The notes under the pieces: model-generated
Database searches by the model: none
What the model was told of the DNA's origin: nothing
What the model saw: only the letters and a program-made list of their open reading frames with translations
Position numbers and translations under genes: made by a program
Virus record (IMG/VR): IMGVR_UViG_3300035670_000384
Coordinates: 1-45,702 of that record
Source of the DNA: a virus
Strand: one strand, 5' to 3'
Length of the DNA stretch: 45,702 nt
In this document: in pieces, positions 1-45,702 of the stretch
Numbering within the stretch: the first letter of the stretch is position 1
Layout of the letters: each line of letters begins with the position of its first letter

Positions 1-108
1 TTTTAACATAGGCAACTTAAGCGATGGAACACTGCCCAAACTAGGAGCAGATAATTTACCGCCTGATGTTGTAGCAGATATCTTTTTGTATTCAACATCT
101 ATGGCTCT
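1..108. repeat. Terminal overlap identical to 43351-43458
   Basis: 108 bp exact match ending at a T/C difference at position 109 versus 43459. It is coding sequence for the shared C-terminal part of the A/B virion protein. Together with the second 108 bp match (2284-2391 = 45595-45702) it shows that the contig closes into a circle. Confidence 0.95.
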
Positions 109-3100
109 TAATAGCTGTTCTGCTTGACCTGCTGTTAATACTTTCAGCTCGTACAGCTTTTGGATATCCTTTGCTTTGGCAGATAACTTGCTTTTATAGG
201 TGGATACAAGTTTTTTATCCAGCATTTGATTACCGGTTAATTGAGGTCTTTTTATATCAAAGGAGAGGTCTATTGCTTTGGCAGTACCGCTATCTTCATC
301 AAAATATACATATTTATTTCCAGCCATTTTAGCCTCACCACTTTCTCTAACCTCGTCTCTGGCCGCAGCCTCATCTGCTTTTAGTTTTTTGGCATCTATA
401 ATACCTTTCCATTGTTCCTGAGGTATGTTTGATTTAGGCGTTCCTCTAACTTTATTGATAATATCCTCTGAAAGATTAGTCTCATTTTTCAGGCTTATCT
501 TAGGCTTTCCTGTTTTGGTAGTTTCCATTACAGGATATTGTTTTCCATATGTCTGGGCAGGAATACCAAGTATTGCAGGAATTGAACCTAGTAAACCTTT
601 GGGGCCATGTTCCTTATATAAGTCATAACTATCGGCAAGTACCATGGGTACAAATCTATTTAAAACCTCTACCGGAGCATCAAACTTTTCGCCAATGTTA
701 TTTGAGCCTCTTATATAACTAACAATAAGAGACAGCATGGGATGTTCCTTCATTTCAAAATATCTTGTTATTAAATCCATACGATTTGGTGAGTATGGGT
801 TGTCCTCATCTCCAAGGGTTAGCTTTCTACCTGTAGTGGATGATGTTGCATATCCTTTCCATAATCTGCCCATTAGAACGGCTATCTGTTGATAAGGCCC
901 GTACATGTTAAATCTAGTATTACCTATCTTTACTTTTCCATAATCAGAATTTGTGGGATCATCAGAAACCTCTGCACCGGCTAGTTTTGATAGCTGGGTT
1001 ACTAAGGTTGCTCCCCCCATAAAAGACAGCATTGTAAGTAAGGCCTCTTTTCTTATTTGAGGTTCTTTATTCATATAGTACATTGGATTTAAAGTTTGTA
1101 CTGTTGCTGCAAGTTTTCTTGCTGAAAATAATCCTTGTCCTAAAACAGGGGCTATTCTTTCAAGTTCTCCCAGGCTACCTCTACCTGTAGAAGTGTTAAT
1201 AAAATCTCCCAGGTCTCTTAAATACTTTGGTGTAACCTCTCCCCCGGATACTCTATAGCTGTCTATCATCTGGTCAAAGACATCAGCCCTCATTTTGTTT
1301 AAAAAGCCTGTGTAGGCTCTACCTGATGCCCTTATAACCTTACCTATACCGGGAAACTGTTCTGCCCAGGAGGACATAAACTGTTCCTCTCTCTTACTTG
1401 CAAAATTACCCATATCTGTAATTGATAGCTTTGCATCTTTCATTAGCTGGTAATTTGGTCTTGAGGCTATCTCTGCCTGACTCATTTTAAAAGCATCTTC
1501 GCTAGCAAATAACTTTAATTGCTTTGCAAAGTTTTTAGCTGTAAGAACCGGGTGCCTGTAAGCAAATAGGGCATTTTGCATCATTGTTGCAGATAGGTCG
1601 AATGCACCGGCCATAAATGACCTTGGCAGGTTATACACCTGCATCGCCTTATCACCTAGCTTTTTGAAAACATCTCTTTTATCTAGTACGGTATTGGTAA
1701 ACTCTTTACCAAAAACAGTATTTAATTTTTCAAGCTCACCTTTTGTAGGTACAACCCCACCACCTTCTCCTAGTAGTTTTGCAAGGCCTACCTGTGCATT
1801 TACTTTTTCCCACTCATCAAGAGCATCTGATTTTCTTACCATGTCAAAAAGTCTATCAACACTTTTTTGGTCAAAAGCTTGTCTTACAGACTCAAATTGG
1901 GCTTTGGGTAAATCTCCTTTTAAAGCTCTTAGCTCTTGTACAAAGCCTTTTTCTCCCGCAACCTTTTCTCTAGCATCCATAAGCTTTGCAAGTTTTTGAC
2001 TTCTTGCCTTTGCGTAGAGGCCTTCTTGTGTGTCTCTTATGGTACCGGCATTCTTAAGTTCATCCCTTAACTTTACTATGAGTGCATCATCTGCTATACT
2101 ATCACCATATGACGATATCTGACCTTTTAGAGGAACATCTTGCTGACCACCCAAAGTTGGAGTCTTTCCTGCACCGGGCTTTAGATTTGCCCGAGAGACA
2201 TCCAATCCTGATAGTACCGATTTGGGTACTTTTAGCGTTGGGCTTTGCAAAGTTTGCCCAATGGTTGTTTTGGTAGATGAACTTATCTTACCAAACCCTT
2301 TTGGGAATTTTATATTTTGTTCTGGTATTTTTGCTTTCAAAGTATCTTCAACCGAAGTATGAAGCTTGGGTAGAGTCATTAAAGATTCCGGAGTATTTGG
2401 GAGTTCTTTTAACTGTGGTAGGATTTTTGGCTGTACTTCTTTTACCACTCCTTTTACTTTATTAGACCCGCCACCTATTTCCTTGGCAAACATTTCAAAT
2501 AACTTAGTACCTGATCTACTATCAATCTCACTTAAAGCATCCTGTATTGCACTGATTTGGTTCTTACCTTTAGGTATCTTACCCATTGATAAATACTCCA
2601 TAATTGCCTTGATATAATTCTTTTTTCTTAGTTCAGGAGATAACCAGTCAGGAAAAGTGCTTGCTTGCTCGCCAATAAAATTACCGGCCTCATCTTTTAA
2701 TCTTCTTCCGGGTTCTGCAATATCAAGTTCAGCAAGTATTTGATACCTAGCCTCATCCAAAGGCAATGATTTACTAACATTTTTAAGACCAGCCATACTG
2801 TAACCGAGAATAGGTAGTCCAAAGGTTGCAGCATCAAATGCAAGATCACCTTTTACATTAGTTTTCTCCCCGGCAAGTTTCTTTTTTGCATTATAATATG
2901 CTGTATATGGTAGACCTTGTGTTACATTTCCAACTATCTTAGCAGCAGGTATGGCTAATTTACCCAGCTTTTGAGACTTGCTTAAATTACTTGCAAGTTT
3001 GTACAAAGGCTTAGTAACTTGTAACATTCTAGAAGTTTTAGCAAGTGCATTTCCTATAACAACATCAGGAGCAATATTTCCTATAAAGTGAGCAGACTTC

Positions 3101-3321
3101 TCTTGGACATTTTTTGGTTCGTATGGTTTATACCCCGCAAACCTGTCAAACCTTTCAGGACCTATTAATGTTCTAGGAATATAGGTAGCACCTTTGTAAG
3201 CACCAGATGCAGTGGCAGCAAGATTACCAAACATTTCTCTGCCTGTTTGTTTTAATCCGGGTACTAACCTAGCTCTAATATATTGTTTTATTTTGTCATT
3301 GAAACTTACAGGACCAACCAT
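1..3321 (-). CDS. Large virion protein, allele A (partial in window, continues past left edge)
   Basis: Open reading frame of 1107 codons from ATG at 3321 with no stop before the left edge. Because bases 1-108 equal 43351-43458, it continues in frame at 43350 and stops at 43234, giving 1145 aa. Residues 1-346 and the last 74 are shared with allele B (43234-45702); residues 347-1071 are allele-specific. The protein is rich in Lys, Ala and Leu with hydrophobic helical stretches. Its position between the coiled-coil virion protein and the scaffold is where podoviruses keep large internal/ejection proteins, and the style recalls phage 'large polyvalent' proteins. No catalytic motif was recognised, so function is inferred from position only. 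No Shine-Dalgarno precedes the ATG; the promoter at 3328-3356 puts +1 on the ATG. Confidence 0.75.
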   Translation of the reverse strand, partial: MVGPVSFNDKIKQYIRARLVPGLKQTGREMFGNLAATASGAYKGATYIPRTLIGPERFDRFAGYKPYEPKNVQEKSAHFIGNIAPDVVIGNALAKTSRMLQVTKPLYKLASNLSKSQKLGKLAIPAAKIVGNVTQGLPYTAYYNAKKKLAGEKTNVKGDLAFDAATFGLPILGYSMAGLKNVSKSLPLDEARYQILAELDIAEPGRRLKDEAGNFIGEQASTFPDWLSPELRKKNYIKAIMEYLSMGKIPKGKNQISAIQDALSEIDSRSGTKLFEMFAKEIGGGSNKVKGVVKEVQPKILPQLKELPNTPESLMTLPKLHTSVEDTLKAKIPEQNIKFPKGFGKISSSTKTTIGQTLQSPTLKVPKSVLSGLDVSRANLKPGAGKTPTLGGQQDVPLKGQISSYGDSIADDALIVKLRDELKNAGTIRDTQEGLYAKARSQKLAKLMDAREKVAGEKGFVQELRALKGDLPKAQFESVRQAFDQKSVDRLFDMVRKSDALDEWEKVNAQVGLAKLLGEGGGVVPTKGELEKLNTVFGKEFTNTVLDKRDVFKKLGDKAMQVYNLPRSFMAGAFDLSATMMQNALFAYRHPVLTAKNFAKQLKLFASEDAFKMSQAEIASRPNYQLMKDAKLSITDMGNFASKREEQFMSSWAEQFPGIGKVIRASGRAYTGFLNKMRADVFDQMIDSYRVSGGEVTPKYLRDLGDFINTSTGRGSLGELERIAPVLGQGLFSARKLAATVQTLNPMYYMNKEPQIRKEALLTMLSFMGGATLVTQLSKLAGAEVSDDPTNSDYGKVKIGNTRFNMYGPYQQIAVLMGRLWKGYATSSTTGRKLTLGDEDNPYSPNRMDLITRYFEMKEHPMLSLIVSYIRGSNNIGEKFDAPVEVLNRFVPMVLADSYDLYKEHGPKGLLGSIPAILGIPAQTYGKQYPVMETTKTGKPKISLKNETNLSEDIINKVRGTPKSNIPQEQWKGIIDAKKLKADEAAARDEVRESGEAKMAGNKYVYFDEDSGTAKAIDLSFDIKRPQLTGNQMLDKKLVSTYKSKLSAKAKDIQKLYELKVLTAGQAEQLLRAIDVEYKKISATTSGGKLSAPSLGSVPSLKLPMLK
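2284..2391. repeat. Internal copy of the right-end sequence (45595-45702)
   Basis: 108 bp exact match to the last 108 bases of the window, ending at a T/C difference at 2283 versus 45594. It encodes the end of the N-terminal part shared by alleles A and B. The equal 108 bp length at both ends is what a fixed k-mer assembly overlap produces. Confidence 0.95.
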
Positions 3322-3327
3322 AATTAA

Positions 3328-3356
3328 TAACTAAAAAATATAGGGAGATTTTTCAA
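3328..3356 (-). promoter_or_regulatory. Phage-type late promoter before allele A/B gene
   Basis: TTGAAA (3351-3356), 17 bp spacer, TAGTTA (3328-3333), then TTAATT and the ATG. Counting from the second box as -12 to -7, +1 is the A of the ATG at 3321. Same geometry as seven other sites. Confidence 0.7.
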
Positions 3357-3391
3357 TTAGAGAACTAATAGTTTGTGCAAGTCGTAAAGTT

Positions 3392-4735
3392 TTAATAGCT
3401 ACCGCCGCCGCCACCAAATAGGTCGTCATCATTATTAGACAATCCACCATAATAACCGGCTATATTACTAAGTGGATTAGTGTTTGCAAAACCACTTGTA
3501 AATTGATTACTACTTAGTGTATCAAGATTAGACCCCTGATTTTGTGCAAACATACTATTTATGTCATTTCCCGAGTTCATACCAACCCCATTTGTATATT
3601 GCTGTGCAGCAGTTAGAGCATTTCTAAGCTCAAGATCAGCCTTTACTTTCATAGCCTCTAACTCCTGACCAAAAGACATAAATTGATTTCTAATATTTTG
3701 TATATTTGCATTATAGGACTGCAATGCAGATAGCTTTGCAGCAGCCTTATCCTGTGCAAGCTGGAATCTTTGACTATTAATTTCGTCAAGTTTTTCTTGA
3801 AAAGCCAACTTAGCCTGTGATAATGCAGCATCTTTTTGCATAGTAAGGCTTTGAATCTTTGCATCAACTTCATTTTTTAAGTCAAGACCCCTTTGTACCA
3901 ACTTATTTACGGTATTTGCAACATTTTGTTTAATCTGCCCAAAGTTCTGCATCATTGATCTGCCAAGTAATTCCCCGGAAGCCTGACCTACAGATGAATT
4001 TCCCGCACCACCAAAAGCCTGCCTATTCCTTGCATCTAGTTCATTGTATAAATTTCTAGCAGAATCCAGTGCCGACTGCTCTCCTTGATAAGCCTCTGAT
4101 TTTGCGGTATTGATAGCAGCATTTCCCTGCTCATAAGCCTGATTAATCAACGGTATTTGTGCTTCATAAGGTGCTGTAAAAGTATTATAAAAGTCATTCT
4201 GTGATCCATACAGAGCTTGCTCTATTTTTGATAAAAAGTCCATGCCTTGACTGTAGTTCTGATCTATTAAAGCATCCTCTTGGGCTTTTCCGGATTTTAG
4301 ATACTCCAAATAGTCTGAACCAGTACCACCATATTTATCAAAATAATCTAAGTAACCCTGTGTTTGTTTAAGATCGGATAATCCAAGGACATCCCCGGTA
4401 TTTGTAACTGATAGCCTTGCGCCATCTACATCGAACTCGTGAGTAATATTGGTTGGATTATTAGTTTTAAACTCACTAGAGTCATTTGTAGTATTAGAAA
4501 AATCTTTTACAGATGTAGGTACAGATGTTGGTGTACCGCTTGTATAATAATTAAGTGCAGTGCTAGCCGCAGGAAAAATATATTCATCCAGCGTGCTTCT
4601 ATCTTGCGACTCACTCAATGAGCTGTCATCAGCAAGAAAGCCGAATTTATCCTCTGTCCAGCCAAGTTCCGGTAGCCTAAAGTTTGTAAAAGGTATTTTC
4701 CAATTTCCCGGTCCATAATAATCCATAAATGCCAT
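3392..4735 (-). CDS. Coiled-coil virion/ejection protein candidate
   Basis: 447 aa, ATG at 4735 with no Shine-Dalgarno but with the phage-type promoter immediately upstream. The first 120 residues are Ser/Thr/Asp-rich. Residues about 150-380 are Ala/Gln/Lys-rich and look strongly helical. The C-terminus is Gly-rich and ends in GGGGGSY. It lies between portal-associated genes and the A/B virion protein. Long Ala/Gln-rich helical proteins at this place in podovirus genomes are often ejected internal virion proteins. I did not recognise a family; the virion role is inferred from position and composition. Confidence 0.7.
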   Translation of the reverse strand: MAFMDYYGPGNWKIPFTNFRLPELGWTEDKFGFLADDSSLSESQDRSTLDEYIFPAASTALNYYTSGTPTSVPTSVKDFSNTTNDSSEFKTNNPTNITHEFDVDGARLSVTNTGDVLGLSDLKQTQGYLDYFDKYGGTGSDYLEYLKSGKAQEDALIDQNYSQGMDFLSKIEQALYGSQNDFYNTFTAPYEAQIPLINQAYEQGNAAINTAKSEAYQGEQSALDSARNLYNELDARNRQAFGGAGNSSVGQASGELLGRSMMQNFGQIKQNVANTVNKLVQRGLDLKNEVDAKIQSLTMQKDAALSQAKLAFQEKLDEINSQRFQLAQDKAAAKLSALQSYNANIQNIRNQFMSFGQELEAMKVKADLELRNALTAAQQYTNGVGMNSGNDINSMFAQNQGSNLDTLSSNQFTSGFANTNPLSNIAGYYGGLSNNDDDLFGGGGGSY

Positions 4736-4741
4736 AATTAA

Positions 4742-4770
4742 CTACTAAAAAAAGCAATAAAAAAAGTCAA
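4742..4770 (-). promoter_or_regulatory. Phage-type late promoter before 447-aa gene
   Basis: TTGACT (4765-4770), 17 bp, TAGTAG (4742-4747), then TTAATT-ATG. Predicted +1 is the A of the ATG at 4735. Confidence 0.7.
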
Positions 4771-4772
4771 AT

Positions 4773-5009
4773 TTAAGTGGGATTTCTTCTAAAGTATTCC
4801 TGATTTTGCTTGTTATCAAAGAATTCATTTAGTTCATCTATGGGAAAAGGATCGGTTGGGCTATCCATATAACCAACTCCGCAATTAGTACATTGGATTT
4901 TATCGTCAACCCTTACAAAATGATGATTACAAATATGAACATCCCTAAAATCGGCTACATATTCATAGCCTTTTGATAGGTCATTGCCCGATTCTGCCGT
5001 TTTGTACAT
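4773..5009 (-). CDS. Small zinc-ribbon-like protein downstream of portal
   Basis: 78 aa, preceded by a G-rich ribosome-binding site (GGGATAGGGACA then ATG). A Cys-His-His segment (about residues 27-29) followed by CTNCG (about residues 40-44) suggests one small metal site. The start overlaps the end of the 109-aa gene by 37 nt, so the two are probably translationally coupled. Function unknown; it belongs to the portal/head gene block. Confidence 0.65.
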   Translation of the reverse strand: MYKTAESGNDLSKGYEYVADFRDVHICNHHFVRVDDKIQCTNCGVGYMDSPTDPFPIDELNEFFDNKQNQEYFRRNPT

Positions 5010-5310
5010 TGTCCCTATCCCTTTTTTCTAAAAGATGCCTTAAAATGTCCTCCTGCTGATGCATAATCTCTAAAAACTGCTTAACAACCTCGGTTGCACC
5101 TCTAGCAAAGGTGTAATCTACTGCGATCACCTCCCAATTATTGTACTTTTCGTCTTTAGGATTAGGATAATACCCCTGTGCTAGGGATGCCAGCAGGGTT
5201 TCCGCTTGCTTCCACCCCGGCTGTTGCATCAAATCCACTAATATTTGAGATTTTTTGATTTCTGCCTCTTTGTCCTGTACCGGCTTGTCCTTGAATAGCT
5301 TGTTGAACAT
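4981..5310 (-). CDS. Hypothetical head-region protein overlapping portal
   Basis: 109 aa. Its ATG follows a strong AGGAGG Shine-Dalgarno (spacing 4-5 nt) that lies inside the portal gene, so the first 149 nt are read out of frame with the portal C-terminus. The product is helical, with Gln/Glu/Lys-rich ends; no known domain was recognised. The overlap and shared block suggest co-expression with portal. A start at an internal Met (5229) would still overlap the portal and has no better ribosome-binding site. Confidence 0.65.
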   Translation of the reverse strand: MFNKLFKDKPVQDKEAEIKKSQILVDLMQQPGWKQAETLLASLAQGYYPNPKDEKYNNWEVIAVDYTFARGATEVVKQFLEIMHQQEDILRHLLEKRDRDNVQNGRIGQ

Positions 5311-7177
5311 TTGCCTCCTGTAAATCTTCTAAATACTTTTCAGGGTTAGGCTCTCCCTCGTTGTGCATTATCTTTAAAATAAATTCAGATATTCTAAGTC
5401 TTTTACCCTCCTCCATTAAGCCTTGCTTAATATTAGGATTGATAAGCATATCGAGCATTCTTACTTTGGACTGCGCCCTTTCAGCACCTACACCAAGCGC
5501 CATAGACTTAACATCGGGAATATAATCAAGTTTCATATCTACCGGTAAGTCATCTTTGGTCACATATAAAGTGCCGTAATCCTCGGATTCTTCAAACTCA
5601 AGTTTTTTCTTGATATCAAAATTCTCCGGATTCTTTTCCCTTGGATTTAATATAACAGGATATTTTGGTAAAGTTATAGACTTCATAGCATTTCTTAACG
5701 CCATCTGGTCCATACCGCCCGACTTGTCTACAGAATCTACCAAGTAAGCCATTGCCTCATCACTGATGTCATTATCATTTAATCCAAGTTCTTTTAACTG
5801 ATCCAGCATATCCCTACCAACTATCTTAAAAATAATATGGTTTTTGGTAGGATCAGAAAATAGAAACTCCTGATTATTAGTAACCCAAAACATCATTTGA
5901 TCTTTTAAGGATTCTGATAAATACAACTGATTTTGCTGATCTCTTGATTGCCTCTGCCTTGCAGTATCCATTACCTCTGTTGCAGTCTTATCAGCTTCCC
6001 TAAAATCAAAGTTGGAAAGACCTTGGCTGGTTTCTCCAAGTGCAACATCTATAGCGGATTTAATAGCAGGTACAGCAGTTCTATAACCGGCGATTGCCTG
6101 ATCCCCCGTTCTATGCTCCGCAACATTATTGGGATTGCTACCAATAAGCCATATTGCGTTAGGGCCATAATCTAGGGTATCAAGCCTTACCTCATGGTTA
6201 TTTGCAACCTTAATAGGAGGATTCATACTAAGGTTTATTGCATCTATATAACTGCAATGAAAAGCATTTAAGGCTCTTGCCAAAGATATAATAGGCTCAA
6301 CCTCACTGTCTCCATACACATCATCACCCACCGGATAATATCTAAGCTGTATAACAGGTATTTTTTTAACAGGTAGCGGAGTATCTGACTCGCCAACCTT
6401 TATATCGTGATTAGGAGTAAAGAAATACCATTTATCTTTTCTATATTCAGTTACAAACTCAATAATAGGAAATGCACTATCATCCCCAATCCTGTCCTCC
6501 AACTCCCTCATTTCTTTTACAGCAGAATTATAATTTACTGCCCGCCTATCCGACTGGTAAGACTTGGATTCCAAGACTGATTTTAACTCGTCTAGGTTAT
6601 TATATAAATTACCGCCTACCAGCTTATTTCTTTCCTCTAACTGTTCATAGGTTAAATATTCTCTAACCTGTACCCAATTAGCATTTTTTATATGATTTGC
6701 TGACGGATCAATAAAGACATCCCTATTATCCAATACCTTAAATTCATTACCCTCATACTCACCTGATGTTTTCCAATAAACTAAACCAAAACTTGCACCA
6801 AACAGCCTTGTTTGAATATCCATTAATGCCCATTTCTCCAGCATTGAACCGCCATCATCAGCAGCATCCCATTGATAATCTAGGATGGCATTATGTATCT
6901 TTGCCTTTACAACATCGCCACCCTCTCTTGGTATCAGTTTACCCCTTAGCTTTGCATTAAACAGTCTTGAGTTTTTTTCCAATATTTTAGTTCTGATAAT
7001 AGGGTCGGTTACTTGTGATAAATAAGGCCAGTCACTAGGCAGATATCCATGGTATTCTCTTAAAATATCATCCCAACCATTATGTCTGGTTTTTCTGATT
7101 TCCATGTCCTGCTTGCCGACCTGATAGTGTTCTAAAAGCTCTGTTAAAAGCGTATCATTCTTATTTGATTTAGCCAT
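5162..7177 (-). CDS. Portal protein
   Basis: 671 aa, the usual size for P22/T7/phiEco32-type portals, which form the 12-subunit ring at the packaging vertex. Recognised from position directly after the large terminase and from typical text: an N-terminal region around WPYLSQVTDPIIRTK, a middle rich in aromatic and Tyr-Tyr-Pro segments (QLRYYPVGDDVYGDSEVEP) and a Gln/Gly-rich disordered C-terminus. ATG at 7177 has no Shine-Dalgarno; the phage-type promoter 7184-7212 puts +1 on the ATG. The last ~50 codons also encode the start of the 109-aa protein in another frame. Confidence 0.85.
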   Translation of the reverse strand: MAKSNKNDTLLTELLEHYQVGKQDMEIRKTRHNGWDDILREYHGYLPSDWPYLSQVTDPIIRTKILEKNSRLFNAKLRGKLIPREGGDVVKAKIHNAILDYQWDAADDGGSMLEKWALMDIQTRLFGASFGLVYWKTSGEYEGNEFKVLDNRDVFIDPSANHIKNANWVQVREYLTYEQLEERNKLVGGNLYNNLDELKSVLESKSYQSDRRAVNYNSAVKEMRELEDRIGDDSAFPIIEFVTEYRKDKWYFFTPNHDIKVGESDTPLPVKKIPVIQLRYYPVGDDVYGDSEVEPIISLARALNAFHCSYIDAINLSMNPPIKVANNHEVRLDTLDYGPNAIWLIGSNPNNVAEHRTGDQAIAGYRTAVPAIKSAIDVALGETSQGLSNFDFREADKTATEVMDTARQRQSRDQQNQLYLSESLKDQMMFWVTNNQEFLFSDPTKNHIIFKIVGRDMLDQLKELGLNDNDISDEAMAYLVDSVDKSGGMDQMALRNAMKSITLPKYPVILNPREKNPENFDIKKKLEFEESEDYGTLYVTKDDLPVDMKLDYIPDVKSMALGVGAERAQSKVRMLDMLINPNIKQGLMEEGKRLRISEFILKIMHNEGEPNPEKYLEDLQEANVQQAIQGQAGTGQRGRNQKISNISGFDATAGVEASGNPAGIPSTGVLS

Positions 7178-7183
7178 AAGTAA

Positions 7184-7212
7184 CTACTAAAAAAAAGAGA
7201 TTAGAAATTCAA
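7184..7212 (-). promoter_or_regulatory. Phage-type late promoter before portal
   Basis: TTGAAT (7207-7212), 17 bp, TAGTAG (7184-7189), then TTACTT-ATG. Predicted +1 is the A of the portal ATG at 7177. Confidence 0.7.
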
Positions 7213-7218
7213 ATTTAC

Positions 7219-7335
7219 TTACAAGTTGGTAGTAATAACAGGTCCATTTTGTTTTCTTGGGTCCTTGGGTTTTCTAGGTTTCTTCTTGCCTTTAACAGGT
7301 CTTTTGTACTCTATGATATTATTTGTATATAGCAT
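7219..7335 (-). CDS. Small, very basic protein (38 aa)
   Basis: ATG at 7335, TAA at 7219. The middle is dense in Lys/Arg/Pro (KGKKKPRKPKDPRK), as in nucleic-acid-binding tails. No clear Shine-Dalgarno. It lies at the 3' side of the structured region between the terminase and portal, so it would be translated from the transcript that starts at 7585. It could be a real small protein or chance coding in an RNA gene. Confidence 0.35.
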   Translation of the reverse strand: MLYTNNIIEYKRPVKGKKKPRKPKDPRKQNGPVITTNL

Positions 7336-7585
7336 GATTCTATAGGTTACTACTACTACCCCTACGGGGTGGTCTTACAGTGTTTTTTTAGATTGCAGAT
7401 ATCCTCTCTCCCCTCCCAATCTAGTGAACGATGTAGTACATTCTCCTAAGTTGCTGCTTAGGTCATCAGTCTAAAATCCTAAAAACTTTTTTTGTTTTTT
7501 TTGGATTTTCACTTAGTCGGTCGGTCGGTCGGCCTGTTTCCATGCGCTAAACAGGTAGCGTCTCACACAAGTTATTAACCTGTGC
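7336..7585 (-). ncRNA. Candidate structured RNA between large terminase and portal
   Basis: About 250 nt with its own phage-type promoter (7592-7620) and no convincing gene. In sense order it can form: a hairpin right at the start (7566-7584); a 7-bp perfect stem with a 9-nt loop (7533-7539/7549-7555); a run of four CCGA units (7516-7532); a 7-bp stem closing an A-rich loop (7473-7479/7503-7509); a 6-bp stem with 6-nt loop (7445-7450/7457-7462); a 7-bp stem around a purine-rich loop (7389-7395/7417-7423); and a 5-bp GC stem with 3-nt loop (7358-7362/7366-7370). The number of perfect stems in an otherwise tightly packed genome suggests a functional RNA or a structured leader. No known RNA family was recognised. 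Confidence 0.5.
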
Positions 7586-7591
7586 AACTAA

Positions 7592-7620
7592 CTACTAAAA
7601 AACTTTGAAAAAAAAATCAA
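7592..7620 (-). promoter_or_regulatory. Phage-type late promoter of terminase-portal intergenic RNA
   Basis: TTGATT (7615-7620), 17 bp, TAGTAG (7592-7597), then TTAGTT. Predicted +1 at 7585. No ATG follows, unlike most other copies, so the product begins with an untranslated or non-coding RNA. Confidence 0.65.
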
Positions 7621-7633
7621 ATTTTTTGAAAAG

Positions 7634-8935
7634 TTATTTTATACGCCATCTATCAAAATTATTTTGTCTTGGAATATAAACAGTTTCGGAGTGGTGGCTT
7701 GCAGGTACTACTTCCGGGAGTTCTACTGTGAGATAAGCTAGCGCATCCATAGCATGATCGTTTATCTTCATAGGCACTTCTTTTACAGCTTGGCCATCTT
7801 TAACCTCGGTATATTCATAGCTTTCAAATTCCCGTATTGTATTAACACAATTAGAAAATATAAACAGCTTTCCATTTTTTAATTTCTCGCTTACCTTTCT
7901 AATCTTGTATTGCTGCCACCCCTCGTTATTACTGCCATGTATTTTTTGTACTGCTTTTACCGGGATCAAGTATTTATTAATTTCCTCTATATCTGATTTC
8001 TGTGCTGAATCCCCCACTGTAAAAGTGAACATCCTGCCAATGCTTTTTTGCTTTATTAGCTGGGCAAGATCGGGAGTTTGAAGCCCTGACGAATATATCT
8101 CATCATATACATACATTATCCCTTTATAATCTATAGCCACAAAGACTACTGCGCTGGGATTTACAAAACCAAAGTCAATTCCCCTGTAATAACTCCAATC
8201 AGATTTAAGCTCTATAGGCTCTATAACATTAGTATCTCTGTCAAACTCTTTATACACCAGTCCTGCAAATCTTTTAAATTCAGCAAGATACTCCTGTGCA
8301 AATGAATCCTCGTCTAGTTCTGCTCTTGCCTGCTCTATTTCTTTTTTTGGAATATGGGGATTGTCATAGCTTGTGAACCGCCAAGATTTCCACATGGGAT
8401 CAATGTTGCCCTGCCCTTTTTTCCAAAGATCGTAGAAATGATTATAGCCAACCGGAGTAGAGATAAAAATAGCCGGAGCAGAGTAGTCTGTAAGAGTAGG
8501 CCTTAGTGCTTCCTCCCATACATCCCGCCAATTACGCATTTGTGCTATTTCATCTACTATCAATCCTCGCAGCTTAACCCCCCTTAACCTATCAGGATTC
8601 TCTGCTGATCTTAGAGATATCCTTGATCCGTTTTGCAGTGTAAGTTCAAGCTCTGCCTCGTTTTTTTTAGTTACCCATTTAGACGGTATTTCATTTAAAA
8701 AGCCCTGCTTCCAGTGAATATCCTTGCCCATGCTAAAAGTAGGCGATACTATCCAGTAGTCACCCGGTGTTTGAGTTGCCCATTTAAGCACCATCATCCT
8801 TGATAGTACAGATTTACCCCACCTACGCCCTGCTGTGATGACTTTGAACCTATGCGGATCAGTAGCCACCTTAAATTGCCCACCAGAGTGGAGCTTTACA
8901 TTTATAGATTCTTTTTTTCTTTGTACAGGTAACAT
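7634..8935 (-). CDS. terL: Terminase large subunit
   Basis: 433 aa packaging ATPase/nuclease that drives DNA into the prohead through the portal. Walker A is GRRWGKS (about residues 36-42); Walker B/catalytic Glu is in GLIVDE; the RNase H-like nuclease Asp residues are in GIDFGF, VGDSAQ and NDHAMDALAYL near the C-terminus. Length is typical. ATG at 8935 has no Shine-Dalgarno; it starts 4 nt after the stop of an 80-codon frame (8939-9181), so coupling is possible. The next gene downstream is portal, separated by a structured non-coding stretch. Confidence 0.93.
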   Translation of the reverse strand: MLPVQRKKESINVKLHSGGQFKVATDPHRFKVITAGRRWGKSVLSRMMVLKWATQTPGDYWIVSPTFSMGKDIHWKQGFLNEIPSKWVTKKNEAELELTLQNGSRISLRSAENPDRLRGVKLRGLIVDEIAQMRNWRDVWEEALRPTLTDYSAPAIFISTPVGYNHFYDLWKKGQGNIDPMWKSWRFTSYDNPHIPKKEIEQARAELDEDSFAQEYLAEFKRFAGLVYKEFDRDTNVIEPIELKSDWSYYRGIDFGFVNPSAVVFVAIDYKGIMYVYDEIYSSGLQTPDLAQLIKQKSIGRMFTFTVGDSAQKSDIEEINKYLIPVKAVQKIHGSNNEGWQQYKIRKVSEKLKNGKLFIFSNCVNTIREFESYEYTEVKDGQAVKEVPMKINDHAMDALAYLTVELPEVVPASHHSETVYIPRQNNFDRWRIK

Positions 8936-8938
8936 AAT

Positions 8939-9181
8939 TTACAAGCTAAACCCCCTTGCCGGCTGTGCCGCGAGTGTGCAAGCTATATATATAAGAGGTA
9001 AACCCCCGTCTTTCTGTAGCGCCCCCTCCCCCCGCCTACTATTTTTTAATTGTTTTACTATGCTATGGGTTGCATGATACATATTATTATATAAAAAGCA
9101 TGACAAACTATGTTGGATATGTCGTATAATCAATGTATAACGACTAAGATATGTATTTTGGCCTGTTTTAATCTGTTTCAT
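8939..9181 (-). CDS. Doubtful 80-aa frame between terminase subunits
   Basis: The start overlaps the small-terminase stop by 14 nt and the stop is 3 nt before the large-terminase ATG, so it fits the space exactly. The translation is Arg/Gly/Leu-rich at its end and resembles no known protein. The DNA underneath has G-tracts unusual for this genome, so the sequence may be conserved for another reason (packaging site). Confidence 0.25.
   Translation of the reverse strand: MKQIKTGQNTYLSRYTLIIRHIQHSLSCFLYNNMYHATHSIVKQLKNSRRGEGALQKDGGLPLIYIACTLAAQPARGFSL
8940..9045. other. GC-rich tract upstream of terL, possible packaging (cos/pac) site
   Basis: On the minus strand there are G6, G5, G5 and G5 runs within about 100 nt plus a nested hairpin (CTTGC ... 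CGGC-ACA-GCCG ... GCAAG, about 8955-8985). This is the most GC-rich patch in an AT-rich genome and lies between the two terminase genes, a frequent position for cos/pac. No end structure can be proven from sequence. Confidence 0.25.
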
Positions 9182-9689
9182 CGATAAAATTTACATTCAT
9201 TTGTAAAAAAGTTTGGCCACCCGGGGATGTGTCTTGCAATCGTCCGGCAATCCTTTGCATATCTCTCCAATACTTATGATCCTTTGTAGCTCGCTTGATT
9301 CCAATTGCATCTAAATGAGCGCCGTATACTTTTATGCGTTCATTCCATTGGCTCATATACCAATCAATGAATCCGGGTTCTTGTTGCCATGCATACCAGT
9401 TCGATCTATCAAGCCCAACAGCACTTGATATTTCGCTTATATTATCAGTCATTAATTCCATAGCTTTGTTAAGCCAATTCACTTGGGTCATGCGAGGCTG
9501 GAATTTTACTATCTCCTTTGTGGACTCGTAACTACTAAGTTCTTTTACTTCTTTTTCTACAATTTCACCGGCTACAAAATTATCATTATTTATCCCAACC
9601 AGCGTTGTAATATTATCAATATTATCTTGACTATTTTTTTCTACTTTTTCTATTTTTTTTGTCTTTTTTCTTTTTTTCTTATATGCCAT
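9168..9689 (-). CDS. terS: Terminase small subunit candidate
   Basis: 173 aa from ATG at 9689. A basic Lys/Arg-rich N-terminus is followed by a helix-turn-helix segment (ISEISSAVGLDRSNWYAWQQ, about residues 87-106) and a WRDMQRIAGR helix, as in small terminases that bind packaging sites. It lies directly upstream of the large terminase. I chose this start rather than an upstream in-frame ATG at 9836 because the canonical promoter 9697-9725 puts +1 one base before this ATG. Confidence 0.75.
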   Translation of the reverse strand: MAYKKKRKKTKKIEKVEKNSQDNIDNITTLVGINNDNFVAGEIVEKEVKELSSYESTKEIVKFQPRMTQVNWLNKAMELMTDNISEISSAVGLDRSNWYAWQQEPGFIDWYMSQWNERIKVYGAHLDAIGIKRATKDHKYWRDMQRIAGRLQDTSPGGQTFLQMNVNFIDETD

Positions 9690-9696
9690 TGATGGC

Positions 9697-9725
9697 AATA
9701 TAACAATACAAAACAAGTAGTTCAA
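9697..9725 (-). promoter_or_regulatory. Sigma70-type promoter for terminase operon
   Basis: TTGAAC (9720-9725), 17 bp, TATATT (9697-9702), 7 nt to the ATG at 9689. A canonical bacterial promoter giving a leaderless or 1-nt-leader mRNA. Confidence 0.65.
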
Positions 9726-9732
9726 AAAAGTA

Positions 9733-9761
9733 TTGACACAAAACACTTGACAATGTATAGT
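9733..9761 (+). promoter_or_regulatory. Sigma70-type promoter for plus-strand operon
   Basis: TTGACA (9733-9738), 17 bp, TATAGT (9756-9761); predicted start near 9768, about 100 nt before the first gene. It is divergent from, and overlaps the upstream region of, the terminase promoter, so one regulator could control both. Confidence 0.65.
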
Positions 9762-9867
9762 GTATGCTGTAAGCTGTACACAATGCACTTTGAAAATTGA
9801 ATATCTCAAACACAAAAAAACAAAATAGTTTATCAAGTTTTAGTATTTATTTATGAAAGGTAAAAAA

Positions 9868-10248
9868 ATGACCTATACAAAAGAACAAAAAAATAATTAT
9901 TTTACTAATTTACGCACCGAGTGGAAAAAATCCAAAGCGATGGCTGAAAATGATCAGCTCATGCAAGCCTTATATCGTGAGGCCGGCGTAAATTTCAGTT
10001 ATTGGAGTTTTGCATTTACAAAGTATGAAATGGATGCCAAAGGTTTACATGGCACACCTTACATTGATTGTAAAACTTTCAATGGTTGGAGGGATGCCGG
10101 TTTTATAGTAAACAAAGGAGAAAAAAGCGTTATAAGGGGTATAACTTGGATACATCCAAAAGGTAAAGACGGCGACGAGGATGAAACCTTTTTATATCCA
10201 AAGGTATATAACCTTTTTCATGTCAGTCAAGTTTCAGAAATTAAATAG
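9868..10248 (+). CDS. ArdC-like (N-terminal domain) protein
   Basis: 126 aa. The segment FNGWRDAGFIVNKGEKSVIR followed by YPKVYNLFHVSQV matches the pattern of the ArdC N-terminal single-stranded-DNA-binding domain (Gly + V-x-K-G-E-K, then 'K-V-Y-N-V-F-N-V-x-Q'). ArdC proteins protect incoming DNA from restriction and bind ssDNA; the C-terminal metalloprotease domain is absent here. ATG at 9868 follows AAAGG at 7-8 nt; an in-frame ATG at 9853 is possible. First gene of the plus-strand operon, consistent with early expression. Confidence 0.5.
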   Translation: MTYTKEQKNNYFTNLRTEWKKSKAMAENDQLMQALYREAGVNFSYWSFAFTKYEMDAKGLHGTPYIDCKTFNGWRDAGFIVNKGEKSVIRGITWIHPKGKDGDEDETFLYPKVYNLFHVSQVSEIK

Positions 10249-10272
10249 TTTATCAATTTACAGGAGGTAAAA

Positions 10273-10404
10273 ATGGAAAATCTGCTCAAATATTACCATG
10301 CAATAGCAACCGGTAATAGTGTAATGAGTTTATATTATGCCTATTTACTAGGTTATATAAACAAAGCGGAATTTGACCGATTAAGAGCAAATCCCGCTAA
10401 GTAA
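10273..10404 (+). CDS. Small hypothetical protein (43 aa)
   Basis: The ATG is preceded by a perfect AGGAGG at 6-7 nt spacing, and the frame closes with TAA. The product is Tyr/Leu/Ala-rich (LYYAYLLGYINKAEFDRL), resembling one short amphipathic helical unit. It lies 24 nt after the ArdC-like gene and is clearly in its operon. Function unknown. Confidence 0.6.
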   Translation: MENLLKYYHAIATGNSVMSLYYAYLLGYINKAEFDRLRANPAK

Positions 10405-10418
10405 TAAAATTTTCAAGA

Positions 10419-10468
10419 CCTATAAAAGCCTTGTAATGCTTATTATAGCATTGCAAGGCATGAATAGG
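10419..10468. repeat. Long inverted repeat upstream of 165-aa gene
   Basis: 13-bp arms (10428-10440/10447-10459, one T/G difference that still pairs in RNA) with a 6-nt loop, inside a second 5-bp stem (10419-10423/10464-10468). It ends 10 nt before the ATG at 10479 and has no T-tract on the plus strand, so a translational or processing role fits better than termination. Confidence 0.6.
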
Positions 10469-10478
10469 CAATAAAAAA

Positions 10479-10976
10479 ATGACACAAAAAGAAGCAATCA
10501 AAAATATAGTAGAAACATTTGATGATAGACGACTAGCTTATCAATTTATTTTTAATTGGCTTGAGGATATCAACTGGCATAGGGAAAATACTATACTATC
10601 CGAACAGTTAAATAAGCATGATTTCAGATATTTAGATGCCTTGGAGAGATTGTATCAAGCAACCCATCAAGGTAACTATGCACATCAATATATAGTTGAT
10701 TTATTAGCAAATGACCTCGAGCTTGCCGGTGCGCTTGTAGATATAGAGAATAAAAGGGTTGCATTTTATAGAGGGTATAGGTTCGACTCGGAGCATCTGC
10801 ATGAGTTTGACAAGACCCAGTTTTATAGAGCATTTAACTATATATGGGGTTGGGGTATCACAACTGCTGATTGGGTAAAGACATCCGGTCCGGAGTTTGT
10901 CGATGAAGTAATAGAGTTAGTAGAGCCTATTTTTAAAGAAAAAGCGGCCTACGATAAAGCAATGAGGGGTTACTAA
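10479..10976 (+). CDS. Hypothetical protein (165 aa)
   Basis: Acidic, helical protein with many aromatic residues (FNYIWGWGITTADW near residue 130). No family recognised. The ATG sits just after a large hairpin (10419-10468) and has only a weak ribosome-binding site, so translation may be controlled by that structure. Third gene of the plus-strand operon. Confidence 0.6.
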   Translation: MTQKEAIKNIVETFDDRRLAYQFIFNWLEDINWHRENTILSEQLNKHDFRYLDALERLYQATHQGNYAHQYIVDLLANDLELAGALVDIENKRVAFYRGYRFDSEHLHEFDKTQFYRAFNYIWGWGITTADWVKTSGPEFVDEVIELVEPIFKEKAAYDKAMRGY

Positions 10977-10977
10977 A

Positions 10978-11175
10978 ATGTCTATCCCTGCCACATACTC
11001 TAAAACATGGCTGGTCTATGTTACCGATAAAAAAGGCAACACTAGGCTAGCCACAAGGCTACCGGATGAGACTTGCTTACAAGCGACAGTAAGGTATTAT
11101 CAAAGTATGCCAAGTACTAAATTAATCTATGCTAGGAGGGCAAAAATATATGGAGGTAAAAGAGTCACGCAATAA
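10978..11175 (+). CDS. Hypothetical protein (65 aa)
   Basis: Starts 1 nt after the previous stop (TAAAATG), suggesting coupled translation. Basic, with a beta-rich look (WLVYVTDKKGNTRLATRL). It overlaps the following HTH gene by 26 nt. Function unknown. Confidence 0.55.
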   Translation: MSIPATYSKTWLVYVTDKKGNTRLATRLPDETCLQATVRYYQSMPSTKLIYARRAKIYGGKRVTQ

Positions 11176-11323
11176 ACAGATTTACGAGGATAAAAAAACA
11201 TTATCCTATACCCAATTAATCCAGAAATATGGGCTATCACTTGCAACACTGCAAAGGATAGTGCAAAGAGAAAAGCTAAGAGAATTTGAGGATGCCCAAA
11301 ACCAAGAAAAGACCGGGAATTAA
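11150..11323 (+). CDS. Small helix-turn-helix protein
   Basis: 57 aa. LSYTQLIQKYGLSLATLQRIVQ (about residues 15-36) is a clear helix-turn-helix; the rest is charged. I chose ATG 11150 because GGAGGG lies 9 nt upstream; an in-frame ATG at 11129 would place that motif inside the gene. It is the last gene of the plus-strand operon and the only obvious DNA-binding protein in it, so it could be the operon's regulator or an excision factor. The stop lies in the loop of the terminator. Confidence 0.55.
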   Translation: MEVKESRNKQIYEDKKTLSYTQLIQKYGLSLATLQRIVQREKLREFEDAQNQEKTGN

Positions 11324-11338
11324 AACCCGGTTTTTTTT
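11312..11338 (+). terminator. Rho-independent terminator of plus-strand operon
   Basis: ACCGGG, 8-nt loop, CCCGGT followed by a run of T. It may also slow minus-strand transcripts, whose last gene ends at 11340. Confidence 0.85.
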
Positions 11339-11339
11339 G

Positions 11340-11495
11340 TTATGTAAACCAAAGTGTAGCCTTGCTTGGTTTATATTCAATACCAAATTTGTACCAATAG
11401 CCAATATTAAAGCCACAATCGCAAAACTGCCTATCAGCCGGCATGTCTTTTTTACACTTAGGGCAAGTTCTTAATTTATTCTTGTTTTTTGTCAT
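11340..11495 (-). CDS. Small zinc-ribbon protein (51 aa)
   Basis: CPKCKK (residues 11-16) and CDCG (25-28) form a four-Cys zinc ribbon, followed by a short aromatic tail. ATG at 11495 overlaps the end of the upstream 120-aa gene by 20 nt, so translation is coupled. Last gene of the long minus-strand early operon; it ends directly at the terminator hairpin. Role unknown. Confidence 0.6.
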   Translation of the reverse strand: MTKNKNKLRTCPKCKKDMPADRQFCDCGFNIGYWYKFGIEYKPSKATLWFT

Positions 11496-11838
11496 CTTTC
11501 AATTTGAATTTAACACTCTCGGCTGCATTAATATTAAAAAACACAGCCGCACCGTGATCCTCGTCATCTTCCCCGCATAGCCATTGCATAAAATGTCTAA
11601 ATGCCGAGCTTTTAAATCTGTCCAGCTCGTCTTGACTGTTTGCCAACTGCCAGTTACGCCTACCGTACTTGTCTGCGCCCCTCGCCATAAGTTCTGCCCA
11701 CCTCGTCAACATTTGATCTTTATAGGGCATGAAGTCGGTTAAACATAATTGAAAGTCGGGCTTGCCCTCCTGCGTATCTCTACGCATCCCGGAGTTATAA
11801 TTGATTCTTTTTCCGCTATCCTTTGTTTGATATTTCAT
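11476..11838 (-). CDS. dATP/dGTP pyrophosphohydrolase-like protein (DUF5664 type)
   Basis: 120 aa. The pattern R-R-D ... GKPDF near residue 20, then GADKYGRRNWQ, RHFMQWLCGEDDEDHG and a final N-I-N segment matches the small phage proteins described as dATP/dGTP diphosphohydrolase N-terminal (DUF5664) family; His/Glu/Asp residues in RHxxxWxxGExxD are the likely metal ligands. A role in shaping nucleotide pools during phage replication is inferred. AGGGGGA precedes the ATG at 11838 by 6-7 nt. Confidence 0.6.
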   Translation of the reverse strand: MKYQTKDSGKRINYNSGMRRDTQEGKPDFQLCLTDFMPYKDQMLTRWAELMARGADKYGRRNWQLANSQDELDRFKSSAFRHFMQWLCGEDDEDHGAAVFFNINAAESVKFKLKDDKKQE

Positions 11839-11847
11839 ATAGTCCCC

Positions 11848-11937
11848 CTAAAAAATAAAACAACAAATAATACTAATAATGGCGGGTAAAATTAAACACC
11901 CGGATAATATACAAGATATACAGATTTGCTCATCCAT
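11848..11937 (-). CDS. Tiny hydrophobic peptide (29 aa)
   Basis: ATG at 11937, one base after the previous TAA, ending with TAG at 11848. After a short acidic start the rest is one membrane segment rich in Ile/Leu/Cys. No Shine-Dalgarno; re-initiation is needed. Could be a small membrane toxin/antiholin-like peptide or chance. Confidence 0.3.
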   Translation of the reverse strand: MDEQICISCILSGCLILPAIISIICCFIF

Positions 11938-11938
11938 G

Positions 11939-12049
11939 TTATTTATCAGATATCCCTTTTATAAGTTTATAATAATACTCTATTAAACTTTCATGTATCC
12001 AATGTCCGTTTACTTTTATGAATTTGTTTTTTATCCATTTATTTTTCAT
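11939..12049 (-). CDS. Small basic peptide (36 aa)
   Basis: ATG lies within the end of the preceding gene (overlap 11 nt), and the frame closes with TAA. Lys/Tyr/Ile-rich. The overlap style is the same as in neighbouring genes of this operon, which is the main support. Function unknown. Confidence 0.4.
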   Translation of the reverse strand: MKNKWIKNKFIKVNGHWIHESLIEYYYKLIKGISDK

Positions 12050-12233
12050 ATACTATTTTGTGTATCTTTTCTTCTTTGTATTCTTTTGGTAGATCATAAA
12101 TTTTTACTAGACTATCACAATTTGTAAAAAACTCATCTAATAATAATTTCTCTATCTCCTGCAATGCCTTATAGGTTTCATACTCATAATTTATAGTACC
12201 CCAATAATGATTTCTTAATATTCTTTCAATCAT
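12039..12233 (-). CDS. Hypothetical protein (64 aa)
   Basis: Acidic helical protein (ALQEIEKLLLDEFF). ATG at 12233 overlaps the stop of the repeat-encoded frame upstream (ATATGATTG). No family recognised. Confidence 0.5.
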   Translation of the reverse strand: MIERILRNHYWGTINYEYETYKALQEIEKLLLDEFFTNCDSLVKIYDLPKEYKEEKIHKIVYEK

Positions 12234-12472
12234 ATAGACCTAGACCCAGACCAAGACCAAGACCAAGACCCAGACCTAGACCAAGACCTAGACCCAGACC
12301 TAGACCTAGACCAAGACCAAGACCAAGACCTAGACCCAGACCTAGACCTAGACCCAGACCAAGACCTAGACCCAGACCTAGACCTAGACCAAGACCTAGA
12401 CTCAGACCTAGACCAAGACCCAGACCTAGACCTAGACAAATATAATGTATTTATGTTATATTCTATAAACAT
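12230..12472 (-). CDS. Frame reading hexamer repeat as (Ser-Arg/Gly/Trp)n
   Basis: 80 codons from ATG at 12472; after 12 ordinary residues it becomes an alternation of Ser with Arg, Gly or Trp produced by a TCTNGG hexamer. It fits the operon spacing (4-nt overlaps with neighbours). However, the changing base N alters the amino acid in this frame and is silent in two other frames, so protein selection is not visible here. Either a low-complexity protein or an open frame over a DNA repeat. Confidence 0.3.
   Translation of the reverse strand: MFIEYNINTLYLSRSRSGSWSRSESRSWSRSRSGSRSWSGSRSRSGSRSWSWSWSRSRSGSRSWSRSGSWSWSWSGSRSI
12235..12437. repeat. 34-unit hexanucleotide tandem repeat NAGACC
   Basis: Thirty-four units with one degenerate position: on the plus strand the base before AGACC is T (16), A (10) or C (8) and never G. 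All other positions are invariant except one C>T (end of unit 28) and the last partial unit. No comparable repeat occurs elsewhere in the window. Confidence 0.95.
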
Positions 12473-12473
12473 T

Positions 12474-12815
12474 TTATTTCTGAGAAGTTGGTAATTTGTG
12501 CACCCAGGGAAACATATCTACTATTGAGTCTATGTTTAGAAATGCCTCTCCTACAGGTTCAACCTCATCTAAAGTACCATCTTTGATAGCGTTCATAAAC
12601 CTACCGCTATCTGCTACCCAAGAGGCATTTTTTAGTTGAAAGAACTTACCTACTCTTTTAACCACCTCTCCTACCATGTGATAGGTTACGGTTCTGATAA
12701 ATAATTTTTTACCTATGAAATCATCAAGGCTATCAACCTCAATGGTTTCCTCTTGCGTGAGCTGGTCTTTAATCAGCTCATAAGTTTCATCACTTATTTC
12801 TAAAACTTTAGTCAT
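12474..12815 (-). CDS. Hypothetical phage protein (113 aa)
   Basis: Mixed acidic protein with a beta-rich centre (KKLFIRTVTYHMVGEVVKRV) and a C-terminal FLNIDSIVDMFPWVHKL. AAAGG lies upstream of the ATG at 12815. Style matches small conserved early phage proteins; I cannot assign a function. Confidence 0.6.
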   Translation of the reverse strand: MTKVLEISDETYELIKDQLTQEETIEVDSLDDFIGKKLFIRTVTYHMVGEVVKRVGKFFQLKNASWVADSGRFMNAIKDGTLDEVEPVGEAFLNIDSIVDMFPWVHKLPTSQK

Positions 12816-12854
12816 TTTATGACCTTTCTTTTAATTAAATACTTTAGTTTGTCT

Positions 12855-13091
12855 TTATTCTCGTATGGGTTCATCTTCTCTATTCTCCTGATACCAAATA
12901 TATAAGGGGTTTGTTTTCAGCAGTTCTTCTGAGCATTCTTCCCAAAGACTATCTGCTTCTTTTATCCACATGGCTTTTATTAGCTCATTCATAAGTTTTA
13001 TTTTTTTCCACTCTTTTTCACTTACATTAGTAGCCTCATCAATTATTATCTTTGGGTAGTCAGCAGGCAGTCTATAATTTGTCTCAATCAT
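12855..13091 (-). CDS. Hypothetical protein (78 aa)
   Basis: Acidic, Trp/Glu/Lys-rich helical protein. The ribosome-binding site AAAGGAGGTAAGG lies inside the last codons of the upstream gene, giving an ATGA-type overlap. Function unknown. Confidence 0.6.
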   Translation of the reverse strand: MIETNYRLPADYPKIIIDEATNVSEKEWKKIKLMNELIKAMWIKEADSLWEECSEELLKTNPLYIWYQENREDEPIRE

Positions 13092-13387
13092 TCTCCCTTA
13101 CCTCCTTTGGTTTGTGAAAGTAAAGGCAAATATAGGAACACCAAATAACTTAAACTATTTAATGTTTTCCACCTTTTTATTATTTGCCATTTCTTCATTT
13201 TATTAAGTCTTTCAATATGTCCTTTTATTGCGTTATGCAACATATTCATTTCGTAACTTATTTGAAAAGCAAAACCAGCCCTAACTTCTTCCGCATATCT
13301 TTTGGCATACTCATCACTACCAAGATATTCAACTGCTTTTGTTAAACTCTCTACTGTTAAAATGTCTCTTGTGGTTTCTTTACTCAT
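13088..13387 (-). CDS. Hypothetical protein (99 aa)
   Basis: Helical protein with a hydrophobic stretch near the C-terminus (LSYLVFLYLPLL) ending in LSQTKGGKGE. That tail is encoded by a DNA cassette that also carries the next gene's ribosome-binding site and recurs at the ends of the two genes upstream. The start follows AAAGGAGATAC in the upstream gene. Function unknown. Confidence 0.55.
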   Translation of the reverse strand: MSKETTRDILTVESLTKAVEYLGSDEYAKRYAEEVRAGFAFQISYEMNMLHNAIKGHIERLNKMKKWQIIKRWKTLNSLSYLVFLYLPLLSQTKGGKGE

Positions 13388-13556
13388 CTGTATCTCCTTT
13401 AGTTTGTGATAAGTAAACGGATGGCGATGTTGACGCAGACGGTAGTGTTGATGTGGACAGAGACATACTTACACTTCTTCCCGTTCCATCACTTCCAGCA
13501 TGACTTAAAAGCCCTATTCCTAATAAAACTAATGTTCCTAATATAAAGTTAATCAT
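13380..13556 (-). CDS. Small membrane or exported protein (58 aa)
   Basis: ATG at 13556 follows AAAGGAGGTAAGGA. An N-terminal hydrophobic helix (FILGTLVLLGIGLL) is followed by a Ser/Thr/Pro-rich tail ending in LSQTKGDTDE. It fills the gap between two larger genes with 4- and 8-nt overlaps. One membrane helix or an uncleaved signal is likely; function unknown. Confidence 0.55.
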   Translation of the reverse strand: MINFILGTLVLLGIGLLSHAGSDGTGRSVSMSLSTSTLPSASTSPSVYLSQTKGDTDE

Positions 13557-13783
13557 TCCTTACCTCCTTTAGTTTGTGATAGGTAGAAGGTAACATCTGA
13601 TTGGGTTATTGGAGATGCGTTAAAATAACCTCTATTTTGCCAATCAGCAAACCCCCTCACAGCTTCTTCTCTTTCCTTTTGTATGAGGTTAAACAGTTCC
13701 TCTATTGCCTTTGCCTGAAAAGGATGGTCTTCGGTCAGATACCCGTATTTATTTTCTAATATTTTTTCTATTTTATTTTTCAT
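13553..13783 (-). CDS. Hypothetical protein (76 aa)
   Basis: Helical acidic N-terminus (IEKILENKYGYL), aromatic middle, C-terminus LSQTKGGKE on the same repeated cassette as its two downstream neighbours. The ATG at 13783 overlaps the end of the upstream gene by 11 nt. Function unknown. Confidence 0.55.
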   Translation of the reverse strand: MKNKIEKILENKYGYLTEDHPFQAKAIEELFNLIQKEREEAVRGFADWQNRGYFNASPITQSDVTFYLSQTKGGKE

Positions 13784-13928
13784 TTATTTCTATTACCTCA
13801 AATAAAAACTTAACAATTCTTGCTACAAAGTCTTTGCTTGCCGGATGATTTGCATGATAACCAAATTCAACCTCTATCCAGTCCTGTAGCTTTTCGATAA
13901 ATTTTTGCTCTTGCTTTTTAGTTAGCAT
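13773..13928 (-). CDS. Hypothetical protein (51 aa)
   Basis: ATG at 13928 with GAGGT at 5-6 nt, TAA at 13773. Helical and acidic with a conserved-looking WIEVEFGYHANHPASKDFV core. Spacing and overlaps fit the operon. Function unknown. Confidence 0.5.
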   Translation of the reverse strand: MLTKKQEQKFIEKLQDWIEVEFGYHANHPASKDFVARIVKFLFEVIEINEK

Positions 13929-13930
13929 AA

Positions 13931-14014
13931 TTACCTCGCAATCTTTTTGGGCTTTTTATCCCATCTACTCCACGACCTTGAGTACTTTTTTTTATAATTT
14001 TCATCTTTTTTCAT
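13931..14014 (-). CDS. Tiny basic peptide (27 aa)
   Basis: ATG overlaps the stop of the upstream nuclease gene (AAATGA), with AAGGA just before it. Lys/Arg/Trp-rich. Supported by the overlap pattern only. Confidence 0.35.
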   Translation of the reverse strand: MKKDENYKKKYSRSWSRWDKKPKKIAR

Positions 14015-14316
14015 TTCCTTATAATCTCCATAAAATCCCCCCAAGACATAACAGCTAAATCAAGTCCTCTATCCCATCTAGCACGCACCACCCTTATTTT
14101 TCCTGCAAGGTCGGGCATTTCTAAATACGCCTGCTTTATGGGAGGATTTTTCCCAACCTTGCACTGTATTATGTAAGGATCGCAATCTGTTACATCAATG
14201 CCTGTTCCCTCTTGATACTCTAGGTTTCTCTTAGCATCCGGATAACCTATTTTTTGCATGTCTCTTGCAGTTTGTCTCTCAAAATTATGACCTTTTGTTC
14301 TTTGATACTTTCCCAT
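14011..14316 (-). CDS. Holliday-junction-resolvase-like / PDDEXK nuclease
   Basis: 101 aa. An early Glu (KGHNFERQTARDM), then GIDVTD and YIIQCKVGK form the E...GxD...QxK pattern of PDDEXK-fold resolvases/nucleases. It may process replication or recombination intermediates. It follows a Lys-rich zinc-type protein and precedes small genes; the ATG overlaps the upstream gene by 32 nt. Confidence 0.55.
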   Translation of the reverse strand: MGKYQRTKGHNFERQTARDMQKIGYPDAKRNLEYQEGTGIDVTDCDPYIIQCKVGKNPPIKQAYLEMPDLAGKIRVVRARWDRGLDLAVMSWGDFMEIIRK

Positions 14317-14605
14317 TCTTTTTAGTCTTTTTCTTTACAACTTTATTACCTTTACCAACAGTCCACCCCTCGTTTTTAGTAAGCACATACCACCCGCACA
14401 CATCGCATTTTCTTAAAAATACTCCCGGAGTTAGCATCCCCATCATATCCGCCTCCGTAAAGGTAGGCGCTGCAACAACATGCTCGCTACAAGGCTGATC
14501 TTGCCTTTTAATTTTTGCCTCCTTGATGACATGCTTTACAAAAGCCTTATCATCCTTTTTATTCTTTTTTTTAGTAATCCATTGCAATAAGTTTTTTATA
14601 TTCAT
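14285..14605 (-). CDS. Lys-rich protein with a Cys motif (106 aa)
   Basis: From the ATG at 14605 (an in-frame upstream ATG at 14665 lies further inside the previous gene). The start reads KNLLQWITKKKNKKDDK; the middle has a CDVCG motif in a tryptophan-rich segment; the tail is Lys-rich and basic, suggesting nucleic-acid contact. Only three Cys are present, so a full zinc finger is uncertain. Overlaps both neighbours. Confidence 0.45.
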   Translation of the reverse strand: MNIKNLLQWITKKKNKKDDKAFVKHVIKEAKIKRQDQPCSEHVVAAPTFTEADMMGMLTPGVFLRKCDVCGWYVLTKNEGWTVGKGNKVVKKKTKKNGKVSKNKRS

Positions 14606-15092
14606 TGTAATAACAATCTGTTTTGTAAACACTCCAGGCACCGTATCCTTGTGAAAGCCATACATTATAGGCTAGCTCCACATTCTTTTCAGGATTAAAT
14701 ACTTGGCTAGGAGCATAACTATGTACTGAATTTATCTGTAATAAACCACCACTCCACGAGCCGTTTGGTTCTAGTTTTATGGCTTCCGGGTTTAGCCTGC
14801 TTTCGCAAGTAGCAATAGCAATCATTACAGGGTAATCCCACTCGTAGCGGTCTTTACAGATGTACTTTGTAACATCACCAACGCAATACATATTCTTGTT
14901 ATCGGCAGTTTGCCAGCTAACAACCGGGCTTAATACCGTCATTTCAGAATATGCTTGCACTGTATTTTTGTTTGCAAAGTACAGGTATAATGAAACTGCT
15001 AGGGCTAGAGCAATTAAAACTGCTGCCACGCATCTTTTAATTTGTTTTTTTAGCCTTAGCACTTGTTTGTATTTTTTAGTTCGCTTATCCAC
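14571..15092 (-). CDS. Membrane-anchored lytic transglycosylase/lysozyme-like protein
   Basis: 173 aa from GTG at 15092, with GGAGGTGA 8 nt upstream. A basic cytoplasmic end is followed by one membrane helix (about residues 22-40), then an extracytoplasmic lysozyme-like domain: catalytic Glu in IATCESRLNP (about residue 98), GLLQINS, and the closing NVELAYNVW...GYGAWS typical of goose-type/SLT folds. It cleaves peptidoglycan glycan strands. Its place in the early operon, far from the lysis cassette, suggests a role other than burst, such as local wall opening or superinfection effects. Confidence 0.75.
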   Translation of the reverse strand: MDKRTKKYKQVLRLKKQIKRCVAAVLIALALAVSLYLYFANKNTVQAYSEMTVLSPVVSWQTADNKNMYCVGDVTKYICKDRYEWDYPVMIAIATCESRLNPEAIKLEPNGSWSGGLLQINSVHSYAPSQVFNPEKNVELAYNVWLSQGYGAWSVYKTDCYYNEYKKLIAMDY

Positions 15093-15553
15093 TCTGTATC
15101 ACCTCCTTTTGCTATTGGTAAACTGAAATACTGATTGCCGTCATTGGCAAATGCTTCCAAAGTTAAATTAGTCATCATAGCTTGTAAATCTCCCGGCTTA
15201 TAAAATGCCGGGGTAGAATCCTTAAAACAAAAAACATAATATAGGCGGTCTTGCCCTTGACAAAACATATCCTCAAACATCCGGGCATATAAAAAATCAT
15301 TTAGCTTTAGTTTGTTAGTACCTTTGACATGAAAATATATTGCGTAGTCTCTTTTTGTTAAAACATAATCGGGCAGCGACCTCAAAAAAGGTGCAACACT
15401 CCAAAAGCAAGGTACTTTATTGCCTTTTTCATCAAAACCCATTCTTTTAATGTTATGTTTATTTTTCTGCATAAATTTTTCAAATAACTCCTCCGCTAAA
15501 TTTGCCACTGAATTTCGTACTGCAAAGGAATTTAGGGCAGTATCAGGCCTCAC
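15056..15553 (-). CDS. Putative nuclease-like protein of early operon (165 aa)
   Basis: GTG start at 15553 overlaps the upstream TGA (GTGA). A PDY...D...YFHVKGT segment (about residues 61-79) resembles the PD-(D/E)xK core with the last Lys in HVKG, followed by helices. The fold is my inference from this pattern; it could instead be a replication accessory protein. It ends 36 nt inside the transglycosylase gene. Confidence 0.45.
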   Translation of the reverse strand: MRPDTALNSFAVRNSVANLAEELFEKFMQKNKHNIKRMGFDEKGNKVPCFWSVAPFLRSLPDYVLTKRDYAIYFHVKGTNKLKLNDFLYARMFEDMFCQGQDRLYYVFCFKDSTPAFYKPGDLQAMMTNLTLEAFANDGNQYFSLPIAKGGDTEWISELKNTNKC

Positions 15554-16458
15554 GCTATCAAATCCTCCCCGAAAAATTGTAATACTTCCTCTGTTTTAGC
15601 CGGGCAATTCTGATCTTTAAACTGCAAGGTATCCTCGTCAAGATATAAGTCTCTAATATCGCCCTGCATTCCCCGCCTTGCCTTTAATACTCTAAAAAAT
15701 GTCTTGCCCCTGCCCTCCTTGGTGGAATGACCGGCAGTTCTAACCATTGCCCAAACATCCGTGGCGTACTGCGTAATCCCACTAGAGCCTTTTAAATCGT
15801 CAATAGTCGGTACTCGGTATTTAACTACATGCACATCCTCGATATCTTCAATCCATGTACCGCCACCGCTTTGGCTTTTTCTAACATGATGGCAAATAAT
15901 TATTGAGGTATTTAGTTTTTGTGCCAGTTCTTTAAACTTCTTTGTTGTATCGGTTTGCATCCTGATTACCTCAACTTCCGGTATACCTGTTTCAAATGCT
16001 TGCAACGGATCAATAGCCACCACATCAGCTTGTGACCCTCTTATCAAATTAATAATGTTCCAAGTGATATCCTGCTTATTCGTGTAGGACAGCTCATAAA
16101 GTTGCTCATGATTGAATAAATTTATTTTGCCGGATATTTCCTCCCACTTTCTATGGGCATCCTCGTTGTTTGTCTTGTCCATAAAGTATTCTCTTGTAAG
16201 CCCGTACCAGATCATTAAAAATCTTTGTGCCATAAGCTCCGCACCGTTTTCCAAGTCAAAATAGGCAACCCTAACTCCGCTTTTTGCCAACTTGATTAAA
16301 ATATTCATTAACAGCAAAGACTTGCCCATGCCCGTAGCGCCGGCAAGGATAATTAATGACTGCCTTTTAATCCCGCCAATAAGTGAATCAAGGCTCGGAT
16401 AACCTGTAAGGATGCCCTGCTGATATTTGCTGTCAAATAAATGATCTATTAATTCCAC
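15550..16458 (-). CDS. DnaB/RepA-type replicative ATPase
   Basis: 302 aa RecA-fold ATPase: Walker A GATGMGKS (about residues 40-47), acidic switch FDLENG, Walker B VVAIDPLQ (about residues 144-151), a sensor segment SIIICHHVRK, and GSSGITQYATDVW near the C-terminus as in DnaB C-terminal/RepA-like helicases. It lacks the DnaB N-terminal domain. It would unwind phage DNA at replication forks together with the DnaD-like protein encoded just upstream, whose stop it overlaps by 10 nt. Confidence 0.8.
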   Translation of the reverse strand: MELIDHLFDSKYQQGILTGYPSLDSLIGGIKRQSLIILAGATGMGKSLLLMNILIKLAKSGVRVAYFDLENGAELMAQRFLMIWYGLTREYFMDKTNNEDAHRKWEEISGKINLFNHEQLYELSYTNKQDITWNIINLIRGSQADVVAIDPLQAFETGIPEVEVIRMQTDTTKKFKELAQKLNTSIIICHHVRKSQSGGGTWIEDIEDVHVVKYRVPTIDDLKGSSGITQYATDVWAMVRTAGHSTKEGRGKTFFRVLKARRGMQGDIRDLYLDEDTLQFKDQNCPAKTEEVLQFFGEDLIA

Positions 16459-17090
16459 GGTCGTATTACATCCCCCTGTTTTAACTTGCCCTCATCCACT
16501 CGCCTGCGTATCCAATTACGGAGGGCGGCTTTCATATCCTTGTAGTGTTCGCCACCTTTTTTTGCAGACTCCCAATCGATAATATCCTCGTAAACCCTTT
16601 TAACTTGAGATACATCTATTAAGAAGTATTTGGCTAATTCTTGATAATCATTCTCTGATATATCTCTCTTAGTATTCTTATCTTTCTTATCTTTCTTACT
16701 ATGTTTCAACTCGCTTTCAACTCGCTTTTTACTCGCTTTCAACTCGCTTTCAACTTTGCTTTCAACTCCTTGATACCTTGTCCAGTTTTTGACTGTAATG
16801 ACGGTAAAAGAGAAGTTGCTTTGCTTTTCAATCATGTTTTCAGAAATTAGATAATCAATGATATAACTGACCGTACCCGTAGATAACCCGTAATAGTCTG
16901 CTATGCTTTTTATGCTTGTGAGCAGCGATCCTCTATTGATAACTGTTCTTTTGTTATTCCATATAAACTCTGTATTTGTAGGATTGGCATTTAGTAGCAG
17001 ATACTCCCACACCGCTTTGTAATTAGGCTTACGGTCAAGCGGGTTGTCTTGTACTTTTCTATAAAGTTTTATCCAGCCTTGTTTTAGCAT
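16449..17090 (-). CDS. DnaD-like replication initiator (replisome organizer)
   Basis: 213 aa. The N-terminal winged helix (WIKLYRKVQDNPLDRKPNYK, then SIADYYGLSTGTVSYIIDYL as the recognition helices) is typical of phage replisome organizers. It is followed by a charged linker with repeated VESELK units and a DnaD-like C-terminal helical end (YQELAKYF...YEDIIDW). It would mark the origin and load the helicase encoded next. The upstream 82 bp contains two perfect hairpins and no Shine-Dalgarno. Confidence 0.75.
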   Translation of the reverse strand: MLKQGWIKLYRKVQDNPLDRKPNYKAVWEYLLLNANPTNTEFIWNNKRTVINRGSLLTSIKSIADYYGLSTGTVSYIIDYLISENMIEKQSNFSFTVITVKNWTRYQGVESKVESELKASKKRVESELKHSKKDKKDKNTKRDISENDYQELAKYFLIDVSQVKRVYEDIIDWESAKKGGEHYKDMKAALRNWIRRRVDEGKLKQGDVIRPWN

Positions 17091-17099
17091 AGGAGCAGA

Positions 17100-17141
17100 T
17101 TAGCCTTTAAATTATTGGCTAACTTATGAGGGCAAGCGCCC
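17100..17141. promoter_or_regulatory. Two hairpins before the replication initiator
   Basis: TTAGCC/GGCTAA around an 11-nt loop (17100-17122) and GGGC-AAGC-GCCC (17130-17141) in the 82-bp gap between the ssDNA-binding protein and the initiator genes. Not followed by a T-tract, so control of translation or an initiator-binding site are options. Confidence 0.4.
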
Positions 17142-17172
17142 GAAGTTTCTTACCCCCATAATTAGACAACGA

Positions 17173-17775
17173 TTATTTTTCTACTTCTCCGTCAAGTGTT
17201 TCTAAAACATCCTCAAGTTCAACTTCGATTACCTCGTCATCATCTTCGTCTACTTCGACTGCACCGGCAAAAGGATCAGCGCCTCTGTATAAAGCATTTA
17301 GATCAATTCCTGCATCTTTATAATCTTGTGCAATTTCCTTTGCTATCGGCTCTTTTGGTGATGGTATAACGACATAGGAGGTATCCTTACCATCCCCTTT
17401 TCTAACAATAGTTACATCGTAGGCTTTCAAATCTCCGTATTTTTCATTATCCTCATAGCCCTGTAACGGTTCTTGAATTTGTTTTTGTGTTATTTCCATG
17501 ATTTGTAGTGCCTCATCTTGATAGTTCCAAACAACAACTGCCCAAAAATGTACAGCCTTGTTCTTATCTCTTTTCCACACATCTTTTGGTACATCACGCC
17601 ACTCTTTCACTCTTTCGGGTTTAAAGCCATCCGGAGTTTGATCGAACCACACAAAACCGGTTACGACATCCGACATGAATCTAAAAGTATTATCACCATG
17701 CGGTAGCTTGGATGGTTTTATGTATCTGTTTGCACCGGGATTTTTTGGTATTTTATAACCTTTTGGTAACGCCAT
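17173..17775 (-). CDS. Single-stranded DNA-binding protein (phage type)
   Basis: 200 aa from ATG 17775, which follows a strong GGAGGTGA (a longer in-frame start at 17889 would overlap the upstream gene). A basic N-terminus with PKGYKIPKNPGANRYIKPSK is followed by a beta-rich core (FRFMSDVVTGFVWFD), a Cys-less body, and a very acidic C-terminal tail with about 14 Asp/Glu, the hallmark of phage SSBs that recruit partners by the tail. Directly upstream of the initiator and helicase genes. Confidence 0.65.
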   Translation of the reverse strand: MALPKGYKIPKNPGANRYIKPSKLPHGDNTFRFMSDVVTGFVWFDQTPDGFKPERVKEWRDVPKDVWKRDKNKAVHFWAVVVWNYQDEALQIMEITQKQIQEPLQGYEDNEKYGDLKAYDVTIVRKGDGKDTSYVVIPSPKEPIAKEIAQDYKDAGIDLNALYRGADPFAGAVEVDEDDDEVIEVELEDVLETLDGEVEK

Positions 17776-17779
17776 TTTC

Positions 17780-18163
17780 CTATTCACCTCCTTTTCTTTT
17801 GACAAAACTTTGTATGTACCCGCTTGGGTATCTTTGTTGTAAGGCTTTACTTCCGTAATGCCTAAATTTAATTGCATATTCAAAGTCAATCCTTTTCTTT
17901 TTTAGCTCTTTTAAAACATCGGTTAAATCTTCGTCCTTGTCTAATTTATTTTTAATAACAGTCTCCAAAAAGAAACCATCTGCATACATGGCATATTTTT
18001 CACCTACTTTTTTTGCTAAGGATTTTAATATTTCTCTGTGGGTAATTCTGCCTGTTCCCTCTTTTTCTATCTCATCCCGGCACATCCAATACTCCTCCCA
18101 TGTAAGCCAACCTTTTGTGAAAGCATCGTGAATTTTATTTATACGGGCAAGATTGGGCATCAT
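17780..18163 (-). CDS. Hypothetical early protein (127 aa)
   Basis: Helical, Lys/Glu-rich protein (HDAFTKGWLTWEEYWMCRDEIEKEG). The C-terminal KRKGGE codons form the SSB gene's ribosome-binding site, and the TAG stop is 4 nt before that start. The first codons overlap the HTH gene (TATGATG-type junction). No family recognised. Confidence 0.55.
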   Translation of the reverse strand: MMPNLARINKIHDAFTKGWLTWEEYWMCRDEIEKEGTGRITHREILKSLAKKVGEKYAMYADGFFLETVIKNKLDKDEDLTDVLKELKKKRIDFEYAIKFRHYGSKALQQRYPSGYIQSFVKRKGGE

Positions 18164-18378
18164 AGAGACATATCACCTTTTAAGAGCTTGTTTTGGACAG
18201 TCTTAACAACTTTATAGACTCTTTGACGAGATATGTTATATTCTTTTGCTATTTGATTGGCTGATTTTTTAGAAGTATCTTTATATCCGGTAAATTTTAA
18301 GTAGATATCCCTGTTTTTATTTGTTTCAAAATTATATGTTCTTGACTTTTTACTTTTTTGTAGTAAATTAAAATACAT
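18160..18378 (-). CDS. Helix-turn-helix regulator, first gene of early operon
   Basis: 72 aa from ATG 18378; a longer frame from 18444 would read through the attP/tRNA sequence and is unlikely. KSANQIAKEYNISRQRVYKVVKTV near the C-terminus is a sigma-region-4/LuxR-like helix-turn-helix, the N-terminus is basic. The start lies directly after the attP terminator hairpin. As the first gene after attP it may control early transcription or the lysis/lysogeny choice. Confidence 0.6.
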   Translation of the reverse strand: MYFNLLQKSKKSRTYNFETNKNRDIYLKFTGYKDTSKKSANQIAKEYNISRQRVYKVVKTVQNKLLKGDMSL

Positions 18379-18404
18379 AAAGACCTGTTCGCAGGTCTTT
18401 TTTT
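18379..18404 (+). terminator. Bidirectional terminator beside attP
   Basis: AAAGACCTG-TTCG-CAGGTCTTT with a following T-run on the plus strand; on the minus strand TTT follows the stem. In a prophage it would terminate the restored host tRNA; in the free phage it lies in the early operon leader. Confidence 0.7.
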
Positions 18405-18416
18405 GCCTACATTTTA

Positions 18417-18455
18417 TGGTGGGGAGGGTGGGAGTCGAACCCACATCTCCGTAGG
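18417..18455 (-). other. attP core: 3' part of a tRNA gene
   Basis: Sense minus: variable-arm end, T-arm stem CCCAC/GTGGG with the TTCGA-type loop, 3' acceptor strand, discriminator A and encoded CCA (18417-18419). No 5' tRNA half is present, so this is an attachment site that restores a host tRNA on integration. The long variable arm suggests a class II tRNA (Tyr, Ser or Leu). It is 100 bp from the integrase start. Confidence 0.85.
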
Positions 18456-18487
18456 AAAAAGACCTTGAAAAGTAAATATACTAGAAA

Positions 18488-18515
18488 ATTATAGCACATC
18501 CGATACCCCTGTCAA
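18488..18515 (-). promoter_or_regulatory. Consensus promoter reading through attP into early operon
   Basis: TTGACA (18510-18515), 16 bp, TATAAT (18488-18493); start near 18481. Transcripts run through the tRNA fragment and hairpin into 18378-11340. It is on the integrase side of attP. Confidence 0.75.
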
Positions 18516-18556
18516 TAGGTTTACACTTTCCAAAATTTTCGATAACATGAAGGGTC

Positions 18557-19504
18557 ATGTCCGTGAGCCTATCATTTGCACAGTGGCTCTTTTCACAAGG
18601 TAGACATAAGAATACGGTTGCGCTTCACCTTAAAAAGTTAAGGGTCATAAAGAGAAAATTAAATAAAATAAATTACTCAAACTGCCTAAAAATGATAAGC
18701 TCCATGAAAGAGGGCGGATATTCCAATGCTACAATTAATCACTATGTCGGCACTATGCGTTTATACGGCGTATATAAGAATATCCCGGAGTTAAATAATC
18801 TAAAATTTTTTTCTAAAAAAAGTGCATTAAAAGGCACACTAAGCGATGAGGAGATAGAGAATTTTATTAACCTTCCTAGACCTCCAAATATAAATAAGGA
18901 TTGTTGGGAATTGTTTTCTCTGTGGTTGGAGGTCTTAGCGTACACCGGCTGTAGACCGGGAGAGGCGGCAAATCTTACTATAAATGATATAGACTTTGGT
19001 AGAAATGTTATTATTTTTAAATATACAAAAACCGATGAGCCTAGAGTAGTGGGCATAGCTCCCAGACTTGCAGAGCATTTAAAAGAGCATGTAAGTAAGT
19101 GTGAAAACTATTTATTTTTAACAAAGCAAGGACAAGTTTATTCAGATCATAGCTGGTTACATAGATTTAATAACAGAAAAAAGATTTTAGGCATTAAAAG
19201 AAATAATATTACCCCTATGAGTTTTAGGCACAGCTTTGCAACAAGAATGTTAGAAAAGGATGTCAATATTTATAAGGTTGCAAAGATACTTGGCCATGAT
19301 ATAAAAATGACACAGCAATATGAACATCTGACTGTAGAAGATGTAAAGACTGCTATGAATAAACACCCTTTAATTAAAAAACAAATAAAATTTTCAAAAC
19401 AAGAAGTTATAAAAATACTATCCGAGGTTTTAAATGATATAGGTCTAGTGTATGAAACTAAATTAAAAAATGAGCATGTCTTACTAAAGATTAGATGCCC
19501 TTAA
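18557..19504 (+). CDS. int: Tyrosine-family site-specific integrase
   Basis: 315 aa. A SAM-like core-binding N-terminus is followed by the catalytic domain: Arg in YTGCRPGEA (about residue 133), Lys in KYTKTDEPR, Arg in MSFRHSFAT, His in KILGHDIKMT and the nucleophile Tyr in QQYEHL (about residue 256). The usual first His of the H-x-x-R motif is Met here. It integrates phage DNA at the tRNA-derived site 100 bp upstream. The ATG follows AAGGG at very short spacing; a GTG two codons later is an alternative. Confidence 0.92.
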   Translation: MSVSLSFAQWLFSQGRHKNTVALHLKKLRVIKRKLNKINYSNCLKMISSMKEGGYSNATINHYVGTMRLYGVYKNIPELNNLKFFSKKSALKGTLSDEEIENFINLPRPPNINKDCWELFSLWLEVLAYTGCRPGEAANLTINDIDFGRNVIIFKYTKTDEPRVVGIAPRLAEHLKEHVSKCENYLFLTKQGQVYSDHSWLHRFNNRKKILGIKRNNITPMSFRHSFATRMLEKDVNIYKVAKILGHDIKMTQQYEHLTVEDVKTAMNKHPLIKKQIKFSKQEVIKILSEVLNDIGLVYETKLKNEHVLLKIRCP

Positions 19505-19631
19505 TTTATAAATAACGGTTCATAAACTATGTTGACACCTGTATTAGTAGTATCCTTAGTCAACTTCTTAAAAAAAGTGTCTTAAAATCAATCCTAGCGT
19601 GTCTGGAATATATATGTTGCTATAACAACAA

Positions 19632-19658
19632 AAAAAGGCTGTAAAAAACAGCCTTTTT
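19632..19658 (+). terminator. Integrase terminator (bidirectional)
   Basis: A-run, GGCTG, 7-nt loop, CAGCC and a T-run; symmetrical enough to work in both directions. Confidence 0.8.
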
Positions 19659-19751
19659 AAGGGTTGTGGGCAGTATAATAACAAATTCCAAAAAAGTACA
19701 AGTAGTTAAACTGCTCAATGAGTTAAAATGTTAAACTGCATCCTAAACCAA

Positions 19752-19776
19752 TCTAAATTTAACAAGTAAATTTAGA
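19752..19776. repeat. Inverted repeat TCTAAATTTA / TAAATTTAGA
   Basis: Perfect 10-bp arms separated by 5 bp; size and symmetry suit an operator for a dimeric protein. Confidence 0.6.
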
Positions 19777-19801
19777 AAAATCTAACTAAAATAGTTGCAT
19801 A

Positions 19802-19869
19802 CTACAGGGCTTATAAGTTGCGCTCCCTGTAGGATACCCCTCAATCAAAATTTATAAATAATTGAGGGG
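19802..19869 (-). terminator. Tandem hairpins at the end of the late transcript
   Basis: CTACAGGG/CCCTGTAG (19802-19809/19825-19832) and CCCCTCAAT/ATTGAGGGG (19837-19845/19861-19869), both perfect, directly after the phosphoesterase stop. There is no clear T-tract, so they may stabilise the mRNA end rather than terminate. Confidence 0.45.
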
Positions 19870-19879
19870 AGTGTGTCTT

Positions 19880-20743
19880 TTAAAAGTCATCTTTTTTATG
19901 GACATAGAATGGGATCATTTCGTAGATCACTTTAGCCAATCCTGACTTGTCCTCTTGAATGGTTACAATCAATCCGGCTACAAAGCTATGCAGACCTTTG
20001 GCACGCATGTATGGGGTTGATGCTTGGAATGCGGGCATTTGCACTGTTTCGACATTACGATAACCGGGGATTATATTTGGATTGTGGTAGTGTCCAAGGA
20101 ATAACAGATGTGGTTTTTCTCCTCCGGGTAATGCCTCTACAAGTTTTTGGCTTTTGTAGCTGACTGCATAAGCGTTTCCCGAAGTTCCATGCGCGAGCAT
20201 TATTTTGATGTTGCCCAGCATGTAGTAAGCCACATCATCACCGATATATACCATGTCTGTGCGTTGCTGGCATATTGCCATCACTATGTTATAACCATCC
20301 GTCTTGATAAACGACTGATCGTGATTACCAGAAATTACATAGGTAGTAATTCCTTTTCTTTTTGGATAGTTATTTACAACATAGTCTCTTTGAGCATCTG
20401 CACCTTGAGCAAACATTTCATAAACCTGCCCACGATACATCTTACCGTTCCCCTCTGTTAAATCGCCCACATGCAGTACTAGGGGAATGCGTCTTTTGGC
20501 GCATATTGAATAGAATGTATTAAGGTGGGTTATTTGCTGGTATTTTGAGCCAAGGTGGGTATCTGCCACAACTGCAAAGGTATATTTTGCACCGGTCCAG
20601 CGAGATAAGTCCCCGATAAAGGTTTGCCCTCTGCGGGTTTCAGGTGTTCTTGCTACATAATACCCTCTTTGCTGAATCTCTTTTAAAATTTCAGAGATCG
20701 GGGTATCAGTAAGATTCACAACAGTTTCCTGTTTCTTACTCAT
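19880..20743 (-). CDS. Calcineurin-like metallophosphoesterase
   Basis: 287 aa with all metal-binding motifs in order: ADTHLG (about residue 61), HVGDLTEG (about 92), GNHD (about 140), LAHG (about 184) and GHYHNP (about 217). The family hydrolyses phosphodiesters or phosphomonoesters (nucleic acid ends, cyclic nucleotides, nucleotides). AAGGAGG precedes the ATG. Last gene of the late strand, after the lysis cassette; its precise substrate cannot be told. Confidence 0.85.
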   Translation of the reverse strand: MSKKQETVVNLTDTPISEILKEIQQRGYYVARTPETRRGQTFIGDLSRWTGAKYTFAVVADTHLGSKYQQITHLNTFYSICAKRRIPLVLHVGDLTEGNGKMYRGQVYEMFAQGADAQRDYVVNNYPKRKGITTYVISGNHDQSFIKTDGYNIVMAICQQRTDMVYIGDDVAYYMLGNIKIMLAHGTSGNAYAVSYKSQKLVEALPGGEKPHLLFLGHYHNPNIIPGYRNVETVQMPAFQASTPYMRAKGLHSFVAGLIVTIQEDKSGLAKVIYEMIPFYVHKKDDF

Positions 20744-20760
20744 TTTAGCCTCCTTGATTA

Positions 20761-20943
20761 TTAGATTCGGGTAATCACCTCTTTTATTGATCTGCTTAAT
20801 ATGATGTAGTTATCTTCGATATCTTCCTCATATTCCAATATCTGCTCGGCTAAATCCTGTGGATCACTTGCGTAAAAACACATGGTATGAGGAATAATCC
20901 CGCAATCTGCACATAGTATAAACTTTACATGGTAGCATCTCAT
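20761..20943 (-). CDS. Hypothetical protein (60 aa)
   Basis: Acidic protein with Cys/His near the start (CYHVKFILCADC) and a helical acidic middle. AGGAGGATACC precedes the ATG. The same ribosome-binding segment precedes the 70-aa gene upstream. Function unknown. Confidence 0.55.
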   Translation of the reverse strand: MRCYHVKFILCADCGIIPHTMCFYASDPQDLAEQILEYEEDIEDNYIILSRSIKEVITRI

Positions 20944-20952
20944 GGTATCCTC

Positions 20953-21147
20953 CTACTCGATCAGCACTTCTCTTAACGAGGTAAAGTGCAATGACCAGCC
21001 CTCCTTGAGTAGATCATTTATTACTGCGTCAATCTTGCATCTTGTTTCTCCCAAGGTAGGGGCAGATACGGTTACGGTTATTGTGGTTGATTTCTTTTCC
21101 CCATCTTTAAGCGTTACAAGCCATTTGGTAGTTGTCTTTACGGTCAT
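20953..21147 (-). CDS. Hypothetical protein (64 aa)
   Basis: Thr/Lys-rich, beta-looking start (TTTKWLVTLKDGEKKSTTIT) followed by a helix. Overlaps the upstream 70-aa gene by 4 nt and is preceded by GGAG. Function unknown. Confidence 0.55.
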   Translation of the reverse strand: MTVKTTTKWLVTLKDGEKKSTTITVTVSAPTLGETRCKIDAVINDLLKEGWSLHFTSLREVLIE

Positions 21148-21356
21148 TTTTTGTCTCCATAAAGCCTATCATTGTCAAAGATTATGGTTTCCGATAAAAC
21201 TACTTTGCAGTCTTCTTCCTTTAGAGCCTTTGTAATTGCTTCGCTATCCGTCAAATACTGGATAAAAGCCATAACTCTGCCGGCATGACCTCTTTCAGAA
21301 ACCAAGGACTTTACAACCCCCTTTGAGTTTTTGTAAATTACTTCCCACCGCCACAC
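21144..21356 (-). CDS. Hypothetical protein (70 aa)
   Basis: GTG start with AAAAGGAGGATACC in front. Short alpha/beta protein (WRWEVIYKNSKGVVKSL). Lies after the terminator of the lysis cassette, so this trio of small genes plus the phosphoesterase may be expressed separately from the lysis genes. Function unknown. Confidence 0.55.
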   Translation of the reverse strand: MWRWEVIYKNSKGVVKSLVSERGHAGRVMAFIQYLTDSEAITKALKEEDCKVVLSETIIFDNDRLYGDKK

Positions 21357-21409
21357 GGTATCCTCCTTTTAACTGCCTATTCTGTTGTCAAAGAACTATA
21401 AAAGACACA

Positions 21410-21428
21410 AGGCTGGTATGCCCAGCCT
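21410..21428 (-). terminator. Hairpin after holin gene
   Basis: AGGCTGG, 5-nt loop, CCAGCCT, followed on the minus strand by TGTGTCTTTTAT. Separates the lysis cassette from the downstream small genes. Confidence 0.6.
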
Positions 21429-21436
21429 CCTATCTT

Positions 21437-21631
21437 CTATTCACATATTTTTCTAATTGCTGATCTTATTCCAAAAGCTGATATAGCACCGCCAATGGCT
21501 ATCATAGCCTCAAATACGCCCTGATCTATAACTTTTATTGCTTTTAGACCTCCTGCTATAAAAATAATTGCGCCGCCTATGTAGGTCTTTTTGCCATCTA
21601 AAAAGTTGACAATTTTACTATAAATTTTCAC
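21437..21631 (-). CDS. Holin candidate (64 aa)
   Basis: After a short basic start (FLDGKKTYIGGA) there are two hydrophobic helices (about residues 17-30 and 38-54) separated by a short turn, and a basic C-terminus (IRSAIRKICE): the layout of small two-helix holins. It lies 6 nt downstream of the endolysin. It would form membrane lesions that release or activate the endolysin. Confidence 0.6.
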   Translation of the reverse strand: MKIYSKIVNFLDGKKTYIGGAIIFIAGGLKAIKVIDQGVFEAMIAIGGAISAFGIRSAIRKICE

Positions 21632-21637
21632 TAAAAT

Positions 21638-22513
21638 TCACCCCCTATATTTGATCGTTAAATACTCTACGATAGATAGTTCTTTAATCGGTTTTTTCAG
21701 TTTTTCAATCTTTTCTTTTAGCTTGGGTAATTCCTGTACCTGATCGGATAGCTCTAATTTTTCATTTTTTAAATCAATATTTCTAACTTTTAACTCGGAA
21801 ATTTCCTGTTCTGCTTTCTCGATTATGGTACTTAGTTTCTTGGTAGCCTCTATATGCGCTACATTAGTTTCTTGTAATGTGTTTTGGAGTCTTTGTATAT
21901 CATCGGCTTTAGCAGTCATGTCTTTTTCGTATTTTTCTTCAAGTGCATCGTGCTGATCTCGCCATCTGTTTCGGGATTCCCTCATATCATCTAGTTCTTT
22001 TTCTGTATCATCCAGCATTTTATTTAACACACTAATAGTTTTTTCATAATCATTTGCCGGGGATAATATATCATCTACCCACTCTATCTGATCGCCTAGC
22101 GGGTCTATATATCCTGCATATCCGTTTGACCTATCTCTTGGTATTGGAAACACACCAAAATGCAAATGAGGTCCTGTAGAATTGCCTGTATTACCTGAAT
22201 ATCCCAATAGCTGACCGTCATCTACATAGTCTCCCGCTTTTAACGATGATAGCTCCCGCATATGTCCATAAATAACACCACAATAATCATTTTCTATCTT
22301 AATATAGTTGCCGTACCCCCCAGCATCATAAATAACTTCTATGACTTTTCCATTAATTGCTGAATATAGTTTTGTGCCTATAGGGATACCGTAGTCAATA
22401 CCATTATGTCCTTTTAATCCAAATCTTGCATATGCATCAGGATTCTCACCAAATTTTTGTGTTAATACGCCATTGCCCTCAAAAAGATTTCTTCGTAATG
22501 TAATTTTATTCAT
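21638..22513 (-). CDS. M23/LytM-family endolysin
   Basis: 291 aa. Residues about 10-125 carry a zinc metallopeptidase domain: HNGIDYG (first His and Asp ligands), GHMRELSSLKAGDYV and HLHFG (final ligands). It cuts peptide cross-links in peptidoglycan. Residues about 150-280 form a long coiled coil, an unusual extension that may mediate oligomerisation or wall retention. No signal peptide, so holin-dependent export or virion use is expected. No Shine-Dalgarno; a weak TTAGAA-17-TTAAAT promoter would place +1 at the ATG. Confidence 0.85.
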   Translation of the reverse strand: MNKITLRRNLFEGNGVLTQKFGENPDAYARFGLKGHNGIDYGIPIGTKLYSAINGKVIEVIYDAGGYGNYIKIENDYCGVIYGHMRELSSLKAGDYVDDGQLLGYSGNTGNSTGPHLHFGVFPIPRDRSNGYAGYIDPLGDQIEWVDDILSPANDYEKTISVLNKMLDDTEKELDDMRESRNRWRDQHDALEEKYEKDMTAKADDIQRLQNTLQETNVAHIEATKKLSTIIEKAEQEISELKVRNIDLKNEKLELSDQVQELPKLKEKIEKLKKPIKELSIVEYLTIKYRG

Positions 22514-22562
22514 GGTAAAAATTTAACAATTAAAAGTCTTATTTTCTAAGATGATTTTTTGC

Positions 22563-22862
22563 TTATTTCTCAACAAGCCTGTCAATTTTATTCTCTAGTC
22601 TATCGAGTCTGTTGCAGATATTGTCCACAAACATTGTAAATTCGTTATGATCTACTTTCTTGTCTGCCATGTCCTCAAGTGCCTCTACCCTAGTTCTATT
22701 TAGTTGTATATCACTCGCAATAGGCTCAAGTTTAGAAGCAATCCCAAAATTAAGCACACCAATAAGTAAATTACCAAGCGTAACAATAAGCATGACAACC
22801 CCCGATAAGGACTTGATCTTAGATTCCAAAGACATTTCGTTAACTTTTTTAATTTTGTCCAT
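22563..22862 (-). CDS. XhlA/holin-associated-like membrane protein (99 aa)
   Basis: One membrane helix (about residues 20-42, VVMLIVTLGNLLIGVLNF) followed by a coiled coil ending in NRLDRLENKIDRLVEK. This arrangement resembles haemolysin XhlA-type proteins that accompany holins, in opposite order of helix and coil. Sits at the head of the lysis cassette, after a tail fibre gene. Confidence 0.5.
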   Translation of the reverse strand: MDKIKKVNEMSLESKIKSLSGVVMLIVTLGNLLIGVLNFGIASKLEPIASDIQLNRTRVEALEDMADKKVDHNEFTMFVDNICNRLDRLENKIDRLVEK

Positions 22863-22888
22863 AGCATTTAATCATCTATCTTATTGTG

Positions 22889-24079
22889 TTAAGCGCCGAC
22901 TAGTATTAAATAACTTACAGTTCTGGCCGCACCTATTCTATTTTCAAAATATATTTTTCCATCAGTATGTGTACTTACTGTAAATTTACCATCAGAGCCA
23001 GTTGTTCCTGCTAACGCACCTGTAGTAACTTCTACTGCTGAGTCTGCGGATACAATGTTAATCCAAGAAGTAGCCGCAGCCCTAAATTCTATTAAACCAT
23101 AGGCACTATCATGTGAAGATGAACGGAATAACAAAAATCCAGATGGACTTACAGGAGTAATAGATGTTGCCTCATTGTCAGCAATAGAACCCAAAGACCC
23201 ACCAATTAAACTACCAAGCCCTATAGTTATATTATAGTCTTTTAATAAGATACCATCTATTGTTACACCAGAATCGGCTGTTGTTTCAGCTATAGTATTA
23301 GTAGCAATGGTAGAACCACTTAATGCTGTGAGTGTATTAGCTGTTATTTGAAAATCATCTGCACCAGAAACCTTAACATCTATCTGATCGTCCGTATCTG
23401 CTGTAATAGAAGTATCAGCATCAGCATCTAAAATTAATTCCGTTCCGTTCATATCTACATTACTACCTGTCTGAACTTCAAGAGTATTAGCTTTAAATAC
23501 AAAATCATCTGCACCAGCTATCGCTATATCTATTTGATCGTCTGTATCTGCCGTTATTGTTGTATCTGCATCTGCATCCAATATTAAAGGAACTCCATTT
23601 AAATCAAGACTTGTTGCCGCAACACCACTTGTGATAGTTGGGCTGGTTAAGGTTTTATTAGTTAAGGTTTGTTCTGTTGATAAATCCGCCACCGCCGTAG
23701 TATCGTGTGTGCCATCTGCATTATGTTCAGTTTCAAAAGTAGTCTTTATTGATCTACCCCATAAAACATCAGGCAGAAATTCTACTATCGCACCAACAGC
23801 ATGCTCTTGATCTGTACCGCTTGCATCTGCATTTTTTGTTACGCCGGTTAAGCCTGTACCGGATATTCCTGTAAATGTACAATATTCTCTTTTAGTAGGG
23901 GTTGCTGTGTTATTGCTATCTACCCTATCGACTACGAATACACCGGGATTTGTTGCAGAAACTCCGGCAAGTTGTGTTGATAAATCATCTGCTAAAGTTG
24001 CACTAGAAGCACCGGCGGCTAGGGTAGCATCTAGGGTTGTTTGTATTGCATTTTTTGTCGGTACGATATATATTCCCAT
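22889..24079 (-). CDS. Repetitive tail/fibre protein
   Basis: 396 aa. Two near-identical blocks of about 48 residues with LILDADADT.ITADTDDQID and GADDF, a motif found in fibre-like virion proteins of environmental phages, lie at about residues 150-245. The N-terminus resembles adhesion/virion-attachment modules, the C-terminus is a compact beta-rich end. Expressed from its own phage-type promoter with +1 on the ATG. Probably a second receptor-contact or baseplate fibre. Confidence 0.65.
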   Translation of the reverse strand: MGIYIVPTKNAIQTTLDATLAAGASSATLADDLSTQLAGVSATNPGVFVVDRVDSNNTATPTKREYCTFTGISGTGLTGVTKNADASGTDQEHAVGAIVEFLPDVLWGRSIKTTFETEHNADGTHDTTAVADLSTEQTLTNKTLTSPTITSGVAATSLDLNGVPLILDADADTTITADTDDQIDIAIAGADDFVFKANTLEVQTGSNVDMNGTELILDADADTSITADTDDQIDVKVSGADDFQITANTLTALSGSTIATNTIAETTADSGVTIDGILLKDYNITIGLGSLIGGSLGSIADNEATSITPVSPSGFLLFRSSSHDSAYGLIEFRAAATSWINIVSADSAVEVTTGALAGTTGSDGKFTVSTHTDGKIYFENRIGAARTVSYLILVGA

Positions 24080-24085
24080 AATTAA

Positions 24086-24114
24086 TAACTAAAAAACTTA
24101 AATAAAAATTTCAA
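24086..24114 (-). promoter_or_regulatory. Phage-type late promoter before fibre gene
   Basis: TTGAAA (24109-24114), 17 bp, TAGTTA (24086-24091), then TTAATT-ATG; +1 at the ATG, 24079. The -35 box overlaps the last codons of the preceding gene. Confidence 0.7.
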
Positions 24115-26057
24115 ACTCTGGTGTCAGATGCTAGGCTACCCTCCTGTAATGGTTGTGCTTTAGCTTTCATACCTAAAAATTCCCAATCACTATTTGAGCC
24201 TGTGGAAACAACCTCTACTTGTAGAACTCTTGCCAGCTTAAATAACTGCGCCCATTTGATTTCTTCTTCACCTGAAATGCTTACTGTTCCGTCTGAATCT
24301 CCCCACTGAATACTACCCCACTGATCCATACCCCAACCTGAACCTCCTAATGCACCTGTAATAGCAAATGTTTTTTGAGTTACAGATAAACCGTTCCTAT
24401 CCTCTATTCTTATATTTACAGCTAAACTTCCCTGTACATTTCTAAAAAGAGTGGAAACTGATTTAAGCACTTTCATTACAGTCCAATCACCAAAGTCATC
24501 TTTTTTTGTTCTTAATATTTTATAAATAGCAGTACCGCTATCGTTATTTAGACTGTTGCTAAATTCCTTTACATAGCCGTTATCTGTTCCTGCCAACCAC
24601 TTTTCTACTCCTGTAGAATCATAATATTTTAACCATGCTGTAATTCCCCAAGGAGTTTTCCAAGGACCCATTATTGCTCCCCGTCTTTGAAAATCGTAAG
24701 TCATAGTTTCTTTTCTTGACGGAAAGGATACTATATACCTGTAATCTATGTATTCAGCCGATGCTTCTTGTAGATCGCTTACAGTTAATGACCTAAAATA
24801 CGGTCTTACTTTTACTGATAGTTCTTTTGTTCTTAATTGCTGTAGATATGCTTGTTCCTGACCCACTGTATGCAAGCCGTCAACTCCCAAAAAGAAAGTA
24901 TTATTATTTACATTTTTTATAGTCTTATGAGACGAGCAGCCTACCGGAGCTAACATTTGTGTTTGCGGATCAAGTATAAGATAGTTTCCTATAGTTACAC
25001 TTTTTAAAACAATTTGGTGGACACTTCTATTCATAAATACTAGAATAGAGGCGGGTACAGTTCCCCCTTGTGTCTGCGATCCGGCTATCCCAAGACCTGT
25101 AATTTCATCACCTGCATCGGGAGCAATCCTTACATAACCACCACCATCTGCCCAATGAAATCTATCCTGATATGGATATCTTCCTGATATATATACTATG
25201 GTTGGATCACTGGCTATGCCTGCTATTATTAGCCTATCGTCAAAGCGCATGATATACTTTGCATTTAATCCTGCCGTATTGTTTGAATTGGGCGGAAATT
25301 TAATATCGCTTTGCGGAGTACCATAATCTATAAATTCTGTAGTATCAGGCCCTACTGTGCCTATAAATGTTTCGTTACCGGGCGATCCTCTGTATATGTT
25401 ATAACCACCACTTGCTGCTGTAACCTTTGCCCATGATACATTAATTGATGTATCGTCTAAGTTTTGAGGCAGACTAGCATAGGAAACTGCTGTTGATCCC
25501 GTAGTTTCTGCAATTAGATTTTTTGCTGTTATTCTCCATGAATATGTATTTATTCCTGTAGCACCTGATATATTAGATACTGCCACACTTGTAGGTACTG
25601 GCACTGTTGCATAGGTTAGAAGATTTGTGCCATCATACTTGACCATTGGGCCATTACCGCCAACAACATAAGTGTTAAGTCCTAGTTGTGCAGAATTGGC
25701 AGTATAGCCGGAAGCAAAAGATGCACCTGTTATTTGAGAATAACTTGCACCCGATTTAGTAACCATATACCCATCGTCAGTAATGGCTAATATGTTATTC
25801 ACTGAATTGGTGGAATCTTTAAAAAAATCAAGTAATCTAACATATCCTGAACCTGCCCAAAAGTAGTCTTGTGATCCGGGTCTACCTGTAGGTACTCCTC
25901 TACCGGCAAGTATGAGATTATCTGCTTGTGCTAATTCGTTTGGTTTTAATTCAGTAGGTCTAAATATTGTATTTAGTCCGCCTGAAAAATCATCGTACTC
26001 GATTAACCTATCTTTATTTGCCTTAAATTCCTTTACTCCGCCACCCAGTATTGGCAT
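24111..26057 (-). CDS. Tail nozzle / stabilisation-type protein with Fn3-like domain
   Basis: 648 aa. The start (YDDFSGGLNTIFRPTELKPNELAQADNLIL) is typical of podovirus tail nozzle/stabilisation proteins that thread DNA through the tail end. Residues about 150-260 look like a fibronectin type III domain (INTYSWRITAKN ... GYNIYRGSPGNETFIGTV). The rest is beta-rich with propeller-like repeats. Follows the 217-aa gene by 3 nt. Confidence 0.65.
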   Translation of the reverse strand: MPILGGGVKEFKANKDRLIEYDDFSGGLNTIFRPTELKPNELAQADNLILAGRGVPTGRPGSQDYFWAGSGYVRLLDFFKDSTNSVNNILAITDDGYMVTKSGASYSQITGASFASGYTANSAQLGLNTYVVGGNGPMVKYDGTNLLTYATVPVPTSVAVSNISGATGINTYSWRITAKNLIAETTGSTAVSYASLPQNLDDTSINVSWAKVTAASGGYNIYRGSPGNETFIGTVGPDTTEFIDYGTPQSDIKFPPNSNNTAGLNAKYIMRFDDRLIIAGIASDPTIVYISGRYPYQDRFHWADGGGYVRIAPDAGDEITGLGIAGSQTQGGTVPASILVFMNRSVHQIVLKSVTIGNYLILDPQTQMLAPVGCSSHKTIKNVNNNTFFLGVDGLHTVGQEQAYLQQLRTKELSVKVRPYFRSLTVSDLQEASAEYIDYRYIVSFPSRKETMTYDFQRRGAIMGPWKTPWGITAWLKYYDSTGVEKWLAGTDNGYVKEFSNSLNNDSGTAIYKILRTKKDDFGDWTVMKVLKSVSTLFRNVQGSLAVNIRIEDRNGLSVTQKTFAITGALGGSGWGMDQWGSIQWGDSDGTVSISGEEEIKWAQLFKLARVLQVEVVSTGSNSDWEFLGMKAKAQPLQEGSLASDTRV

Positions 26058-26060
26058 AGG

Positions 26061-26714
26061 TTAATCCCTCCCAATAATAAATGTTGATGACCTTGGAAGT
26101 CTATTTATCATGCCCTTATTTCTTGCGTTTTGATTTTCCATCATATTCGCAAGAAGTGTCCTAGCATCATCTTTCGCATAAGGAAATCTTGCATCAGACC
26201 TAGCCTCTAATTCTTGTGCTATAACATCTTGCACAAGATATTGGGGATCGGGTATTTCAACATAATCTGTTAATGTAGCAAGACTTGATGGTGTTGCTTG
26301 TATATCCATTACCAAAGATGCACCGGATGGCAGACCTCTAGGTATTATTAGGTAGTAACCATTAGCGGGATTGCCATCAATGTAAGCTACATTTTCATTG
26401 TATGCATCTATTTTAAAACGATCATCCTTTGGTATTATCTTATATTCCGTAGGAGGTGTATTTTCATAATGATACAAAGCACTCATTGGTTTTTTAAACC
26501 TTGTAGATAGTGCTAGGGTTACTGTAGATGCGTAAGATGCAATAAATGTGTAAGTAATATTCAGCTCATCCCAATCATTTGTTCTTGCCCATTTTTGCAA
26601 TGATCTATTTGTATAGTTTATTCTGGTTGTTAAATCAGAACCGGTTGGAGTTGCAGTATCTTTATCTACATAACCACCAACATCTTTTAGGATATCTTCA
26701 AGTGAAACTTGCAT
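26061..26714 (-). CDS. Head-tail/tail tube adaptor candidate
   Basis: 217 aa, start MQVSLEDILKDVGGYVDKDT followed by SLQKWARTNDWDEL and a beta-rich body, in line with gp11-type tubular adaptor proteins which precede the nozzle gene in podoviruses. Placement (directly before the nozzle protein) is the main evidence. Its promoter puts +1 at the ATG. Confidence 0.55.
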   Translation of the reverse strand: MQVSLEDILKDVGGYVDKDTATPTGSDLTTRINYTNRSLQKWARTNDWDELNITYTFIASYASTVTLALSTRFKKPMSALYHYENTPPTEYKIIPKDDRFKIDAYNENVAYIDGNPANGYYLIIPRGLPSGASLVMDIQATPSSLATLTDYVEIPDPQYLVQDVIAQELEARSDARFPYAKDDARTLLANMMENQNARNKGMINRLPRSSTFIIGRD

Positions 26715-26720
26715 AACTAA

Positions 26721-26749
26721 TAACTAAAAAAATCAATAAAATATTTCAA
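26721..26749 (-). promoter_or_regulatory. Phage-type late promoter before tail adaptor
   Basis: TTGAAA (26744-26749), 17 bp, TAGTTA (26721-26726), then TTAGTT-ATG; +1 at the ATG, 26714. Its -35 box overlaps the stop of the tail fibre gene. Confidence 0.7.
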
Positions 26750-29700
26750 ATCAGGGTGTAATGCTTCCCGGTTAGTCTTAGTGCAAGTTCACCATCTACA
26801 TAAATAAACTTAGATGGAAAGTCATTTACTAAGGCATAGCAAGTTACGGTTTTAGGTGTAAGTGCTATTTGAAGTGGGGATAGTCTTGCTGTATGAGTAT
26901 TACCAGCAATAGCAGTTACCTCTGGTACAGTTAAGGTTGTAGTTAGTGGTGCTACGGATGCAGTACCTACTTGGATATATGTAGCAGTTACAGCAGTAGA
27001 GGTAATATTTACTGCTAGGGGACTTACCGTAGCTGTGCCTACCTGCACATAAGTTGCTGTTACAGATACGGTGGTTATATTTATTACTAATGGAGATACA
27101 GCTGCTACTACACCCGATTGACTTGTTGCAGTAACTTCTGGCTGGGTAAGCGTCATTGTAGCAGGACTTACAGCTGCAGTACCGATCTGTATATAAGTTG
27201 CCGTAACCTCTGGTTGAGTTAAGGTTGTAGTTAGTGGTGCTACTACTGCACTATCTACTTCTAGGTAAGTTGCAGTTACTTCGGGGTTAGTAGTAGTTGT
27301 AGCAATGGGAGATACAGTTGCCGATCTAACCTCTGCATGAGTAGCAGTTACCTCTACTTGTGTTAGCGTGGTTGTAAGTGGTGCTACTGTGGCTGTGCCT
27401 ACCTGAATGTATGTTGCTGTTACTTCAACTGCTGTAAGAGTTAAAGTTACAGGGGAAACTGTTGCTGTACCGCCAGCTAGATGAGTAGCAGTAACCTCTG
27501 GTTGTGCTAGGGTTAATGCTAATGGGCTAACACTTGCAGTACCAACTTGAATATAGGTAGCTGTAACCTCTGGAATAGTAGCTGTTAATCCTAAAGGTGC
27601 TACTGTTGCAGTATCAACATTTATAAATGTAGCGGTTGTAGTGGTTGGAGTTAATGTTAATGCTAGTGGACTTACTGTTGCTGTACTAGCTGTTGCAGAT
27701 GTAGCTGTTACTTCGGGCTGTGTTAAAGTCATTCCTACAGGACTTACACTTGCTGTACCGATCTGTATGTATGTAGCAGTAACTTCTGGAATTGTTGCTG
27801 TAACGCTAAGTGGAGATACCGTAGCACTATCTACCTCTAAGTATGTAGCTGTTACTGCTGGTGGAGTAAGAGTTGTTGTTATAGGTGCAACTGTAGCTGT
27901 TTTGACAATAGCATAGGTAGCCGTTACCTCTGGTTGTGATAGATTAACAACAAGCGGTGCTACACTAGCTGTATTGACCTGCACATATGTAGCTGTGGTT
28001 GCTGTAGGTGTTAGTGTTGTAGTAACAGGGCTGACTGTAGCTGAATCTACCTCTAAGTATGTGGCAGTTGTAGTTGTGGGCGTAAGTTCTATGCCCAATG
28101 GGGATACTGTTGCTGTTGAACTTCCTGCTGTAACACTAAAACTATAAGTTGAACTCCAATCTCCCCAATTATTAGAACCCGTTGTATCTTTACCCCTTAC
28201 ACGCCAATAATATGTTCCTGCGGATAAAGCTGATTGAACTGTGTATTTTATTTGGTCGCCCGAATCAAAAGGGTCTGTGTCTCCACCATCTGTTACATCT
28301 GTAAATCCTGCATCTGCGGAAGATAGCCCCTTTGTCATGGGATTAACTGTAAGCCTACGGGTATAAGCAGAGCCATATCTTGTATAGATAATATGGCTAC
28401 CATTAGAGGACACCGTCACGCCTGTAATATTATAACCACTTCCGATGGTTATTGTAGATAAATAACTGCCTGTTGATATATCCCATGCAGTACTTAAAAC
28501 ATAATTTTTAATTACACCATCGGCATATAAACATACATAACATACTGTACCATCAGAATTAAAACCTATACCATGTAAACCATTAACAGCAGCTACATCT
28601 AGGCTTTTAGAAGCGTAACTAGCTGTGGAAATATCCCAAGCTGTTGAAAGCGTATATTGAAAGATAACATCACCATCCCTAGCAGCCACATAACATTTAG
28701 TCCCGTCTGATGAAAAAGCTAATCCTGTCGTATATAAATCAAGGGTTTGGGTAGATGTAGAATAAGACTTTGAAGCATAACTACCTGTTGATAAATCCCA
28801 AGCTGTGCCTAATGTATATTGAAAAACAGTTTCGTTGGGTGTGTCTAAAACATAGAACTTAGTTCCATCTGAAGATATACTACAACCCGTAGTACTTGTG
28901 GTTTGCGATAAAGCGGATAGTGTTTTATCTGTATAACTAGCGGAAGTCAAATCATACGCAGTATTCAAATTAAATTGATACACAAGTGCCGAACCCGTTA
29001 TAAGATACAATTTCAAGCCACTATCCCCAAAACACAAATCGTGTATAGTTGTCGCTGATATAATAGATACTTCTTGGTCTTCTACTACCTCGCTTAAATC
29101 ATGCTTATTAGTAGTAGTAAAATCACTTCCCTCGTCTATTTGTACCTCATAAGTAATCGGGCTTGTTCCTTCTGGGTCTGTACCTGTAAAAGTTAAATCA
29201 GGTGTGGTATCAGAGGTTGTACCTGAATCATCAGGGCTGTTTAATGCAACTGAAACCGCCTGATTATAAGTACCATTTATTTCCACTTCGTCTACTGACC
29301 ATACCGAACCATCTGCCGCTTTGTTTGCTGCATGAACAGTTTTTATGGCTAAAACCGCATTATCCCAATCCTCTTTTGTTGCAGTAGTTGAAACCCCTGT
29401 AAATGAAGTGTTACCCTTATTCGTGATTGCAATATTGGCAGTAGTTGAAACCACTAGCATCTCATCTGTTAAGGCTGTAGTTCTGTCTGATTTATAAACC
29501 CTTACATATAAGGTTTCCGTATCACCCGAAAGGTTTTCTATCTTATAACGGATATTATAAGTAAGGGTTGTCATTGCACCTAAATCGGAGTTGACATTAG
29601 TTATATTATAAAAAGCTGTACCCGAAGAATTAGCACCAAAGACCAAAAAAGCTCCATCAGGCGAGGCGACTGTATTATCTATATTTCCAACTGTGGTAGT

Positions 29701-29763
29701 AGTGGGTGCTGTACCCGAATAGGTTATATATGAGGTTGGTACTAGGGTTGTTAATGTAGCCAT
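26746..29763 (-). CDS. Long tail fibre with propeller and 24-residue repeats
   Basis: 1005 aa from ATG 29763 after GAGGAGG (an in-frame start at 29787 would lack a ribosome site). N-terminal ~180 residues: a jelly-roll-like module (DNTVASPDGAFLVFGA...). Residues about 190-230: Ig-like (VALNSPDDSGTTSDTTPDLT). Residues about 250-480: repeated 'FSSDGTKCYV...TLSTAWDISTASY' blades, a beta-propeller. Then a second Ig-like unit, followed by about 18 tandem 24-residue repeats (ATVSPL..TLTQPEVTATY.QVGT), and a ~30-residue tip. Likely a receptor-contacting fibre whose length can change by repeat recombination. Confidence 0.75.
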   Translation of the reverse strand: MATLTTLVPTSYITYSGTAPTTTTVGNIDNTVASPDGAFLVFGANSSGTAFYNITNVNSDLGAMTTLTYNIRYKIENLSGDTETLYVRVYKSDRTTALTDEMLVVSTTANIAITNKGNTSFTGVSTTATKEDWDNAVLAIKTVHAANKAADGSVWSVDEVEINGTYNQAVSVALNSPDDSGTTSDTTPDLTFTGTDPEGTSPITYEVQIDEGSDFTTTNKHDLSEVVEDQEVSIISATTIHDLCFGDSGLKLYLITGSALVYQFNLNTAYDLTSASYTDKTLSALSQTTSTTGCSISSDGTKFYVLDTPNETVFQYTLGTAWDLSTGSYASKSYSTSTQTLDLYTTGLAFSSDGTKCYVAARDGDVIFQYTLSTAWDISTASYASKSLDVAAVNGLHGIGFNSDGTVCYVCLYADGVIKNYVLSTAWDISTGSYLSTITIGSGYNITGVTVSSNGSHIIYTRYGSAYTRRLTVNPMTKGLSSADAGFTDVTDGGDTDPFDSGDQIKYTVQSALSAGTYYWRVRGKDTTGSNNWGDWSSTYSFSVTAGSSTATVSPLGIELTPTTTTATYLEVDSATVSPVTTTLTPTATTATYVQVNTASVAPLVVNLSQPEVTATYAIVKTATVAPITTTLTPPAVTATYLEVDSATVSPLSVTATIPEVTATYIQIGTASVSPVGMTLTQPEVTATSATASTATVSPLALTLTPTTTTATFINVDTATVAPLGLTATIPEVTATYIQVGTASVSPLALTLAQPEVTATHLAGGTATVSPVTLTLTAVEVTATYIQVGTATVAPLTTTLTQVEVTATHAEVRSATVSPIATTTTNPEVTATYLEVDSAVVAPLTTTLTQPEVTATYIQIGTAAVSPATMTLTQPEVTATSQSGVVAAVSPLVINITTVSVTATYVQVGTATVSPLAVNITSTAVTATYIQVGTASVAPLTTTLTVPEVTAIAGNTHTARLSPLQIALTPKTVTCYALVNDFPSKFIYVDGELALRLTGKHYTLI
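26840..28115 (-). repeat. About 18 tandem 72-bp coding repeats in tail fibre
   Basis: Each 24-residue unit reads A-T/S-V-S/A-P-L ... V-T-A-T-Y ... V-G-T. Units are diverged at the DNA level, so expansion is not very recent, though blocks such as YIQVGT and YLEVDS recur nearly intact. Confidence 0.85.
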
Positions 29764-29999
29764 TATTCCTCCTCTAAATAAGGACAAATTTCGTATCTAA
29801 CACCATCAAAGGTCATATTTATACAACATTGCCCACACCTATTACATTCGCCTTTTCTTTCCTCGTTTTCAAAATAATAAGAACAAGTAGGCAAGGCTAT
29901 AAGTTGGCTAGGTATCTGCGGATGCGTTTTACAAATATCTGGTCTATTTTCGTAAATAGCACATCTATAAGTTTTACCCACTTCTATTTTATCTACCAT
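29763..29999 (-). CDS. YkgJ-like cysteine cluster protein, motifs in permuted order
   Basis: 78 aa with seven Cys. CAIYENRPDICKTHP (about residues 13-27) is the second motif of YkgJ-type zinc/iron-sulfur proteins, and CNRCGQCC (about 52-59) with a following CPYLEE is the first; in usual family members the CxxCGxCC part comes first. Preceded by GGGAGAT. It lies between structural genes, its stop touching the tail fibre's start. Metal binding is likely; the job is unknown. Confidence 0.6.
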   Translation of the reverse strand: MVDKIEVGKTYRCAIYENRPDICKTHPQIPSQLIALPTCSYYFENEERKGECNRCGQCCINMTFDGVRYEICPYLEEE

Positions 30000-30023
30000 T
30001 ATAAATCTCCCATATATCTAAAA

Positions 30024-30050
30024 GGCGGGCTGGAATTAACCCTACCCGCC
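30024..30050 (-). terminator. Terminator after 149-aa structural gene
   Basis: GGCGGG, 15-nt loop, CCCGCC, followed on the minus strand by TTTT. It would reduce read-through from the promoter at 31778-31806 into the cysteine-cluster and tail fibre genes. Confidence 0.65.
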
Positions 30051-30076
30051 CTAGAAAATAAACTAACCCAAACTAA

Positions 30077-30526
30077 CTAGGCTTGAGCTAGTTGCAGTAT
30101 TCCCTCTGCATCCCAAGGAACATCTACTTGCGTAGCTGTCGCTGGAATATCAGCAGAAAAATCAATGAACGCTAAGGGTAAATCATTAGCATTAGTACCA
30201 TCTACATACTTGTAGAGTAGTACTCCTTGATATGCCCTTGTTGCATCACCACCAAGACCTGTAAATGATATATTAGTAGCATCAAATTCTGCCCTATTGT
30301 TTCCATCATCTGCTGCTACAGCTTCATCAGCTAAAGCTACATCTGCGTAATCAGTTGCATCAGCTATATCTATAGTTGTATAGTCTGCCAGATCATTAAT
30401 AGCATCTACCTCTGTATCGCAGGTTGTGTTGGTCATGCAAAGTCTTGCTCTTATATCATCAGTGTCTAAGTCAATACCCCCGTTAAGAAGTCTGACTAAT
30501 GCTGAATTAGGTATTGCACTTGCCAT
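30077..30526 (-). CDS. Minor structural protein candidate (149 aa)
   Basis: Asp/Ala-rich, beta-looking protein (DTDDIRARLCMTNTTCDTE ... GVLLYKYVDGTNANDLPLAFIDF). This text is common for phage-particle proteins annotated as structural in environmental phages. AAGGA precedes the ATG. Position between the HNH gene and tail fibre fits a decoration or tail protein. Confidence 0.55.
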   Translation of the reverse strand: MASAIPNSALVRLLNGGIDLDTDDIRARLCMTNTTCDTEVDAINDLADYTTIDIADATDYADVALADEAVAADDGNNRAEFDATNISFTGLGGDATRAYQGVLLYKYVDGTNANDLPLAFIDFSADIPATATQVDVPWDAEGILQLAQA

Positions 30527-30562
30527 ATTTTTCCTTTCTTACTAGCTTTCCTAGTTAAAAAT

Positions 30563-30712
30563 TTATACATAACTTAAAGTTGCTCTGTTATCCCAAAGGT
30601 TAGCAACCTCATCCATAACTTCATTTCTATTAAAATCTGTCTCGCCCCAATGAATAATCATGTGGCAGTTATGACACACCATTACGCATTTTCGTAATTC
30701 GTTCTCCAGCCT
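30563..30712 (-). pseudogene. 3' part of HNH endonuclease after an in-frame TAG
   Basis: After TAG at 30713-30715 the same frame stays open for 49 codons to TAA at 30563 and supplies the missing half of the HNH site: KCVMVCHNCHMIIHWGE. So the gene is interrupted by one amber codon, not by a frameshift. TAG is a genuine stop elsewhere in this genome (17780). Confidence 0.7.
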
Positions 30713-31108
30713 CTACCAATTACTGCTTCTAAAAAGTATTGCTGGCGTGACTTCCTTGCTATCTTTATCTAAGTGGTGAAAGGTATATACACACTGCGGG
30801 TATGAGTTTCCACAAAGCCAACACCTGTCCCCATAAAGATTTACTACAACATCCTTAAAAGTTCTCCTCCTGTCTTTCAAACCCTGTGTAATTCTTTTTC
30901 TTCTTTCCTCTGGTGAAAACTTTGACTTGGCGTTTTCTAAGTAACAATCCCGGCATTGTTTGTCTGCATACCTCCTCTCGGTTATCCTATCCTTGCCACA
31001 CCTCGGACATGGGAAGTTTCCAGTCATCCTATTTCCGTTTCTGTAGTTTGGATTGTTTTTTCCTCTGTTGTTAATCACGAGTAGCTTATAACCTCTCTTT
31101 CTGTCCAT
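30713..31108 (-). CDS. HNH endonuclease, amber-interrupted
   Basis: 131 aa up to the TAG. N-terminal CPRCGK...CRDC zinc pair, a basic helix, then CWLCGNS and FHHLDKDSKE, the first half of an HNH nuclease. The remaining N and H parts (LENELRKC...CHNCH) lie after the stop, so this product alone should be inactive. A GTG at 31078 that overlaps the previous stop (GTGA) is an alternative start. HNH genes of this kind behave as homing elements between structural genes. Confidence 0.7.
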   Translation of the reverse strand: MDRKRGYKLLVINNRGKNNPNYRNGNRMTGNFPCPRCGKDRITERRYADKQCRDCYLENAKSKFSPEERRKRITQGLKDRRRTFKDVVVNLYGDRCWLCGNSYPQCVYTFHHLDKDSKEVTPAILFRSSNW

Positions 31109-31386
31109 GAATTATTAAACAAAGCGTCTCCATCTGCCCAAATCTTATTCCCACTTGTATCTATTCTTGCTATTCTCCATACTGCATCTGATTCAGATGA
31201 TCCGGGTATTGCCCATCCCAAATAAATATAAGTACCTGTGTCATTTACTCTTGAGGTACTTGGTACTGTCCAAGTTTTTTGATATCCACTCCCGGTTGAG
31301 CTATCGCCCACCTTTGCAAACTGCAACCACTCAACTTCTGATGGTGCTGTCCACTTTTCATTAGTAGTGCTTCCGATACTAGGCAT
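31075..31386 (-). CDS. Hypothetical structural-region protein (103 aa)
   Basis: Beta-rich, Trp/Ser/Thr-rich (KWTAPSEVEWLQFAKVGDSS), ending NSWTEREVISYS. Overlaps the upstream 130-aa gene by 8 nt. Looks like a minor virion protein; no family identified. Confidence 0.55.
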   Translation of the reverse strand: MPSIGSTTNEKWTAPSEVEWLQFAKVGDSSTGSGYQKTWTVPSTSRVNDTGTYIYLGWAIPGSSESDAVWRIARIDTSGNKIWADGDALFNNSWTEREVISYS

Positions 31387-31771
31387 ACTTCAAACTCTCC
31401 ATTTTCTTTAATTGATTTTTAATAATCGCATCCTCGTTTTCTAAAAATATATATTGGTGCAACCACTTAATTCTGCTCTCACCAATACCCGGAGTTCCAA
31501 GTCTTGTTGCTAAATATCTTACTTCCCATAAAATATCTTCCGGACTTGATGCACCTTTTGAATGCGCCCAATCTAATATCCTGTTAAGCTCAAGATCGTA
31601 TTTGGATGCGTCATCATTTGAATGCCCAAGAATTTCAGCAATCTTTGTTTTCAAAAAATCTGTCTCCTGATGAGAATGCATAGTGATTTCCCTCTTATCA
31701 AGTTCTGTTACATCCACATCACTAGCTGGATTATTTTGTGCCTCTAGCTGTACTTCCTCTGGGCTTTTCAT
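31379..31771 (-). CDS. Hypothetical late protein (130 aa)
   Basis: Acidic, helical. The central WAHSKGASSPEDILWEVRYL with LGTPGIGESR is similar in style to conserved phage virion-associated proteins. It is the first gene after the glycosylation island and starts a new transcription unit with a phage-type promoter, +1 at the ATG. Confidence 0.55.
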   Translation of the reverse strand: MKSPEEVQLEAQNNPASDVDVTELDKREITMHSHQETDFLKTKIAEILGHSNDDASKYDLELNRILDWAHSKGASSPEDILWEVRYLATRLGTPGIGESRIKWLHQYIFLENEDAIIKNQLKKMESLKYA

Positions 31772-31777
31772 AATTAA

Positions 31778-31806
31778 CTACTAAAAAAAAATTATAAGAA
31801 TTTCAA
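31778..31806 (-). promoter_or_regulatory. Phage-type late promoter after glycosylation island
   Basis: TTGAAA (31801-31806), 17 bp, TAGTAG (31778-31783), then TTAATT-ATG; +1 at the ATG, 31771. The -35 box is inside the last codons of the last glycosyltransferase gene. Confidence 0.7.
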
Positions 31807-32490
31807 TTTAGGGTTTTTGCTGTACTCAACAGCCAGTTTAGTATATCCGCCATGTATCCCGTTTTTATCTTCCCAATCAGCTACCCGCCCATGCTCCAAG
31901 CTGTAGCTTTCAATGGATTCATCTATATAAAACTTCTGACCTGATATATGCAGTCTTTCAAGCACTCCGTACCAATCCATGCCATAGAATTTGAAATCCA
32001 TATCCTCATCAAAACCGCCAATATCTTCTAGTACGCTTCTATTTAATGCACAAAAGTTACCCTCCATCTCATTAAAAGGCACTTGTCTTATAGACAAATT
32101 TCCTGTTCTTCTTGGGTCTTTCCAAACCACCTCAACTGCTAGGGGATATACGGAGGCATATTTATCACCTATACCACCAACCACATCATAGCCGTTATTT
32201 AGATAGTAAACAAAACGGGATAGCGTATCCGGGTTAAAAAAAGTATAGTCTTGTATGCTTATAATCTGCTTACAGTCAAGTTCTTTTGCCTTTTTTATAA
32301 GATCGTTATAGATTCTGTTTAATGACCACACCCCATCTTTGTAATTGTCCTCAACCCATACACAGTCAACTTCCGGTTTAAATGGAGAGCCTATTAACCA
32401 TTTATACTCCACCCCCAACTGTCTTTGCAGAGCAGTATCAACTATAGCCAGTCCATCAGGTCTAATTGTTGGTGTTAATACTGCAATCAT
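31792..32490 (-). CDS. GT-A-fold glycosyltransferase (232 aa)
   Basis: Starts IAVLTPTIRPDGL, a nucleotide-binding beta strand of GT-A enzymes. Asp-rich segment SIQDYTFFNPD takes the DxD place. EMEGNFCALNRSVLEDIGGFDEDMDF is the acceptor-side part typical of GT2 enzymes ('GGFDE'). Last gene of the island; overlaps the nucleotidyltransferase by 4 nt. Confidence 0.7.
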   Translation of the reverse strand: MIAVLTPTIRPDGLAIVDTALQRQLGVEYKWLIGSPFKPEVDCVWVEDNYKDGVWSLNRIYNDLIKKAKELDCKQIISIQDYTFFNPDTLSRFVYYLNNGYDVVGGIGDKYASVYPLAVEVVWKDPRRTGNLSIRQVPFNEMEGNFCALNRSVLEDIGGFDEDMDFKFYGMDWYGVLERLHISGQKFYIDESIESYSLEHGRVADWEDKNGIHGGYTKLAVEYSKNPKLKFL

Positions 32491-33155
32491 CTTTTTTTAT
32501 AATTTTCTAACCATCTATCAAAGTCAGCCGGATAGTCAAAGTCATCGGTAAAGTCATTTATCTCAAAAAACCCACCCTTTTTTTCGTGTATCTTAGGATC
32601 AATACCATTCATCATTCTGTAATGCTCCCAGCCACCGCATCTATCTAAGACTCGTTTTTGCAATAATGCCACCAGTTCATATAAAGCCACCGCATGCCTA
32701 TCAATATCTTTAGGATAGAAACTTTGTGCAAAGCACTCTCCCCAAGGGCAACCGGTTATATCGCTTTTATCAAACCTAGCAAATAGCAACCAATCCGCAC
32801 CCTCATGTTCCATAATTGTTTTAACTGCCTCATCTGTAAAATAACAATCACCATAAAAGACTACTGTTCTGCCTTGTCCGTTCCACAACGCCCTAGATGA
32901 TAAGAATTTATCTGCATCAAAGTTGTGCGGATTTAGATCAGCCTCATAATAAGTTGATCCGGGTACTTCATATCTTTTATCGTGATCCCTAGCAACCACA
33001 TATATCTTTGTATCTTCAACAGCATATTTATTAATAAGTCTCACCAGTCTATTTAGTATTCTTTCCCCATCCACCTCTATTAAATGCTTTGGAACGCCTA
33101 GATAGTCACCCCACCTAGTTCCCTCACCAGCACAAATTATAATTGCATTAGTCAT
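32487..33155 (-). CDS. Sugar-phosphate nucleotidyltransferase-like protein
   Basis: 222 aa from ATG 33155 (GGAAAGGA upstream; overlaps the previous stop). ICAGEGTRWGDYLGVPKHL is the GxGTR...PK signature for NTP and sugar-phosphate binding, EVDGERILNRLVRLI follows as in MobA/GlmU-type enzymes, and FYGDCYF provides the metal-binding Asp. It would make a nucleotide sugar for the neighbouring transferases, which suggests the phage supplies a sugar its host does not. Confidence 0.8.
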   Translation of the reverse strand: MTNAIIICAGEGTRWGDYLGVPKHLIEVDGERILNRLVRLINKYAVEDTKIYVVARDHDKRYEVPGSTYYEADLNPHNFDADKFLSSRALWNGQGRTVVFYGDCYFTDEAVKTIMEHEGADWLLFARFDKSDITGCPWGECFAQSFYPKDIDRHAVALYELVALLQKRVLDRCGGWEHYRMMNGIDPKIHEKKGGFFEINDFTDDFDYPADFDRWLENYKKR

Positions 33156-33939
33156 AATATTCCTTTCCGGCAAGTCTATGCTTTGCCATTATTGGTATAA
33201 TTTCCCTTTTTATTAGAGGCTCCCATAAATCTCCTGTAGGTGACCATGCTTGTGCTTGCCCATCATTGGGTTTCCAAGGTAAATATATATTCTTATACCA
33301 AGTCTCCGCAACCTCACCACTATGACCCCACATGGCTATTTTCTTTTTTATAATTTCCGAGGGATATGCATAGCCATAGTGATGATAATATACATCCACA
33401 CGACCTGTGTCTACTACACCGGGATGCCTTATCCACTCATGCCTTACACTTCCGTCAGCTCTAAAAAGATAGTTTACCTTTTGAGTTTCCCCCTTATATC
33501 CCCAATATAACGATTTAAAATAATGAATTATACCTACTGCTATTACTTTTTTCTCTCTACCAACAGGACCAAATCTCTCTAAATCCTCTTTTGCATAATC
33601 AAGTAATCCTTTTAACTGATCTTCTTCCCAGACTTCATCAGAATCAATTAACATAGCATAGTCATATTCCCCGATACATTTATCCAGTAAAAAATTTCTT
33701 TGTTCAGTGTCGCTATCCCAAATTCCCTTATACAGAACTATTTTATTGTCAGGATCATCTAAGTTTTCTGCTACCTCTATAGTGTTATCTATCGGTCCAA
33801 ATCTTATGCCTTTATGGTTTTTCCAAGACTGTAAGCCCACCGCAATCTGTATTTTATCCGCCTGTTTATAAATAGATTTAACAGATTCCTTTAAAAACTC
33901 TGCACCATAAAAAATTGTATAATTAGCAACTACTTTCAT
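33148..33939 (-). CDS. GT2-like glycosyltransferase (263 aa)
   Basis: From ATG 33939 (TAATG overlap with previous stop; the longer frame from 33951 lacks support). ANYTIFYGAEFLKESVKSI, then AMLIDSDEVWEEDQ with the DxD, and a C-terminal HYGYAYPSEIIKKKI, as in small processive-independent GT2 enzymes. Member of the island. Confidence 0.65.
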   Translation of the reverse strand: MKVVANYTIFYGAEFLKESVKSIYKQADKIQIAVGLQSWKNHKGIRFGPIDNTIEVAENLDDPDNKIVLYKGIWDSDTEQRNFLLDKCIGEYDYAMLIDSDEVWEEDQLKGLLDYAKEDLERFGPVGREKKVIAVGIIHYFKSLYWGYKGETQKVNYLFRADGSVRHEWIRHPGVVDTGRVDVYYHHYGYAYPSEIIKKKIAMWGHSGEVAETWYKNIYLPWKPNDGQAQAWSPTGDLWEPLIKREIIPIMAKHRLAGKEYYD

Positions 33940-34601
33940 TAAAACCCCCAATTAATAGCAGGAGCAAGGTATGGAGATTCCATGTGTGTTGCTAGACTTG
34001 GTATAGGAGAATACAGCTTGTGATTCTTTGTTATTTCTAGCCACATGTTATGATCCTGCCAACCATATTTTTTCATTGTCTCAATAACATTTTCTAAGGC
34101 CTTGCTTGTTGTTGCAAAAGTAAGTGTAGTAGAGGTTATAGTTTGCCAATGATGACCGCCCGCAACTATGATCTCTCTTTTATAGTTATGAATATCCTCT
34201 GTATAATATCCCGGATGATCGTAGGGAGTTAAAAACTCTAATTTATCTAAAGCATTTTCAATGATATATTCTGCTCCGGGAAGAAAAAAGTAGTCATCTT
34301 CAAGCAGTAATACCTTACCGCCATCCTTAACTGCGAGGTCAAGTTGGTTGTGAAAAGTACCTATATTACCCTCATCCCAGCTACCAAAATGAAAAGTGGC
34401 TATTGTATGTAGATTAGGACATGAATCAATTAGATTAATGAGTTCAAGATTTGGCTTGTCCACAAGAAATGTTATTTCACTTCTAGGAAATGCAGTAATC
34501 ACCGACTCATAGCAATATTTTACCAACTCCATTTTACTTAAATTACTAGGTCTTTTTTTATTTGGATTGCCCTCCGGACACATTCTATAAAAGATACGCA
34601 T
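33939..34601 (-). CDS. Glycosyltransferase-like protein (220 aa)
   Basis: LLLEDDYFFLPGAEYII is the acidic metal motif of GT-A enzymes, and an N-terminal region (SEITFLVDKPNLELI) looks like a nucleotide-binding start. No acceptor clue. Overlaps the upstream gene by 17 nt. Confidence 0.6.
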   Translation of the reverse strand: MRIFYRMCPEGNPNKKRPSNLSKMELVKYCYESVITAFPRSEITFLVDKPNLELINLIDSCPNLHTIATFHFGSWDEGNIGTFHNQLDLAVKDGGKVLLLEDDYFFLPGAEYIIENALDKLEFLTPYDHPGYYTEDIHNYKREIIVAGGHHWQTITSTTLTFATTSKALENVIETMKKYGWQDHNMWLEITKNHKLYSPIPSLATHMESPYLAPAINWGF

Positions 34602-35457
34602 TTATTTCATCCTCCCATAGTTTTCTTTTTTGTGCATAGAGTTTGAAATACGGATCATCCTCAATACCCCGCCAATATCCCTCGTTAAGCTCTAATCCCT
34701 TAGCTTCTTTTTGCAGGTTTTTCCAAACATTACTTGCCCTATCATGCAACACATTTGCATATCCTGAAACAACTGCCCAGCCATTACTATCTATTATTTT
34801 TTTACTCTCAATGCCAAGCCATATATCAGCAAATCTATCCATACCCACCTTATATCCCATAGGCGCATAATACATATAGGGTAGCATTTTTCTTTTAAAT
34901 GCAATGTTCATTCCGCACATAGGATAAAAGATTCCTTTTGGTATAGGGCCTCTATAAAATGTTACGGGTTTAGTTAGATCATCAAGTAAAAGCTGTGTTG
35001 GTGCATCCCAATCTTTTACACCACGCCATACGCCATGAGACAGCACAACCTCCGCCTCTTTTTTAAGTTCATAAGGAAATCCCCTCATAAAGTGATCCGC
35101 TGTACTAAGCCAACTAACCGGCACTCTTTGGTTTAGAGCATCTAAATGATCCTGTATAGTATTCCCAATAGGAGCTACATCATCATCTAATGTAATTATT
35201 TTAGTAATATACGGGAGATATTTAGCAATATACCAAAACCCTAAATTCCTTACCCCGTCATTTAGGTTATAGATTAGAGTATCCAAAAGGTGTTTAGGGT
35301 ATTTTTTCTTTTCTCCATCAACATATAATTCGGGAATCTTACCATCTTTCACAACAACTACAGTCACATTATGTAGTCTAAAAAGATCATCCCATGCTTT
35401 CTCAAAGGTTTTTAAACTTTCAGGTCTTACTGTTGGCACTACTACTGCTATACCCAT
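34585..35457 (-). CDS. Reversibly glycosylated polypeptide / UDP-arabinopyranose-mutase-like (GT75)
   Basis: 290 aa. VVVPTVRPESLKTFEKAW, IITLDDDVAPIG, KDWDAPTQ, FYPMCGMNIAFKRKMLP, MDRFADIWLGI and NLQKEAKGLELN reproduce, in order, the landmarks of plant RGP/UAM proteins (DDD motif, DAPTQ, PMCGMN, RF.DIW.G, NL.KE..GL). That family interconverts UDP-arabinopyranose and UDP-arabinofuranose. A role in making a furanose donor for the island is inferred. Confidence 0.75.
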   Translation of the reverse strand: MGIAVVVPTVRPESLKTFEKAWDDLFRLHNVTVVVVKDGKIPELYVDGEKKKYPKHLLDTLIYNLNDGVRNLGFWYIAKYLPYITKIITLDDDVAPIGNTIQDHLDALNQRVPVSWLSTADHFMRGFPYELKKEAEVVLSHGVWRGVKDWDAPTQLLLDDLTKPVTFYRGPIPKGIFYPMCGMNIAFKRKMLPYMYYAPMGYKVGMDRFADIWLGIESKKIIDSNGWAVVSGYANVLHDRASNVWKNLQKEAKGLELNEGYWRGIEDDPYFKLYAQKRKLWEDEINAYLL

Positions 35458-36152
35458 TATTTATAATCCTCAAAAACTTCTTTATGTGGACTCCAATATT
35501 TCCACCATCTATCTAGCACATCTAAAGTCTTTTGGCTATTAGGTCTTACATCCCTTGCTGTTTGGCTTGTCAAATGCTCTAGGTTGGGTTTATCTCTAAG
35601 CATCCATGCAGTGCCACCATTGACTTTTATTCCTATACCAAGGTCTACATCATCCATATTTACTTTTAAATCCCAATCAGGTATAGGCATATATTTACTT
35701 TTTTTAAATGCAACAGCATAACCCACAAACCAATCCACATAGGGATTAGGTGCAAACTGTTCCGGTGTACGCCAAGGATTACCGGGATCAAATGCGTTCC
35801 GTACTCTAAGACCATCAACACCTACATAATCCATATCCTGATCTAACATTTCCATAAAAGGCTTGTACCAGCCCTCACCAACATAAGTGTCATTATCCAA
35901 CCAAAATACAACTTCATTTTCTGCCATTTTCATTGATGGATTTCTTGTTGCAGGACAGCCTATATTTTTTCCGTACCTTGTAAATGTAGCTTTCGGATAA
36001 TGTTTTTTAACTACTTTGGTAATGTTTTCTTCCGAGCCATTATCGGCAAATACTAGCTGATGTTCTATATCCGTATGTTTTTTTAATCTTGATAGAAATC
36101 CGTCTGTAAGTTCTGCACCATTCCATGCAAGTGAAACTATTGTTATAGCCAT
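35457..36152 (-). CDS. GT2 glycosyltransferase (231 aa)
   Basis: [44 protein letters not shown] and [15 protein letters not shown] give the classic GT2 N-terminal fold with the Dx[12 protein letters not shown] later is the second acidic motif. Overlaps the sigma factor stop by 10 nt. Confidence 0.8.
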
Positions 36153-36964
36153 ATTGATAAATTCCTTTCTGCTGCAAGTTTTCTTAACATCTCTAATGCC
36201 TCTAGTTGTACTTGGCGTACCCTTTCCTTTGTGAGACTGACTGCCTCTCCAACTTCTTTTAGTATTCTACCCCCCTTTCCATCAAGCCCATATCTCAATA
36301 CGATTATTATGCGTTCCCTCTCTGGTAATAATTTAACAAGTTCCTGAATATCATTTTTTAAAAATACAAGCTCAACATCAGTGCCTATATATTCTCTGCC
36401 CTCTAAAGTATCCTTTATTGAATCATCGTTTTCATCTACAGGGTTATCAAGTGAAATTGTAGTCTGTAATAGTTTTTTTAAATCTTCTACCTCTTTTTCT
36501 GTAATACCCATAAACTTAGCAATCTCTGTATTTTTAGGGTCTCTACCATGTCTATTGCCCAGCTCTGTAATAGCCAGCTTTAATTTGTGTACAAGCTGCA
36601 CTACATTTACAGGATATCTGATTGTCCTTGCGTGGCTTTCTAATGCTCTCATAATATAGGCTCGTATCCACCAACCCGCATAGGTAGAAAACTTAAAACC
36701 CCTAGCCCAATCGTATCTTTCCGCAGCTTTTATAAGACCTATATTACCCTCTTGAACCAAGTCATTAAAACTAAGTCCAGCACCTACATATTTTTTAGCA
36801 ATAGTAACTACAAGCCTAAGATTAGCTTCAACCAGCTTATTTCTAGCATCCGCACTACCTTGTGCTACTTTTTTTGCAAGGTCGATCTCCTCCTCCGGCT
36901 CTAACAAACTTACATTACTAATTTGTTCAAAATAACGGGTAAGTGTACTTATACTATTTCTCAT
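36143..36964 (-). CDS. Phage-encoded sigma70-family RNA polymerase sigma factor
   Basis: 273 aa, full regions 1.2-4.2. Region 2: [45 protein letters not shown]. Region 2.4 ([11 protein letters not shown]) differs from RpoD (WIRQAITRAIA): Gln437>Ala and Thr440>Met in E. coli numbering, the residues that read the first base pair of the -10 box. Region 4.2 [13 protein letters not shown] keeps the -35-reading residues. Start has TAGGAGC at 7-8 nt. It sits inside the glycosyltransferase operon. It would redirect host RNA polymerase to phage promoters. Confidence 0.92.
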
Positions 36965-37823
36965 TTAATGCTCCTATTAATTTTTTAGTTAATTGTGTAT
37001 GATCGTATTTGCCCACTATATATTCGTCTCTTAGATCAAAATCGCCATTATTAAAAGCCATAATCATATTAAAATATGCGTTTGTTATATCTGCCTCGTT
37101 ATTAGGACATACCCATACTCCCGGTATAGCTGATATAGGATTATCCTCTATAACTAATACAGGCGTATTGCATGCCAAAGCTTCTAAGGCAGTAGTTGTA
37201 CCCCCGTTAAGTGCAGTAATACAAACTCCTTGAGATTGGTTATACAGATATGGGTATATATCACCCGATACCGTAGGCAAAACCACATGATTGTGTTCAA
37301 TTAAAGTGGCGTAAGCGTCACTGTTAAGTACCTCGCCAACTACGAGTGAGCCGGGAGGCATGGTTACTGCCCATAGCCTGTGAGAATCAACAATAGCCAT
37401 CGGGTAAAATGACGGAAATAATCTGTTAAGTTCCATTGGCTTATATTCATCCGTATTAACTGCTATATAATCACCAAGAACCTCATCATAACCGGTAGGT
37501 ATTGTTCCATCCCCTATAAATATTTTTTTGCAGTTATAATTACCAGCGCCATCCCATGTATCTCCAAAAGAAAATATGTAGTCGGGATTAAATGAGGCTA
37601 GCCAGTAGTTCAATGACGATATGTTATGCACTACCTGTAAGTACATTGAGCCTATTTTTATGGTTGCCGGGTGATCCGAGTATCCAAATACCTTTACATT
37701 GTACTTTTCAGCAAGTACATTAAAGGCCGCAAAGATACCATCGTTCCATGTACTCCAAATAGATAAAGATACCCTCATCGGTATAATCAATGCCACTCTT
37801 TTTTTGTTTCTTGGATTGTTCAT
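36954..37823 (-). CDS. GT-B glycosyltransferase (289 aa)
   Basis: [20 protein letters not shown] start, and a C-terminal GT4-type donor motif, [20 protein letters not shown], with the Glu spacing expected for nucleotide-sugar binding. The N-terminal half is shorter than in usual GT4 enzymes. Overlaps the sigma start by 11 nt. Confidence 0.7.
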
Positions 37824-37827
37824 ACTA

Positions 37828-38424
37828 TTAAAAATACTTTGTCCATATTTTTGCTATGTTTTCCCATTTATAGTCTTTTGCGAACCCCATAGCCTTTTTT
37901 GACTCAAAATTCCAATAATCTTCGTTTTCCATAACGCCTAGAAGCGCCTCTAAGAAGTTTTTTCTTGTTTTAGGTAAGTAGATATCCCCCGTAATGCGTA
38001 CTCCTGCGCCTACAGTTTCCGATAAAGCAGCCAAATCAGTGCATACAGGTACAAGACCATCGCCCTGTGCGTCAAGTGCAGTGATACAATTTATTTCAGG
38101 AAAATAAGTAGGATACGCCCATACGCCGCATCTACTTCTTATATTGGCTAGTTCTTTTTTGCCAACCCTACCATAATGGGTAATTCCTTTTGACTTCATC
38201 TGTTCAGCAAGCTTATTTCTCCAAGACATTCTCTCCGGATTATTTCTAAACCTAGCATCAAATAAATCCCAGCCATAACACACATCTAAGGTTGCGTTAG
38301 GAAACTTAGCAATTATTTCAGGCCACATATCTAGCAATATATCTAAACCACGATCGTAACTGCTACCCCAAAATAATTTATGTTGTCTTTTAGATGCCAT
38401 TTGAGATAATAACTGCCTTTCCAT
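37828..38424 (-). CDS. C-terminal half of a GT4 glycosyltransferase (198 aa)
   Basis: FWGSSYDRGLDILLDMWPEI, LDVCYGWDLFD, HYGRVGKKELANI and WAYPTYFPEINCITALDAQG are the donor-binding half of GT4. The acceptor half is the C-terminus of the preceding gene, which ends in a different frame (+1) 35 nt into this one. So the enzyme is split in two or needs a frameshift. ATG at 38424 or 38397. Confidence 0.75.
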   Translation of the reverse strand: MERQLLSQMASKRQHKLFWGSSYDRGLDILLDMWPEIIAKFPNATLDVCYGWDLFDARFRNNPERMSWRNKLAEQMKSKGITHYGRVGKKELANIRSRCGVWAYPTYFPEINCITALDAQGDGLVPVCTDLAALSETVGAGVRITGDIYLPKTRKNFLEALLGVMENEDYWNFESKKAMGFAKDYKWENIAKIWTKYF

Positions 38425-40201
38425 CAGGTAACTTTGGTAAATTGCTTCTGTGATATTTTGACTTTAAAAATACTTTATCCACTTTCTCCATCCTACTATC
38501 AGTCCAATCTAGCTGGCTTTGTACATCGTGCAAATCCATATATAGTTTTTTTGCTTTTATGTCTTTATCTAAAAGCCAAGGCGATCTCCATAGTATCAGC
38601 ACATTAAATTCGTCATTCCAATTAAATTTATAATAAGGCACATAGTGTACTCCGTTTGTTTGATGTTCCTGCTCACAATCAAGATAGACTGTAACCTCAT
38701 AGCCTAGCTTTGCCCATTCCTTAGATAAATTAATTACAGCCGTTTCACTACCACCAATGCCTGTTTCTAATGATTTCTCATCCCACTTTTCAAAATGACC
38801 ACCACCAAGACTCGCAAGATACACAATAGACTTGCCACCCCACTTTTTAGGAGGTAAGGTATTTTGTCTCATTATTTGTATCAAAGGCTGTTCATACATT
38901 TCCTCCGGTAGAGAATCGCTTATTAATTTCAAATTTTTCTCATATCCATTATCTTTTAGCCATTTAGCATAGTTAAATACTCCGGTTACAGCCATTCCAT
39001 AGTATTTTTGATCCATAATCGCCTCAACTAAGCCATCATCCTCACCCATTAATTCTGCTCTTACCTTAGCCCAATATTCCATTTCATCTATATTATTCTT
39101 TTTATTTGCCCTAATGTAGCAAAGCGAGGCAGTTAGTATCTTTATTTCGTAATCATTTCCTATAGTTGTACCTACTACAGGAGCATTCATTCTTAGTGCC
39201 ACATCAAGCCAATGCTCTGCAAATTCATCAAAACCAAGTTTATAATATGAATCTGCCAGTCTTAAATAGGGTATATGATGTTTTGGGTATTCTGTAACTG
39301 CTTGAAAAAATATATTTCTTGCCTCTTTGTAGTTTTCTCTTTTAGCATAGATTAATCCAAGATATTCAAGTGCGTTGGCTCTTTCCTCATCCCATCCGCT
39401 TTTTTCTAAATATTTTTTAAGATATATTTCTGCATTATCTAAACTTTCAGGAGTACCGGAGTCAAAGTATGATTTTGCTAAATAAAATATTGTTCTAGGG
39501 TCTTCGTAGTTTTCCTCCTCTGCTTGAATATTTAATATCTGTATATTTCTCTGTAATGTTGCAAGTGTTCTTTCAGGAGTTGTTTTATGCACCCAAGCAA
39601 TAGTCTGATCTTGTTTTTCATCGTATTGATATACTACATTTTTAGGCTTAAAAGCGGGATCAATAGGTAGTGCTACCTCATGCAGTCTTGATACCCATTT
39701 AAACTTATGAGGTCTTAAAAGTCTTTCCCTTAAATGCTGTATTTTTACTTGTTTTACCTCTCCATTAGCATCTAAGTCCACCCAATACCAGTAAGTGAAA
39801 TACACAGCATCGTCCTTATCTTCTAAGGCTTTACCTGCAACCTGCATCATTATATCCGCACCAAGCAAAACATCGTCAACATCTGCCCAAGTCCACCAGT
39901 CGTAGCCATCTTCCACTAAACCAAAAGATACATTACGGGCAGCAGAAAAACTTGTAAATACCCATTTATCATCTATCTTTGTATATATTTCAGGATGCGT
40001 TTCAGGAGAGGTAGATATTGATTTTCCATTATATTTTTTTACTATTTCATGTATTTTATTATGCTTACCGGATGTACCTGTAACCGCTACATAAAGACCG
40101 GACATATAAGGCATAAATGATGAAAGCATCCGTTCAAACATTCCGGCTTCGGTATTGTCTTTTATAATACAAGTAAGGGCAATTTTAGGCAGGGAGTTCA
40201 T
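38390..40201 (-). CDS. GT2-TPR-GT4(N) multidomain glycosyltransferase
   Basis: 603 aa from ATG 40201 (a longer frame to 40309 overlaps the upstream gene and lacks signals). Residues about 1-190: GT2 (IALTCIIKDN, AARNVSFGLVEDGYDWWTWAD with D.DD). Residues about 215-380: TPR-like helices (LGLIYAKRENYKEARNIFFQA). Residues about 450-603: acceptor half of GT4 (GIGGSETAVINLSKEWAKLG), ending abruptly after IISNGI. Canonical promoter 40209-40237 gives an almost leaderless mRNA. Confidence 0.8.
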   Translation of the reverse strand: MNSLPKIALTCIIKDNTEAGMFERMLSSFMPYMSGLYVAVTGTSGKHNKIHEIVKKYNGKSISTSPETHPEIYTKIDDKWVFTSFSAARNVSFGLVEDGYDWWTWADVDDVLLGADIMMQVAGKALEDKDDAVYFTYWYWVDLDANGEVKQVKIQHLRERLLRPHKFKWVSRLHEVALPIDPAFKPKNVVYQYDEKQDQTIAWVHKTTPERTLATLQRNIQILNIQAEEENYEDPRTIFYLAKSYFDSGTPESLDNAEIYLKKYLEKSGWDEERANALEYLGLIYAKRENYKEARNIFFQAVTEYPKHHIPYLRLADSYYKLGFDEFAEHWLDVALRMNAPVVGTTIGNDYEIKILTASLCYIRANKKNNIDEMEYWAKVRAELMGEDDGLVEAIMDQKYYGMAVTGVFNYAKWLKDNGYEKNLKLISDSLPEEMYEQPLIQIMRQNTLPPKKWGGKSIVYLASLGGGHFEKWDEKSLETGIGGSETAVINLSKEWAKLGYEVTVYLDCEQEHQTNGVHYVPYYKFNWNDEFNVLILWRSPWLLDKDIKAKKLYMDLHDVQSQLDWTDSRMEKVDKVFLKSKYHRSNLPKLPDGKAVIISNGI

Positions 40202-40208
40202 ATCTAGG

Positions 40209-40237
40209 AATATAACAATGTCGTTATTTATTGTCAA
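40209..40237 (-). promoter_or_regulatory. Canonical promoter of glycosylation/sigma operon
   Basis: TTGACA (40232-40237), 17 bp, TATATT (40209-40214), 7 nt to the ATG at 40201. Near-perfect host-type promoter, unlike the TAG-type boxes of the virion genes. Confidence 0.75.
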
Positions 40238-40253
40238 TCGGTAAGTTAGAGTG

Positions 40254-40649
40254 CTAAAGTCTGTCGATGGCTTTAAATTCCGGCAGGATATTTGCGAACT
40301 TATAGACAAACTCTTTATCTAAGTTTTGCCTTGGAAACATAACCATTAACATTTCATATAACTTTTGAGGTAGCTCAAGTGTGTGTCTAATTTCTGCGCC
40401 TCCATGCTCCTTTGCAATACCTCCTGTAGTGTTTCTATGACTAACTCTAATAGCAGATGCAGTTCTAGCAAAACTTCTGTAATCACTAGGATACATAGAC
40501 TTATAGACTTTTATCATTTCCTCTAGCACATACCAGTCTTTTGATGTTGCAACCTTGCCCTCCGGGGATGTCATTTTACTTAGTCTGACTAAGTGATCTG
40601 CTCCCTTTATAACCTTTGCAGGCACAACATAATAATCTAATTCATCCAT
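40254..40649 (-). CDS. Hypothetical protein after capsid block (131 aa)
   Basis: Basic, helical protein with SFARTASAIRVSHRN and a C-terminal FAN ILPEFKAIDRL. No family recognised. No Shine-Dalgarno; TACATT lies 6 nt before the ATG with AGAACA 17 bp further up, a weak leaderless promoter. The C-terminal codons overlap the promoter of the glycosylation operon. Confidence 0.55.
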   Translation of the reverse strand: MDELDYYVVPAKVIKGADHLVRLSKMTSPEGKVATSKDWYVLEEMIKVYKSMYPSDYRSFARTASAIRVSHRNTTGGIAKEHGGAEIRHTLELPQKLYEMLMVMFPRQNLDKEFVYKFANILPEFKAIDRL

Positions 40650-40665
40650 AAAAGGAATGTAACAA

Positions 40666-41241
40666 CTACTTGGTACGCTGTTCTATTTTCATATGACACG
40701 ACTTACATAATACTTGAAAATTATTAGGATCATTATTTTTATTGTTTTTAGATTTACCCCTACCATTCCCGTCAATGTGATGAATAGTTAGTCTAGACCC
40801 ATACTTTTCCCAATGTTTCTCATTGCTTATTCCACAAACAGAGCATTTATTTTCAGCTAGTTCTAAAACCCGTTGCACAACTCTATAGTCACCAAAATAT
40901 CTAGTGTCATTATCTCTTTTATAGTAAATTCTTTTTTTGTCTACAGGTAGATTTAATTTCCATTTTTTAAGATATTGTTTTCTCCCAGTTGTGCTATCAT
41001 GATAATATTCTAACTGCCTTTTATTATGTTTTTTTCTTCGTACCGGATCATACCTGCCTACCTCGTACCAGTATTTTCTACTTCTTTCTCTAGCCTCAAT
41101 AAGCATCTCCGGTTTTTCTATCTTCACTTTTTGCCAATATCTTTTACCCTCGCCAGATATCTTTCTATAATGATTTCTACAATAGCCTTTAGCATAGTAG
41201 GGTTTACTACAATTAGAAAAGGAGCATGTTCTTTCGTTCAT
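40666..41241 (-). CDS. HNH endonuclease with N-terminal zinc finger (homing type)
   Basis: 191 aa. CSFSNCSKPYYAKGYCRNHY (residues 6-25) is a CxxxxC...CxxH finger; a basic linker with YKRDNDTRYFGDYRVV; then a complete HNH: CSVCG, LTIHHIDGNG, NNDPNNFQVLCKSCH. It cuts DNA. Its insertion between capsid and downstream genes, and its intact motif compared with the broken copy at 30563-31108, fit a mobile homing endonuclease. Confidence 0.85.
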   Translation of the reverse strand: MNERTCSFSNCSKPYYAKGYCRNHYRKISGEGKRYWQKVKIEKPEMLIEARERSRKYWYEVGRYDPVRRKKHNKRQLEYYHDSTTGRKQYLKKWKLNLPVDKKRIYYKRDNDTRYFGDYRVVQRVLELAENKCSVCGISNEKHWEKYGSRLTIHHIDGNGRGKSKNNKNNDPNNFQVLCKSCHMKIEQRTK

Positions 41242-41258
41242 ACTCCTAATCTAACAAA

Positions 41259-41274
41259 ACTGGTATTACCCAGT
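41259..41274 (-). terminator. Weak hairpin after major capsid gene
   Basis: ACTGG, 6-nt loop, CCAGT followed on the minus strand by TTTGTT. A TTGACT-17-TTAGAT promoter for the HNH gene overlaps it. Confidence 0.4.
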
Positions 41275-41292
41275 CAAGCATACCCGTTAGGC

Positions 41293-42210
41293 TTATCCTA
41301 GCAGGTTATAGCCCGTTCTCTTTACTGCATGACGCTGACCTAATGATTCTAAGGTTAGCTCTGTGATGTAGTGACCTTTGTCTGCATCGCCTGATTTTGC
41401 TAGTGACTCCCATTTCGGTTGTCTGCCTTTCAAAAAGGCCATTCTAAACATTTCGGGTTTAATTGCATAGACTGTGGTTGTACCAGCAGTATTACGAACA
41501 TCCTTGTGAGGTACTATTGTAACCATACCAGCGCTACCTTCATATACAGATATGTTTCTGAATAATTTATCGGTTTCGTTGACATAATTGGTTATGTTAG
41601 TTGTAAATCCAGAGATTTTTCTCTTGATTCCCATTGTAACGAGCATTGTATCGGCTACATAACTTGCGCCTACTTCATCCCAGCTCTCCTGAACGATATC
41701 CTCTAATTCGGTTACACTCATAGAAGTACCGGATGATCTTGCAGTTACATTAGTAGAGATAACTCCGTCAATTCCTGCCATGCCTCTTGCGACACCAGAC
41801 ACACCTGCGCTAGGTCCTGCACCATTGAGTAATGAATACTCCATGTCGGCTGATAGTAATTTAAGAGATTGTCTCTTTTGGAAAGCGAGAGGATTCTCAC
41901 CATTTGCAGTAGCAACAGCTTGATCCGTACCTGTTACCTGTACGACTCTTGAAATAATTGCCGTATAGTTATTTGATTTGGTAGGAGCTGACAAATCGAC
42001 TACTGTAGCATCCGCACCCTCTGCCCTGTAGGTTACAGATGTGGGTCTGCTAAGATGATACACTGTCCACTGATGGAGTGGTTGTAAAGCGGTAGAAGTA
42101 CCTAATTTACTAACCAAGTAATTTCCATCCAAAGGAGAGGTATCTTTCAAAATGGAGAGTAAGGATTCCCTCATATCTCCCTGATCGTATGTTTGCATTC
42201 CTATGGCCAT
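41293..42210 (-). CDS. Major capsid protein (SU10/phiEco32 type, DUF5309-like)
   Basis: 305 aa. LLSILKDTSPLDGNYLV, VTYRAEGADATVVDL, YTAIISRVVQVTGTDQAV, ADMEYSLLNGAG and a late AFLKGRQPKWESLAKSGD follow the usual order of this HK97-fold family. GAGGTGAT precedes the ATG. It directly follows the scaffold gene by 28 nt, the standard capsid arrangement. Confidence 0.85.
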   Translation of the reverse strand: MAIGMQTYDQGDMRESLLSILKDTSPLDGNYLVSKLGTSTALQPLHQWTVYHLSRPTSVTYRAEGADATVVDLSAPTKSNNYTAIISRVVQVTGTDQAVATANGENPLAFQKRQSLKLLSADMEYSLLNGAGPSAGVSGVARGMAGIDGVISTNVTARSSGTSMSVTELEDIVQESWDEVGASYVADTMLVTMGIKRKISGFTTNITNYVNETDKLFRNISVYEGSAGMVTIVPHKDVRNTAGTTTVYAIKPEMFRMAFLKGRQPKWESLAKSGDADKGHYITELTLESLGQRHAVKRTGYNLLG

Positions 42211-42238
42211 TATTAATCACCTCTATTCTGTTTTGGCT

Positions 42239-43114
42239 TTAACCTAAATCCCCCGTTACTTTCGATAACCTTTCATCTAAAGCTGCGGTGTCTCCTTGCA
42301 GGGTTTTTTCCCTTAAATCTGAATAAGATGCCGTCTGTCTAGGCTGGCCCTTATTCGGAGATACAGCACCAGCAGTAGCTTTCTTAGCTTGAGACTGCTT
42401 GAAATCATCAACAGCTTTTTTTTGCTCGGCCACTAAGTCCACCGAGGGCTTGTAAATCTTGGAAACATCAGCAGCAACTTCAGCTACCGACTGATCCTTG
42501 CCCGTTACCATATTGCGTAAAATTCTATCCCGGACTAATTCATAGCCCTGCGGATCAAATGTATCGCTTTGCGGATTAAGCCAAGGGTACTTTTGGTGTG
42601 CCTCTGCTACCTGCCTTTTTTCCTCAATTTGTTGCAACTTCTGAACCGCCGCCGTAGCACGCTTATTAGCTTGGTCTGCCATTTTATTAGCATCTCCTAA
42701 GGCCTTGTTCATAGCTGCAATATTCACAGTTCCATCATCACTGATAAACTGATCTACTATGTTGTCAACTTGTCGTTGATTCAGGTTAGAGTATTCAGTA
42801 GCTTTAGGTCTTTGAACCTGTTGCTCCTGTGGACTCTGCACCCGACCATTTAAATAGTCAAATACGGAATCACCGTACTCTGATCTCTCGTACTTCTTTA
42901 ACTTGTCTGCAAGCTCCTGATTTGTTTTCTTTAGCTTTTCAAACTGTTCCTTTGTACGATCACTTACTTCTTCTGGAAGATCGCCATCTTCTCCATCGGT
43001 TTCGGTAGGTTGTTGATCTGCATCCGGCATAGATGCATCCTGTTGACCTTCTACAGGATCGGGATTGGCGTTTCCCTCGTTGCCTTCATCTTGGATTACT
43101 TGTGTTTCATCCAT
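42239..43114 (-). CDS. Scaffold protein
   Basis: 291 aa, very acidic first 55 residues, then a long helical/coiled part (EQFEKLKKTNQELADKLKKY), Gln/Ala-rich middle and basic C-terminal end (QSAQ KKAT-type), the usual character of podovirus scaffolding proteins that shape the prohead and leave it. Directly upstream of the capsid gene. AGGAAAGG precedes the ATG by 9-10 nt. Confidence 0.8.
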   Translation of the reverse strand: MDETQVIQDEGNEGNANPDPVEGQQDASMPDADQQPTETDGEDGDLPEEVSDRTKEQFEKLKKTNQELADKLKKYERSEYGDSVFDYLNGRVQSPQEQQVQRPKATEYSNLNQRQVDNIVDQFISDDGTVNIAAMNKALGDANKMADQANKRATAAVQKLQQIEEKRQVAEAHQKYPWLNPQSDTFDPQGYELVRDRILRNMVTGKDQSVAEVAADVSKIYKPSVDLVAEQKKAVDDFKQSQAKKATAGAVSPNKGQPRQTASYSDLREKTLQGDTAALDERLSKVTGDLG

Positions 43115-43197
43115 AATTAAGCCTTTCCTGCTCTTTTAAATAGATACAAAAATGTATCCTAGGATAGTTAGAGGCGAGCATCACCTCAAAGGCCTAT
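43115..43197 (-). promoter_or_regulatory. 83-nt leader of scaffold-capsid mRNA
   Basis: Begins at the predicted +1 of the promoter 43204-43232. Contains a 6-bp hairpin GAGGTG/CGCCTC, a second hairpin GATACA/TGTATC, and a 24-codon open frame (MLASNYPRIH...) whose stop overlaps the scaffold ATG. The leader makes this unit unlike the leaderless ones and adds a Shine-Dalgarno for the most abundant proteins. Confidence 0.45.
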
Positions 43198-43203
43198 AAG
43201 TAA

Positions 43204-43232
43204 CAGCTAAAAAATTTTTAATAAAAAATCAA
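43204..43232 (-). promoter_or_regulatory. Phage-type late promoter of scaffold-capsid unit
   Basis: TTGATT (43227-43232), 17 bp, TAGCTG (43204-43209), then TTACTT; +1 at 43197. Overlaps the last codon region of the A/B virion gene. Confidence 0.65.
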
Positions 43233-43233
43233 G

Positions 43234-45702
43234 TTATAGGGGATTTCTAAGAGAATCTAAATCTATATTTGCCGGTTTAGGCATTTGATATTTTGCATTT
43301 GATAACTTGGGTGGCTGTAATACCCGTTTTGGTATCCTTGCTGTACTTGCTTTTAACATAGGCAACTTAAGCGATGGAACACTGCCCAAACTAGGAGCAG
43401 ATAATTTACCGCCTGATGTTGTAGCAGATATCTTTTTGTATTCAACATCTATGGCTCTCAACAACTGCTCTGTTTGTTGAGCATTTAAGATTCCAAGCTC
43501 ATATAAAGTGGTAACATTTTTTGCTCTTGAAGACAGCTTAGTTTTGTAGGAGGATGCCATTCTCTTATCTAAAAGTGTGTTACCTGAAAAAACAGGTCTA
43601 TCTGGCATTTCTAAATTTAATGAATGAACCCCCTCACTATCGGTATATAGCAACTCACCATCAATAAAAGCGTACTTAACCCCGCTAGGCGAAGTTTGAA
43701 TCTTTCCCGATTTATCTTTTCCTCCACTTTCCAGCTTCTTCTTGATGTCATTTTTTACTGCATTAATTTGCAACCGGCTTTTTCTATTTTTCAAAGCCTC
43801 CGAATACATAGAATTATCTTGCCCAATATCATAAGGTAAGGCATTATTTACAGGCAATCTTGTAGATGGATTTCCCATAGGATCAGTATAGGCAGGTAAG
43901 GACTTAGACATAAAAGGAATGTCTTTTTTAAAAGAATTTATAAATCTATCAACATTTCCGCTACCCCCCGGCTTTCTATATATGGGATCTACTACAGTGC
44001 TTATATATCTAAGCAATCCCTGCATAGGCATAATCTGCCCTGCTGTAAAGGCAAGATTGCCGGGTATTGAATAATCAGCGTCCCCACTAAAAAATTTCAC
44101 AAAATTATCTAATCCCTGCATAAATGTTTGGCCTGAAAGTAACTTTGTAAGGCTTGTAACTGCACTCACAGCCTTATCCACTTGGCTATCTGTTAGTGCA
44201 TTTCTATCATCCTCCTGATAATATTTCATGGCAGCAGGCATACCCAAAGCTAAAGCAAATGGTCCAAAGTACATCATGGGTATCCACTTATCACCAACCT
44301 TTACAGAAAAAGGTTTTTTACCACTAGCATAAAACAATTCTTTTTCTTTTGAATCTGTTGGAGCATCCCAAGTAGTTCTATCATCGGCAGCCAATACTGC
44401 GCCCATAGCAAATACAGTTGAACCAAACAATACCTTTCCTATTTGTTCCCGCCTATTTGCAGTTCCGGGTATTGTTGCTATCCCAGCAGGTGAATACTCA
44501 ATCCACTGCTTAGCAACATTCATGGGAGTTCTTATAAAAGGCACAAACCATCTAACCGCCTTTGGCGCTTTGTATGTCCAGTCGGTTACATCATCGATCT
44601 TATTTAATAACCAGCCCTGTCCTTGAGGATGCAAGTCCTGTCTAAAGAGAGAATACTCCGCTATATCCTCTGCCTGCTTTGCACCTGTTCCAATAGACCC
44701 CTCACCACCAGATATAAGTGTCCTAAAAAATACATCGGTAGCCTCTAAAGCTCGTGTGGGGATCGTCATAAATTTTGGTAACTTGCCTGTAGATACTGTA
44801 CTAAGATCGGGTTTTCCAGCAATAGACCCCTCTTTATAAGTTTTTATAAAACTACCCACCGCATCAGGTAGCGACTTTAATGTGCCGGAGGTGTATTTTA
44901 CAGCCTCTTTTGGCTTACCAGAAAAAAATAGTGTACCGGGGCGAGTAACAAATGTTTGAAACGCATTGCTGTAAGCATTCCTAAGATAAGTTTTTGGATT
45001 AGACAACATATTATTATATCTAAACTCATCTAAAATATCGGTAAATGTTGCAGGCTTAAATTTTCTGTAAAATGTAGCTACGCTACTCGCATTATTAAAA
45101 TCAACCTTGGATGCCTCTGCTGTAATTGCAACAACATCATCCGATGTTTTTAAAATATTTTGAATCAAATCTACTTTTAATTTCTCGGATGGCTTTAATG
45201 TAGATACATCTATATTTCTTTGTCCTAAAAGCTGGGCAATTCCCCTCGCAAATTCAGCGTCCCTTTTTATAGAATTAATAAGTTCAGGGGTTACTTGATT
45301 TTGATTTGCTAACTTAGCAATATTTTCTCTTAGTCTAAGCTGTGCCGCACCTAACTCTAGTACCTGCTCACGACCAAGCTCATCCACAAGTATTTTATTA
45401 GTATCATCTGCATATTTTATAACCTCATCAAAGGAAATGCTATTTCCCACTGCCTTTTCAAATTTGGGAGCTACATCCTTAATGGCCTGCTGTAAAACTT
45501 CGTTATCGCCACCCAGCTTGCCAACATTATATTTAGAAGTAGTGCCACCAATATTGACTTTTGCATTTTTTATGGTATTATCCGGCTGTGCATCTATCTT
45601 ACCAAACCCTTTTGGGAATTTTATATTTTGTTCTGGTATTTTTGCTTTCAAAGTATCTTCAACCGAAGTATGAAGCTTGGGTAGAGTCATTAAAGATTCC
45701 GG
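43234..45702 (-). CDS. Large virion protein, allele B (partial in window)
   Basis: 823 codons open to the right edge with stop at 43234. Its first part is identical to allele A's 2284-2391, so the whole gene reads 1132 aa with the N-terminus at 3321. The first Met here (45690) is an internal residue. Allele-specific middle of 712 codons: helical, with a hydrophobic stretch near RWFVPFIRTPMNVAKQWIE and IGKVLFGSTVFAMGAVLA that could be a membrane-active segment, unlike allele A. The last 74 residues are shared with A. Probably an ejected or internal virion protein. Confidence 0.75.
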   Translation of the reverse strand, partial: PESLMTLPKLHTSVEDTLKAKIPEQNIKFPKGFGKIDAQPDNTIKNAKVNIGGTTSKYNVGKLGGDNEVLQQAIKDVAPKFEKAVGNSISFDEVIKYADDTNKILVDELGREQVLELGAAQLRLRENIAKLANQNQVTPELINSIKRDAEFARGIAQLLGQRNIDVSTLKPSEKLKVDLIQNILKTSDDVVAITAEASKVDFNNASSVATFYRKFKPATFTDILDEFRYNNMLSNPKTYLRNAYSNAFQTFVTRPGTLFFSGKPKEAVKYTSGTLKSLPDAVGSFIKTYKEGSIAGKPDLSTVSTGKLPKFMTIPTRALEATDVFFRTLISGGEGSIGTGAKQAEDIAEYSLFRQDLHPQGQGWLLNKIDDVTDWTYKAPKAVRWFVPFIRTPMNVAKQWIEYSPAGIATIPGTANRREQIGKVLFGSTVFAMGAVLAADDRTTWDAPTDSKEKELFYASGKKPFSVKVGDKWIPMMYFGPFALALGMPAAMKYYQEDDRNALTDSQVDKAVSAVTSLTKLLSGQTFMQGLDNFVKFFSGDADYSIPGNLAFTAGQIMPMQGLLRYISTVVDPIYRKPGGSGNVDRFINSFKKDIPFMSKSLPAYTDPMGNPSTRLPVNNALPYDIGQDNSMYSEALKNRKSRLQINAVKNDIKKKLESGGKDKSGKIQTSPSGVKYAFIDGELLYTDSEGVHSLNLEMPDRPVFSGNTLLDKRMASSYKTKLSSRAKNVTTLYELGILNAQQTEQLLRAIDVEYKKISATTSGGKLSAPSLGSVPSLKLPMLKASTARIPKRVLQPPKLSNAKYQMPKPANIDLDSLRNPL
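43351..43458. repeat. Copy of window start (1-108)
   Basis: Exact 108 bp match to the left end; marks the downstream junction of the A/B variable segment. Confidence 0.95.
45595..45702. repeat. Right-end overlap identical to 2284-2391
   Basis: Exact 108 bp match; marks the upstream junction of the A/B variable segment and joins the right end to position 2392. Confidence 0.95.

What the first reader, a model, noticed from the sequence alone, without database searches (positions are those of the whole stretch)
1..2391. One gene present in two alternative forms; contig is a circle that traverses both
Left-end 1-108 equals 43351-43458 and right-end 45595-45702 equals 2284-2391, each exactly 108 bp. 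Joining either way closes a circle (43,350 or 43,311 bp) and keeps a single virion-protein gene open, with 346 shared N-terminal and 74 shared C-terminal residues but a fully different 725- or 712-residue middle. The 39-bp size difference is in frame. A population carrying two exchangeable central modules of one ejected/virion protein suggests selection for variation (host range or defence evasion) and may be allelic exchange or an active switch.
Basis: seen in the sequence. Interest (0 to 1): 0.85.

Follow-up and report, generated by a model that had tools for sequence, protein, structure and literature searches.

The report
Phage DNA-ejection protein with swappable core
The sequence comes from a virus of bacteria in which one large protein, probably injected into the host ahead of the viral DNA, apparently exists in two versions with identical ends but unrelated middles; relatives of the virus swap the same middles, so this is a clear population-level example of a kind of variation already known for such proteins.

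Summary
1-108 equals 43351-43458 and 45595-45702 equals 2284-2391. Either join leaves one open frame (1145 or 1132 aa) with 346 shared N-terminal residues and 74 shared C-terminal codons. The middles are not wholly different: their last ~77 residues are homologous (43%, E 4e-14), so the unrelated part is ~640 residues. Two equal 108-bp overlaps fit a fixed-k assembly path through both arms of one bubble in a circular graph, i.e. a mixed phage population.

Core B is a T7 gp16-like ejection ('internal virion') protein. Core A matches no profile, but has relatives in the same kind of gene. Across the family, A and B cores each occur with two N-terminal types and two tail types, in all four combinations. 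A third core (LPD38-bearing) fills the slot in some of the closest relatives. The swap is therefore real in nature, whatever reads would show here.

No junction repeats, silent copy or dedicated recombinase was found: an active switch is not supported. Ejection-protein mosaicism and population variability are published; SieA-type exclusion is a plausible, untested driver. Verdict: genuine, a new variant of a known kind; co-existence needs reads.

The parts
2284..3321 (-). shared N-terminal part of the gp16-like ejection protein (346 aa), ATG at 3321
109..2283 (-). core module A (725 aa); the first ~640 aa are specific to type A, the last ~77 aa are a homologous tail
   Evidence: relatives L009 (53%) and L034 (57%)
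43459..45594 (-). core module B (712 aa), T7 gp16 / internal virion protein D type; the last ~77 aa are a homologous tail
43234..43458 (-). shared C-terminal end (74 aa plus stop)
1..108 (-). end overlap identical to 43351-43458 (C-side junction of form A)
45595..45702 (-). end overlap identical to 2284-2391 (N-side junction of form B)
3392..4735 (-). gp15-like partner by position (447 aa); homologues precede the gp16-like gene in relatives
42239..43114 (-). 291-aa protein downstream, probably scaffold by position; same place in six relatives
41293..42210 (-). major head protein
   Evidence: phrog_1328, E 3.9e-48
5162..7177 (-). portal / head-tail connector
7634..8935 (-). large terminase
24111..26057 (-). 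tail tube-type protein (weak Hc3 match), used as bait for relatives
18557..19504 (+). tyrosine integrase (temperate phage)

Best explanation
The contig is a single assembly path through a circular ~43.3-kb temperate phage genome in which one gene differs between co-sampled phages. The gene encodes a gp16-like ejection protein. Its N-terminal 346 residues and its C-terminal tail are constant; the ~640-residue core between them has been replaced by recombination between phages, on the C side inside a conserved tail domain and on the N side in a linker. By analogy with T7, the constant ends would dock the protein to the gp15-like partner and the rest of the virion, and the core would be the part that meets the host inner membrane and cytoplasm. 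Exchanging it would change compatibility with the host or evade prophage-encoded exclusion. Shown: the two forms, open frames, the family-wide exchange of the same cores, and B's kinship with internal virion proteins. Inferred: co-existence in one sample, ejection of A, the role of the ends, and the selective cause.
For: Exact overlaps of the same length at both ends and single open frames. B matches phrog_6651 internal virion protein (E 1.7e-23) and annotated internal virion proteins of Desulfovibrio, Roseobacter, Synechococcus, Prochlorococcus and Pelagibacter podophages. Same slot (terminase - portal - gp15-like - this gene - 291-aa protein - major head protein) in six relatives, where it holds B-like or LPD38-type cores. 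N-termini of L009 (core A) and L002 (core B) are 35% identical, E 1e-38. L034 (A) and L040 (B) share another N-terminal type, E 3e-13. Tail classes T1 (window, L009 A, L002 B, L040 B) and T2 (L034 A, L003/L004/L038 B) each carry both cores. Published: gp16-like proteins are mosaic (PMC8954989), and P22 gp16/gp20 changes overcome SieA exclusion (PMC10883804).
Against: No reads: co-existence and ratio unseen. Only 108 bp of shared sequence is proven outside each module, so the two parents could differ further along. Core A matches no internal-virion profile, and AlphaFold models of both cores are poor (pLDDT 44-45), so that A does the same job rests on allelism, slot and tail homology. No near relative of this genome was found in the viral collection, so no third allele could be sought there.
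Confidence: 0.75

Rival explanations
1. Chimeric contig: two different phages share the ends of this gene and some of the genome, and the assembler joined part of one to part of the other. The two forms are real, but their backbones are not one genome.
For: Only 108 bp beyond each module is proven to be shared. Relatives of this group are mosaic elsewhere too.
Against: The circle closes either way with correct frame and with the gene order of six relatives; identical 108-bp overlaps at both ends fit one bubble.
Confidence: 0.13
2. Active switch: each phage can exchange its core by site-specific recombination or from a silent copy.
For: Discrete alternatives with constant ends; the phage carries a tyrosine integrase.
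Against: Junction repeats no longer than chance, direct or inverted; no match of the junctions to the integrase region above chance. No second copy within the circle. C-side boundary lies in ordinary diverged homology.
Confidence: 0.03
3. One molecule or one cell carries both forms: a dimer, a concatemer, or a host with two prophages.
For: The contig itself reads A - rest - B; the phage is probably temperate.
Against: As a free linear molecule both ends would lie inside the gene; a dimer would need two identical 41-kb arms. Two prophages in one strain cannot be excluded.
Confidence: 0.07

Closest known systems
T7 gp16 / internal virion protein D (phrog_6651)
   Same: Core B matches the profile near its C-terminal half; large size; follows a gp15-like gene; one hydrophobic helix in core A, two in core B.
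   Different: No transglycosylase domain found at the N-terminus; core A has no match; the gene lies between portal and major head protein here, not after the tail tube gene as in other relatives.
Mosaic ejection proteins of P22-like phages (gp7, gp20, gp16)
   Same: Temperate phages whose ejection proteins vary far more than their neighbours; HK620 and CUS-3 have gp20 98% but gp16 26% identical (PMC10883804); greater variation in injection genes noted for epsilon34 relatives (PMC2629481).
   Different: Here the swap is inside one gene, both ends kept identical, between cores with no detectable sequence kinship, apparently inside one population.
Metaviromic islands / hypervariable regions of marine phages
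   Same: Internal virion proteins are among the genes that vary within natural phage populations (PMC3909814; HTVC010P region cited in PMC10504331).
   Different: Those are seen as low read recruitment; here two discrete alleles are assembled and their modules traced through a family.
Large polyvalent protein domain 38 (LPD38, PF18857)
   Same: Sits in the core of the protein that fills the same slot in close relatives L054 and L062.
   Different: Not detected in core A or core B even at loose thresholds.

Membership tests
T7 gp16-like ejection / internal virion protein | profile match to internal virion protein family, form B | tested here: met
   phrog_6651 E 1.7e-23
T7 gp16-like ejection / internal virion protein | profile match to internal virion protein family, form A | tested here: not met
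   no PHROGs or Pfam match; form A is filed here only by allelism, slot and tail homology
T7 gp16-like ejection / internal virion protein | gene position next to a gp15-like gene in the virion gene block | tested here: met
   (gp15-like assigned by synteny, no profile)
T7 gp16-like ejection / internal virion protein | hydrophobic membrane-type helices in the C-terminal half | tested here: met
   A 760-778; B 731-749 and 784-802 by hydropathy; prediction only
T7 gp16-like ejection / internal virion protein | N-terminal peptidoglycan hydrolase domain (T7; absent in P22) | tested here: not met
   no Pfam match in residues 1-346; not universal in the class (PMC8954989)
T7 gp16-like ejection / internal virion protein | protein is in the virion and is ejected | not testable with these tools
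   needs virion proteomics or an infection assay
Site-specific variation cassette (invertase, shufflon, retroelement) | repeats at the boundaries and a dedicated recombinase or reverse transcriptase beside them | tested here: not met
   integrase is 15 kb away; about 30 of the window's proteins were scanned, the smallest ones and most of the sugar block were not
Site-specific variation cassette (invertase, shufflon, retroelement) | both alternatives present in one genome | tested here: inconclusive
   no second copy inside either circle; reads needed
Metaviromic island | low read recruitment over the variable part in its own habitat | not testable with these tools
   no reads

The most novel reading that the evidence does not exclude
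The core of the ejection protein is a type-determining cassette: a few discrete, sequence-unrelated core types (A, B and an LPD38 type) circulate on constant ends and are kept together in one population because resident prophages or hosts block the commoner type at DNA entry.
Probability: 0.2. Interest if true: 0.75.

Novelty: new variant of a known kind. Interest (0 to 1): 0.45.

Why it matters
Phage diversity studies look mostly at tail fibres. Here the variable part appears to be a protein that acts after binding, while DNA enters the cell. If two core types coexist on one backbone, they form a natural allele pair for asking what hosts and resident prophages recognise at DNA entry, and which parts of gp16-like proteins dock to the ejection channel (constant ends) and which face the host (core).

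Tried and rejected
Searches for near relatives with the N-terminal part, the terminase and exact junction-flank patterns found none, so no third allele could be seen in the same lineage. The single genome-collection scan gave one contig, in a Micrarchaeota bin, which does not identify the host. Structure prediction of both cores was too poor to compare folds; only the last ~130 residues show the same helix - three strands - two helices order, so no fold search was run. Global alignments of A-type against B-type cores score slightly above shuffles (z 0.1 to 4.2) and sometimes align a shared K-[IV]-G motif after a hydrophobic helix: very remote kinship is possible, not shown. Codon usage and GC3 do not tell which core is the newcomer. 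Apparent homology of shared residues 290-346 to A-type relatives is low-complexity linker alignment, and that stretch alone has no significant match; it was not used. Some relatives' contigs end at the start of or inside this gene (L027, L031, L033), but no test for enrichment was made. Active switching was considered and rejected.

Full report
Observation. The two end overlaps are exactly as described: 1-108 = 43351-43458 and 45595-45702 = 2284-2391, each 108 bp and not extendable. The gene is on the minus strand. Form A reads 3321 to 109 and then 43458 to 43234 (1145 aa); form B reads 3321 to 2284, then 45594 to 43459, then 43458 to 43234 (1132 aa); neither has an internal stop. The exact repeats of 25 bases or more are the end overlaps plus a few 25-mers, among them a short repeat at 26928/27216 in another gene, so no second exact copy of either middle was seen.

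Correction to the observation. The middles are not wholly different. Their last ~77 residues are 43% identical (E 4e-14) and the DNA is 59% identical over the 150 bp before the C-side junction, where identity jumps to 100%. EQLL just before the junction is the same in both proteins with different codons. Upstream of this tail the two cores have no detectable kinship by BLAST or by profile-profile comparison (probability 0.6%; the best local match in larger alignments is the tail). At the N-side junction there is no residual similarity.

What the contig means. A path core A - rest - core B whose two ends each stop exactly 108 bp inside the shared sequence is what a fixed-k assembler gives when a circular genome has one bubble (inference). 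What is strictly proven is 108 bp of shared sequence beyond the outer edge of each module. A chimera of two phages that differ further along remains possible, as does a host with two prophages. Reads would decide. The genome record is a single virus contig classed as linear.

What the protein is. Form B matches the PHROGs family 'internal virion protein' (phrog_6651, E 1.7e-23) and annotated internal virion proteins of Desulfovibrio phage ProddE, Roseobacter, Synechococcus, Prochlorococcus and Pelagibacter podophages. These are gp16-like ejection proteins, which are expelled into the host envelope to build the DNA entry channel (PMC8954989). Form A matches no family, but has relatives: L009 (53%), L034 (57%) and, remotely, a 1582-aa protein of MW202497 (27%). 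The phage also encodes terminase, portal, major head protein, an M23 peptidase, a DnaB-like helicase and a tyrosine integrase, so it is probably temperate.

The family. With the tail-type protein 24111-26057 as bait, 31 viral loci and one contig in a Micrarchaeota bin were found. In several of them a gp15-like / gp16-like gene pair follows the bait gene directly. In the closest group (L051, L052, L054, L057, L058, L062) the order is that of the window: terminase, portal, small gene(s), gp15-like, [large protein], 291-aa protein, major head protein. The large protein in that slot is B-like in L052 (phrog_6651), remotely B-like in L051 and L057, and of a third type with Pfam LPD38 in L054 and L062 and their relative L058. 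The third type also follows the gp15-like gene in L022, and in L037 as a separate frame.

Exchange across the family. N-terminal type 1 occurs with core A in L009 and with core B in L002 (35% over 319 aa, E 1e-38). N-terminal type 2 occurs with core A in L034 and core B in L040 (E 3e-13). Tail type T1 occurs with core A (window, L009) and core B (window, L002, L040); tail type T2 with core A (L034) and core B (L003, L004, L038); no BLAST match joins T1 and T2. All four combinations occur for both pairs of modules, which requires recombination. L032 and L033, ~87-91% identical over most of the aligned backbone, lose similarity 63 codons into this gene. The window therefore shows inside one apparent population what the family shows between species. 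Tail and N-terminal classes are defined at BLAST level; remote kinship between classes is possible.

Mechanism. In T7, the N-terminal part of gp16 binds the gp15 tube and the large C-terminal part is thought to cross the inner membrane and reach the cytoplasm (PMC8954989). In P22, gp16 and gp20 must match each other (Sf6 gp16 alone fails, Sf6 gp16 plus gp20 works), and changes in both overcome the SieA exclusion protein of resident prophages (PMC10883804). Since forms A and B here apparently share one gp15-like partner, I infer that the constant ends keep the protein compatible with its own particle while the core faces the host. The likely route is ordinary recombination between co-infecting or resident phages. 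A dedicated switch is unlikely: junction repeats are no longer than chance, the integrase is 15 kb away and its region does not match the junctions above chance, and no invertase or reverse transcriptase turned up among the proteins scanned.

Relation to what is known. Ejection-protein mosaicism is published for T7- and P22-like phages (PMC8954989, PMC2629481, PMC10883804), and internal virion proteins are listed among genes that vary within natural phage populations (PMC3909814; a hypervariable region with an internal virion protein in HTVC010P is cited in PMC10504331). What is added here is a discrete two-core alternative with constant ends inside one gene, with the modules traced in all combinations through a family. 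I rate it a new variant of a known kind.

Noticed in passing
window 31792-40309: A long block of genes between the head and tail genes, including a TPR / glycosyltransferase-type protein (38390-40309); parts of it recur in most relatives. It may modify host or virion sugars.
   Followed up: no
window 40666-41241: HNH endonuclease gene right after the major head protein gene; it was not matched at that place in the relatives compared, so it may be a recent insertion.
   Followed up: partly
window 26746-29787: 1013-aa protein, fibre-like by position, with an internal direct repeat of at least 27 bp at 26928/27216 (288 bp apart).
   Followed up: no
window 14571-15092: Small protein with one hydrophobic N-terminal helix and a transglycosylase (SLT) domain, in the replication region and not with the ejection genes.
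   Followed up: no
L041 (JAHKLX010000105.1): Phage tail and ejection genes of this family in a contig binned as Candidatus Micrarchaeota: misbinned phage contig or an unexpected host.
   Followed up: no
L054, L062 (and relative L058): LPD38 'polyvalent protein' domain in the ejection-protein slot of L054 and L062, which suggests that some LPD38 proteins of phages act as ejection proteins.
   Followed up: partly
L029:13191-17459: The gp16-like protein of L029 carries an HNH-endonuclease-like stretch at residues 1110-1163.
   Followed up: no
L037:2961-4880: N-terminal part and LPD38-type core lie in two different frames: a split gene or a sequencing frameshift.
   Followed up: no

Follow-up and report, generated by a model that had tools for sequence, protein, structure and literature searches.

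The attP-int region of this phage probably acts as a position-coupled switch, at which integration disconnects the replication operon from its early promoter (P_E) and excision reconnects them. We analysed one whole IMG/VR record of 45.7 kb, referred to here as the window, in which a consensus promoter, a tRNA-derived attP core, a hairpin and the first gene of the operon follow each other on the minus strand (Table 1). The order promoter, att, operon was kept in 6/6 divergent phages, and in each of them a hairpin immediately precedes the first ATG. We infer promoter activity, termination or RBS occlusion, antitermination and prophage silence from the sequence.

Early promoter, attP core and genome layout

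P_E, which has an extended -10, was the only 12/12 match to a sigma-70-type promoter in the window, and no such match occurred in 10 Markov-simulated windows. From P_E, the minus strand reads through 31 bp of a tRNA-Phe(GAA) 3′ end and the hairpin to the ATG of an HTH gene, and int lies on the opposite side of P_E from the operon, on the plus strand. A consensus promoter that reads through a tRNA-derived attP toward the replication operon, as claimed in the first-pass annotation, was thus borne out. The core is located 110 bp from int, within the non-coding leader between P_E and the HTH start codon, and cuts no repressor ORF. Since ARAGORN identified no tRNA in the window, the 31-bp stretch is a 3′ fragment of a tRNA.

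Table 1. Coordinates of the features in the window and, in the last row, of integrases from other contigs
Feature	Position	Strand	Evidence or remark
Tyrosine integrase (int)	18557..19504	+	PF00589 5.5e-27, phrog_1 4.5e-44; relatives 35-42% identical
Early promoter P_E, TTGACA-16-TATAAT with TG before the -10	18488..18515	-	12/12; TTGACA-based counterpart at the same place in 5 related phages
Leader arm 1, AGGTCTTTTTCCTAC, complementary to arm 2	18451..18465	-	RNAduplex -19.1 kcal/mol, p 0.0005-0.001 vs shuffles; in MFE structure
attP core, GATGTGGGTTCGACTCCCACCCTCCCCACCA, 31 bp	18417..18447	-	Identical to tRNA-Phe(GAA) 3′ end of WWE3 (Patescibacteria), T-arm to CCA
Arm 2, GTAGGCAAAAAAAGACCTG, pairs with arm 1 or arm 3	18392..18410	-	
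Hairpin arm2:arm3, bidirectional, terminator-like	18379..18400	-	Ends directly before the HTH start codon
Arm 3	18379..18387	-	
Promoter-like site within the HTH gene, oriented toward attP, TTGACT-16-TAAATT	18342..18369	+	9/12
First early-operon gene, 72-aa HTH protein (HTH72), sigma-region-4 / Mor-like	18160..18378	-	AlphaFold pLDDT 69, three helices
Remaining genes of the leftward early/replication operon: p127, SSB-like, DnaD-like loader, DnaB-like helicase, SLT lysozyme-like, RusA-like, others	11476..18163	-	Leftward limit ~11476
Opposite-strand module: weak ArdC N-terminal match, 165 aa, 65 aa, 64-aa Mor/HTH protein	9853..11323	+	Behind 11/12 promoter at 9733
64-aa Mor/HTH protein of the module (HTH64)	11129..11323	+	
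C-terminal-extension integrases	L152 10597-11619; L153 12443-13456; L051 8189-9271; L052 10076-11146		

The window had traits of a tailed temperate phage, namely a tyrosine integrase beside attP and an attP that in silico restores the 3′ end of the host tRNA. The terminase large subunit had its matches in phages, phage replication and lysis genes were present, and no conjugation proteins were found among the window proteins scanned (a subset of the ORFs). A possible GTG start of int, with the better SD, lies at 18563. In the ORF from this start (18563-19504), the first His of the HxxR box is Met (M219), a position occupied by Tyr in several relatives, and the other catalytic residues are retained.

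Exact copies of a 28-nt part of the 31-mer occurred in just 4 of the collection's species genomes; all 4 are Patescibacteria, and each copy lies in the 3′ end of tRNA-Phe(GAA). The full 31-mer was exact in 2 of these 4, and a 34-mer of the tRNA had no match among the collection genomes. All 4 belong to one class (45 genomes) that includes candidate division WWE3, and the tRNA end points to this class of Patescibacteria as the host.

Coding is almost wholly on the minus strand, with int and the opposite-strand module as the plus-strand exceptions. The ends of the window are redundant, as positions 1-113 are repeated exactly from 43351, and 2284-2391 equal 45595-45702 exactly; between these repeats (1-2391 and 43351-45702) a divergent allele was seen, with 61% at the amino acid level in one part of an 818-aa protein. 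Thus, the genome is most likely a circle of ~43.3 kb which was assembled through two strain variants. Other observations on the window were a long run of glycosyltransferase-like genes (31792-40309, by eye) inside the structural half of the genome, an 80-aa ORF of RSRSGSWS-type repeats whose DNA repeats are hairpin-forming (12230-12472), and a protein of 1013 aa (26746-29787) that carries numerous ATVSPL...TLT-type repeats and probably belongs to the tail or a fibre.

Related phages and prophage ends

Relatives were found only by integrase alignments; when viral_contigs was scanned with one protein at a time (int, TerL, DnaB) or with an exact tRNA 37-mer, there was no match. Five further distinct phages were identified: L057, L058 (also represented by L059), L060, L098 and L102. 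On the strand opposite to int, each has a TTGACA promoter followed by att, a hairpin and, within 0-4 nt, the ATG of an HTH gene encoding 69-73 aa, this ATG being 109-153 nt from the promoter -10. The hairpin and HTH sequences differ throughout among the 6 phages. A tRNA-type att was present in 3/6, that is, in the window, in L057 (the same tRNA-Phe core) and in L060 (a different tRNA-like 3′ end), and those of L058, L098 and L102 are not recognisable tRNA ends, with their cores placed by eye at inverted repeats. The more distant L129 has the promoter and an antisense 5′ part of a tRNA with no obvious hairpin, and in L169, an int-less relative, a promoter-like site stands directly before the operon with neither att nor hairpin.

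When the phage was joined in silico to a WWE3 genome at the core, one junction contained the full tRNA-Phe (identified by ARAGORN), followed by the hairpin and then the operon, and the other had P_E and int beside host DNA with no tRNA. The junctions confirmed the earlier expectation that promoter and operon would come to lie at opposite prophage ends with the tRNA restored; recombination within the core necessarily parts the two.

We propose that in the circle leftward transcription from P_E would cross attP and continue into the HTH gene and the replication operon. Int would recombine the tRNA-Phe 3′ end with the host gene, by which tRNA-Phe is restored in silico. In the integrated form, P_E and int would be at one end, facing host DNA, and the operon would be at the other, behind the tRNA and the hairpin. 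There the operon would have no promoter, and read-in from the promoter of the host tRNA would be restricted by the hairpin, through termination and/or occlusion of the HTH start region. In the circle, arm 1 is predicted to pair with the 5′ arm of the hairpin and so to open it, a prediction that is strong in the window and L060 and suggestive or weak in the other 4. Excision would rejoin promoter, arm 1 and operon, which would amount to induction.

The first-pass annotation had proposed to look for the prophage in host genomes and to inspect both of its ends, and this was answered in part. No integrated copy of the window's own phage was found in the 45 WWE3 genomes, nor in the phylum and class samples. 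Int-side ends were seen in contigs of two Patescibacteria genomes, G426 and G546, whose integrases are related but only 24-27% identical. The G426 contig carries tail, endolysin and holin genes and then int, and the G546 contig carries terminase genes and then int. In both, a TTGACA promoter adjoins int and points into host genes (a LysM protein and a penicillin-binding-protein cluster, respectively), and these contigs show the predicted int-side prophage end. Their operon-side ends are not on the contigs; searches with att DNA and the SLT protein gave chance matches only, the last genome search, in the order of G426, covering 4 genomes.

Other integrase neighbourhoods were set aside. Those of G221 and G072, beside a yifB-like gene, and of G640, G739 and G442, at the 3′ end of ftsZ, were not clearly phage. 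G248 (L050, 1240-2602) turned out to be a 2-kb element of int and an HTH_3 gene at the lexA 3′ end, with a TTGACA promoter facing lexA. An integrase family with a conserved C-terminal extension, located at ftsZ 3′ ends or beside the yifB-like gene, was observed in several Patescibacteria genomes.

Leader RNA and candidate regulators

A terminator had been expected before the operon. A hairpin does exist there, but its better U-tract in the window is on the plus strand, and on the minus strand it would be a weak-to-moderate terminator. The plus-strand U-tract was the better one in 4/6 phages, and termination on the minus strand may therefore be weak. As the hairpin ends at the HTH start codon in 6/6, and in the window overlaps the start region of the HTH gene, it could affect translation as well as transcription.

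The arm1:arm2 helix was part of the MFE structure and beat shuffles (p 0.0005-0.001, two region definitions) in the window and in L060, the sequences of which are unrelated. For the window, the predicted probability of the hairpin was 0.04 in phage RNA vs 0.98 in lysogen RNA; for L060, it was 0.23 vs 0.98. In L057, L058, L098 and L102 the hairpin wins at equilibrium, its predicted probability being unchanged between phage and lysogen RNA, and arm1:arm2 was not significant with a mechanical region definition (p 0.10-0.20). Nascent-chain folding, at which the RNA was taken up to arm 2 only, favoured arm 1 in L057 and L098 (reached by 0.5% and 2.5% of shuffles), less so in L102 (8.5%) and not in L058 (37.5%). 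The combined arm1:arm2 p of the 5 relatives was 0.0006, carried mainly by L060. Given this split, the predicted antiterminator is well supported for two phages only, the window and L060, both with a tRNA-type att, and elsewhere only suggested. From the predicted folds, arm 1 may serve as an antiterminator or may free the RBS, and integration would remove it. Rfam gave no match above the gathering score, and weak matches were ignored. We also considered arm 1 as a tRNA relic, which was unconvincing, as the resemblance to the anticodon arm is limited to a short GGTCT.

Arms 1 and 2 are also inverted repeats on both sides of the core in DNA, and flanking sites are often used by integrases. The arms could then act as DNA, i.e. 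as an inverted repeat flanking the core that is bound by Int or an excision factor. We consider this quite unlikely. The arm sequences are wholly different between phages, yet complementarity to the hairpin arm is kept in the window and L060; arm 1 is also similar to arm 3, as competing RNA helices would be; and the arms lie ~29 bp from their centre, unlike the core spacing.

The promoter-like site on the plus strand must also be taken into account. From the end of its -10 to the HTH ATG, the distance is exactly 12 nt in L057, L060, L098 and L102, and 9 nt in the window; L058 has a similar site by eye, which was rejected by the scan rule. Because the N-terminal ITQ motif common to the HTH proteins overlaps this site, constraint on a promoter and constraint on the protein are indistinguishable there. 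We take the site as a lead: this candidate promoter might drive int or a short antisense RNA, but it might also do neither. After integration, the strong plus-strand terminator would shield the host tRNA from it.

With convergent promoter-like sites flanking attP, the spacing of the -10 to the ATG fixed in four relatives and a hairpin U-tract that is strong on the plus strand, P_E might yield only a short non-coding RNA ending at the hairpin, and/or the plus-strand promoter might yield an antisense RNA as an immunity factor in trans, in the style of P4 or P1, with the operon having its own promoter. The plus-strand site and the hairpin would indeed remain operon-side after integration. However, the predicted plus-strand RNA is only ~30 nt, the promoter scan gave no match of 11/12 or 12/12 within the remainder of the leftward operon or ahead of it, and folding predicts that the leader made from P_E breaks up the hairpin in the window and L060, all of which makes this account very improbable. 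The HTH operon may contain unrecognised internal promoters, which would speak against the position-coupled switch.

The absence of a CI-like repressor, as stated in the first-pass annotation, held as far as Pfam HTH_3 (PF01381) is concerned, with no match among the window proteins at E<=0.1, but the window does encode a sigma factor and, besides, two small HTH proteins of other kinds. The sigma factor is compact and RpoD-like (273 aa, 36143-36964), with regions 1.2, 2, 3 and 4. HTH72 was examined as an excisionase and rejected, as it has no Xis-family match and is a sigma-region-4/Mor-like HTH protein instead, with a low-confidence model. The opposite-strand module is a possible alternative seat of the lysogeny regulator, and it is possibly an early-defence module. 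In L058, a 200-aa protein with an HTH_3 domain fused to sigma-70 region 4 was observed (5702-6304).

Most temperate phages use repressors, and the separation of promoter and operon could be incidental: an unrecognised repressor (HTH72, HTH64 or a host factor) acting on P_E would keep lysogeny, and attP would sit in the leader only because this is the non-coding stretch beside int. HTH64 lies in the opposite-strand module behind an 11/12 promoter, and the HTH_3 proteins encoded by L060 and L058 favour an ordinary repressor and suggest that at least some relatives also use one. On the other hand, no HTH_3 match was found in the window and L098, and those in L057 and L102 were weak and sub-threshold. 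Moreover, the short gap would allow attP on either side of P_E, yet P_E is always int-side and the hairpin operon-side in 6/6 phages. An incidental separation therefore seems to us rather unlikely, and we keep to the position-coupled switch. Its widest form, at which this Patescibacteria phage family keeps lysogeny without a dedicated repressor, attP recombination swapping the antiterminator arm and the promoter for the host tRNA so that one and the same hairpin would be opened in the circular form and shut in the integrated one, is conceivable but doubtful.

Comparison with known systems

In the sib/int retroregulation of lambda, a cis regulatory RNA site is likewise parted from its gene by attP recombination; it differs from the present case in that its target is int mRNA decay, not the early operon. 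In mycobacteriophage BPs and its relatives, attP lies inside the repressor ORF and integration gives a shorter repressor (PMC4557955). The resemblance to such phages that was noted at first reading stands to the extent that the placement of attP lets integration alter phage regulation. It does not extend to the target, since attP here lies in a leader, a promoter is disconnected and the repressor ORF has no counterpart that is cut; Tn916 and ICEKp1 are closer precedents.

ICEKp1 resides behind tRNA-Asn, whose promoter reads in through terminator-like stem-loops, and in its circle a promoter reads across att and a 15-bp end segment seemingly counters these stem-loops (PMC13023037). Integration behind a tRNA gene, read-in from the host tRNA through leader stem-loops and a promoter across att in the excised form are thus features that ICEKp1 and ICEclc share with the arrangement proposed here (PMC13023037). 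The difference is that in these elements, which are ICEs and not phages, the state-dependent promoter controls int and not a replication operon.

In Tn916, the main promoter Porf7 and the antiterminator canT are at one end, and the terminator T1 and the processing/replication operon are at the other, so that expression needs the circle (PMC11658703). Only the circular form allows transcription to run across the joined att, and the terminator insulates against host promoters (PMC11658703). As in Tn916, promoter and operon of the phage lie on opposite sides of att and would be joined only in the circle, which is seen here by sequence and, for the promoter side, in G426 and G546. In place of the Tn916 terminator, a hairpin is present in 6/6 phages, with a minus-strand U-tract that is weak in several. 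Tn916 is a conjugative element and not a phage, and its canT is large (hundreds of nt) and processive, whereas in the phage a 15-nt arm would pair directly with the hairpin and the att site is a fixed tRNA.

In the open-access text searched, no paper described a phage whose promoter and operon are separated at attP. To our knowledge, a promoter and an operon that straddle attP are known from mobile elements such as Tn916 and not from phages, and there has been little work on how phages of the Candidate Phyla Radiation control lysogeny. By analogy, what would be new here is a phage version of the known ICE logic, in which an arm that pairs locally takes the role of canT. Should the replication operon be disconnected by integration itself, phages too would use the expression logic of Tn916-type ICEs, as a lysis-lysogeny switch whose decision element is the recombination junction.
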